This document shows, piece by piece, positions 1 through 42,730 of a stretch of 42,730 nt of DNA. The first letter of the stretch is position 1. Every line of letters begins with the position of its first letter. Position numbers and translations under genes: made by a program. This DNA comes from an uncultured Flavobacterium sp. (lineage in GTDB: Bacteria; Bacteroidota; Bacteroidia; Flavobacteriales; Flavobacteriaceae): contig CAJXSU010000010.1 of the NCBI GenBank assembly GCA_913061465.1, forward strand, positions 1 to 42,730, given 5' to 3'. Below the pieces are notes generated by a model that searched no databases, was not told where the DNA came from, and saw nothing but the letters and a program-made list of their open reading frames with translations.

Positions 1-3000
1 GGTGGATATAACATTGGAGCTACTACAGCTTCTCCAAATGTTGAGGGAGCACCTGATGGTGTAGGACAAAATCTTTACAGTAATGGAGGTTCTGCAATCT
101 CTTTAGAATACGATACTACTTTTTCTGGAGATGCAGTAGTAACCATTACAGCCAAATATAATGATGGTAATGGTGCTAGACAAGGGTATATCTTTTTTGA
201 AGCAAGTACAGATGGTACAAATTATGAAACAGTATCGTCCAACCTTTCAGGTTTTGGAAATACAAGTTATTCTAGTCAATCATTTACAATCCCAGTCTCT
301 TTTACAGACAATTTTAAATATCTGAGAATTGGAAGACAAACAGGAAATACAATGTATATGAATGTAGACGCTGTAAAAGTGACTTATGAATTTTGTAATG
401 ACTGTCCTACAGGGATCGATGCACCGGTGTTAAGTACAACAACCATTACCAATGATTGTACTGATAGTGTTAATCCTCAAACCATGGATCTTACCAGTAT
501 TACTGCTAGCAACCTCCCTGCCAACACAACCTTAACTTGGCATACTGGAGTCCCAGCTACAGACGCCAACAAAGTAAGTGCTCCAGCTACAGCTGCAGCA
601 GGTGTTTACTATGCGTCTTTCTACAGTTTCACTAGCCAGTGCTACACACTAGATGGTGAAGCCGTTACCGCTGTAACTGCAGACGGAGATTCAGATTGTG
701 ATGGAGTACCTAATGCAACAGACATCGATGACGATAATGATGGGGTGTTGGATACTGAGGAAGGAAATAATTTTAATGTTGAGGAAATTTTAGAAACATT
801 ACCAATAGGAGACTTATCTAACTCAACAGGTTTAATTAGAACTGTAGTAGGATCTGTAAATATATTAAATGGAAATAGTTATGGTGTTTCTACTACTCCA
901 TTTAACGGAACAAATTATATTTCATTTCATACAGATTTATCAGGAGCACGTTCAGAGTCATTTAGCATACAACTTAATGAACCTTTAAATGCTGGAGAAT
1001 TATTAAATATTTCTTTTCAAGCGATTACTCTTGACGATGGAGTTAGAGCATGGGATAATTCCTCCAAAATCCATATAGCAGGAGGAAATTCTTTTGGTGA
1101 TGATAGCGTAAACTTATATATAACTCCTTCAACAGGTAACAATAGTGAAGGTTGGAAGAACTATAGTTTTAATTATGTAGCAGCTAGTACGATATCACAT
1201 ATTACCATCTACAATGTTTCGGATACAAATGCTGAGTCTTTTGTAGGAATAGATAATATTATTGTAGTAACAGAAACAGACACCGACGGAGACAGTATCC
1301 CAAACAGTCTAGACCTAGACTCAGATGGCGATGGTATACCAGACAACATAGAAGCACAAACTACAGCTGGGTATATAGTACCAGGAAATACGATAGACAA
1401 TACTACAGGAATAAATACTACTTACGGAACTGGCCTTACGCCAATAGACACAGACGCAGATGGTACTCCAGATTACTTAGATATAGATAGTGATAATGAT
1501 CAAACTAACGATAATACTGAAGCTAAAGTAGGAGGTTTAACATTGAGCAATGTAGATGCAGACAATGACGGTTTAGACGATGCTATAGATGCAGACGTTA
1601 ACAACTTTGGGCCTGTTAATGCAAATATCGAAGATGTACTAGACGAGTATGAAGACACCACCGGTCTTAACGATACTTCACTAGTAGATGTACTATGGCG
1701 TGTAGATTGTGAATTTGGGAAAATAGCGTCTGGTGATCAGTACGTAATTGCTGCTACAGGAGCTACAAATTGGGGTTCTCCTAATAATTTAATTGGAGAA
1801 CCAAATGGAACGGTAGCTGGAATATATTTACATCCACATGGAGCTATTTTCACACAAGTTTTAGATTTTGGAGAAATATTACCAATCGGCACTAACATAA
1901 CATTTTATGTACAATGGATGGGTGGAAGTTATTCCAAAGATTTTACAGTAGAATACTCTACTGATAATACCAGTTTCACATCTCATCCATCATCCATTAC
2001 TATAAATAGTACTTCTATTATTGCAGAGACCATCACTTCAACTGAAAGTTTTAGGTATATAAGACTAAATAGTGCATCTTCAAATAGTCACTTAAAATTT
2101 GACGCTGTAAAAGTAAGCTATGAAATTTGTAATGACTGTCCAACAGGGGTAAATGCACCGGCATTAAGTTCAACAACCATTACCAATGATTGTGATGATA
2201 GTGTTAATCCTCAAACCATGGATCTTACCAGTATTACTGCTAGTAACCTCCCTGCCAATACAACCTTAACTTGGCATACAGGAGTCCCAGCTACAGACGC
2301 CAACAAAGTAAGTGCTCCAGCAACAGCTGTAGCAGGTATTTACTATGCGTCTTTCTACAGTTTCACTAGCCAGTGTTACACACTAGAAGGTGAAGCCGTT
2401 ACCGTTGTAACTGCCGATGGAGATTCAGATTGTGATGGAGTACCAGATGCAACAGATATCGACGACGATAATGATGGGGTGTTAGATACTGAGGAAGGAA
2501 ATGATGATACTGACAACGACGGCATACCAAACAGACTAGACCTAGACTCAGACGGAGATGGGTGTTTTGATGTAACCGAATCAGGAGGAATCGATGCTAA
2601 TAACGATGGTATATTAGATGGTTCAGGTTTTGATGCAGACGGATTAGTAACCGGAGGTACTGGAGGTTATAATGGAGCAAATGGCTCAGAATATTCGGCT
2701 TTTCAGTTGTCTATTACGTCACCACCAACAGATGCAGTATCCAACACAACTGCAAGTTTTGTAATTGAAGCTAGCGCAGATGAAGCAACTTCGTACAGTT
2801 CAGGAACACCAACATATGGAACACCAGGCAATGCAAATTCAGGACTAACTTATAGCTGGTATTTAGGAGACCCAGATAATGGAGGCAGTTTATTAACTGA
2901 CACAGGAGTATATTCAGGAACAGAAACAAATACTCTAAGTATAAGCGATGTTACAGGTTTACACAATAACGAATATTATGTAATCGTATCACACGACAAT

Positions 3001-6000
3001 AATACTTGTATACGCGAGATTCGTCCAGCAACCTTAATTGTAGAAGATCCATGTACATTTGGGGCAACAGTAGGTACTCCAACAGCAAATGATCCAGATG
3101 CAGATGGTATAAACAATGCTTGTGATTTAGACGATGATAATGATGGTATTTTAGATACAGAGGAAGATTTTTCTATATCTTCTTTATCGCCAGAAGTGTG
3201 GTTAGATGCTTCAGACAGTTCAACGATAACAGAAAGTGGAGGAAAAGTAAGTCAATGGAATGATAAATCAGGAAACGGACATCATGCTACTCAAAGTACA
3301 ACAGACAACCAACCAACTACAAATTCAAGACAACAGTCAGGGTTGAATGTTATAGATTTTGACGGTAATGACCTTGTAAGAAACTCAAGTTTTGACATCA
3401 ATACAACAGACTTAACAGTATTTAGTGTACGAAAATGGGATACCAATGTAAGTGGTGATCGAGTTTGGACCATTCATAATTTACCCAATGAAGATCAGGG
3501 TAAATTAAACGAAGCAGGATTTGGAATTGGATACAGATCTCCAACAGATAGATATGCAACTTATAGTGCCAATCTTAATTTAGAACTATTGTCCTTTGCA
3601 ACTAATGACACAAATTCACAAAAAATATGGGTAAATGGTCTTTTTGAAACTGAAAATACTGGAGCAATAACACCGTTCACATCTAATGCAATTACTATTG
3701 GTGCTGATGCTGCTGGAAATTCATTTGATGGAATGGTTGCAGAGGTGATAATTGTTGAAAGTTCTATGTCCGATAATGACCGCAAAAAAATAGAAGGCTA
3801 CCTAGCACATAAATGGGGCTTAGAGGGTAGTTTACCTGCAGATCATCCGTATAAAAATGCTGCACCACCTTCTTCAGACTTAGATGGAGACGGTATTCCA
3901 AATAGCTTAGACTTAGATTCAGACGGAGATGGATGTCCAGATGCACTAGAGGGTGCAGGGGCATTAACAAGCTCAAACTTGGTAACTTCTTCAATAGACG
4001 GAGGAAACACTGGAGGTTCCTACACAGGTGAATCCACAAACCCTGTACAAGATAACCTAGGAAATACGGTAGATTCTAATGGAATTCCAACCGTGGCCTC
4101 AGGAGGTCAAGACATAGGAACTTCACAAACTGCCAATCCAGTATTTGACGCATCAGAGCATATTAACTTAGCAGTTAGTGATGTGTCTTACACAAATGCA
4201 GCAGCGAATGCCGTATTTACAATTACTGATGCCTTAGCAAACTTTACCTATGAGTTGGAAGATGAAGATGGAAATAGCCTAAACCCACAAGTACTTGCAA
4301 CACAAGGGTCAAGTACAGGAGATTTAGACTTAACAATATTGGCTGCTAATGTCCCTACAGGGGCTACGTCTACTACCTTTAAAGTAGTAGCAGGGGTATC
4401 TAATGCGTGTACAGTAACCTTAGATGACAAACCTGAACTAACACTTCCAGACCACGATGGAGATGGTGTAGGAGATGTAACAGATTTAGATGACGATAAT
4501 GATGGTATTTTAGATACAGTAGAACAAGAAAGTACGAACACAAATATTACCTTAAATATAGATAGCACTTATGTTGTACCAACTGGAGTTACCCTATTGG
4601 ATGTAGTGATTCAAGGAGGAAGAGGTGGAAATGGAGGAGAAGATGGTGTTGCAGGAACAGTTCAAGGAGGGCTAGGCACAGCAATTGGGGGTGTAATTGA
4701 AGTAGTTCCGGGCACAACTATAGAATTTTTTATTGGTGGTGACGGAGTACATGGTAATATTTCCACTCAATCTTATACAAGTCAAGGAGGAACCAATTCA
4801 CTTGGTGTAGAGCTTTACAATGGTGGACGAGGTGGTCAAGGCGGTCCGGGAGGTTACTCTGGTGACGGCGGTGGCGGTGGTGCTGCTACGGTAATGAGAG
4901 TTCCTCAAGAAGACGGAAGTTATATAGATTATATTGCTGCCGGAGGCGGTGGTGGTGGTGGAGAAGGCCAAACAACTACCTATGCTGGAGGTCTTTGTGA
5001 TGATGTTAGTAATGGTTCTGGTAATGGTCAAAATCACCCATCAGATGGTGGTGGAGGTGGTGCTGGAGGTGGCGGAGTACTCAGAGGATTAGGAGGTAAT
5101 TATGTATATGGAGATAGTTCTGCATTTGGAGGTTGTAATGGATCTAGTTACTTCCCTAGTGGTACTTCAGTTACTCCATTAACAGGAACAAAAGTTTCAT
5201 TAACAATTGTAAATACTGACAACGACAACGATGGTATACCAAACAGTAGAGATTTAGATTCAGACGGAGATGGATGTCCAGATGCTGTAGAAGGTGATGG
5301 AGTATTTACAAAGCTATTAGTAGATTCTTCAATAGACGGAGGAAATACAGGAAGTTCTTATACAGGTGTAAATTATGGAGTGATACAAAACCTTGGAAAT
5401 GATGTAGATTCTGATGGAGTTCCAACAGTGGCCTCAGGAGGTCAAGGTGTAGGGTCTGCACTAGACTCAGGTTCATCGTGTATTATTGCATGGGATGGAA
5501 GTGAAAATAATGATTGGTCAGAACCTGCTAACTGGAGCACAAATGCAACACCAGGAAGCAATGCTATTGTTACCATACCAAGTGGTCTAGATACCTATCC
5601 TACAGCCACCGGACCTGTTACCGTAAACTCGGTAATTATGAACAATGGTAGTTCTTTAATAGCAGAAGACACCTTCGGTGGATTTATTAACTTCAATAAA
5701 ACATTGGTTGAAAACGAATGGTTTAATATAGCTTCTCCAGTTGTGGGGCAAGATATGGATGAATTTGCTAGAACTCAAGGATTAAGAGTAGGATCTAGTT
5801 CGGGTAATTATGCATTAAGAAAATGGAACAATAATATGCTTTATCCAAGTTGGGAAGATTTACATTCTGCAACTACCGGTACGGGTCTTCCATTTATTTC
5901 TGGAGAGGGTAGAGCTGTTAGTGTAGCAACAAATCGAGATGTTACTTTTACAGGAACCATGCCAACGGAAGATGTCTCTATTGCCATTACAGAAGGAGCG

Positions 6001-6978
6001 GTTAATAATTACAATTTAATCGGTAATCCGTATCCATCGTATATTCCTTCAACTGATATCTTAACACAGAATGATATTAAATTGCAGCAATTAACACTGT
6101 GGTTCTGGGATCATACTTCTAACGGTGGTGAATATGTAACGAAAAATTTTGTGAATGGACTGCTTATTGCACCAGGGCAAGGGTTCTTTATACAAAGAAT
6201 GCCTGGTAGTGAAGCGGTAACCTTCGATTTTACAGAAGCGATGCAATCTCATAGCTCTGCAAATACGTTCTTAAGTACAAATTCTAACAACCCAGAAATT
6301 AAAGTAACCATGTCTGATGGAACAAATACTAAAGACACAGAGATTTATTATATCGATGGAACAACAACCGGATGGGATAATGGATATGATAGTACAATTT
6401 TTAGTCCAAGTGATGCTTTTGAATTGTTCTCTTATTTAGTTAGTGATAACCAAGGAGACGGCTTAGCGATACAATCGTTACCTCCAAGTAATTATGAAGC
6501 AATGATTATACCTCTTGGCGTGAATACAGATGATGTAAGTACGCTAGAAATCTCTGCTACATCACTTAATTTACCAGCGGGAATAAATGTGTATTTAGAA
6601 GATAAAGAAGACAACACATTTACCTTGTTAGATGATACTTCTAGTTTCTCTACAACACTCTCTAGTTCTGAAAACGGAATAGGACGTTTTTACTTGCATA
6701 CAAGAACAGAAAGTAGTTTAAGTGCCCCTAATGATTTTGAAATCAATAACATTAGTATGTACACTACCTCTGAAGAGAACCTACGTATTGTAGGCGTACA
6801 AAGCGGTAAGGCTTCCGTAGTACTTTATGATATTCTTGGAAAACAAATACTAAGTACTTCATTTGAAGGTACTGGAGTTAATGATATTTTGTTACCAAAA
6901 CATATTAGTGAAGGCGTTTACATTGTACGTATGAAAACCGTTTCAAGAATTATTAATAAAAAAATAAATTTAAAATAG
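1..6978 (+). CDS. Giant T9SS-exported adhesin with TSP3-like calcium repeats (5' end outside window)
   Basis: The frame is open from base 1 to the TAG at 6976-6978, so at least 2325 codons are present and the true start lies upstream. The ATG at 352 is internal: codons before it encode a beta-sandwich like the one at about 1690-2130, both ending in a VDAVKV/FDAVKV-type strand. In order there are: beta-sandwich; a Cys-containing repeat unit (397-768, again 2131-2503); several Asp-rich DxDxDG stretches like thrombospondin type 3 repeats (near 690, 1280, 2420, 3095, 3880, 4450, 5215); a LamG/concanavalin-like domain (about 3170-3870, WLDASD then WNDKSGNG); a Gly-rich domain (about 4550-5210); and a C-terminal T9SS type A-like sorting domain (about 6745-6975, [20 protein letters not shown]). 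Probably a calcium-stabilised surface adhesin. Ligand unknown. By eye this region is richer in G+C than the rest of the window. Confidence 0.88.
397..768 (+). repeat. Long intragenic direct repeat, copy 1
   Basis: About 372 bp nearly identical to 2131-2503 in the same gene and frame. The encoded unit begins NDCPTG, contains [19 protein letters not shown] and ends in an Asp-rich calcium-binding run before EEGN. The high nucleotide similarity suggests recent duplication or gene conversion. Confidence 0.9.
2131..2503 (+). repeat. Long intragenic direct repeat, copy 2
   Basis: Second copy of the unit at 397-768, differing by scattered substitutions. The two copies could recombine and delete the 1.7 kb between them in frame. 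Confidence 0.9.
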
Positions 6979-6987
6979 AAAAACAAG

Positions 6988-7017
6988 ATCTGAGAAAGTA
7001 GTGCTACTTTCTCAGAT
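6988..7017 (+). terminator. Hairpin terminator after the adhesin gene
   Basis: Perfect 14-bp inverted repeat, ATCTGAGAAAGTAG then CTACTTTCTCAGAT with only TG between, starting 10 nt after the stop codon and followed by TTAATTTA. The T-run is weak, so termination may be partial. Only 26 nt separate it from the next ATG, so the next gene may depend on read-through. Confidence 0.7.
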
Positions 7018-7043
7018 TTAATTTACCCCTTAATATCAACACC

Positions 7044-9947
7044 ATGAAAAAAAATATTTTACCAATTGTATTCTTATTTTTATTTGCTTTCAGTGCATCA
7101 TCTCAGGTGGTTATTGGAACTGATACCCCTGCACCTTCCTCTATTTTTCACTTAGAAAGTACAGATAAAGGGTTTTTACCCCCAAGAATGACAGAAGCTC
7201 AAATGAATGCAATTCAAAGTCCAGTAGAGGCATTAATCATCTATTGTCTAGATTGTCCTTCAAAAGGGTTTAAATATTTTAATGGTGTAGCCTGGACGAG
7301 CCTTACTGCAGACCCAGCACCTACAGTAACTGTAGACACAGAACAAGATGGTTTTACAGGGACTTTTGTTGAAGGTATTGAATTAAATGATCAAACCCTT
7401 TCGGTTACTGTGACCAACGCAAGTTTCTCCTCTGCGGCACTTAGTTTTGATCCTTCTAACATTACCTTTACAGGTGGAGTTACAGGGATTACGGTTAGCG
7501 CGGTAAGCCCAACTTCTGTAATCTTAGCACAGGCAGGAGATCTTCAAAAAGTAACCTATACACTTACAGGAACTCCTGTAGGTTTTGGTACACTTACTGC
7601 TGATTTAAACATTGCAGGAATTTTAACAGGTACTACAACGGTAACGGTTATTTCAGCAAGTGATTTTGTTTTGGCTCAGATAGGCAATGAGGCAGATGAC
7701 CCAGATACTGTTAATGCTGTGGTAACTACAGACCAGTTAAAACTTATTACACCTGAATTAACTAATGTTGTAGATGATAACCAAACAGCTTACCAAGACT
7801 ACATAGACAACAATCCAACTTTATTTGATAGCCCAGCTACGCCAGTAAAGGTGCAAGCTATGGTAGATCTAGTAAATGCTTCTCAAACGGTGTTGGTTCA
7901 AATAGGCTTAGAAGCAGACGATCCAGATACGGTTAATGCTGTAGTAACCACAGATCAGTTAGGATTAATTTTACCAAGCGTTACCAATATAGAGGCAAAC
8001 AACCAAACAGCCTACCAAGACTATATAGACAATAACCCAAGTTTATTTACAAGCCCAGCTACACAGCCTGAGGTACAAGCTATGGTAGATGCAGTAAATG
8101 CCTCTCAAGATATATTGGCACAGATAGGGCTAGAAGCAGACAGCCCAGACAATGTTCCTTCTGCAGTTACCACAGATGAACTAGGCCAGATTATCCCAAC
8201 AGTAACAGGTATAGTGTCTAACAACCAAACAGCCTACCAAAATTATATAGACAGCAATCCATCTTTATTTGATAGCCCAGCTACACAAGTACAGGTTCAG
8301 AATATGATTAATCAAGTAAACGCTAACCAATCATTACTAGCCAATATTGGAACGGATGCCTCTAATGGGAACAACACTCTTACAGAAAACGTAACTGCAG
8401 CAGATCTAAATGCCTTACCTACTATAAGTGGAGCAGTACAGGCAAATGAGGCAAGGTACTTACAGTTTATAAGCGAGAATAGACCAGGCTTTAGCAGCCC
8501 AGCTACTTCAGCAGAGGTACAAGCCATGATAGATTTGGCCAACGCTGTTGCTCCTGGAGCACCAACTAATGTTACTGCAACATTAGGTGCTATTGAAGGT
8601 ACTGCAGATGTAACATTTACCGCACCAGCTAGTGATGGAGGTTCTCCAATAACTAGCTATGAGGTCACTTCATCGCCAGGAGGCATTACAGGAACCCTAA
8701 GCGGTGCTTCAGGTGGAACGGTAAATATAAAAGGCTTGGCCATTGGAACAGCATACACTTTTACGGTTACTGCCTCTAATGCAGTGTATACCAGTGAGTC
8801 GAGTGTGGCTTCCTCACCGGCAGTTACCCCAATTACAATAACAGATGCGCCTACAATTGGTACAGCAACTACCCTAAGTGATAGTGAAATATCAGTAGCA
8901 TTTACACCACCATCTAATGGTGGAGGCTCTCCAATAACCTCATATACCGTAACCTCATCACCAGGAGGCTATACGGCAACTAGTAGTACATCACCAATAG
9001 TTGTTTCAGGATTAAATGGAGGTACAGGCTATACCTTTACAGTTACAGCAACCAATGCTGCAGGGACTAGTGATGCAAGTGGATCTTCAAATCAAGCAAC
9101 AACTGATACTAGAATTTCAGATGCGCCTAGTATAGGAACTGCTACTGCTGGTTTTGAACAAGCCACAATAACATTCACTGCCCCAGCACATGATGGAGGT
9201 GCTGCAATTACATCGTATGTGGCTACTTCATCACCAGGAGGCATTAGAGGTACGGTTAGTGGGCCAGGAAGCGGTGAAATAACCGTTACAGGATTAACCA
9301 ATGGTGTAGACTATACTTTTACGGTAACGGCTGTAAATGAAAACGGAACTAGTGCACCAAGTAGTGCCTCAAATTCGGTAACACCAAATGTTCAGGTTGG
9401 AGATCTTCTTCAAGGAGGAGTTGTCTATTATGTAGCGCCAACGCCAACAGATTTAGATGGTGATGGAAAAGTTGATATTGGCTTAATTTGTGCTGTAGAG
9501 GATCAAAGTGCTTCAATAGAATGGATTCTTGGTGGTGCGTCACAAACCACTGAAAACGGAAATACATTAGAGGCCATTGGAACCGGGCAAACAAATACTA
9601 CTGCCATGATGAATCAAGCGGGGTACACAGGTGGTGCTGCCAAAGTAGCAGAGGATTACTCAGTAACAGACAATGGAGTTACCTATAACGATTGGTTCTT
9701 ACCGTCTTTAGAGGAATTGAACGAAATGTATAGTCAAAAAAATTCAATTGAGGCAGCAGCAGGGGTTACACCATTCGGTGCCAACTACTGGAGTTCTTCA
9801 GAATACAATAGTAGTAAAGCGAAGTCTGTTGATATGTCTAGTGGAGATGACAGTAATACCAACAAGAATACTCAGCGTAATGTTAGAGCCATTAGAACGT
9901 TCTCAGGAGGTACAGGTTTATCTGATCCAGATACTGGATTCGATTAA
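7044..9947 (+). CDS. Secreted multidomain repeat protein (74-aa repeats, FN3 domains, DUF1566-like C-terminus)
   Basis: 967 residues. A signal peptide (MKKNILPIVFLFLFAFSASSQ) is followed by an N-terminal segment common in Bacteroidota surface proteins (GFLPPRMTEAQMNAI; KYFNGVAWTSL). Residues about 210-505 hold four tandem 74-residue repeats with conserved NNQTAYQDYIDNNP and SPAT..VQAMVDxVNAS motifs. Residues about 505-787 are three fibronectin type III-like domains (DGGSPITSYEVTSSPGG, YTFTVTA). From about 784 to the end lies a DUF1566/Lcl C-terminal-like domain (GDLLQGGVVYYV, WFLPSLEELNEMY, YWSSSEY, VRAIRTF). No T9SS sorting domain is evident, so the anchoring route is unclear. It lies 65 bp downstream of the adhesin and may share its transcript. 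Probably an adhesion or stalk protein; ligand unknown. Confidence 0.88.
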   Translation: MKKNILPIVFLFLFAFSASSQVVIGTDTPAPSSIFHLESTDKGFLPPRMTEAQMNAIQSPVEALIIYCLDCPSKGFKYFNGVAWTSLTADPAPTVTVDTEQDGFTGTFVEGIELNDQTLSVTVTNASFSSAALSFDPSNITFTGGVTGITVSAVSPTSVILAQAGDLQKVTYTLTGTPVGFGTLTADLNIAGILTGTTTVTVISASDFVLAQIGNEADDPDTVNAVVTTDQLKLITPELTNVVDDNQTAYQDYIDNNPTLFDSPATPVKVQAMVDLVNASQTVLVQIGLEADDPDTVNAVVTTDQLGLILPSVTNIEANNQTAYQDYIDNNPSLFTSPATQPEVQAMVDAVNASQDILAQIGLEADSPDNVPSAVTTDELGQIIPTVTGIVSNNQTAYQNYIDSNPSLFDSPATQVQVQNMINQVNANQSLLANIGTDASNGNNTLTENVTAADLNALPTISGAVQANEARYLQFISENRPGFSSPATSAEVQAMIDLANAVAPGAPTNVTATLGAIEGTADVTFTAPASDGGSPITSYEVTSSPGGITGTLSGASGGTVNIKGLAIGTAYTFTVTASNAVYTSESSVASSPAVTPITITDAPTIGTATTLSDSEISVAFTPPSNGGGSPITSYTVTSSPGGYTATSSTSPIVVSGLNGGTGYTFTVTATNAAGTSDASGSSNQATTDTRISDAPSIGTATAGFEQATITFTAPAHDGGAAITSYVATSSPGGIRGTVSGPGSGEITVTGLTNGVDYTFTVTAVNENGTSAPSSASNSVTPNVQVGDLLQGGVVYYVAPTPTDLDGDGKVDIGLICAVEDQSASIEWILGGASQTTENGNTLEAIGTGQTNTTAMMNQAGYTGGAAKVAEDYSVTDNGVTYNDWFLPSLEELNEMYSQKNSIEAAAGVTPFGANYWSSSEYNSSKAKSVDMSSGDDSNTNKNTQRNVRAIRTFSGGTGLSDPDTGFD
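7671..8558 (+). repeat. Four tandem 222-bp in-frame repeats
   Basis: Units begin at 7671, 7893, 8115 and 8337, exactly 222 bp (74 codons) apart. Each starts with LAQIG/LVQIG/LANIG and ends with the helix VQAMVDxVNAS. The first three are close to each other and the fourth is the most diverged. Confidence 0.9.
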
Positions 9948-9968
9948 TACACCTTTTAACCCATAAAT

Positions 9969-10009
9969 AAAAAATGGTTTTATCTCTATGAGATAAAACC
10001 ATTTTTTTT
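9969..10009 (+). terminator. Strong rho-independent-type terminator
   Basis: Inverted repeat with arms around GGTTTTATCTC and GAGATAAAACC, flanked by A-run and T-run so that the stem extends to about 18 bp, with loop TAT at 9987-9989. It ends in eight Ts and lies 22 nt after the stop of the 967-residue gene. Confidence 0.9.
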
Positions 10010-10032
10010 AGGGTACAGTTGTTCTAGACCAA

Positions 10033-10072
10033 AATGGGGAGTTTAAAATTTCATCATTTAATAGGATTGACA
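10033..10072 (+). repeat. 40-bp duplicated upstream element, copy 1 (contains TTGACA)
   Basis: AATGGGGAGTTTAAAATTTC continues to TTGACA at 10067-10072 and recurs at 10508-10547. A CAATTTTG box, 7 of 8 to the Bacteroidota -7 consensus TAnnTTTG, follows at 10090-10097 with a 17-bp gap. Each copy stands before one of two paralogous small genes, so it is probably a shared promoter region rather than a random repeat. The GGGGAG...AAATT core resembles the intergenic repeats further right. Confidence 0.7.
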
Positions 10073-10119
10073 TGCATCATTATTTTAATCAATTTTGATA
10101 AACGTTAAACAAAAATTCT

Positions 10120-10329
10120 ATGTTAGAAAAACTAGTTGAAATACAAACCGTACAAGAAAGTTCTTTAATGGTATTTTGTGGAATATTTATATGTGTATCT
10201 ATTATATAGGCTATAATTTTATATGTTAATAAGAAAATTCGTAGAGACCTTAAAAGGAGAAAGGCCCTCAAGGGTATTAATACTTCAATTGCCAAGATTT
10301 TACATAAAATAACTTTTATAAAATTATAA
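10120..10329 (+). pseudogene. Amber-interrupted paralogue of the small membrane protein at 10594
   Basis: ATG at 10120 opens a frame that runs to TAA at 10327-10329 except for one in-frame TAG at 10207-10209 (codon 30). The rest aligns with the 70-residue protein at 10594-10806: FCGIFICVSII then the stop then AIILYVNKKIRR, against FFGIFIGVSFLQAIIWYSTSRYIKR. The paralogue has CAG (Gln) where this copy has TAG, so a single C-to-T change explains the break. The lengths are nearly equal (69 and 70 codons). A 29-residue product could still be made. Function of the family unknown. Confidence 0.7.
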
Positions 10330-10507
10330 GTACTTAAAAAGTAACATACATACCCGGTATGTTGTAGTATTTTTCTATTTCAGGGGTATGTTGGTAGTTT
10401 CATTTTCAAAGCCATAAGAATAAACTCAAATTTTTTTAAGAAGATGCAACTGAACGAAATGCATAAGTTTTTGTGTTTCTTATTATTTTTTATTCCAATA
10501 CATGTTA

Positions 10508-10547
10508 AATGGGGAGTTTAAAATTTCATTATTTAAAGGGATTGACA
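10508..10547 (+). repeat. 40-bp duplicated upstream element, copy 2 (contains TTGACA)
   Basis: Second copy of 10033-10072, with TTGACA at 10542-10547 and CAAATTTG at 10564-10571 (16-bp gap). It stands 46 bp before the intact small gene at 10594 and fits the same promoter layout as copy 1. Confidence 0.7.
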
Positions 10548-10593
10548 AGTTTTAAGTTTTTAGCCAAATTTGTGTAAAGAAAAAAAATAGGTT

Positions 10594-10806
10594 ATGACAA
10601 AAAAAATTTTTGAAATTGATGCTATACTCCCAGAAAACTTTCTTCTATTTTTCGGAATATTTATTGGGGTATCATTTTTACAGGCAATTATTTGGTATTC
10701 AACTTCGAGGTATATTAAACGAAGTGTAAGAAGAAACACTAAGAAAATTGAGATGAATCCAATAACCAAGTTGATATATAAATTATTTTATGTAGAATAT
10801 TACTAA
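10594..10806 (+). CDS. Small single-pass membrane protein, unknown function
   Basis: 70 residues starting MTKKIFEID. One hydrophobic helix at about residues 17-34 (FLLFFGIFIGVSFLQAII) is followed by a strongly basic stretch (RYIKRSVRRNTKK), which predicts a membrane protein with a cytoplasmic C-terminus. Coding status is supported by the degenerate paralogue at 10120-10329, with which it shares helix, basic segment and upstream element. A weak hairpin (GCTTATG...CATAAGC, about 10822-10856) lies downstream. Its neighbours give no clue to function. Confidence 0.6.
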   Translation: MTKKIFEIDAILPENFLLFFGIFIGVSFLQAIIWYSTSRYIKRSVRRNTKKIEMNPITKLIYKLFYVEYY

Positions 10807-10918
10807 GATCTTTAGGTTCTAAATGCTTATGTTTTGATTTTAGATTAAAATCATAAGCCTTACCACTTTCTTCTAACCTTTTAATGTACTCTTGGAGTGT
10901 GCTTAGGATACCATAACA

Positions 10919-11085
10919 TTATTTTTTCCAAGTACCTCCCTAAGTATAAGCAGGATTGTTATCCTTTATACAGGTAAGCAATGCTTACAGACAAACACCC
11001 ACGCTTTAGGATTTTTGTATTGCACTCTATACAGTACAAGGTAATCCTTATCACATTGATTACAGTATTTAATTCGATTTTTCAT
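10919..11085 (-). pseudogene. Broken copy of the 55-aa CxxC/CxxC protein gene at 29502
   Basis: Reading from ATG at 11085 gives MKNRIKYCNQCDKDY, then YRVQYKNPKAWVFVCKHC, closely matching the intact protein at 29502-29669 (26 of the first 36 residues identical, all four Cys kept). After LPV the frame is lost: TAA appears, and a -1 shift restores KDNNPAYT, then TAG where the intact gene has a Tyr codon, then GGTWKK and TAA. One frameshift plus one nonsense change have therefore inactivated the C-terminal third. The N-terminal 39 residues, including both CxxC motifs, could still be translated. Confidence 0.75.
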
Positions 11086-11419
11086 GGGATTGAGAGTTGT
11101 AGTTTTTCAGAAATACACTTCTTTACCTAAGCATTCGTTTACGATTCAAATTTAATTAAAAAGGAGGGGTTTACAACATTTAATAATTTGTTTAACATTG
11201 ATTATGAGCTTACTACAGTTTAATATATTTATTTTTGAAGGTGATTTTACATCATGTAATCAATTTAGCTCCCTATTTTTTTAGAGTTCTTTTTAAGTAA
11301 AGAGGAATCCCCAAGTATCGTTATTATTCTTGGAGATTTTATATTTTTATAAAGGAGTGTGGTTAAAAAATTATTATAGTTAAATATTATCTCTTACTGC
11401 TTCATTAGGTCTCAGATAT
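11086..11419. other. Gene-free spacer
   Basis: AT-rich DNA between the broken CxxC gene and the end of the T9SS propeller gene. No convincing open frame was found. CCCCAAG at about 11310 and CTTGG at about 11331 could form an imperfect hairpin, and the TTATTCTTGG stretch also occurs at 31253-31280 and 37837-37846. Otherwise nothing recognised. Confidence 0.5.
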
Positions 11420-14400
11420 TTAATTTTTTACTAACCTGAAAACTGCTTTTCTATTTTCTGCTACAACAGTTAAGAAATAAACTCCTGAGGACTGCTGTAG
11501 GGTTAATCCAAAATTTTGAATCTGATTATAGTTTTTAGCCATAATTTTTCTTCCTAGCATATCATGTAACACTATTGAAACATTGCTGTAATTCTTTTTT
11601 AAATCTACTGTAATACTTCCGTTTGTAGGGTTTGGGTATATTATAGGTTCTAGCGAAAAATTAGAGTTTATTAACCCTAAAGACTGTTCTTCTATAACTA
11701 CGGTATAATCTTCTGTTTCTCCGTATTGTGTTTCTTCACAAGAATCGTCTGGAACATTAGAGGCCCAGCTGGTCTTTATTCTTAACACATGTTGGCCTAG
11801 AGTGGCATCTTCAGGAATTGAAATTCCAATAGTTTCTGTAAATTCTCCAGCACTATCTAAACCCGGCTCTATGACAAAATTATTTATAATAACTTCATCT
11901 TCAGTAAATTCTGAATCGTTATTGTAATCTATCCACGCTTTAATGTATTGGTCTCCATATCCAGTGGTAATTGTTATTTCATAATCAGTTCCTTGATCAA
12001 GATTGGTAGCTTGTTCTGTAAAGTTAGCATAGCCCTCGCACCCAGAGGTATTATTAATATCAACCAGTTGTACCAATTGTAACCCATCACCATAACTACA
12101 GTTCATAGAGGGGATACAGTATACATTTGCCTTTACCGTGTACATAAATTTATAGGTTTCTGTAGTTAGTCCATTTTCTGAGGTTGCAAATACTTTAAAA
12201 AACACCTTACTACCCTCCGAAAAATTTGGGACAGCTGTTTCTGAAACCCAGATACCTTCCTCTGAACTATTCATTGGAATACTTCCAGAAGTTGTATCAG
12301 AAGACCATTCTACATAGACATTGGTTAACGTTCCATCATATTCAATAGTTGAGGTTATAAATTGATCTATACCTTCTTTAGGTTGTGTGTCTGTGGGTTG
12401 TTTTGAAATTTTAGTAGTTAGGATAGAGGGGTAGTTTTCTCTTCCAGCAAGCGAAGATTCCCAAAGTCCTCTTCCCCAAGTAGCGGCTCTCAGTGTATTA
12501 GAGCCATAAATGACCTCTAATTCCATTGCAGTGGTATTGGGTAGATCATCGCTAAATAATTCCCAACTGGTAGCTGTCATCGCTTTTTTATAAACCCCTA
12601 TTTCAGCTCCTAAATATAGAGTTGAATTTTCTGTATGATCTATAACCACACTTCTAATGGGCATGTTACCCAAGTTGTAGGTGATATTTTCCCAGCTTTG
12701 TCCTTGATTATTAGACATAAATACTTTACTGTTATTATTTCCATAGGTACCATAAGTAACTATAATGGTTTGATCGTTATTAGGATCAAAAGCAATATCA
12801 GTTATAAACTGGTTGGGAAGTGATTGAGAAACTAAGTTAAATGTTGAGCCACCATCATTTGAAATTTTCAAATTATTATAATAGGAAACGGCAATCGTAT
12901 TTGAGTTGTTTTCTGAAATTGCAGCATTTTTTATGGTTTCACCAATAGAAAAAGGAACCCCAAGGGTTGTCCAACTAGAACCAAAGTCTTCACTTTTGTA
13001 GAGATTGTCAGACATTGTAAAAATAGTCATTTGGTTGTTTGGGTCATATAATAGCGGTGTTACCCAGTCTCCTTCAAAATCACTAGGATTTACTCCCTGC
13101 TGATTATAACCTCCATCTTTTGTTCGTCTTTTCCCACCAAATTGTAAACTTCCTATCATCCAGTCATCATTTAAAGGGTGGATGATGCCTTCCATACCAT
13201 CAGCGCCATAAAACTCTATCCAATTGTCTTCATTTTTTATACTTGTTCCGTTGTCTTGAGATCCTGCAACAGATCTAAAGTGATTTGATTGGCTTGCACC
13301 TAAACAGTAGTTTTCTCTTATCGATTGTCCTTCAAAAATTTCCCAGGTAACTCCATTATCTTCACTTTTACAAAGCATACCGTCTGTATTTACCCAAAAA
13401 ACACCATTAATAGCTACTGCACCCCTTATATCTGCGTGAACATAGGTTCCCGTTTGGTCATAGTTGGCATTTCCTTGAGACCAAAACGTTGTTTTTTCAA
13501 AGTTGGCACCACCATCATAGCTCATATGTGTGTCAATGTCTCCGTATAACATAACATTAGCATCTACATCACTTACAGCAAATGCTCCATAATTTGGTAT
13601 TTCATCGATATAGGTACCCGAAACTAAGTTAAAACTTACACCTAAATTAGATGATTTCCATATGCCGTCACTAGACGCAGCAAAGACACAGTTTTCACAA
13701 TTATCAGAAACAGAAATTCTAAAGCCTGAATTATTATTAGGTATGGAACCCGAATTCGTAAAACTAAGTCCGGTATCATTAGAGATTAAAATACTGGATG
13801 TTTGATACCACTTAGATACATATACGATGGAACTGTTGGTGGGGTGAAAGTGGATTTGCCCATAGGTGCTAGAGGCTTGACCAACCTGATTCCAAGAAAT
13901 CAAATTATCTGAAGATCTATATAAACCTTTAGATGTAGTAATAAAAACAAGATCTGGAATTGTTGGGTGGTATTTTATAGTATTAATAATATCATTAGTT
14001 CCTAGGCCTCCCCAATTGAGATTTTCAGGATTAAAATTAGTTAATGTCCAGGTTTCTCCAGCATCACTTGATGCATAAATACCATGGGTTGTTCCATTAT
14101 AAGAATTTCTGACATTAATTAATATTTGATTGGTATTATTTGGATTTACGGTAATCGTATTTACTCCAGATGCAATTAAGTTATCCGTTGTATTAGTCCA
14201 GGTATTACCTCCATCAGAAGTTTTCCAAAACCCTCCACTTCTAGACCCTAAATACATAATATTTGGATCATTATCGATATAAAATGATTCTACTCTTCCA
14301 AGACCAACAGCATAATGTCCGGTTACTTCTTCAATGTAATACGGGCCTAGTTCTTCCCAACCAGTATTAAATGTAGTTTGGTTTGCTACTGTGTTATTTT

Positions 14401-14674
14401 CAATAAAGTTCTTGTATTCCTTTGCAACAAAATAAGGGTTAATTGTGTTTCTATTTCCTGAAGGATAATATTTGGGTTCATTTTCATAAAGCCATCTCTG
14501 ATAACTCTTCCATCCAGACCCCTTCTTTGTCTTATCTATATTTTTAAAATAAATTTCGGCTTCTTCAACAACATCATACAGGTTTACATTTAGATCGTTG
14601 GCCAATTTTTTCCATTGTTGAGCAAATGAAAAATGAACAATTCCAAAAAATATAAATGAGATAAGGTATTTCAT
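11420..14674 (-). CDS. T9SS-secreted beta-propeller (BNR/sortilin-like) protein with GEVED domain
   Basis: 1084 residues with a signal peptide (MKYLISFIFFGIVHFSFAQ). From about residue 130 to 740 there are repeated blade motifs such as WKTSDGGNTWTN, YASSDAGETWTL, CKSEDNGVTWE and YKSEDFGSSWTT. These are the Asp-box (BNR) pattern of sialidase/sortilin-type propellers, but no sialidase catalytic set is evident. A GEVED-type domain follows (about 880-1000: IKAWIDYNNDSEFTEDE, ending GETEDYTVVIEEQ). The C-terminus is a T9SS type A-like sorting signal (IYPNPTNGSITVDL, VVLHDMLGRKI, SGVYFLTV). Probably a surface-exposed or released binding protein. It is the last gene of the - strand block. A role in glycan binding is inferred only from the sulfatase neighbours. 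Confidence 0.85.
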   Translation of the reverse strand: MKYLISFIFFGIVHFSFAQQWKKLANDLNVNLYDVVEEAEIYFKNIDKTKKGSGWKSYQRWLYENEPKYYPSGNRNTINPYFVAKEYKNFIENNTVANQTTFNTGWEELGPYYIEEVTGHYAVGLGRVESFYIDNDPNIMYLGSRSGGFWKTSDGGNTWTNTTDNLIASGVNTITVNPNNTNQILINVRNSYNGTTHGIYASSDAGETWTLTNFNPENLNWGGLGTNDIINTIKYHPTIPDLVFITTSKGLYRSSDNLISWNQVGQASSTYGQIHFHPTNSSIVYVSKWYQTSSILISNDTGLSFTNSGSIPNNNSGFRISVSDNCENCVFAASSDGIWKSSNLGVSFNLVSGTYIDEIPNYGAFAVSDVDANVMLYGDIDTHMSYDGGANFEKTTFWSQGNANYDQTGTYVHADIRGAVAINGVFWVNTDGMLCKSEDNGVTWEIFEGQSIRENYCLGASQSNHFRSVAGSQDNGTSIKNEDNWIEFYGADGMEGIIHPLNDDWMIGSLQFGGKRRTKDGGYNQQGVNPSDFEGDWVTPLLYDPNNQMTIFTMSDNLYKSEDFGSSWTTLGVPFSIGETIKNAAISENNSNTIAVSYYNNLKISNDGGSTFNLVSQSLPNQFITDIAFDPNNDQTIIVTYGTYGNNNSKVFMSNNQGQSWENITYNLGNMPIRSVVIDHTENSTLYLGAEIGVYKKAMTATSWELFSDDLPNTTAMELEVIYGSNTLRAATWGRGLWESSLAGRENYPSILTTKISKQPTDTQPKEGIDQFITSTIEYDGTLTNVYVEWSSDTTSGSIPMNSSEEGIWVSETAVPNFSEGSKVFFKVFATSENGLTTETYKFMYTVKANVYCIPSMNCSYGDGLQLVQLVDINNTSGCEGYANFTEQATNLDQGTDYEITITTGYGDQYIKAWIDYNNDSEFTEDEVIINNFVIEPGLDSAGEFTETIGISIPEDATLGQHVLRIKTSWASNVPDDSCEETQYGETEDYTVVIEEQSLGLINSNFSLEPIIYPNPTNGSITVDLKKNYSNVSIVLHDMLGRKIMAKNYNQIQNFGLTLQQSSGVYFLTVVAENRKAVFRLVKN

Positions 14675-14714
14675 AATTAGATTGCTAAGCGAGCTATTTT
14701 ACAACGGGTTTACA

Positions 14715-14722
14715 CAAATATA
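14715..14722 (-). promoter_or_regulatory. Candidate -7 box (TATATTTG) for the propeller gene
   Basis: On the - strand this reads TATATTTG, an exact match to the Bacteroidota -7 consensus TAnnTTTG, about 41 nt before the start codon at 14674. No clear -33 TTTG was seen. A direct repeat at 14781-14809 lies upstream. Confidence 0.4.
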
Positions 14723-14780
14723 ATACTTGTTATTTTAAAGCATTTATTTGCGTTTAAAAAAGAATAAATCCTTTCGTAAA

Positions 14781-14809
14781 GTATTCCTAGAGATAAAAGG
14801 TATTCGTAG
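14781..14809 (-). promoter_or_regulatory. Direct repeat GTATTCnTAG, period 19 bp
   Basis: On the + strand GTATTCCTAG at 14781-14790 and GTATTCGTAG at 14800-14809, one mismatch in ten. The pair lies about 60-95 bp upstream of the -7 candidate at 14715-14722. Spacing near two helical turns suits a dimeric activator such as the AraC-type output domain of the HTCS encoded in this cluster, but the link is inference. Confidence 0.35.
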
Positions 14810-14920
14810 GATTACTTAAGTGAACAATGGAAAAAAAGAGGAACTATTGGAGTAAAATTTTTCACTTAACACCCTTATAATAGCCCATACAAATTTGCAA
14901 TAAGATTATTTTATTCTACT

Positions 14921-16444
14921 CTATTGACTTTTTATCTTCTTGGGCTTGGAATGAACTTTTTTTGGTTCAAACCATGGTCTAGCATTTCTAATTTGCCTTC
15001 CTAATCCTTCAGGGATTTTATTGGAGGCAAGAACTCTTTCATTTAATATTGTAATTAATGAATCTTTGACCTTTATGTAATCAGGATGTTTTGCAAGGTT
15101 GTCAAGTTCTGCTTTATCTGTATCGTGATCATATAGTTCATAACTATACTCTCCTAGATGCTTCCATCTAGAAAGTCGATATCGTTTTGTCTTAATGGAA
15201 TACCCTTGAGCTATTCCATTTTTGGTATTTACTTGCAATTCTGTTAAAGCACTTTTACGAACACTATTTTCTGAATTTTGTAGTAAGGGAACAAGACTTT
15301 TTCCTTGTATAAATTTTGGGGTATTGATGTCAACCAAATCCATTAGAGTTGGATAGAGATCTACCAATTCAACAGGTGATTTTTTTATTTTTTTATTTTT
15401 TGGAATTCCAGGACCAGCAATGATTAAGGGAACTCGAGTGGCATCGTTAAATAATGTTTGTTTTTGCCAATGACCATGTTCACCTAGGTGATAGCCATGA
15501 TCTGAAGTAAATACAATGATCGTGTTTTTATCTAGCCCTGTTGCTTTTAATTTATCTAATACACGTCCAATTTGAGCATCCATAAAACTAGTAGTTGCAT
15601 AATAGGCTCTTTTTATGGTTTTGGATAATTCTTTATCTAAATACACCTGCTCTTTTTTAGAACGAACAGATATGGCTGCTGGCTTTGGAATGGTTTTTAA
15701 ATAGTCATCTGAACTTTCAGGAACTTGAAAATCGGCCAGGTCATATAAATCAAAGTACTTTTTTGGAGCTACAAAAGGAACATGAGGTCTGTAAAGCCCA
15801 AAGGCTAAAAAGAAATTTTCTCCACTTTCAGCAAATTCATCAAGAAAACCCATAGTTTTCATTGCACCTATACCATCAGTTTGTTCCTCATCATTTCCAT
15901 CAGCTTCTAACCAACTTAAAGTTCCACCATCTAATTTAGGCTTTAAGGTTTTAATTTTATATTCTTCTTTTTTATCTCTTCCATAAGGGTTTACTGTTCT
16001 ATCCCATGTAAAAGAATCATCATGTCCAGCGGTGCCAATATCTCTAGGGTTATGGTAGTGATAAATTTTACCAACCCTAACCGAATGATAATTTTCTGTT
16101 CTAAATTTTTGCCCAAGAGTAACTACATCTGGAATGGTTTGTCTTACATAAAGTCTTAACTTCTTTGATTTTGTTTGGTCTGGATATAAACCCGTCATTA
16201 GTGAAACTCTAGATGGGCCACACAACGGATATTGGACATGAGCATTACCAAAAAGAACACCTTCTTTTGCTAATTTATCAAGGTTTGGAGTTTTTACTAA
16301 TGCATCACCATACGCGCCAATAGCACAATTTAAATCATCTGCAATAATAAATAATACATTCAGCTTAGATGAGGGTTCAATGGTGGTTGAGCCTGATAAG
16401 GTGATTATAAATAATGGAATGAGAGCAAGTTTAAATTTCTTCAT
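14921..16444 (-). CDS. Sulfatase, iduronate-2-sulfatase-like (S1 family, Cys type)
   Basis: 507 residues with a hydrophobic N-terminal signal segment (residues 6-20). The metal site begins ADDLN (D36, D37) and the sulfatase signature is CGPSR with Cys75, the residue converted to formylglycine. GKIYHYHNP, LYRPHVPFVAPKKYFD and FTSDHGYHLGEHGHW match the layout of human iduronate-2-sulfatase, so an S1_7-like enzyme is most likely. Expected activity is hydrolysis of a sulfate ester on a glycan, probably a uronic acid or comparable hexose at O2, in the periplasm. Substrate identity cannot be read from sequence. It needs a formylglycine-generating enzyme or anSME, not present in this window. The gene is upstream of the T9SS propeller gene and 174 bp downstream of the next sulfatase. 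Confidence 0.9.
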   Translation of the reverse strand: MKKFKLALIPLFIITLSGSTTIEPSSKLNVLFIIADDLNCAIGAYGDALVKTPNLDKLAKEGVLFGNAHVQYPLCGPSRVSLMTGLYPDQTKSKKLRLYVRQTIPDVVTLGQKFRTENYHSVRVGKIYHYHNPRDIGTAGHDDSFTWDRTVNPYGRDKKEEYKIKTLKPKLDGGTLSWLEADGNDEEQTDGIGAMKTMGFLDEFAESGENFFLAFGLYRPHVPFVAPKKYFDLYDLADFQVPESSDDYLKTIPKPAAISVRSKKEQVYLDKELSKTIKRAYYATTSFMDAQIGRVLDKLKATGLDKNTIIVFTSDHGYHLGEHGHWQKQTLFNDATRVPLIIAGPGIPKNKKIKKSPVELVDLYPTLMDLVDINTPKFIQGKSLVPLLQNSENSVRKSALTELQVNTKNGIAQGYSIKTKRYRLSRWKHLGEYSYELYDHDTDKAELDNLAKHPDYIKVKDSLITILNERVLASNKIPEGLGRQIRNARPWFEPKKVHSKPKKIKSQ

Positions 16445-16618
16445 TTATAATCAATTTTTAGTAGTACAAATACTTAGGTTATCGTATTACTGTTAATATT
16501 TTTTAAATCACTACTATATTTAATTGAACACTTTTCTCTAAGATTCCTTTTAGCATTTTTGTTTAATTGATTTACAATCTTATTAAATAATTTTTTTTCT
16601 TTCTTTGGAAACATAATT

Positions 16619-18196
16619 TTATTTTTTTTTAGATTCTAAGCCTCCAAAATCTGTATCGGATATACTTTTCAGTTCAGTTAATGACATGGTATTACCATAC
16701 CCTTTCTTCAAACGATATAGCTCTGTTTTCATATTTTCAATGCGTTCAGTATACGCCTCAGAATGTATTAGATTATTCATTTCTGTTGGATCATTTTGAA
16801 GATCATAAAATTCCCAAACATCAATATCATAATAAAAATGAATTAATTTATAACGTTGATTTCTTATTCCATAATGCGGTTGAACTCTGTGGTAGTAGGG
16901 GTATTCATAATAATGATAATACATTGATTGCCTCCAATCTTTAGCAGTTTTACCTTTTAGATTATTAAAAAAACTTTTTCCCTGAACCGCTTCAGGAACA
17001 GAAACACCTGCCATCTCTAATAAGGTTGGGGCAAAATCAATATTTGTAATAATATCATCTACCACTGTTCCTGGTTTTATTTTTCCTGGATAACGAATAA
17101 TAAAAGGCATACGCAACGCTTCTTCATACATGAACCGTTTATCAAAAAAACCATGCTCTCCTAGAAAAAATCCTTGATCTGATGCATATACTACTATGGT
17201 ATTTTCTTCGAGCCCATGTTCTTTTAAATAGGCCAATACGCGTCCAATATTATCATCTACAGATTTTATAGTGGCTAAATAATCTTTGATGTATCTCTGG
17301 TATTTCCACTTACGAATTTCTTCAGAAGATAAATTTTCGCTAGGACTTACTATTTCACCAGGTTGAAAGCCAAACCTGAGCCATTTACCTCGTTCTTTCT
17401 TTGAAAGAATATCTGGAGGCACCATTTTCATATCCTTTCTTGAAAAATAATCCATCGTCATTTCGGTATTTCCTGCCGTTAATTCTCTTCCGTTGTAATT
17501 ATCATTAAAGGTTTCTGGATAAGGCATTTCTATAGCACCCCACAAATCTTTATACTTGGTGTCTGGAGCCCATTCACGATGAGGGGCTTTGTATTGTAAT
17601 AACAAACAAAAGGGTTCATTTTTCTCTCTTCCATCGAGCCAATCAATGGCAAAATCAGTGGTTAAGTTTGTTGCATATCCTTTTTCCTTTATTTTTTTAC
17701 CATTATCATTATACACAGGATCCCAATACAAGCCTTGTTGTCCTTGAGCTATGTGATATTTATAATAATCAAAACCTACTGGTTCAGATGCTAAATGCCA
17801 TTTCCCTACCAAAGCTGTTTGATATCCCTCCTTTTTTAGTGCTTGAGGATAGGTCCATTGTTTGCTGTCAAAAACTCCTCCTTTATAATTTTTGTAATAT
17901 CCATTTATATGGCTGTATTTTCCTGTAAGTATGGATGCCCTACTAGGGCCACAAATTGCATTGGTACATAGGCTATTGGTTAGTATAGCTCCCTCATTTG
18001 CAATGCGATCTATATTGGGTGTAGGGGCTAACTCTTTATAGATGCTTCCATAGGAAGAAATAGCATTGGTTGCATGATCATCTGAAAAAATAAATACAAT
18101 ATTTGGTGATTTTTTTTCATTAGACTTTTTTTGACTTAAACAGGTTAAAGTTGTCAAAATAAAGACTAGAAAAAATAGTTTATTAATACAATGCAC
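16619..18196 (-). CDS. Sulfatase, N-acetylglucosamine-6-sulfatase-like (S1 family, Cys type)
   Basis: 525 residues with a signal segment (residues 5-21). The start codon is GTG (complement of 18194-18196): an in-frame TAA lies two codons upstream and no ATG occurs within the signal peptide. FSDDHATNAISSYG supplies the metal-binding Asp pair (D39, D40), and Cys82 sits in CGPSR followed by ASILTGKYSH. GKWHLASEP, GQQGLYWDP, YKAPHREWAPD and YASDQGFFLGEHGFFDKR resemble the group containing GlcNAc-6-O-sulfatases (S1_11-like). It probably removes 6-O-sulfate from an amino sugar or hexose in the periplasm. A hairpin with an A/T tail (18216-18265) just upstream may limit transcription from the preceding operon. 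Confidence 0.9.
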   Translation of the reverse strand: MHCINKLFFLVFILTTLTCLSQKKSNEKKSPNIVFIFSDDHATNAISSYGSIYKELAPTPNIDRIANEGAILTNSLCTNAICGPSRASILTGKYSHINGYYKNYKGGVFDSKQWTYPQALKKEGYQTALVGKWHLASEPVGFDYYKYHIAQGQQGLYWDPVYNDNGKKIKEKGYATNLTTDFAIDWLDGREKNEPFCLLLQYKAPHREWAPDTKYKDLWGAIEMPYPETFNDNYNGRELTAGNTEMTMDYFSRKDMKMVPPDILSKKERGKWLRFGFQPGEIVSPSENLSSEEIRKWKYQRYIKDYLATIKSVDDNIGRVLAYLKEHGLEENTIVVYASDQGFFLGEHGFFDKRFMYEEALRMPFIIRYPGKIKPGTVVDDIITNIDFAPTLLEMAGVSVPEAVQGKSFFNNLKGKTAKDWRQSMYYHYYEYPYYHRVQPHYGIRNQRYKLIHFYYDIDVWEFYDLQNDPTEMNNLIHSEAYTERIENMKTELYRLKKGYGNTMSLTELKSISDTDFGGLESKKK

Positions 18197-18215
18197 AAAT
18201 TAAATTTTAAATACT

Positions 18216-18265
18216 AAAAAAGCTATTAAAACCAAAAATTAGATGTATTTGATTAAAATAGCTTT
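18216..18265 (-). terminator. Hairpin terminator after the duplicated-domain T9SS gene
   Basis: Read on the - strand, AAAGCTATT (18265-18257) pairs with AATAGCTTT (18227-18219) across a 29-nt loop, followed by a T-run. It lies 19 nt past the stop of the gene at 18284-20008 and 20 nt before the next gene's GTG. The large loop lowers certainty. Confidence 0.5.
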
Positions 18266-18283
18266 GATAGAAAAATAGTATAC

Positions 18284-20008
18284 TTATTGTTTTATGAATT
18301 TTTTAGAAAAAACATTTCCATTATTAACCTTAATAAAATGAACTCCAGGAGATAGTTCTGAAACATCAATCTGATTGGTATTAAAGACCTCTTTTTCTAA
18401 AGCTCCTAAAATTGAATATACTTTTATAGATTTAATATTTTCAACTCCTTTAATAGAGATCATATCTGATGTAGGGTTTGGATAAATTGATAATGACATC
18501 AATTCTTGTTCTGAAACACTAAGACTGCTAGCAAAATTAAGACTAACCTCATCGATAAACCATAATTCACTAAGATTTGATGGTTCTGCAGTTGTTCCTC
18601 CATATTTTGAAAACTTTATTCTAACTTTTCTCTCAATATCATTTGTGAAAGTACCCGTTTGTTGCATCCATTCGTTAGCAGTAGTTGGCTGTGTTGTAAC
18701 TACGGTTTGAACAGTTTCCCAAGTATTATCATTATCATCATTAGTCATAATTTTAAAGGTAGGTTCGTAATCTCCAGTATTACCCCAAGAGACTAATGCT
18801 GCCCATCGTGTCCAAAAAGACCAGTTGTAAGTTCCAGCTGGAAGTGTTATCGTTTGATTAATATACTGTCCGTCTGCAGTCCCTTTTTTAAATAACTTAA
18901 ACATTCTGTCTTCAGAATAACAATCTCCATTTCCACTAGACGAGGGAGCATAGGAACCACCAACTCCAGTTCCCCAACCACCTAAAACCGGGAAGTTACC
19001 AGAGCCATCTACACCCGTATCAGGGTCTACAGCTGTGGTATTAACACCACCGTTAATTAAAAATTCTAGACCTGCCTCTACAGCAACAAAATTAACTGTA
19101 ACGGTACTTGTTGTTGTTTCATCTTCAGCAGTAATAAGGATAGATGTTGTTCCGGGAAGGCTTGTTGCATCTGTAATAACATTAGTGGCATCTACATCTG
19201 TTGTTATTGCCACTACGGTAGGAACAGTAGTTGTACCCTCTGGTAAATAGACATCATAGTTAGTTTCTAACGGAGAAAATCCAGAAATTGTAGTGCCATC
19301 AATCGTTAAATCTGATAATGAAGTATCATCAGTTATATTCCCTAATCCACTTGCAAAATTTAGGCTTACATCATCAATAAACCATAATTGATTAAGATTT
19401 GATGGACTAGCACTTGTTCCTCCAAATTTAGAAAATTTTATTCTTACTTGTCTTTCTATTTCGTTAGTATAGGTTCCAGTTTGTTCTACCCAAGTATCAA
19501 CAGTAGTTGGTTGAGTTGTAATAACTGTTTGAACTGCTTCCCATGTACTATCGTTGTTGTCATCAGTCAAAATTGTAAACTTAGGAGAATTGTCTCCGGT
19601 GTTATCCCAAGATACTAGTTGGCCCCATTTGGTCCAAAAAGACCAATTGTAATTTCCAGCAGGAAGGGTTACTGTTTGGGTGACAAATTGCCCAGAACTA
19701 CCCCCGACTTTAAACATTTTAAACATTCTATCGTTAGAATGACAATCTCCATTAACAGTAGAAGCAGCTGCATAAGCTCCTCCAAATCCAGTTCCCCAGC
19801 CTCCTAAAACAGGAAAATTACCAGAACCATCTACACCAGTATCTGGTGTGGTAGTATTTGCTCCTGTTGCAGTATTAATACCAGGGTTAACAAGAAATTC
19901 ATCGCCAACCTCCTGAGAGCTAATTGTTAAACTAAACAAAAAAGTGAAGGCCATAAAACAGCTACACAATAATGTTTTCATTAAATTTTGAGTAATTTTT
20001 TTTGTCAT
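18284..20008 (-). CDS. T9SS-secreted protein with two copies of a putative carbohydrate-binding domain
   Basis: 574 residues with a signal peptide (ends LTISSQ at about 32). Two homologous beta-sandwich-like domains of about 185 residues follow, roughly residues 37-220 and 315-495 (DNA 19350-19900 and 18528-19066). Each contains DTGVDGSGNFPVLGGWGTG, LPAGxYNWSFWT, VRIKFSKxGGT and LWFIDxVSLNFAS. Between them is a short cadherin-like beta-sandwich (about 225-310: SLSDLTIDGTTISGF, LPEGTTTVPTV). The C-terminus is a T9SS type A-like sorting domain (LSIYPNPTSDMISIKG, SPGVHFIKV). The jelly-roll look and sulfatase context suggest glycan binding at the surface, which is inference. It starts 11 bp after the small gene at 20020, so the two are probably co-transcribed. 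Confidence 0.83.
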   Translation of the reverse strand: MTKKITQNLMKTLLCSCFMAFTFLFSLTISSQEVGDEFLVNPGINTATGANTTTPDTGVDGSGNFPVLGGWGTGFGGAYAAASTVNGDCHSNDRMFKMFKVGGSSGQFVTQTVTLPAGNYNWSFWTKWGQLVSWDNTGDNSPKFTILTDDNNDSTWEAVQTVITTQPTTVDTWVEQTGTYTNEIERQVRIKFSKFGGTSASPSNLNQLWFIDDVSLNFASGLGNITDDTSLSDLTIDGTTISGFSPLETNYDVYLPEGTTTVPTVVAITTDVDATNVITDATSLPGTTSILITAEDETTTSTVTVNFVAVEAGLEFLINGGVNTTAVDPDTGVDGSGNFPVLGGWGTGVGGSYAPSSSGNGDCYSEDRMFKLFKKGTADGQYINQTITLPAGTYNWSFWTRWAALVSWGNTGDYEPTFKIMTNDDNDNTWETVQTVVTTQPTTANEWMQQTGTFTNDIERKVRIKFSKYGGTTAEPSNLSELWFIDEVSLNFASSLSVSEQELMSLSIYPNPTSDMISIKGVENIKSIKVYSILGALEKEVFNTNQIDVSELSPGVHFIKVNNGNVFSKKFIKQ

Positions 20009-20019
20009 GATTTATATAT

Positions 20020-20343
20020 TTAATTGTTTCTTTTATAGTTTTGCCACAATAGCATTTTTTCTTCACCTAGATTTCCTTTTAATTTTCCGTAAAGTTTATT
20101 GTACACTTTTTTTAATTTAGTTTTTTTTGTTTCTGGATTGTCTTGATATTTGTTTTTGATTATCGAAACTTCTTGGAAACGCTCTAATTGAATTTGATAA
20201 ACTTTAGTTTGTTCTTCTTTATTTAAAGAAAGAGCCTTTGTCATAGTATCTGTTAATTTAGTTGCTCTTTTTATCGGATCATCTTGAGCATATGTTCCAA
20301 GAGAAAAAAATATTAATAACGTAAATAAAATAAGTTTTTTCAT
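20020..20343 (-). CDS. Small secreted helical protein
   Basis: 107 residues. A signal peptide (MKKLILFTLLIFFSLGTYAQ) is followed by a charged, mostly helical body (ATKLTDTMTKALSLNKEEQ, KTKLKKVYNKLYGKLKGNL). The pattern resembles small Bacteroidota periplasmic proteins loosely similar to Spy/LTxxQ proteins, but I cannot assign it firmly. It is the first gene of a two-gene operon with the T9SS protein 11 bp downstream, which hints at a helper or chaperone role for that protein. A promoter candidate and a phased direct repeat lie upstream. Confidence 0.75.
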   Translation of the reverse strand: MKKLILFTLLIFFSLGTYAQDDPIKRATKLTDTMTKALSLNKEEQTKVYQIQLERFQEVSIIKNKYQDNPETKKTKLKKVYNKLYGKLKGNLGEEKMLLWQNYKRNN

Positions 20344-20399
20344 TATTGATATATTATGTTAGTATTAACTAAGTAAAACACATGCAAAGACTTACTTAT

Positions 20400-20465
20400 C
20401 AAATTTATATTTCATTAGAACCTCTAACTATTACTTTTGAGGATTAATCTGTAAAATTTGAGGAT
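20400..20465 (-). promoter_or_regulatory. Promoter with phased direct repeat upstream of the 20343 operon
   Basis: On the - strand TAAATTTG (complement of 20400-20407) exactly fits the -7 consensus TAnnTTTG, about 57 nt before the ATG. Upstream are two copies of ATCCTCAAA (complements of 20436-20444 and 20457-20465) exactly 21 bp apart, centred about 47 and 68 bp before the predicted start site. This is the usual position for an activator dimer. Candidate HTCS operator; not proven. Confidence 0.45.
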
Positions 20466-20584
20466 AAGTAGTTTACATATTAATACTTCATAAAAATATA
20501 TAGACAATAATGGCTAAGGGTTCACAATTTGTTCAGATAGTTAAATTAATTAACCAATCTGTATTGTTTTGATGTTTATGGGTC

Positions 20585-22033
20585 TTAGTGATAGGAATTA
20601 AACTTTTCTAGAGTTTTATTTTTCCAACTAATACCTGATTGCCATTTAGGTGCTTTTACTTTACTTAGATAGTTGTCTAAGAGCACCTCTAGTTGTGAAA
20701 CTTTTTCAGGAAGCGATGCTACTAAATTATTTTTTTCTTTAATATCTTTTTTAATATCAAAAAGCATCAATTCATTGTTATTGTAAAATTTGATCAGTTT
20801 AAAATTATCTACAATAATTGCAGAATGTGCTCTCTTAATTGCGATACCGTTTTCATAAGGGACATGAAAAATTAATCCTTCAGAAATACGGGTAACATTC
20901 CCTTTGCCATTTTTGGTAAGTATGTTTTTTAAACTTCCACCATCTAAATCGTCTTGCAAGGGTAGTTTATAGCCGGCTATATCAGAAATGGTTGGTAATA
21001 AATCTGAAAATGTGATTGGAGTTTTAGCTTCTATTCCTGCCTTAATTTTAGGCCCAGCAATAATAAAAGGTACCCTGATTCCGCCTTCCATTGCATCCCA
21101 TTTTCCCCTACTAAGAGGAAAATTAGATCCTTCTTTATAAAATCGTTTGGGCGGCATTACAGGAACAGCTCCATTATCTGAGGTGTAGATTATATAGGTG
21201 TCTTCTTCTAAACCTAATGCTTTAACACGGTCTAACAACATACCAACACCAGTATCTAGGTCTTCAGTCATTGCTGCAAACCCTTCGTGTTTTTGATATT
21301 TCCCCTTAGGTTTGTTTTTATATTTTTTTAGTGTTTCTTTTCGAAGCATAATATCAGAATGAACTGCATAATGCGAAACCTGTAAAAAGAAGGGCTCTTT
21401 TGTTTTGGCTTTTCTTTCAATAAAATCTATCGCCTTTTTTGTAGTACTAAATATTTTTTTTGGATCTTCAGAAATATTATTTTTCCATTGTTTTTTATTG
21501 GATCTAAAATCGAAACCTCCATCTTTATTACCTGTGATTCCATCACTTTCATCATATCCAAGAACAGAAGGGTCTACATCGATACCCCACTTTCCAAAAT
21601 GAGCTGATTTATAATTAGAGTTTATTTTTTTTAAAAGCTTAGGAATTGTAAATGATGTTTCGTGATGTATATGATTGGTATTCATTCCAACTCTTATCAT
21701 TTTAAGCCTAGCCGGTGTTTGACCAAACTGAATGCTATATCTAGAGGGAGAGCATACTGGAGCACTGGCATAAGCAGAAGAAAAACGCATGCCTCTGTTG
21801 GCTAATGCTTCAACATTTGGAGTTTGGTGATAGTCACTTTTTGAGCGAGTATCATCATCCATCATCTGAACTGAAGTTCCGTTCCAGCCTTGATCATCAG
21901 TTAAAATTAAAATAAAATTTGGAGCTTTATTTTTTGTGACTATTTTGGCGGGTTTACAACTAAAATATAAAAATACAACCCCACATATAATGGCAAATAA
22001 TTTGTAATTATTTTTTGCGTTTTGTAAGTTCAT
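20585..22033 (-). CDS. Lipoprotein sulfatase, arylsulfatase-like (S1 family, Cys type)
   Basis: 482 residues. The N-terminal hydrophobic stretch ends FLYFSC, a lipobox with Cys26, so the enzyme is probably membrane-anchored. TDDQGWNG provides D46 and D47 of the metal site, and Cys94 lies in CSPSR followed by YSIQFGQTPAR. GKWGIDVDPS, QVSHYAVHSD and YTSDNGAVPVMPPK (Asp-Asn pair) with SRGKWDAMEGGIRVPFI are typical of arylsulfatase A-like enzymes. I cannot fix the subfamily or substrate. It lies between the HTCS regulator (236 bp upstream) and the small secreted protein gene. Three stacked inverted repeats in the upstream spacer could be its control region. Confidence 0.9.
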   Translation of the reverse strand: MNLQNAKNNYKLFAIICGVVFLYFSCKPAKIVTKNKAPNFILILTDDQGWNGTSVQMMDDDTRSKSDYHQTPNVEALANRGMRFSSAYASAPVCSPSRYSIQFGQTPARLKMIRVGMNTNHIHHETSFTIPKLLKKINSNYKSAHFGKWGIDVDPSVLGYDESDGITGNKDGGFDFRSNKKQWKNNISEDPKKIFSTTKKAIDFIERKAKTKEPFFLQVSHYAVHSDIMLRKETLKKYKNKPKGKYQKHEGFAAMTEDLDTGVGMLLDRVKALGLEEDTYIIYTSDNGAVPVMPPKRFYKEGSNFPLSRGKWDAMEGGIRVPFIIAGPKIKAGIEAKTPITFSDLLPTISDIAGYKLPLQDDLDGGSLKNILTKNGKGNVTRISEGLIFHVPYENGIAIKRAHSAIIVDNFKLIKFYNNNELMLFDIKKDIKEKNNLVASLPEKVSQLEVLLDNYLSKVKAPKWQSGISWKNKTLEKFNSYH

Positions 22034-22101
22034 TATTATTCAAATAATTTTTAATACTATTTTTTTATTGAAATACAGGGTGTCAATATTTGATATTTAT
22101 G

Positions 22102-22160
22102 ACCAATTTAAATTGGTATGGGTAAAGATTAATCTTTTGAGTATTATCCTTAGTAATACT
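22102..22160. promoter_or_regulatory. Three consecutive short inverted repeats upstream of the lipoprotein sulfatase
   Basis: ACCAATTTAAATTGGT (22102-22117) and AAAGATTAATCTTT (22124-22137) are perfect palindromes. AGTATTA and TAATACT (22140-22146, 22154-22160) pair across 7 nt. Their centres are about 20-21 bp apart, placing them on one face of the helix. They lie 69-127 bp upstream of the sulfatase ATG and after the HTCS stop. No T-run follows in either direction, which argues against a terminator. Operator function is inferred. Confidence 0.45.
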
Positions 22161-22269
22161 TTAATAAATAAATAAATAAAATAACACATTAAAGTTTAAA
22201 TTTTACCCAATACAGTTTATTATTTGACATTAGTTAAAATGGATAAATAATTTAGATGGTAAGAGTTGC

Positions 22270-25200
22270 TTAATACTCTTCACTATACTCTTTAGGAGTT
22301 TTACCATAGTGTTTTTTAAACAGTGTGCTAAAATATTTTGGATTGTTAAATCCAGATGAATAAGCAACATCACTAATTCTAATTGAGTTATTAGCCTTTA
22401 GCAATTCTGAAGCATGATTTAATTTGATTTTTATTACTAAATCTACTGGAGACATATTGGTGAGTCCTTTTAATTTTCGGAACAAATTAGAGCGACTAAG
22501 ACCTGTTTTATCAGAGATCAATTTAATTGAAAACTCACTATTGGTAATGTTATTTTTGATGATGTCTACAACTTCAGACAGGAAATTTTCATCGGCAGAC
22601 TTAGATGTTATTTTTCCCTTTGACTTTGGGCTCAAAATTTTATGAATTGCTTGCCTAGAATTGATTAAGTTATTGGCCATTGTAATCAATATTTTCATAT
22701 TAAATGGTTTTTCTAAGTAAGCATCGGCACCAATTTCCAGTCCTTCAATTTTATCATCAAGACCACTTAAGGCTGAAATCATTATTATGGGAATATGGCT
22801 TGTTTGAAAGTTTGATTTGATGACATTACACAATTCTTTACCACCCATATCTGGCATCCTAACGTCTGTAATAATTAAGTCTGGGTTTTTTGCTAAGGCT
22901 ATTAAAAGTGCTTCTTTTCCGTTTGGAGCATCTAGAACTGTATACTTTTTTTCTAATTCAGCTTTAATAATTAATCTTAAATCGTCATTATCTTCAACAA
23001 GTAATATGCGTTTATTGTTGGTTATACTTTCTTCCAATGAGATGGGCTCAAATAAATTAGAATTTTCAATTAGAATTTCATTTTCATTATAATGTTCACT
23101 TCCCATTTTTAAGATTACTGTAAAAGTAGAGCCTAAATTTTCTTTACTTATAAATTTAATATTTCCACCATGTAATTCAACAATTTTTTTTGAAATCATT
23201 AATCCAATACCTGAACCACTAATTCCTTTATTGTTAATATTGGTTCCTCTTGTAAATCTTGAAAAAATTAATTTTTGCTCTTTCTCAGGGATTCCAAATC
23301 CGTTATCTATAAAGTCTATTTTTATGTGTTTTTTATCTTTTGATGCCTTTATTTCAATTTTTCCACCATCCTCACTATATTTTATAGCATTAGAAATTAA
23401 ATTATAAAAAATTCGAGACATTTTATTTTCATCGATCCAGATATGAATTTTTGGAACTGAAACTATAATATCAATAGACTTTTTACTAAGCAATGGTTCT
23501 AATTCAGCCACAGTCATGTGAATAATTTCTTTCAACTCAACTTTTATTATAGACAATTTAAGCATTCCTCGATCTGCTTTTTGAAAGTCTAAAAGTTGAG
23601 TAACATATTCATTTAAATTCTGTGTATTGCGATGTATTAGATCTATGTTATTCTGAAAATTGTTTTTTTCGGAAAGTTGAGAAACTAAGAGCTGAATTAG
23701 AGTAACAGGGGTTCTTATATCGTGAGCTACTTCTGTAAAAAACTTTATTTTATTATCATTAAATTTTTGAGCAGCTCTAGATTTTCTGATTAGAAAAAAT
23801 AAATAGGTAATTCCACTTCCTAACAATATATATAATAAAAATGCTAAGTGATTTAGCCAAAAAGGATTTTTAATAATAATATCTATATGAAAGGGTTCTA
23901 GAGATAAAACATTCTCAATATTAATAGCTTCAATAGCTAGGGAATAATTACCGGGAGGTAATTTTGAGTAAACGATACTTCTGTTGTTTTTAGATATATT
24001 TTTAGTTTGGTCATAGCCTTTCAGTTGCCAATTGAATGAATGTTTTTTTGAGCCATGGAAAGTAGGTGCTTCAAAATCAAAACTCAAAGAATTTTGATTA
24101 TAATTAAGTGCTATTTTATCAAGATAATTTATGTTTTTCTCAATCATAGTAGAATCGGCCAAAACACCATTGATCTGGAAGTCAGAAATATAAATTTTAG
24201 AAATTTCTTTCTCTTTTGGGATCTCTAAAGGATTAAATAGTGTTGCACCATCTGGACCACCAAAAGCCAACCGGCCATCTGAAGATTGAGTGGAGGCACC
24301 AAATCCAAACCTATCAACGGTTACGCCATCTCCATTATCATATTTTCTAATAATGTCTTGCGAAATATTTAATTTCCATAATCCAACATCACTAGCAAAC
24401 CATAAATTTTCATTTGCATCTTTTTGAATAGAAAATACAGTTCCAGGTTCAAAATTTAATGCAGTATTAATGTGTTTTATTTTCTTTGAAGAAAGGCTGT
24501 ATTTAAATAATCCCTGAGTATTTCCGATCCAAAGACAGTTGTTTTGTTTGTCAAATAATACTGCGTGATTCTGATCAATATTTTGTTGGTTAACATATTT
24601 AATAACGTTTACACTTTTATCTAGCTTATTTATTTCATAAACACCACCTGAGGAAGCTACATATAATATGTGATCTTCTCCTGCCACAATGCAACGTGCA
24701 TTTCCGGTTTTATAGGTGCTGATCAAAACATTATTTATGTAATGTTTTACAGGCCCATCAAAACCTCCAACCCATAATTCATTATTGTCTATGAAAGTGG
24801 TAAAAATCCGTTTAGAGCTTTCCCCATTTTCTTTGAGCTTAAAAGTGGAAGTTTCTCCAGTTCTAGTATTAAAGTTTAATAATCCAATACCATACACCCC
24901 TAAAATTAAATGATCATCAAATTTATTTATGGTTAAAACCGCTTTATTCTCTAGTGGAGTGTTTGTGTTGTAATTTGTCCACGTTCCATTTGGTGATCGT
25001 TTACTAATTCCATTTTCAGTTCCAAACCAAACATTCCCTCCATCCTCATAATAAATTGAACGTATGTTATTATTGCTAATACTATTGGGCTTAAAAGGAA
25101 TATAAAAAATATTTTTAAAAGCATTATCTCTAGGATAGATTAAATCAATTCCAACCTCTCTTAACCCAAGCCAGTATGCATTTTCTTCATCAACAAAAAT

Positions 25201-26076
25201 TTCATAGATACTATTCTGACTTAGAGAGTTAATTTCATTTGGGGTATTTTCTAATTTATTAAGAATGTTAAATTGATCATCCATAATTAATAAACCAACA
25301 CCCTCTAAAGCAATTAAGGCTTTATTATTTTTATCAAATTCTATAGACCTTATTGTATGTGTTTTTATTTTTTGATCATAAGTTTTTATTTTTTTAACAT
25401 CATCATTATCAATTATAAATAGCCCTTTTTCATAGGTGCCCACCCAAATTCGGTTTTGATTGTCAAAATTTAAATCAAGAATTTCATGATTTTCTAAGCG
25501 TGTTTTATATTTTACTAACTCATTTATACTTTGATAATAATTATAGATATTAATTCCTTTTGTAGAGGCAATGTAAATTTTGTTTTCATGCACTTTAATA
25601 CTTCTGTTAAACATGCTTTTAGGATGAAGAACTTTACTTAAGTTTTTAGATTTTAAATCGTAAATGATCAATCCCTGTTGAAGCCCAATAATTATAGTAT
25701 GGTCATTGATAAGTTCAAAAGATAAAAATTTAAGGTCTTTTAAATTTAAAATAGACGCAAAGCTGTCTTGTTGGTAATTGTATTGAAGAAGTTCCCCTTT
25801 AGATCCTAAAATGAAAAGATTTCCATTTTTACTAATAATATCTACAACACCACTGGTAAGAAATTTGTCGTAATTTTTAAATTGATATCCAGAATATCTA
25901 TTTAATCCCTGTGAGGTGCCAATCCACATGTAGCCCAGAGTATCTTTTTCAAAAGCACGAACCGCTCCACTTCTAATTCCGTCATAAACACCTAAATGAT
26001 TTATTTGCTGACTACAAACTAGAATGGGAAGTAAAAAAAATAAGAAGCTAGCTATCTTATAAAAGCGTCTCACCAT
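22270..26076 (-). CDS. Hybrid two-component system sensor/regulator (HTCS)
   Basis: 1268 residues in one chain. Signal peptide (residues 1-23, ends VCSQ); a long periplasmic two-propeller region of Reg_prop-type blades (about 25-640, e.g. GYMWIGTSQGLNRYSGYQF); a Y_Y_Y domain (about 670-735); a membrane helix (about 744-763). Then a histidine kinase core with phospho-acceptor H785 (VAHDIRTP), N-box NLISNAIKYS, DNGFGIPE and GSGIGLMISKKI; a receiver domain with phospho-acceptor D1071 (ITDVRMPD) and K1123; and a C-terminal AraC-type helix-turn-helix pair (about 1165-1265, VAYSSGFNNPKYFSTLFKKH). HTCSs sense oligosaccharides in the periplasm and activate linked glycan-use genes. Here the linked genes are sulfatases, so a sulfated or desulfated oligosaccharide is the likely ligand. 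Confidence 0.95.
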   Translation of the reverse strand: MVRRFYKIASFLFFLLPILVCSQQINHLGVYDGIRSGAVRAFEKDTLGYMWIGTSQGLNRYSGYQFKNYDKFLTSGVVDIISKNGNLFILGSKGELLQYNYQQDSFASILNLKDLKFLSFELINDHTIIIGLQQGLIIYDLKSKNLSKVLHPKSMFNRSIKVHENKIYIASTKGINIYNYYQSINELVKYKTRLENHEILDLNFDNQNRIWVGTYEKGLFIIDNDDVKKIKTYDQKIKTHTIRSIEFDKNNKALIALEGVGLLIMDDQFNILNKLENTPNEINSLSQNSIYEIFVDEENAYWLGLREVGIDLIYPRDNAFKNIFYIPFKPNSISNNNIRSIYYEDGGNVWFGTENGISKRSPNGTWTNYNTNTPLENKAVLTINKFDDHLILGVYGIGLLNFNTRTGETSTFKLKENGESSKRIFTTFIDNNELWVGGFDGPVKHYINNVLISTYKTGNARCIVAGEDHILYVASSGGVYEINKLDKSVNVIKYVNQQNIDQNHAVLFDKQNNCLWIGNTQGLFKYSLSSKKIKHINTALNFEPGTVFSIQKDANENLWFASDVGLWKLNISQDIIRKYDNGDGVTVDRFGFGASTQSSDGRLAFGGPDGATLFNPLEIPKEKEISKIYISDFQINGVLADSTMIEKNINYLDKIALNYNQNSLSFDFEAPTFHGSKKHSFNWQLKGYDQTKNISKNNRSIVYSKLPPGNYSLAIEAINIENVLSLEPFHIDIIIKNPFWLNHLAFLLYILLGSGITYLFFLIRKSRAAQKFNDNKIKFFTEVAHDIRTPVTLIQLLVSQLSEKNNFQNNIDLIHRNTQNLNEYVTQLLDFQKADRGMLKLSIIKVELKEIIHMTVAELEPLLSKKSIDIIVSVPKIHIWIDENKMSRIFYNLISNAIKYSEDGGKIEIKASKDKKHIKIDFIDNGFGIPEKEQKLIFSRFTRGTNINNKGISGSGIGLMISKKIVELHGGNIKFISKENLGSTFTVILKMGSEHYNENEILIENSNLFEPISLEESITNNKRILLVEDNDDLRLIIKAELEKKYTVLDAPNGKEALLIALAKNPDLIITDVRMPDMGGKELCNVIKSNFQTSHIPIIMISALSGLDDKIEGLEIGADAYLEKPFNMKILITMANNLINSRQAIHKILSPKSKGKITSKSADENFLSEVVDIIKNNITNSEFSIKLISDKTGLSRSNLFRKLKGLTNMSPVDLVIKIKLNHASELLKANNSIRISDVAYSSGFNNPKYFSTLFKKHYGKTPKEYSEEY

Positions 26077-26101
26077 AAAAAAGATTAAAAAAAGTTAACT
26101 C

Positions 26102-26128
26102 TAAAAATACTCCTATTGGTAAAAATAC
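26102..26128 (-). promoter_or_regulatory. Direct repeat TAAAAATAC upstream of the HTCS gene
   Basis: TAAAAATAC at 26102-26110 and 26120-26128, period 18 bp, lying 26-52 bp before the HTCS start codon. It could be an autoregulatory site, but such AT-rich 9-mers recur by chance in this DNA. Confidence 0.25.
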
Positions 26129-26195
26129 AATTTTTCCATTGTAAGCTTTTTATTATAGTTTGACAGATTATAATAAAAAAGATGGCTTTGGGGTT

Positions 26196-27695
26196 TTAGG
26201 GCCTCTTTTTAGATTTCATTACTTTCTTTAACCACCAATCTCGGTTTGGATTATAGTTGTATTGTTGTTTTAATTTGGTAGCTTCATTTCTGAGTTCTGC
26301 TTCTATCTTGTCATAGGCTTCCACATTGATCAGGTTATTCATTTCACCTGGGTCTTTTTTAAGGTCGTACAACTCATCGATATCATTTGCTAAAAAAGCA
26401 TCTACTAGCTTGTAATTTTCTGTTCTTACAGCAATTTGGTTAGGGCCTGCATAGGGCCAATAGCTATCTACATAATATTCGAAGAGAATAGCATCTCTCC
26501 AGTTTTGCTCTTTTTCACCCTTTAACAGGTTTACCATAGATTCTCCTTGCATATAGTCTGGCTTATTAATGCCTGCTAAATTTAGAATCGTTGGAGCTAT
26601 GTCTATATTAAGACACTGCTCTGTTATTTTAGTATTTTTTTTGATCATTTTTGGATAACGAATAAGCATTGGCACTCGCATAGAGTTTTCATAAGCTAAT
26701 CGTTTGTCTAAAAAAGTATGTTCTCCCATAAAATAACCATTATCACTACTATATATAACCACAGTATTTTCTAATTCACCCATTTCTTCTAGGGTAGCTA
26801 AGACTTTTCCTAGAGATTCATCAATGGCAACTAAACAACGTAAAAGCTGCATATTTCTATCATAATTTATAGGCCATTCTTGTTCTGGTAGTTCTGAGGG
26901 AATTGGTAAATGTTTTTTCCATTCAAACCCATAGGTTTTTTTTCGCTGCCATTCGGGTTTTCCTTTAAAGGTTTCTTTATGAGTATCATAAGGAGGTTTT
27001 GGTAATTCTTCTCCAAGGTATAATTCTTCATGTCTGGGAGCAGGCAAGTGAGGTTGATGAACCGCTTTGTGCCACAGATTTAAGCTAAAAGGTTTGCCAG
27101 GATCTCTTTTTTCTTTTAACCAAGAAATTGCCTTATCGGTTAAAATATCTGTCATATATCCTTCTTCCTGATACTCTTTACCATTTTCATTTACTGGAGG
27201 GTCAAAGTATTTTCCTTGGCCCACAAAACTAAACCAGTAATCAAATCCTGGTCTGATGTGTTTTTTCCCTTTATAATGCGCCATATGAATTTTTCCAACA
27301 TGTGCTGTTTCGTAACCACTTTTTTGTAAATGACTAGAATAGGGTGCAAACTCATCCCAATTTGGATCTACATGTTTATTATTTTGATTTACTCCATGAA
27401 TATGAGGATAAGTTCCTGTTAAAAAACTAGCTCTAGAAGGAGAGCAAATAGATTGCGTTACAAAGAAGTTTTCTACATTGGCACCTTCTTTAGCCAATCG
27501 ATCAATGTTTGGCGTTTTTAAAAACGGATAGCGTTCAGAGAGTCCAAGAGCATCAAAAGGTTGGTCATCAACTAATACAAATAAAAAGTTAGGTTGTTTT
27601 TGTTTGGATGCCTTTTTAACTGATTGTGCTTGTGCAATAAAACTTGTAGTTAAAAGAAGAATAAAGATTTGATGAATTAAAAGATGTTTTTTCAT
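26196..27695 (-). CDS. Sulfatase (S1 family, Cys type), probably sugar 6-O- or N-type
   Basis: 499 residues with a signal peptide ending IAQAQ (residue 24). VDDQPFDALG gives the Asp pair (D43, D44), and Cys84 lies in CSPSR followed by ASFLTGTYPHIHG. GKIHMAHYKG, GQGKYFDPPVNENGKEY, LWHKAVHQPHLPAPRH and YSSDNGYFMGEHTFLDKR place it near the GlcNAc-6-sulfatase/sulfoglucosamine-type branch. The pattern is like the gene at 16619 but the two are clearly diverged. Periplasmic sulfate-ester hydrolysis is expected; exact substrate unknown. It lies 119 bp upstream of the HTCS gene on the same strand, so partial co-transcription with the regulator is possible. Confidence 0.9.
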   Translation of the reverse strand: MKKHLLIHQIFILLLTTSFIAQAQSVKKASKQKQPNFLFVLVDDQPFDALGLSERYPFLKTPNIDRLAKEGANVENFFVTQSICSPSRASFLTGTYPHIHGVNQNNKHVDPNWDEFAPYSSHLQKSGYETAHVGKIHMAHYKGKKHIRPGFDYWFSFVGQGKYFDPPVNENGKEYQEEGYMTDILTDKAISWLKEKRDPGKPFSLNLWHKAVHQPHLPAPRHEELYLGEELPKPPYDTHKETFKGKPEWQRKKTYGFEWKKHLPIPSELPEQEWPINYDRNMQLLRCLVAIDESLGKVLATLEEMGELENTVVIYSSDNGYFMGEHTFLDKRLAYENSMRVPMLIRYPKMIKKNTKITEQCLNIDIAPTILNLAGINKPDYMQGESMVNLLKGEKEQNWRDAILFEYYVDSYWPYAGPNQIAVRTENYKLVDAFLANDIDELYDLKKDPGEMNNLINVEAYDKIEAELRNEATKLKQQYNYNPNRDWWLKKVMKSKKRP

Positions 27696-27897
27696 TGAAA
27701 ATTTACAAGATTAAACAACAAAATTGAGATTAAATACAAGTTTAATAGTTCTGTTTTCGGTCAATCTGCTTAAAAAATTGTTCAAACCGTGTTATAATAT
27801 TAGTTTATAAAAAAAATGAATAGTAATTAGCTACAAAAACAATACTTTTTTAATAAATGGGAAGTGTATTATTTTATAATAATACTGATGAGATTTA

Positions 27898-29439
27898 CTA
27901 CAGATCTCCTAGCTGTTTAAACTTGAATTTTTTGTTAGAAGCTGGCTCATGTTCTTCAACCATAATTCTTTTTATATGTGCTACAATATTAGGGTGCTGG
28001 CTAGCAATATCTAGTTGTTCTTTAATGTCTGTTTCTAAATTATACAACTCAATATCTAAATTTCCATCAAAAATATTTTTACGAACCCCCTTCCATTTCC
28101 CCATTCTTACGGCCTGTTGGCCATGGTAACTAGGAAATTCCCAATATAAAAATTCGTGTTGCTTTTGTTCTAGATCTAGCAGCGTAGATTTAAAGCTAAT
28201 GCCGTCTATAGAATTTGGAGGAGGTACTCCGGCTAAATCAGAGATGGTAGGCATAAGATCATAAAAAGCAGACAGGTGTTTACTTTGAGTTCCGGGTTTA
28301 ATAGAATTTGGCCAACTCACAATAAGAGGAACTCGAATACCTCCTTCATATACAAACCCTTTGGTTCTTCCATACCCATTTGAAAATGGTTTTGAACTTT
28401 CAAAATAATCGTAGTCAACCCCACCTAGGTAGGTAGGTCCATTATCACTAGAGAAAATGATAACGGTATTTTCATAGATTCCTTTTTCTTTTAGTTTTTT
28501 AACCAGCTCACCCAATTGATGGTCTAAATAACTAATCATTGCTGCATAGGTAGCTCTGGGGTACCTATTCGGAAAATAACTATCATCACCAAGATAGGGG
28601 TCTTCTTCACCTAAAATCTCCCTATACTTATCTACATAGGTTTTAGGAGCTTGCAAGGGGAGATGTGGTAGCGGAGATGCATAATACATAAAGAAAGGCG
28701 TGTCTTTATTGGCTTCAATAAAAGACAATGCTTTTTCTTGAATTTTTTGAGGCGCATAGTCATTCTGAGTAAACTTTATATAGCTTTCCTCTTTTAAGGG
28801 GTCTGCTAAGGAGTCTAATTTGGTTCTTGGTGCTACCAATTGGTTATTTAATAAGACTTTAGTTTCATTTTCCCAAAGATGAGAAGGGTAGAGGTTGTGT
28901 GCTTGCCTTTGGCAGTTATATCCATAAAAAAAGTCAAATCCTTGCAGTGTGGGTATGCCATCAGATTCAGGAGCACCTAAACCCCATTTTCCAAAAATAC
29001 TCGTGGTATATCCAGCTTTTTTTAATTGGTCTCCTAAGGTAATTGTGTTTTTAGGAATGGGTCTTTGCCCTTCTAGCCCTGGGTTATGATAAACCTCCTC
29101 ATAGTTCCAAACATCACCCCTTTCATTCCACTCATCGTTACCTCTTATGTAAGCGTGTCCCGCATGTTTTCCTGTTAAAAACACATATCTTGCAGGTGCA
29201 CAAACTGGAGCTCCAGAATAATGCTGGGTAAACTTCATTCCATTTTTTGCTAATGCATCTATATGGGGTGTTTTGATGATCGATTGCCCATAAGCTCCAA
29301 GTTCTCCATAGCCTAAATCATCGGCAAGAAAGTAAATTATATTTGGGGTACTTTGTTCTGTTTTTTTATCATGGGAACAGCTAATACAAGCCATACTACA
29401 GCCAATTAAAAGTATTAGTATTTTTATGTTTTTAGTCAT
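27898..29439 (-). CDS. Lipoprotein arylsulfatase (S1 family, CAPAR signature)
   Basis: 513 residues from ATG at 29439. A longer frame reaches ATG 29514, but its extra 25 residues are not signal-like and overlap the CxxC gene at 29502-29669. Starting at 29439 places a hydrophobic segment at once (KNIKILILLIGCSMAC) with lipobox-like Cys residues (C14/C18/C21). LADDLGYGELGAYG gives D40 and D41, and Cys80 sits in CAPAR, a variant of CxPSR known in active arylsulfatases. GKWGLGAPESDG, GFDFFYGYNCQRQAHNLYP, YASPLPHLPLQAPK and FSSDNGPTYLGGVDY are typical of a well-populated Bacteroidota arylsulfatase branch that includes galactose/GalNAc-type enzymes. Substrate not assignable. It is the outermost - strand gene of the sulfatase cluster. 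Confidence 0.9.
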   Translation of the reverse strand: MTKNIKILILLIGCSMACISCSHDKKTEQSTPNIIYFLADDLGYGELGAYGQSIIKTPHIDALAKNGMKFTQHYSGAPVCAPARYVFLTGKHAGHAYIRGNDEWNERGDVWNYEEVYHNPGLEGQRPIPKNTITLGDQLKKAGYTTSIFGKWGLGAPESDGIPTLQGFDFFYGYNCQRQAHNLYPSHLWENETKVLLNNQLVAPRTKLDSLADPLKEESYIKFTQNDYAPQKIQEKALSFIEANKDTPFFMYYASPLPHLPLQAPKTYVDKYREILGEEDPYLGDDSYFPNRYPRATYAAMISYLDHQLGELVKKLKEKGIYENTVIIFSSDNGPTYLGGVDYDYFESSKPFSNGYGRTKGFVYEGGIRVPLIVSWPNSIKPGTQSKHLSAFYDLMPTISDLAGVPPPNSIDGISFKSTLLDLEQKQHEFLYWEFPSYHGQQAVRMGKWKGVRKNIFDGNLDIELYNLETDIKEQLDIASQHPNIVAHIKRIMVEEHEPASNKKFKFKQLGDL

Positions 29440-29501
29440 AATACAATCAGTTAGTAACCCGTGAAATTTAGTTTTAGAGCAAGCTAAATTAGTGTTTATC
29501 T

Positions 29502-29669
29502 CTATTTTTTCCATGTACCTCCGTATTTGTAGTTTGGGTTCTCTTTTTTAAGAGACACTAAGCAATCTTTACATACAAATACCCATTCTTTAGGGTTTTT
29601 ATATTGCACTCTATATAGGGTAGAGAAATCTTCATTACATACCTTACAGTATTTGATTCGTTGTTTCAT
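29502..29669 (-). CDS. 55-aa zinc-ribbon-like CxxC/CxxC protein
   Basis: ATG at 29669, TAG at 29504-29502. The product begins MKQRIKYCKVCNEDFS, contains YRVQYKNPKEWVFVCKDC and ends YKYGGTWKK. Four Cys (C8, C11, C33, C36) in two CxxC knuckles suggest one structural zinc. It is too short for many ORF callers. Coding status is supported by the degenerate homologue at 10919-11085, which preserves all four Cys and the YRVQYKNPK core. It stops 62 bp before the sulfatase start at 29439. Function unknown; a small DNA-, RNA- or protein-binding role is possible. Confidence 0.75.
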   Translation of the reverse strand: MKQRIKYCKVCNEDFSTLYRVQYKNPKEWVFVCKDCLVSLKKENPNYKYGGTWKK

Positions 29670-29706
29670 ATAGAATTATTTTCCAACAGTCTCCTCAGTT
29701 TTCAAG

Positions 29707-29814
29707 TTAAAAAAAGAATAATAAGGGGATAAGTTGCACCAATAGACTTATAATTATTACAACTAGACTAAGGATAAAAACACCTAACATTAAAAACTTT
29801 ATTAATCGTAACAT
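29707..29814 (-). CDS. Possible 35-aa hydrophobic mini-protein
   Basis: ATG at 29814, TAA at 29709-29707, product beginning MLRLIKFLMLGVFILSL. After two basic residues it is almost wholly hydrophobic, as in single-helix membrane mini-proteins. It ends 37 bp before the CxxC gene start on the same strand, so the two could be co-transcribed. No homologue or clear ribosome binding site is visible, and AT-rich DNA yields such frames by chance. Confidence 0.3.
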   Translation of the reverse strand: MLRLIKFLMLGVFILSLVVIIISLLVQLIPLLFFF

Positions 29815-29917
29815 AAAATTATCTAATCACTAAATATAATAAAACGATTTGAACTCTTGTTAAAGAAGTGTAAACAAGAGAAAATTCAACCTTATGCGAT
29901 AGAATTTTAATTTTGGA

Positions 29918-29960
29918 ACCAAGGAGAGTAACATCGAAGTGTTTTTGAGAGGATTTGATT
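29918..29960 (+). repeat. Intergenic repeat family, copy A (diverged)
   Basis: Core ACCAAGGAGAGTAACATCGA then GTGTTTTTGAGAGGATTTGA. Matches the family at AAGGAG, the ATCGAAGTG segment and GAGAGGATTTGATT. It lies between the CxxC gene and the HMA protein gene, about 24 bp beyond the latter's stop. Confidence 0.6.
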
Positions 29961-29984
29961 AAACTTTAGATTATATTTTTTATT

Positions 29985-30698
29985 CTAAACTTTCCATAGC
30001 ATCAAGCACGCCATTACAACCATTGTTAAATTCTCTATGATGGTAATCTTACTCATTGGTAAATTAAAAACTGCTCCCAAACAAGCACATTTAATCTTTC
30101 TCTTGTCTAAGACGCTTTGAATCACTCCAATACTACTAAAGCTCATTAAAAAAATGGTAACTATATAGGTAATTTTAGGCTCAAAATTTGTGAGGTAGGC
30201 AACACCTAGAAATAGTTCAAGAAATGGATAGATAAGCCCATATACTTTTACTCTTTTTGCAAGTACATCATACATGGCATAGCTTTCTGCAAAACCAGCT
30301 AAGTTTAAAAATTTGAAGAATGAAAAAACAATAAAAAAACCAGCCATAAAATAACGCATCCATAGCATTAGATCAATCTTTCCATCATTCATTGAAGCAA
30401 TTGCTGTGGTTGCTGCTATAAATATAAAAATAAGGAGCAGTGGTTTATAGGTTGTTAAAATACGTTTACTTTCTTGAATAGTTGATGGTTCTAAAGGGCC
30501 AACCGTATATTTACTAGACGTGCCAAAAAGGTGTTGTAATTCTTCAATAGATAACTCTTCACTCATGGTTACCGTGGCAGATTTGTTTGGAAGTGCAACA
30601 GAAACAGAAGAAATACTTGCATGTTGTTGAAGTACATAGCTAATTTTAGCCACGCACCCCTCACAAGTCATGCCTTCAATAATGTATGTTTTGGTCAT
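29985..30698 (-). CDS. Heavy-metal-associated domain fused to a MauE/DoxX-like membrane protein
   Basis: 237 residues. The N-terminal 65 residues form an HMA domain with the metal-binding loop GMTCEGC (C12, C15). About four membrane helices follow from residue 88 to the end, with a KCACLG motif (C204, C206) near the last helix, as in MauE-type proteins. HMA domains carry Cu(I), Zn or Hg, and the membrane part resembles proteins implicated in thiol-disulfide or metal handling in the inner membrane. Likely role: metal transfer or sensing coupled to periplasmic redox, by inference. A lipoprotein gene ends 31 bp upstream on the same strand, so they probably form an operon. Confidence 0.82.
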   Translation of the reverse strand: MTKTYIIEGMTCEGCVAKISYVLQQHASISSVSVALPNKSATVTMSEELSIEELQHLFGTSSKYTVGPLEPSTIQESKRILTTYKPLLLIFIFIAATTAIASMNDGKIDLMLWMRYFMAGFFIVFSFFKFLNLAGFAESYAMYDVLAKRVKVYGLIYPFLELFLGVAYLTNFEPKITYIVTIFLMSFSSIGVIQSVLDKRKIKCACLGAVFNLPMSKITIIENLTMVVMACLMLWKV

Positions 30699-30729
30699 GA
30701 TTATCTTAGTATATCTTCTATTGTAATTT

Positions 30730-31137
30730 TTATTGACAATCTGAACTTAATTTCCATAAAATACCACCGTTTTCAAAAACAAGAATACCACCATCACATC
30801 TAAATGCGATAGTTTGGGCTATGCCATCAATGGTTAGAATAAAATCCTCAAACCTATAAGCCTCTGAACCTGGTATTCTATCTAATGCATCTAATGCATT
30901 AAAATCTGAATCAGTACAAGGGGTATTCGTAGTACAGTTTGCATAGGATGTATATCGAGTTCCGTTTTGGAATTCATACATGGTATTTGCATAGGTTCTA
31001 TCATTAGGATCTGGAGACCATAACCATTTACCTTCTACAGAATAGTCAATAGGATCTACCATCCCCAAAATATCTGGAGTATCTTCACAATTAGTAAATG
31101 TAATTGCTGCTAATAGTAGTAAGATTATATTTCTCAT
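30730..31137 (-). CDS. Small lipoprotein, lipocalin-like size, unknown function
   Basis: 135 residues. The signal segment ends TFTNC, a lipobox with Cys17. The body contains GKWLWSPDPNDR, YEFQNGTRYT and GGILVFENGGILWKL, a pattern of short beta strands seen in small Bacteroidota lipoproteins. Four further Cys (near residues 68, 74, 113, 134) may form disulfides. It lies 31 bp upstream of the HMA/MauE-like gene and probably shares its transcript, which suggests a related extracytoplasmic job, but no family was recognised. Confidence 0.7.
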   Translation of the reverse strand: MRNIILLLLAAITFTNCEDTPDILGMVDPIDYSVEGKWLWSPDPNDRTYANTMYEFQNGTRYTSYANCTTNTPCTDSDFNALDALDRIPGSEAYRFEDFILTIDGIAQTIAFRCDGGILVFENGGILWKLSSDCQ

Positions 31138-31163
31138 GATTGTAATTTTTGGTCAAATTTAAA

Positions 31164-31220
31164 AAAAATAATTCAAGGAGTAGCGGGGGAGTGAAATTAA
31201 AGTTTTTGGGGGAAGATTTT
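31164..31220 (+). repeat. Intergenic repeat family, copy B
   Basis: ATAATTCAAGGAGTAG then CGGGGGAGTGAAATTAAAGT and TTTTGGGGGAAGATTT. The first half matches copies E and F almost base for base. It lies in the divergent spacer between the lipoprotein gene and the + strand sulfatase. Confidence 0.75.
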
Positions 31221-31364
31221 TTTTATTTTTAGAAAAAGATATTCTTAAAAATAAAAAGTTATTCTTGGGAATACTATTTTGGATATGCCGAAATTAACCT
31301 TTGGAGCTCAAAACCGCGACACTGAAAGATGAACATTGGTTAGTACAACTAGAAAACATTTTAT

Positions 31365-31372
31365 TAGATTTG
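31365..31372 (+). promoter_or_regulatory. Candidate -7 box TAGATTTG for the + strand sulfatase
   Basis: TAGATTTG fits TAnnTTTG and would give a start site about 15 nt before the ATG at 31394. A second match, TATATTTG at 31379-31386, is too close to the ATG to be useful. TTG at 31336-31338 is somewhat far for a -33 element. Confidence 0.35.
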
Positions 31373-31393
31373 AATGTATATATTTGAAAAATA

Positions 31394-32851
31394 ATGAGAA
31401 AACTACTACTCTTATCTTTTTTTATTTTCTTAAACTGTAAAAATACGGTACCAGATCTCATACCTAAAAAGCCAAACGTTCTCTTGTTTTACATTGATGA
31501 TTTAAGGCCAGAATTAGCAAGTTTTGGAGCTACACATATACAATCGCCAAATATTGACGCCTTGGCATCAAAAGGAATAAAGTTTACAAATGCTTATTGT
31601 AATGTGCCGGTTTGTGGTGCATCTCGAGCCAGTATGTTAACAGGGATGTTGCCAACAAAAAAAAGATTTATAAATTACAACACGTTTGTTGAAAAAGAAA
31701 CTCCTGAGGCAGTTACGCTTCCACAGTTATTCAAAAGTAATGGGTACACCACGATTTCTAACGGAAAAATTTATCATCATTTAGACGATAGAGAAACCGA
31801 TTGGAATGAAGTTTGGCGACCCTATGCATTTGATAAAAATGATTTAGGGTTAGCGCCAACCGATTATTGGCAATCCTTATGGAAAGACTATCAAAACCCT
31901 ACTAATATCTCAAACTATAAAATAACAGATAAAGGTCCTGCTTATGAAAGTGCAGAGGTTTCAGACTTCACACATATAGATGGGTTACTAACGGAGAAAG
32001 TAATCAAAGACATTAAAAAATTAAAAAAGAGTAACAACCCCTTTTTTTTAAGCGCTGGTTTTATCAGCCCTCATTTACCTTTTAATGCACCAAAAAAGTA
32101 TTGGGATTTGTACGATAGAAATACTATTCTGCAACCAGAAAACCATGATGCTATCCCTTTAGATGCTCCAAAGATAAGTATTAGTAGTTGGCCAGAAATG
32201 CGTTCCTATTCTAATATCCCCAAGCGAGGGCAGGTTTCTGATAGTATAGCTATTGATTTAATTCATGGGTATTATGCAACAGTATCTTACACAGATGCTT
32301 TAATTGGTAAAATTTTACATGAGTTAAAAGAGCAAGAATTAGATAAAAATACAGTTGTTATTTTTGTATCTGACCATGGCTATAATCTTCAAGAACATAC
32401 ACAATGGGCAAAGTTTACAAATTATAACACCTCTACTCAGGTGCCTTTAATTATTTACAATCCGTTAACTAAAGCCAAAGGAACAACAAATGCCTTAACA
32501 GCATTAGTAGATATTTATCCTACATTGGCAGAAATTTGTGGGATAGAAATACCAAAGGAACAATTAGACGGAACGAGTTTGGTACCAATTTTAAACAACC
32601 CAAACTTAGAAGGTAAAAAACATGTTTTCATTAAAAAAGGGAACGGATTTACCCTAAAAACAAGAGATTTTAGTTACACAGAATTTATAAAATCGAAAGA
32701 CAATTCAATCATCGCTAGGATGCTTTATGATCATAGAGCAACTAAATTTGAGAATGTAAATATTATTAACCAAAAAGAGTTTAAAAATAAAGTTTCAGAA
32801 TTAAATTTAATTCTACATTCAGAATATCAGAAAAATATTGAAGGCAACTAA
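31394..32851 (+). CDS. Lipoprotein sulfatase, iduronate-2-sulfatase-like, CGASR signature
   Basis: 485 residues. The short signal ends FIFLNC (lipobox Cys15). YIDDLRPELASFG gives the Asp pair (D35, D36), and the signature reads CGASR with Cys74, so Ala replaces the usual Pro. GKIYHHLDDR, SPHLPFNAPKKYWDLYDR and VSDHGYNLQEHTQWAKF strongly resemble iduronate-2-sulfatase (S1_7-like), as for the gene at 14921. Ala is tolerated at that position in the accepted C/S-x-P/A-x-R pattern, so it is probably active. It stands outside the - strand sulfatase cluster, on the opposite strand and flanked by the repeat family, so it may have a separate history. Membrane-anchored periplasmic desulfation is expected. 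Confidence 0.88.
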   Translation: MRKLLLLSFFIFLNCKNTVPDLIPKKPNVLLFYIDDLRPELASFGATHIQSPNIDALASKGIKFTNAYCNVPVCGASRASMLTGMLPTKKRFINYNTFVEKETPEAVTLPQLFKSNGYTTISNGKIYHHLDDRETDWNEVWRPYAFDKNDLGLAPTDYWQSLWKDYQNPTNISNYKITDKGPAYESAEVSDFTHIDGLLTEKVIKDIKKLKKSNNPFFLSAGFISPHLPFNAPKKYWDLYDRNTILQPENHDAIPLDAPKISISSWPEMRSYSNIPKRGQVSDSIAIDLIHGYYATVSYTDALIGKILHELKEQELDKNTVVIFVSDHGYNLQEHTQWAKFTNYNTSTQVPLIIYNPLTKAKGTTNALTALVDIYPTLAEICGIEIPKEQLDGTSLVPILNNPNLEGKKHVFIKKGNGFTLKTRDFSYTEFIKSKDNSIIARMLYDHRATKFENVNIINQKEFKNKVSELNLILHSEYQKNIEGN

Positions 32852-32862
32852 AATTGTTTATT

Positions 32863-32917
32863 ACTTTAATTAAAACCACATATTTAGATATTTCTTTAAT
32901 TTGTTTTGTAAGAGGTA
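32863..32917 (-). pseudogene. Orphan copy of the 3' end of the protease gene at 38878
   Basis: 55 bp identical at 53 positions to 38885-38939, the last codons of the trypsin-like protease. Read on the - strand it encodes PLTKQIKEISKYVVLIKV, identical to the protease C-terminus. Similarity stops abruptly at 32918. At the other end the stop codon is lost, apparently through contraction of a tandem ACTTT. It lies 11 bp after the sulfatase stop, between two unrelated genes. It is a gene fragment left by duplication or recombination. Confidence 0.75.
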
Positions 32918-32982
32918 TGTTTTCGGTCCGGTATTTTATATAAATGTTCTAAATACATTTAGTGTTGCGAGGCAAAACATTG

Positions 32983-34515
32983 TTATGTTGTATCAATTTC
33001 CTTGATCATCTTAACGGCTTCTTCTCTTGGTGGATACAATTTTGAAACCAGAACACCCAAAATCATAGCGACTACAAAAGAAGGGGCAAGTACATCGAGA
33101 GCCACAAAATAGGGCCCTATATTTGGCATTTCTTTTAAAACAAAATTGAAAACTATAACTGAAATAAAACCAGAAATCATGGATGCGATAGCTCCTTTTT
33201 CAGAATAGCCCTTCCAAAAAAGACTGAGAATAACCACTGGGCAAAAGGTGGCAGCGATACCAGACCATCCAAAAATAATGACCCAAAAAATCTGTCTATT
33301 AGGTGATACATAATCCATAATAATTGCAATCAACAAGGCAGAAAATGCCATAATGATGGTAGCAATTCTTGACATTTTTGTGAGATCTTTATCTTTTATT
33401 TTAGGTCTAAATATCTTTTGATAAAAGTCACGAGTAATGGCGCTTGAGGCTAATATTAACAATGAATCAATGGTAGACATAATTGCAGATAATACAATGG
33501 CAATAAATACGGCTACTAATATTGTTGGTAAGAAACTTTCTGTAATCATAGTTAGCACATCTTCACCATTATTACCTAAAATAGCTTCAGGATCTTGTCC
33601 TTCACTTGTAAAGTAGATTCTAGCAAGTATACCAATAGTTACTGCGGCTGCATCTGTAAGTAATGTAAAAAGGACCGCAACCCATTTTCCTTTGTCAATT
33701 TCTTTTTTGTCTTTAATAGACATAAAACGGACATACACTTGCGGAGATCCTAAGAAACCTAATCCAATCATAGAAAACCCTAGAATGGTAAAAAGATTCA
33801 TCCAACCATCAGAACTTCTTCCCATTATGTTTGTTAGCGTTGGATCAATCGCATTTAATCCTGCTGTAACTCCAGCTCCTTGGTCCATAGAAAACCAAAC
33901 TACAATTGGGAGTAAAACAAGGCCAAAAAACATTAAGAGACCTTGAAATAAGTCTGACCAAACGGCAGCAACAAACCCACCAATAAAAATATAAGCTAAG
34001 ACAATAAAGAAGCCGATTAATGCGCCTAGTTTATAATCAATTCCCAGCATCGATCTAAATGCAATACCCGTAACATCAATTTGTGAAGCTACATAAATCA
34101 CTATAAAAATAACTAGAACTGAAGCCGCAATAATTCTAAGTGTGTGCGATGTGGACTTAAAATGACTAGTTAAATAATCTGGAATGGTAATAGCACCATA
34201 TGCATCAGATCTTTTTTTGAAACGTTTTGCCATAAATTGCCAGGAAATAAAAACACCTAATAGTTCTCCTACAACAACCCAATAGCCAGAATATCCTACT
34301 ATTGCACCCATTCCGGTAAGTCCAATCAATAACCAACCAGATTCTCCAGTTGCTCTTGCAGAAAATGCAACTGCCCAAAAACCCATCTTTTTCCCACCTA
34401 CATAATAATCGCTCATACCTTTAATTCGTCTAGATGCGAAAATTCCAATTAAAAATAAAATCCCAACATAAACTGCAAGGACTACTACTTTGATTGTTAA
34501 ATTTGGATCTTGCAT
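32983..34515 (-). CDS. Sodium/solute symporter (SSS family, PutP-like)
   Basis: 510 residues with at least twelve hydrophobic segments. YYVGGKKMGFWAVAFSARAT leads into GESGWLLIGLTGMG, the second-helix region that carries Na+ and substrate ligands in SSS transporters such as PutP. GGFVAAVWSDLFQGLLM and SAIMSTIDSLLILASSAI are further family signatures. Substrate cannot be read: sugars, amino acids and sialic acids are all used in this family. The gene is divergent from the cysteine dioxygenase/decarboxylase pair with a 240-bp shared spacer, and convergent with the sulfatase at 31394. It could therefore import a sulfur amino acid or a desulfated sugar. Both are inference. Confidence 0.9.
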   Translation of the reverse strand: MQDPNLTIKVVVLAVYVGILFLIGIFASRRIKGMSDYYVGGKKMGFWAVAFSARATGESGWLLIGLTGMGAIVGYSGYWVVVGELLGVFISWQFMAKRFKKRSDAYGAITIPDYLTSHFKSTSHTLRIIAASVLVIFIVIYVASQIDVTGIAFRSMLGIDYKLGALIGFFIVLAYIFIGGFVAAVWSDLFQGLLMFFGLVLLPIVVWFSMDQGAGVTAGLNAIDPTLTNIMGRSSDGWMNLFTILGFSMIGLGFLGSPQVYVRFMSIKDKKEIDKGKWVAVLFTLLTDAAAVTIGILARIYFTSEGQDPEAILGNNGEDVLTMITESFLPTILVAVFIAIVLSAIMSTIDSLLILASSAITRDFYQKIFRPKIKDKDLTKMSRIATIIMAFSALLIAIIMDYVSPNRQIFWVIIFGWSGIAATFCPVVILSLFWKGYSEKGAIASMISGFISVIVFNFVLKEMPNIGPYFVALDVLAPSFVVAMILGVLVSKLYPPREEAVKMIKEIDTT

Positions 34516-34670
34516 ATAGCTGAATTGGTGATTGAATTTTGTCTATTTTAAATAAAAATTTTAAAAAAAAACAGGTTTCGTAATATCCCGAAAATTAGTC
34601 ATAATAATAGAATAATCAACTTTTTTTACTTATTATAGTTCAAAATCACTTAGAAACCTTCAAAAATAGC

Positions 34671-34678
34671 TATATTTG
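34671..34678 (+). promoter_or_regulatory. Candidate -7 box TATATTTG for the cysteine dioxygenase operon
   Basis: Exact match to TAnnTTTG, 77 nt before the ATG at 34756, inside the divergent spacer with the symporter gene. No clear -33 TTTG. Confidence 0.45.
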
Positions 34679-34755
34679 TTAAACTCAGATGATTTATTAA
34701 ATCATCTCGATTTATTTATTTAGATTTAGGGAGTGACCTTGGATTTGTACATTAA

Positions 34756-35307
34756 ATGAACAAAAAAAAACCTTTGAATTCCAACGATCACACCACAGAA
34801 ACTCTTCAAACTATAGACGAATTAATTACAGCACTTTCAGAAGGAGAGAGGACGACTTTCAATCACACAATACATTCAATAAAATTTCCAGCTAATACTT
34901 TAGATAATTATAGCTCTTGGTCTAGTGAGTGTTATACAAGAAATTGCATTACTAAAAACGAACGATTTGAATTAATTCTTTTGTGTTGGGAAAAAGGACA
35001 AGTTACTCAAATTCACGATCACGGCGGAGAAGAATGTTGGGTTAAGGTTATTGAAGGTGAATTCAGAGAAAATATTTATAAAGAAGATGCAGCTGGAAAG
35101 CTAAAGATTATAAAATCAGCCATTTCAAAAGCTAATGAAGTAACTTATATGAAAGACTTTATGGGATTTCATTCATTAGAAAACATAGCTAACAAAAGAA
35201 GTATGTCTTTGCATTTGTACGCAAAACCAATATCTAATTGTAATGTTTTTGATGAAAAAACAAAAACTTTTATCAATAAGAATTTAACGTATTGTACGAG
35301 TTTATAA
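34756..35307 (+). CDS. Cysteine dioxygenase
   Basis: 183 residues, a cupin. QIHDHGGEECWVKVIEGEF supplies two iron-binding His (H87, H89) and Cys94, and GFHSLEN supplies the third His (H139). Tyr155 in SLHLYAKP corresponds to the Tyr that forms the Cys-Tyr cofactor with Cys94 in animal cysteine dioxygenase. All known catalytic residues are therefore present. It should oxidise L-cysteine with O2 to cysteine sulfinate in the cytoplasm. The decarboxylase gene starts 27 bp after its stop on the same strand, which strongly suggests a two-step route to hypotaurine. Start chosen at the first ATG, which gives a normal family length. Confidence 0.9.
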   Translation: MNKKKPLNSNDHTTETLQTIDELITALSEGERTTFNHTIHSIKFPANTLDNYSSWSSECYTRNCITKNERFELILLCWEKGQVTQIHDHGGEECWVKVIEGEFRENIYKEDAAGKLKIIKSAISKANEVTYMKDFMGFHSLENIANKRSMSLHLYAKPISNCNVFDEKTKTFINKNLTYCTSL

Positions 35308-35334
35308 TTGGTATTAAAATTTAAAAGAGAAAAA

Positions 35335-36741
35335 ATGTCCAACATATATAATGATATTAATTTATTTAATGAGCTAGTTGAAGTTTTAATTAATGAAGAA
35401 GTAAAAAATCCGGTAGCAGAAAGAATTGATTCAGATAAATTATATGAAACTATAGATTTGTCTTTAAATCAATCTGGGATGATTGATGATGAGTTTAAAT
35501 CAGTCTTGAAAAATGTAATAATTTCTACTCCAAAAACGGCCACAAATTTATTTTTCAATCAACTTTTTGGAGGACGACAAGGAAAAGCAATTTTAGGAGA
35601 TTTATTAGCTGTATTGTTGAATAATAGTATGTATACATACAAAGTTGCAGGTCCGCAAGTGGGTATTGAACAAGAAATTATTAGACAATCTTGCAATTTA
35701 GTTGGTTACGGTTCTAACAGTAACGGTACATTTCCTACGGGCGGTTCTATGAGTAATTATGTGGCATTAATTATGGCTCGTGATGCAAAAGATTCTAATT
35801 GTAGACATAATGGAATGTCAAAACCATTAATCATTTACACATCTAAAGAATCTCATTATTCGAATGCTAAGAATGCAAGTTTTGCCGGAATTGGAAGAAA
35901 TAACATTCGTTATATAAAAGCAGATTTAGAAGGAAGAATGGTTTCTGCTGAATTAGAAGCTCAGATTAAAGAAGATATTAAAAATGGTGGAATTCCAACA
36001 TTTGTAAATGCAACAGCAGGAACAACTGTTTTAGGCGCTTTTGATCCAATTGATGAAATTGCAGTTATCACCGAAAAATATAATATTTGGTTGCACGTTG
36101 ATGGCGCATATTGTGGAAGTGTAATTTTTAGTGATAAATATAAACATCTAATTAAAGGTGTAGAAAGATCAGATTCTTTCAGTTATAATGCACATAAAAT
36201 GTTAGGAACACCATTAACTTGTTCTATTATTTTAGTGAATGACAAAAAGCAAATGCACGAATCTTTTAGTAATGAAGCAGATTATTTATATCAAACTGAT
36301 GGAGATGATTTTAACTTAGGTAAAACTTCTTTTCAGTGCGGAAGAAGAAATGATGCCTTAAAATTTTGGACGCTTTGGAAATCAGTTGGAGCAGAAGGCT
36401 TAGAAAAAATCATAGACCAGCAATTTGAATTGGCTACTGTAGCTCGTGACTATGTCTCAACTCATAAAGATTATACTTTGTACAGTTTTGACGATTCCAT
36501 ATCCATTTGTTTTAACTATAAAAATATCGACCCTATGTTACTGTGTACCACTCTTTATGAGCATCAAATCACGGTTGTAGGCTTTGGTTCTTTTAATGAG
36601 GATACCTTTGTAAGATTGGTAACCATTAACGCAAACAATTCTAAACAAGATATTTTAAACTTTTTTAAAGTACTAGAAGAGTTTGTGGAGAATCACTCAA
36701 CATTGCTGAATGAAAAACTTGTTTTAGGAGCTGAGGTCTAA
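35335..36741 (+). CDS. PLP-dependent group II decarboxylase, probable cysteine sulfinate decarboxylase
   Basis: 468 residues from ATG 35335, preceded by a purine-rich AAAAGAGA. An in-frame TTG at 35308 directly after the upstream stop is less likely. FPTGGSMSNYVALIMARD, NATAGTTVLGAFDPIDEI and WLHVDGAYCGS (PLP-binding Asp) are group II decarboxylase motifs, and Lys288 in NAHKMLGTPL forms the Schiff base. The family includes glutamate, aspartate and cysteine sulfinate decarboxylases, whose specificity is hard to read from sequence. The adjoining cysteine dioxygenase gene makes cysteine sulfinate to hypotaurine the best call. Aspartate to beta-alanine remains possible. A hairpin with a T-run follows at 36794-36820. 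Confidence 0.87.
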   Translation: MSNIYNDINLFNELVEVLINEEVKNPVAERIDSDKLYETIDLSLNQSGMIDDEFKSVLKNVIISTPKTATNLFFNQLFGGRQGKAILGDLLAVLLNNSMYTYKVAGPQVGIEQEIIRQSCNLVGYGSNSNGTFPTGGSMSNYVALIMARDAKDSNCRHNGMSKPLIIYTSKESHYSNAKNASFAGIGRNNIRYIKADLEGRMVSAELEAQIKEDIKNGGIPTFVNATAGTTVLGAFDPIDEIAVITEKYNIWLHVDGAYCGSVIFSDKYKHLIKGVERSDSFSYNAHKMLGTPLTCSIILVNDKKQMHESFSNEADYLYQTDGDDFNLGKTSFQCGRRNDALKFWTLWKSVGAEGLEKIIDQQFELATVARDYVSTHKDYTLYSFDDSISICFNYKNIDPMLLCTTLYEHQITVVGFGSFNEDTFVRLVTINANNSKQDILNFFKVLEEFVENHSTLLNEKLVLGAEV

Positions 36742-36793
36742 CAGAAGACCTATTGTCTGAGTATTAACTAGGCCGAGTTCTTTTGCGGTCATT

Positions 36794-36820
36794 AAGGTAG
36801 ATTATACCCTTGGTTTTTTT
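36794..36820 (+). terminator. Probable terminator of the cysteine dioxygenase/decarboxylase operon
   Basis: AAGGTA pairs with TACCCTT (one bulged C), then GG and seven Ts, 53 nt past the stop. A second weaker hairpin with T-run (GATTA/TAATC, 36975-36988) lies closer to the convergent gene. Confidence 0.4.
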
Positions 36821-36908
36821 ATTAAGCTTGGTCGTAAAATAATCGTACATATTTAAATACTAAAAAACCTCAACTTATTGAAAATTAATATGATGAAGTT
36901 TTTAATCG

Positions 36909-36955
36909 TGGAGCCTAAAGGGAGTGAAATTCAACTATTTTGGAGAGGATTTGAT
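36909..36955 (+). repeat. Intergenic repeat family, copy C
   Basis: TGGAGCCTAAAGGGAGTGAA then ATTCAACTATTTTGGAGAGG and ATTTGAT. Closest to copy F over the AACTATTTTGG...GAGGATTT segment. It lies in the convergent spacer between the decarboxylase and SGNH hydrolase genes. Confidence 0.75.
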
Positions 36956-36995
36956 CTCACTCAGTAAATTATTGGATTAAGAGTAATCTCTTTTT

Positions 36996-37733
36996 TTATT
37001 CCAAAACATTTATAAGAATAGTGTAATATCTATTGGCAATAAATTCAGCACCTGCTTCATTGTAATGTACATCATCAGCTAGCAAATCATCATTAAATCC
37101 TGTAAACATATCCACAGCTATTACAGTTGAGCTGGTTGTTGTTTTATTTACTGCAATATGTATAACCTCTTGCTGCATTTGTGTAAAAAATTCTGTCAGT
37201 TCTGAAGTCATTATATCACTTCTACCGGGAGCCATTTGCTCAAGTATAATTTTGACACTGGGATTGTCGGCTTGAAGAATATCAATTATGTTGTTGATAT
37301 TAGACACTGCTTGTGAATACGGTAATCCTTGAAGCGCATCATTACCCCCAGGCGAACTTAGTAAAACAATATCAGCAGAGCCTGTTTGATTTAGCCAATC
37401 ACCAAGGCCATTTAGTATTTCACCAGATGTCCAACCACCTCTACCTTCATGGTCTTCATCAAAATACATATTATTAAATGTTGGATAAGAAGATTCGTCA
37501 GTTTGAGTTCCGATAAAATCAAAAATCCAATTATTTTCTTTTAAGCTTTTCCAGAGTTCGTATCTATAACTTTCAAATTCAGGCCTAGCCCCTTCAACTC
37601 TTGATGCTCCTAAAGCTAGTATTTTATTTATTGAAGTGCTTTGTGGAGAAAGACTAGAATCATCACCTTTATTACAGGAATTGAAAGTTAATAGTAATAA
37701 GACTATCCCTAATAAATTTATTTTTTGAATCAT
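36996..37733 (-). CDS. SGNH/GDSL-type hydrolase lipoprotein
   Basis: 245 residues. Signal segment ending LTFNSC (lipobox Cys20). Block I reads LALGASRVEG with the likely nucleophile Ser44, so GAS replaces GDS. Block II is near RGGWTSGE (G99/G100), block III is GGNDAL (G130, N131, D132), and block V is DDVHYNEAG (D220, H223). The full Ser-Asp-His set and both oxyanion-hole residues are present. SGNH enzymes remove acetyl or acyl esters from polysaccharides or lipids. Near a sulfatase locus a polysaccharide esterase is plausible but not shown. The gene stands alone, flanked by repeat copies C and D. Confidence 0.82.
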   Translation of the reverse strand: MIQKINLLGIVLLLLTFNSCNKGDDSSLSPQSTSINKILALGASRVEGARPEFESYRYELWKSLKENNWIFDFIGTQTDESSYPTFNNMYFDEDHEGRGGWTSGEILNGLGDWLNQTGSADIVLLSSPGGNDALQGLPYSQAVSNINNIIDILQADNPSVKIILEQMAPGRSDIMTSELTEFFTQMQQEVIHIAVNKTTTSSTVIAVDMFTGFNDDLLADDVHYNEAGAEFIANRYYTILINVLE

Positions 37734-37823
37734 ATAGATCTTATATTTAAATATAGAAAACTATAATTAATCTATTAAGTTTCTAATATTTAATATTAAT
37801 TAAATTTAATAAAAAAATTCTTT

Positions 37824-37846
37824 CCAAGAATAAAAATTATTCTTGG
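37824..37846. promoter_or_regulatory. Perfect inverted repeat CCAAGAATAA / TTATTCTTGG
   Basis: Ten-bp arms with AAA between, in the divergent spacer and immediately left of repeat copy D. No gene ends here and the T-run is absent, so it is more likely a protein-binding or structural element than a terminator. TTATTCTTGG also occurs once near 31261 beside copy B and once near 11326. Confidence 0.45.
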
Positions 37847-37855
37847 TAATAAAAA

Positions 37856-37904
37856 GTGGAGTAGAGGGGAGTGATGTCAGACTATTTTGCGGAGCATTCG
37901 AGTT
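37856..37904 (+). repeat. Intergenic repeat family, copy D (diverged)
   Basis: GTGGAGTAGAGGGGAGTGAT then GTCAGACTATTTTGCGGAGC and ATTCGAG. It keeps GGAGTAG, GGGGAGTGA and ACTATTTTG of the family. Confidence 0.65.
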
Positions 37905-37977
37905 TAATGGGGAGTGGTTGCATTTTGGATCAGAAAACTTCAAAAATTGGGGAGCAGTGCTAAATTATTTAAAGCTA

Positions 37978-37985
37978 TAATTTTG
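37978..37985 (+). promoter_or_regulatory. Candidate -7 box TAATTTTG for the 212-aa lipoprotein gene
   Basis: Exact match to TAnnTTTG, 72 nt before the ATG at 38058. A TTG at 37947-37949 is the nearest -33 candidate, spaced slightly long. Confidence 0.4.
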
Positions 37986-38057
37986 CAGACACCACGATTT
38001 AGTTATTTAAAATTAATATATATTTACAAGTAATCTAACTAACTAAATTATTAAAAT

Positions 38058-38696
38058 ATGAAAAATTTATTTCTATTAATGGCTTTAATATTAGTCACAG
38101 CTTGTCAACAAACAGTTGAACCAACAGCTGAGCCAACAGTTGAATTATCAGCTGAGCCAGCAGGTCCTCACACATCTATAGAATGGAGAGTTTGGGCATA
38201 CAGTACCGCAGCTCCATCATTTATTGCAGCTAACTGCTCAGTAATGGCAATGGACGGTACAATACTTAGAGAAGGAACTAACGGATGGACAGCAATGGCT
38301 GCAAATCCTAGAGGTATGTCTGATCCAGAAAATGGTTGGAAAGATGCTCACGAAGCAATGCCTATGGTTGGAGATGGTCCAGCTATGCAATGGGCAATGG
38401 CTTACATGGGTGGAAAAACACCAAAAATGGATGCAGATGGATGGGCATGGATGTTACACGGAGATATGGGAGAAGACAACACAAAACATCTTGTATTTAA
38501 CAAAGAAGATGCTGTGGAAGGAGAATGGATTGAATCTGGAGCACATTTAATGTTATTCCCTAAAGATCCTGCATCTCTAGATGGTCAAACTACAAACTTT
38601 AATTCTGGAGCACCATATGTAATGTTTAAAGGGACTGGATATGATCATTTAATGATACCTGTAGAAGGGTATTATGATTATCAAGCACCCAAATAG
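38058..38696 (+). CDS. Trp/Met-rich lipoprotein of unknown family
   Basis: 212 residues. The signal ends LVTAC (lipobox Cys16). A short Pro/Glu/Thr repeat linker follows (about residues 20-36, variants of VEPTAEPT). The body is unusually rich in Trp, Met and Gly: IEWRVWAYSTAAPSF, MAMDGTILREGTNGW, DPENGWKDAHEAMPM, DADGWAWMLHGDMGEDNT, HLMLFPKDPASL and PYVMFKGTGYDHLMIPVEGY. I do not recognise the family. The composition is unlike its Lys/Ile-rich neighbours and codon use looks less AT-biased, which hints at transfer. His, Met and Asp clusters could bind metal. It is a monocistronic unit with promoter candidate and terminator, flanked by repeats D and E. Confidence 0.75.
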   Translation: MKNLFLLMALILVTACQQTVEPTAEPTVELSAEPAGPHTSIEWRVWAYSTAAPSFIAANCSVMAMDGTILREGTNGWTAMAANPRGMSDPENGWKDAHEAMPMVGDGPAMQWAMAYMGGKTPKMDADGWAWMLHGDMGEDNTKHLVFNKEDAVEGEWIESGAHLMLFPKDPASLDGQTTNFNSGAPYVMFKGTGYDHLMIPVEGYYDYQAPK

Positions 38697-38722
38697 ACGA
38701 TGCATCAATCAATAAAGATAAA

Positions 38723-38750
38723 CTCACATAATTATTATGTGGGTTTTTTT
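38723..38750 (+). terminator. Rho-independent-type terminator of the 212-aa lipoprotein gene
   Basis: Stem with arms CTCACATAAT and ATTATGTGGG (one G-T pair, 1-nt centre that opens to a larger loop), then seven Ts, 26 nt past the stop codon. Confidence 0.8.
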
Positions 38751-38759
38751 ATTTTAAGA

Positions 38760-38818
38760 AAAAAATAATTCAAGGAGTAGAAGAGGAGAGAAATTGAAGT
38801 GTTTTGGGCTGGGATGGA
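38760..38818 (+). repeat. Intergenic repeat family, copy E
   Basis: AAAAAATAATTCAAGGAGTA then GAAGAGGAGAGAAATTGAAG and TGTTTTGGGCTGGGATGGA. The first 18 bases equal copy F. It lies in the convergent spacer between the lipoprotein terminator and the protease stop. Confidence 0.75.
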
Positions 38819-38877
38819 ATTGTTGCACAAATTAAAAACGCTAACTAAATCTAAATTCTATTTTTTCTATTGATGAA

Positions 38878-40632
38878 TTACTTTACTTTAATTAAAACAA
38901 CATATTTTGATATTTCTTTAATTTGTTTTGTAAGAGGTAAAGATTTAAGTTTAGTACTAGAGGGTAATTCGATACTTTTAGGAAGAACATCTAAAAGATT
39001 TGAAACATAACTTGTTTTAATAGAATAAGCTACATTATCAGCGATATCTTTTTTTAAACCAGATGAATTAATACCTATTAAATTCGCTTGTTCATCAAAC
39101 AATGGACCCCCACTATTTCCTCCTTGAATTGGAGCTGTAATTTGATAGGTTGTAATGTTACCATCAAATCCAGATTTAGAACTAATCATACCATCAGTAA
39201 CTTTAATTTCTTTACCCATAATAGATAAAGCCATTGGATAACCAAAAGCATAAACTTTTGTTCCTACATCACTGCTTCTAAATTTAAAATTATAAGGAGG
39301 TTCATTTACCCCATCAAAATTTCTATCAAATATTTTAAGAACTGCTAAATCATTTGTCTTATCTATTTGAATAACTTCTGCATTTAATTTCTGTAATTCA
39401 TTATCTAACATAAATTCAACCTCGATTTTTTCTGCATCTTTAATCACGTGATGATTAGTAATAATATGTCCAGATTTTGAAATGATAATTCCAGAGCCAT
39501 TTCCTGCCCAGTTGTTATCACTCTTAGGCTTTACTTTGTTTATTGAATTTAATCCAGGATATAACTTTATCATGGTATATTTTCCAAAACTAGCAATAGC
39601 TCCACTTTTCAATTCAATAATTTGACTAATCTCTTGTTTCTTATAATCATTTAACCAAGTTATATTGTAATAATTAGGAACTAATGTTTTTTCAAATATG
39701 GTTCTTATTTCTCCTTTTTTCCAGTTTTCTACATTATACATAAAACCACCAAGTTGGTAGCCATAAAATTTATCGTCACCACCCTCTAGTAAAGCTATTT
39801 TATAGTTCAGATTAGCACTGGTGTTTTTCACGGTATAAACACCTTCTACAATAGGAGTATTATTCTTCTTAAAGTATTGTTTTAAAGAAATTTCATTTAT
39901 ATTATCTACTTCAGAATAAATTTGTCTACCTAAAATTGAGTAAACCTCTCTCTTATTGATAATTTCCTTACCATTATTATAATACCATTTTGCTTTTTTT
40001 CTGTCGGTTCTTTTATCATATTGGGTTACTGAATAACTCTTCCAATTTTTATCGTTTGGCTCAAATACTCCGTACGAATCTTTAATATAATTAATACGCT
40101 TTGAAACTATATCTTCTTGCCAAGAAATATTATATATTATCTCACCTAAATTATTAAAAACAATCTGACTTCCCTCTTTTTTGCCATTATCAAAATTCAA
40201 ATCAAACATTTTTTTACCATTTGGATAAAATTTTTCAATAGACTTGAAATATTTTAAAAGATCGTTACTATTTAAAATGGTGTCAAGATTTACTTTAACA
40301 GCTTTTAAATCTACATAAGATCTGAGTATACCCACTGCTTTGTTAATGTTTGAAAATGAGATGGATCCCTTTTTATTTACTATTTCTGACCAATTAGTTT
40401 TATTGTAGGTTGGATACTTGCCTTTTGCATAGTAATATTTTATCTTGATAAGAGATTGATTTTCAAACACGTATTCTGCATAGTGATAAACATTCTTTCT
40501 TTCTTTTGAAGAAAGTTTATACCTATTTTTTACTTTAATTACATCGAGGTTAGAATCTAATAAACGGTATTTAACTTCTTGTCCAAAAGTTATAAAAGGT
40601 AATAATAGAAAAAATAAATAGTTGATTTTCAT
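38878..40632 (-). CDS. Secreted trypsin-like serine protease (HtrA-like domain) with MORN-like N-terminal region
   Basis: 584 residues with a signal peptide (MKINYLFFLLLPFITFGQ). The N-terminal half contains KFYPNGKKMFDLNFDNGKK and similar NGK...G..VF units like the MORN-variant repeats of YwqK-type proteins. The C-terminal half is a trypsin-like protease: SGIIISKSGHIITNHHVI with catalytic H395, NDLAVLKI with D428 and GGNSGGPL with S507. The triad is complete, but no PDZ domain follows, unlike typical DegP/HtrA. It probably cleaves proteins in the periplasm or outside. A 179-residue secreted protein gene ends 42 bp upstream on the same strand, so the two likely form an operon. Its last 18 codons are duplicated at 32863-32917. 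Confidence 0.85.
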   Translation of the reverse strand: MKINYLFFLLLPFITFGQEVKYRLLDSNLDVIKVKNRYKLSSKERKNVYHYAEYVFENQSLIKIKYYYAKGKYPTYNKTNWSEIVNKKGSISFSNINKAVGILRSYVDLKAVKVNLDTILNSNDLLKYFKSIEKFYPNGKKMFDLNFDNGKKEGSQIVFNNLGEIIYNISWQEDIVSKRINYIKDSYGVFEPNDKNWKSYSVTQYDKRTDRKKAKWYYNNGKEIINKREVYSILGRQIYSEVDNINEISLKQYFKKNNTPIVEGVYTVKNTSANLNYKIALLEGGDDKFYGYQLGGFMYNVENWKKGEIRTIFEKTLVPNYYNITWLNDYKKQEISQIIELKSGAIASFGKYTMIKLYPGLNSINKVKPKSDNNWAGNGSGIIISKSGHIITNHHVIKDAEKIEVEFMLDNELQKLNAEVIQIDKTNDLAVLKIFDRNFDGVNEPPYNFKFRSSDVGTKVYAFGYPMALSIMGKEIKVTDGMISSKSGFDGNITTYQITAPIQGGNSGGPLFDEQANLIGINSSGLKKDIADNVAYSIKTSYVSNLLDVLPKSIELPSSTKLKSLPLTKQIKEISKYVVLIKVK

Positions 40633-40674
40633 TGCTTCAAATGCTTAAAATTTATTTTAGAGTCGTAAAACTAT

Positions 40675-41214
40675 TTATTTGATAATTTTTAATACTTCTA
40701 ATAATCTAGGAATTTTGCTAACTTGTGTTTCAGTCCAGAATGTGTAATTATTAAATTCACTATCATCATAAACGTTCAACTTAATAGTTAACCTCCGTTT
40801 CTTCTCATAAATATAATAAGTGAGAGTCATTTCATTTGCTTTAAAGATAAATTTAGAGGATTTATCCTTAAATTTTAAATCTAAATTTGGAATTACATTT
40901 TTTTCAATAAAATAAATAAATTCATTGATTTCTTCGATACCAATCCATGCTGTTTTAAAAACATCAGGATTTTTTATTTTCATATCTAGTTGAAGTGCTT
41001 CCGTTTTTTTCCCGTTTTTTAAATCTATAACTTCAATGGGGTAAAACTCAACAGTTTCACCTATACCTGATTTAAATTCAGCTATTGTTGTCCAATCTTT
41101 ATTAATTCTTGTAAACTGGGTACCATCAATAAATTTTCGAGTGGAAGATTGAATATTTTGCCCAAACGATAACGATGTTAGCAATAAGAGTAGATATAGT
41201 AATAAGTTTTTCAT
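40675..41214 (-). CDS. Secreted protein of unknown function
   Basis: 179 residues with a signal peptide (MKNLLLYLLLLLTSLSFGQ). The body mixes beta and alpha elements (FKSGIGETVEFYPIEVIDL, EEINEFIYFIEKNVIPNLDL, MTLTYYIYEKKRRLTIKL) and has no recognised catalytic motif. It is upstream of the protease by 42 bp on the same strand, so an inhibitor, substrate or partner of the protease is possible but unsupported. Confidence 0.7.
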   Translation of the reverse strand: MKNLLLYLLLLLTSLSFGQNIQSSTRKFIDGTQFTRINKDWTTIAEFKSGIGETVEFYPIEVIDLKNGKKTEALQLDMKIKNPDVFKTAWIGIEEINEFIYFIEKNVIPNLDLKFKDKSSKFIFKANEMTLTYYIYEKKRRLTIKLNVYDDSEFNNYTFWTETQVSKIPRLLEVLKIIK

Positions 41215-41255
41215 TAAGATTTTTTTAATTCATTTTTTATATGCTAAATTTAATA

Positions 41256-41311
41256 AAAAATAATTCAAGGAGCCAAAGGGAGCAAAGTCGAACTATTTTG
41301 GCGAGGATTTA
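41256..41311 (+). repeat. Intergenic repeat family, copy F
   Basis: AAAAATAATTCAAGGAGCCA then AAGGGAGCAAAGTCGAACTA and TTTTGGCGAGGATTTA. Taken as the best full-length example. It lies in the divergent spacer between the 179-aa and 419-aa genes. Confidence 0.8.
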
Positions 41312-41419
41312 TTGGAATTTAATAACTCTCTATGAATCTCTTAACAATAGATGTCTAAAGTTTTAAAATAACTCTTAATTTATTTTTTTAAATTACGTTT
41401 AGTTTAAAAAATTTTAAAA

Positions 41420-42679
41420 ATGAAAAAATATTTATTTTTTTTGTTAATACCTTATTTTGTATTAGCTCAAAACACAAATGATTATATAAGAAGTTCTATT
41501 CATCTTCACCTAATTGATGACTTTGAGTTTGAGAATGGAGATTACGTACTAAAGTCTTATCAAAAATTTTATAATTTTCACTTTCCTGAGAATTATAATA
41601 ATCATTCTATTGATGTAAACAAAGTAACTTTAGACAATTGGAAATTAACTGAAAAAGAATTGGTTGCAAATAACATGAAGAGGTCTGGTCTTTTTGAGGG
41701 ATTAGAAAACTCGCTCAATGAAAAAACATCAGGATTTATAGATTTAAGAACTGATCCGGCTTTAGTTAAATTAAAGCTTGATAAATTTATATCCGAAAAA
41801 AAAATAGCTCATAAATTAGTTAAAAAATGGTTCAATATTAAAGATGATGGGCTATTTAATACTAGTTATATCACAATGAAAACCATTGAGAATGAGACAG
41901 CAAAATCTGCAGCTTTAAACACCGCTCAAGATTTAGAAACGGATGTTACAAATAGACTTATTTCCAATACTTTCGTGGTTTTCACTAAATTAAAATATAT
42001 TAAAAATGAAGTATTAGCAGAAGCTGTAAGAAAATTAGCGCTTTCAAAAATTAAGAAGATGAAAGAGGGAATATTAAAAGAGCTAGCGGTAGGGTCTGCT
42101 GAAGCTTTGTATTTAACTATGAAAGATGGATATTCTGTTATAGCAGATGCTTGGTTGTATCAATTAGAATGGAGTCAGGCAAATTTAGAGGATCTAACGT
42201 CTACATTTGATCTTGTAGACGGTTTTACAAAAATTAATTTTGAAAAATTTGATAAAATTAACTTTAATTTAAAATTTTTGAGTAACGACAAAGCAATGAC
42301 ACTTCTTGCAATATCCGATAAAAAAGAAACAGAAATAAATCAGGAAGATGTGTATGATACTTCTACTATTAAAAGTATGAATCAGGTACTTTTTGAACTT
42401 CAGAAGGATAATGATGTATTTAAACCGCTATTTCCACTTAGAGATGGGTTTGCTATAGCTTCTGGAACTAAAGAGGGACTCACAGGGGGTGAAATATTTG
42501 ATGTATTAGAAATAAAAGCTGGTGAATACGTGAGTATTGGTACAATGAAGATCGATAAAAATAGATTGTGGAATAATTCTTTTGAGCCAGGTAAAGATAT
42601 AAAACCAGATTTCACATATTTCAAAAAAGGCAAGAAGAAGTTTGTTCCCGGAATACACTATGTTAGATTTAAAAAGTAA
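41420..42679 (+). CDS. Secreted protein of unknown function
   Basis: 419 residues with a signal peptide (MKKYLFFLLIPYFVLAQ). The central part looks helical (KNEVLAEAVRKLALSKIKKM, KELAVGSAEALYLTMKDGYS). The C-terminal part has short beta segments (PLRDGFAIASGTKEGLTGGE, GIHYVRFKK). No motif that I recognise. It is transcribed alone, divergent from the 179-aa/protease pair and bounded by repeats F and G. Confidence 0.72.
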   Translation: MKKYLFFLLIPYFVLAQNTNDYIRSSIHLHLIDDFEFENGDYVLKSYQKFYNFHFPENYNNHSIDVNKVTLDNWKLTEKELVANNMKRSGLFEGLENSLNEKTSGFIDLRTDPALVKLKLDKFISEKKIAHKLVKKWFNIKDDGLFNTSYITMKTIENETAKSAALNTAQDLETDVTNRLISNTFVVFTKLKYIKNEVLAEAVRKLALSKIKKMKEGILKELAVGSAEALYLTMKDGYSVIADAWLYQLEWSQANLEDLTSTFDLVDGFTKINFEKFDKINFNLKFLSNDKAMTLLAISDKKETEINQEDVYDTSTIKSMNQVLFELQKDNDVFKPLFPLRDGFAIASGTKEGLTGGEIFDVLEIKAGEYVSIGTMKIDKNRLWNNSFEPGKDIKPDFTYFKKGKKKFVPGIHYVRFKK

Positions 42680-42712
42680 TCTATAAACATATGCAACAAA
42701 AGATATTTTTTT

Positions 42713-42730
42713 AAAAATAATTTAAGGAGC
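42713..42730 (+). repeat. Intergenic repeat family, copy G (cut by window end)
   Basis: AAAAATAATTTAAGGAGC matches the first 18 bases of copy F with one change and runs off the window. It begins 33 nt after the stop of the 419-aa gene. Confidence 0.65.

Follow-up and report, generated by a model that had tools for sequence, protein, structure and literature searches.

The window, a stretch of 42,730 nucleotides that forms one whole contig (C10) of a Flavobacterium genome (2.35 Mb in 123 contigs, 84% complete), carries between 29.9 and 42.7 kb six full copies and one partial copy of a ∼45-bp element. All seven lie on the + strand and adjoin genes on both strands, as the sequence-only reading of this DNA had claimed, and the pattern that it described is correct for these copies. 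The outermost att-type repeat (29907..29960, core TGGAA, E 1.3e-11) is followed by cassette 1 (29961..31167), with two ORFs on the − strand, an HMA-MauE fusion gene (29985–30698) and a 135-aa lipoprotein-like ORF (30730–31137). Repeat 2 (31168..31223, core AAGGAG, E 1.2e-11) precedes cassette 2 (31224..36901), which holds four genes and possibly represents several cassettes whose repeats were lost: a sulfatase (31394–32851, +), a sodium:solute symporter (32983–34515, −), a cysteine dioxygenase (34756–35307, +) and a PLP-dependent decarboxylase (35308–36741, +). By eye, a degenerate relic of the hairpin seen in the miniature element (described below) follows repeat 2, to about 31290.

Further along, repeat 3 (36902..36955, core GTGGAG, E 6.1e-14) opens the one-gene cassette 3 (36956..37848), encoding a lipoprotein-like GDSL/SGNH hydrolase (36996–37733, −), and repeat 4 (37849..37903, core GTGGAG) opens cassette 4 (37904..38764), whose single gene encodes a 212-aa lipoprotein-like protein without a Pfam match (38058–38696, +). 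The hairpin located just before repeat 4 resembles that preceding ssrA in the one-contig MAG OX044355 (G022). Cassette 5 (38821..41259), behind repeat 5 (38765..38820, core AAGGAG, E 7.5e-11), contains two − strand genes, a trypsin-like protease (38878–40632) and a 179-aa ORF (40675–41214); a protease 52% identical to the former is the sole ORF between two repeats in another genome (G051:C32). Finally, repeat 6 (41260..41312, core AAGGAG, E 5.6e-13) borders cassette 6 (41313..42712), with one 419-aa ORF without a Pfam match (41420–42679, +), and repeat 7 (42713..42730, core AAGGAG) is cut by the contig end; since the window is a whole contig, the array probably continues beyond 42730. The core is thus AAGGAG in four window copies, GTGGAG in two and TGGAA in one, and is mostly GTGGAG in copies from other genomes.

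In a leave-one-out nhmmer search, with a profile built from the other five, each full copy was recovered at 12.6–34.6 bits, above the best matches from 50 dinucleotide-shuffled versions of the window (7.8–9.2 bits). The sulfatase cluster, described as free of repeats, has no significant match to the all-copy profile (best E 0.32, on the minus strand). The suggested distant relatives at 10033 and 10508 were not recovered, as nothing matched there at E≤10, nor at E≤20. The proposed scan of the genome found significant matches on the window contig only, the best other match having an E-value of 0.155, which confines the cluster to C10; a dispersed MITE or REP element was rejected on this ground. 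Two other candidates were set aside: a tRNA gene in the repeat was rejected as ARAGORN found none in the window, and a coding sequence in the conserved arm was dropped as frame statistics were equivocal.

Across 127 distinct copies of the repeat, positions −1 to +43 relative to the core are conserved (GGAG in the core being a requirement of the script). To the right of GTGGAG lies a conserved ∼40-bp arm, and to the left lies sequence that seems to have formerly abutted ssrA, in which nothing is conserved beyond a terminator-like pattern, with no clear motif in these copies. The repeat and ssrA have only GTGGAG in common. In the right half alone, the motif TCGAACT occurs at +20 in the arm and at +15 in ssrA; any shared 7-mer was found for 588 of 20,000 shuffled arms, and one at exactly this +5 offset for 13 of 20,000. 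This matches the offset of serine integrases, whose attP motif is placed 5 bp farther out from the crossover point than its attB counterpart (PMC3783163). When folded as bottom-strand DNA, three of eight copies (37849 in the window, L049 and L059) beat nearly all shuffles, an advantage coming from the upstream terminator-like hairpin and not from the arm, and the remaining five do not.

Copies of the repeat are present in many marine Flavobacteriia. A first profile (R1) flagged 19 of 147 genomes, and among those at E 0.001–0.01 only one (G047) was followed, being found again by a later model; matches in same-order genomes, all at E 0.003–0.01, were taken as chance. In OX044355, the array directly adjoins ssrA, the tmRNA gene. 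In 16 genomes, a single contig carries both ssrA and copies no more than ∼115 kb from it; in 15 of these (36 copies), the copies are located 3′ of ssrA and have one polarity, the exception being a wrong-way repeat near ssrA in G229. All 71 pairs of adjacent copies share one orientation; the nhmmer list behind this count missed the window copies at 31168 and 38765 and the truncated one, which were added by hand for the interval counts, the comparison of cassette 3 and both flank tests described below. ssrA was located in 18 of 22 repeat-bearing genomes of the genus and in 19 of 32 other genomes. Docking was observed at ssrA and at tRNA genes, not at rlmH. Copies far from ssrA are those of G153 and G173 and two of the five in OX044355, and five of the nine tRNA genes on retrieved repeat contigs do not fit the docking pattern.

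The sequence-only reading had also proposed that the repeats are boundaries of exchangeable gene cassettes, and this is well supported by comparison between genomes. In 101 of 101 testable pairs of copies with one flank (≥150 bp) common to two genomes, homology stops at the repeat and the other flank is unrelated, apart from short matches of 47 and 93 bp in two pairs. A homologous right flank was seen in 65 pairs, a homologous left flank in 40, and homology on both sides in none. Flanks 97–99.5% identical occur in differing contexts. Similarly, in the synteny check a counterpart of cassette 3 (92.7% identity over 796 bp) was found between two repeats in CAJWNW010000048, with other neighbors on both sides. 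In 53 of 152 copies (35 contigs), the left flank resembles sequence beside ssrA in another genome, and the match stops at the boundary; it covers at least 100 bp in 22 and less in 31. The corresponding figures are 0 of 147 for right flanks in either orientation, and 4 of 930 for random 400-mers. The clearest displaced flank is the far end in G029, which matches the ssrA site of G205 (96.4% over 495 bp). Many of the 53 matches involve one recurring hairpin.

A candidate enzyme is encoded beside ssrA. The protein P0001 (from G051) and its G070 copy carry Resolvase, Recombinase and zinc-ribbon domains, and for P0001 there is also a match to 4kis, a chain of the A118 integrase (E 1.2e-6). Its best NCBIfam model is SCCmet_CcrB (E 9.1e-31), at 107 bits against a cut-off of 900, so it is not a CcrB; the CcrC model gives 43 bits, against the same cut-off value. 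The window's own genome and 11 others have a P0001 gene beside ssrA; of these 12, only five are full and seven are partial. The gene of the window's genome (C24:504-2081, 97% identical) is located off the window contig. Within the genus, proteins at least 70% identical to P0001 were found in 6 of 22 repeat-bearing genomes versus 0 of 144 others. Three elements begin at ssrA and extend as far as a repeat (14.3 kb in G070, ∼10.0 kb in G226 and ∼13.6 kb in G225), and all three encode P0001 at the ssrA edge. It also occurs away from ssrA, as a copy in G235 (C6) and a remnant in G061 (C5). The second recombinase copy of G235 adjoins a tRNA-Ala gene, its anticodon read by eye. In Winogradskyella sp. 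KYW1333, a repeat is present and ssrA is accompanied by a remnant of the recombinase gene. Carriage by phages or plasmids was considered and rejected: the repeat pattern has no match in viral_contigs, the miniature element described below none in plasmids and phages, and P0001 has matches at E≤1e-20 in 12 phage records and 4 plasmid records, all of them below 60% identity.

Most intervals between repeats are small, 25 of 50 containing one ORF and 14 two (ORFs of at least 80 aa, called mechanically), and genes lie on the repeat strand in 46 cases and on the opposite strand in 50. Pfam tallies covered the 25 commonest families, and absence is read from their rule of including every family that is represented at least twice. 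On this basis, the Resolvase domain is absent among the families listed for 95 of 96 cassette ORFs, and Phage_integrase (E≤1e-4) is absent for 93 of 96, having fewer than two members even with a positive control added. A miniature element with insertion polarity, another earlier suggestion, proved partly right, in that a gene-less unit of ∼101 bp exists; these blank units also occur in tandem. In addition, a 1.39-kb unit in L249 retains both ends of the P0001 element, and a one-gene insert in G072 contains pieces of it, indicating that some "cassettes" are decayed autonomous elements.

Taken together, the repeats are very probably hybrid att sites, left where elements entered by site-specific recombination at the 3′ terminus of ssrA or, more rarely, of a tRNA gene; each would mark the distal boundary of its element. 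Their anatomy, polarity and breakpoints, as well as the displaced ssrA flanks, can be read at the level of sequence. The target would be a terminator, GTGGAG and the rest of ssrA. After insertion, the far end would consist of the old terminator, GTGGAG and the conserved arm of ∼40 bp, and the near end of the element's own terminator, GTGGAG and ssrA; such a near end would retain the end of ssrA while replacing its terminator. Newer insertions at the same site would displace older elements outward, and this repetition would yield an array in which each boundary between elements carries a single repeat, all of them co-oriented regardless of gene strands. The predicted catalyst is a large serine recombinase of the P0001 type, encoded beside ssrA, with the arm as its putative attP half-site and ssrA as its putative attB. 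Cassettes free of a recombinase may have been mobilized in trans, or may be remnants. The window array putatively docks at the ssrA of its own genome. Two observations count against this: the assembly does not join the array to ssrA, as C10 ends within a repeat and C24, which bears ssrA, begins within the recombinase element, and the AAGGAG core of four window copies would alter the tmRNA discriminator base if placed at ssrA.

It is unlikely, in contrast, that a tDNA-targeting tyrosine integrase built the arrays and that P0001 elements merely use the same hotspot. A tyrosine integrase gene adjoins ssrA in G003, so elements of this kind also use ssrA, and by eye a 13-bp fragment of the ssrA 3′ end lies beside a repeat unit in L064. 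However, the three elements spanning ssrA to an arm repeat carry P0001, the L249 unit keeps both ends of the P0001 element, and the listed Pfam families of the cassette ORFs lack Phage_integrase. The identity between repeat and ssrA is also limited to GTGGAG, which is little for a tDNA tyrosine integrase. That the repeat is an intergenic RNA, a terminator, a protein-binding element or another MITE is very improbable: copies are intergenic and some have a hairpin just upstream, but Rfam gave nothing up to E 1, no copy folds as RNA clearly better than shuffles (six copies, z −1.30 to 1.24), gene strand is unrelated to repeat strand, and the flank tests, where homology stops at the copies, contradict it. 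The least credible reading, with next to no chance of being correct, is a motif linked to the replication strand. It would account for the single strand of the window copies, yet these are few and clustered rather than genome-wide, and polarity is predicted by the docking gene. Of the earlier interpretation, the cassette boundaries and part of the miniature element are supported; the replication-strand link and the kinship with 10033 and 10508 are not supported.

A further possibility refines the hybrid att-site explanation and is compatible with it, namely that a resident serine recombinase routinely moves cassettes in trans, integron-like, the arrays being a working library. The chances of this appear evenly balanced. 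The one- and two-ORF intervals, the lack of Resolvase among their listed families, the near-identical flanks in differing contexts and the tandem blank units argue for it; against it, a complete P0001-like gene is found at the docking site in few array genomes, and the L249 and G072 units contain pieces of the P0001 element.

The nearest known systems are the staphylococcal cassette chromosome (SCC) and the ssrA islands of Dehalococcoides. In SCC, Ccr recombinases insert at rlmH; SCC elements likewise pair a large serine recombinase with a conserved gene, at its 3′ end, form tandem composites and include members that lack a recombinase, but P0001 is not a CcrB, the dock is ssrA or a tRNA gene, and the units are mostly smaller. 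Integrons and CALIN are rows of small, co-oriented gene units with one site each and no recombinase within the units, as here. In contrast to integrons, no clear attC-like fold appears in the arm of the eight copies folded, gene directions are about equal, the dock is a tmRNA or tRNA gene and the enzyme is most likely a serine recombinase. Tycheposons of marine cyanobacteria are likewise tDNA-docked and bear cargo, but use a tyrosine recombinase and are larger. In Dehalococcoides, McMurdie et al. (2011; PMC3146451) describe tandem islands 3′ of ssrA, each with a direct-repeat boundary, a 540-aa serine recombinase (DsiB, a CcrB homologue) at the ssrA edge, and 15 of 31 islands without an integration module. 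The tandem placement 3′ of ssrA and the directly repeated sites are similar here, the window's own dock being a putative one. Unlike the 20-bp ssrA 3′ repeat, T-loop insertion and six-gene module described there, the flavobacterial core GTGGAG lies at the very 3′ end, with a ∼40-bp arm, the units are mostly of one or two genes plus the ∼101-bp blanks, and the arrays occur in many Flavobacteriia, with tRNA genes also serving as docks. No paper on ssrA arrays in Flavobacteriia was found in the open PMC literature; what is new here are the miniature cassettes, the blank units and the exchange between species.

The arrays could, with about equal odds for and against, represent a gene-capture platform of marine flavobacteria, where a serine recombinase replaces the integron integrase, a tmRNA or tRNA gene is the dock, and units are shuffled in trans across species. 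Each unit, of one or two genes or a ∼101-bp blank, would bring the common 40-bp half-site and a replacement terminator, and the recombinase, resident or visiting, would act in trans. Recombinase/site pairs that dock at tDNA ends become available, assembly breaks at such repeats in several genomes may be explained, and the question is raised of whether cassette rows of the integron kind have a single evolutionary origin or several. The repeat allows unit boundaries, cargo (for example, secreted proteins, sulfatases and lipoprotein-like genes) and arrival order to be read, so that these odd spacers document how ocean bacteria have gained genes.

Between 29.9 and 42.7 kb the window holds six full copies of the repeat, at 29907, 31168, 36902, 37849, 38765 and 41260, and a seventh, at 42713, cut by the contig end. 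All lie on the forward strand, which confirms the single-orientation family proposed in the sequence-only reading, and they stand clear of shuffled sequence: a profile built from the other five copies recovers each full copy at 12.6–34.6 bits, against a best match of 7.8–9.2 bits among 50 dinucleotide-shuffled versions of the window. The elements at 10033 and 10508, suspected of kinship with this family, proved to be a separate 81-bp direct repeat (10032–10112 and 10507–10587, 75% identity). The window copies match no Rfam family, and their RNA folding, a check suggested by the same reading, was not clearly better than that of shuffles. A profile scan of the window's own genome (2.35 Mb, 123 contigs, 84% complete; the window is complete contig C10) gave a best further match outside this contig of only E 0.155.

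Among species of the genus with small genomes, a sequence-only model found strong copies; with an improved model, 22 of the 166 genomes of the genus had copies at E ≤ 1e-4. Scanning GTDB representatives for the exact pattern returned 75 stretches. Their source records include ones named Polaribacter, Winogradskyella, Lacinutrix and Ulvibacter, as well as isolates whose names follow the style of single-cell genomes; the records named Rhodobacteraceae and Chitinophaga may be misbinned contigs.

The copies act as joints for the exchange of units. All 71 neighbouring pairs at most 20 kb apart (154 copies, 76 contigs) are co-oriented, with spacings of 81–102 bp in 19 pairs (exactly 101 bp in 12), 146–578 bp in five, 0.6–3 kb in 31 and 3–8.4 kb in 16. 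The 50 gene-sized intervals, or cassettes, contain 96 ORFs of at least 80 amino acids (one ORF in 25, two in 14, three to six in 11), 46 of them pointing the same way as the repeat and 50 the opposite way. When copies were compared between genomes, a homologous flank of at least 150 bp was found on the right in 65 pairs, on the left in 40 and on both sides in none, these pairs being partly non-independent (44 and 21 genome pairs). The opposite flanks were testable in 101 of the 105 pairs, two of which gave a short match (47 and 93 bp). In 26 and 17 cases the alignments leave at most 10 bp to the repeat in either genome, and some are 97–99.5% identical. As an example, the window's hydrolase cassette (36956–37848) shares 92.7% identity across 796 bp with a repeat-bounded unit in CAJWNW010000048, with unrelated neighbours on either side.

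Some other features of the window were recorded. A sulfatase, a sodium:solute symporter, a cysteine dioxygenase and a PLP decarboxylase lie within one interval (31394–36741), which hints that the cargo may be a pathway for taurine or cysteine sulfinate. Following the sulfatase in cassette 2, a 57-bp orphan piece (32861–32917, 96% identical to 38883–38939) repeats the 3' terminus of the gene for the trypsin-like protease, perhaps as the relic of a lost cassette. Related copies (78%) of an apparent small cysteine-rich ORF stand on either side of the sulfatase cluster (10975–11085 and 29559–29669), and a similar ORF is found near a repeat in G070:C5.

In G022 (OX044355, a one-contig MAG of an uncultured Polaribacter), the array abuts the 3' terminus of ssrA, the tmRNA gene, with the junction sequence ...TTATTCTTGGGAATAAAAAGTGGAGACGCCGAGAATCGAACTC; a typical repeat, from stretch L059, reads ...TTATTCTTGGGAATAAAAAGTGGAGCAGAGGGGAGTGAAGTCGAACTATTTTGG. 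The hairpin ahead of the core is taken to be the ssrA terminator. I located ssrA in 18 of the 22 genus genomes with repeats and in 19 of the 32 further genomes that carry repeats. Among genomes with a copy and ssrA no more than ∼115 kb apart on one contig, 15 have the copies downstream of ssrA and on the other strand (36 copies; G022, G029, G061, G070, G072, G183, G205, G208, G225, G226, G233, G239, G244, G255 and G256), and in G208 50 kb holds nine copies, every one in line. G229 is the single genome with reverse polarity, and two of the five G022 copies are distant from ssrA, as are copies on the ssrA contig of G153 and G173. Downstream arrays of fitting polarity were also found at tRNA-Ala(GGC) (CALSRG01 and G183:C54), tRNA-Met(CAT) (CANNCM01) and tRNA-Val (JAQCJC52); five further tRNA genes on the repeat contigs examined do not fit.

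Two side observations concern this locus. A tyrosine integrase adjoins ssrA in G003 (L120) and G018 (L064) carries a 13-bp ssrA 3' fragment, which suggests that unrelated integrases share the ssrA hotspot. In G153:C13 (L278, L279), ssrA and a recombinase remnant lie 2.28 Mb from a repeat with a left flank similar to what normally adjoins ssrA, suggesting a large rearrangement.

Every copy resembles a tDNA boundary that has been displaced. In 127 distinct copies, the conserved stretch extends from G(-1)TGGAG to about +43 (GGAG being demanded by the script), and the only pattern left of the core is terminator-like, an A-run, C-cluster and G-cluster. For 53 of 152 copies (35 contigs; 22 matches span at least 100 bp), the left 400 bp match another genome's ssrA flank and the match stops at the boundary, against 4 of 930 random 400-mers, and none of 147 right flanks matches ssrA flanks ending at the boundary in either orientation. 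The clearest case is the G029 far end, 49 kb from ssrA, which matches the G205 ssrA site at 96.4% identity over 495 bp. The far-end flank of G070 is a 2OG-oxygenase gene whose G047 counterpart adjoins ssrA (75.6%, 468 bp), the match stopping ∼30 bp before the core because the terminators differ. The copies are best read as hybrid att sites at the far ends of elements inserted at ssrA or, more rarely, tRNA 3' ends, with the crossover taken to lie within GTGGAG.

The most probable enzyme is P0001, a large serine recombinase with Resolvase, Recombinase and zinc-ribbon domains. Its full gene overlaps the ssrA 3' end in the window's own genome (C24:504–2081, ssrA at C24:2014–2408), G051, G070, G225 and G226; at ssrA a contig end interrupts it in G235, G243 and G251, G061 has a truncated form, and remnants are left in G029, G153 and G252. 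G061:C5 holds a remnant as well. Within the genus, 6 of the 22 genomes with repeats and 0 of the 144 others contain homologues at 70% identity or more (Fisher's test p 2.8e-6, which overstates independence since the genomes are related). P0001 elements span from ssrA to an arm-type repeat in G070 (14,327 bp), G226 (∼10.0 kb) and G225 (∼13.6 kb), with no further repeat found inside these three. A G226 paralogue (62% identity) adjoins tRNA-Met(CAT), and a second G235 copy an apparent tRNA-Ala(GGC). Homologues ∼60% identical were seen in Winogradskyella haliclonae and Patiriisocius marinus among the best 120 of 1,839 matches. The elements (L110, L062, L103) vary in cargo, an apparent DNA methyltransferase and neighbour in G051, and an HD-domain protein and Holliday-junction-endonuclease-like proteins in G070.

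The site anatomy fits the large serine recombinase class. TCGAAC stands 15 bases past the discriminator position in ssrA and most tRNA genes compared, and at 20 in the arm; for the Listeria A118 integrase, the zinc-ribbon motif is placed at 16–24 of attP versus 11–19 of attB, a 5-bp shift (PMC3783163). P0001 residues 177–420 match the A118 integrase chain (4kis, E 1.2e-6). Among 20,000 shuffled arms, a shared 7-mer fell at exactly +5 in 13, and anywhere in 588. The left half-site has no motif of the TCGAAC kind, a weak point for this anatomy.

Of the 96 cassette ORFs, 95 were scanned for a Resolvase domain and 93 for a Phage_integrase domain, and neither domain was detected. How recombinase-free cassettes arise is hinted at by a 1.39-kb repeat-bounded unit of CANNCM010000001, which retains both ends of the 14.3-kb G070 element (left 336 bp at 88.7%, right 196 bp at 89.8%), and by a one-gene insert of G072 that keeps 79 bp (89.9%) of the recombinase end; non-autonomous units would result from internal deletion or replacement. 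Because near-identical copies stand in new contexts, some of these units may have moved in trans recently. Because the core is AAGGAG in four of the seven window copies (common left side AATAATT(C/T)AAGGAG), unlike in most relatives, the window array may have come from a divergent recombinase or be tied to a different tDNA. Its dock is not visible, as C10 stops in a repeat and C24 opens within the recombinase element.

The system works like an integron array, yet is not classed as one because the arm showed no attC-like fold in the eight copies folded as DNA, the hairpins there belonging to the terminator-like stretch. SCC elements work similarly at rlmH. The same logic is shared by the ssrA islands of Dehalococcoides, which are tandem, carry a CcrB-like serine recombinase and lack an integration module in 15 of 31 cases (PMC3146451). 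Compared to both, the flavobacterial arrays differ in their minimal core, conserved ∼40-bp arm, miniature cassettes, blank units, other hosts and use of tRNA genes.
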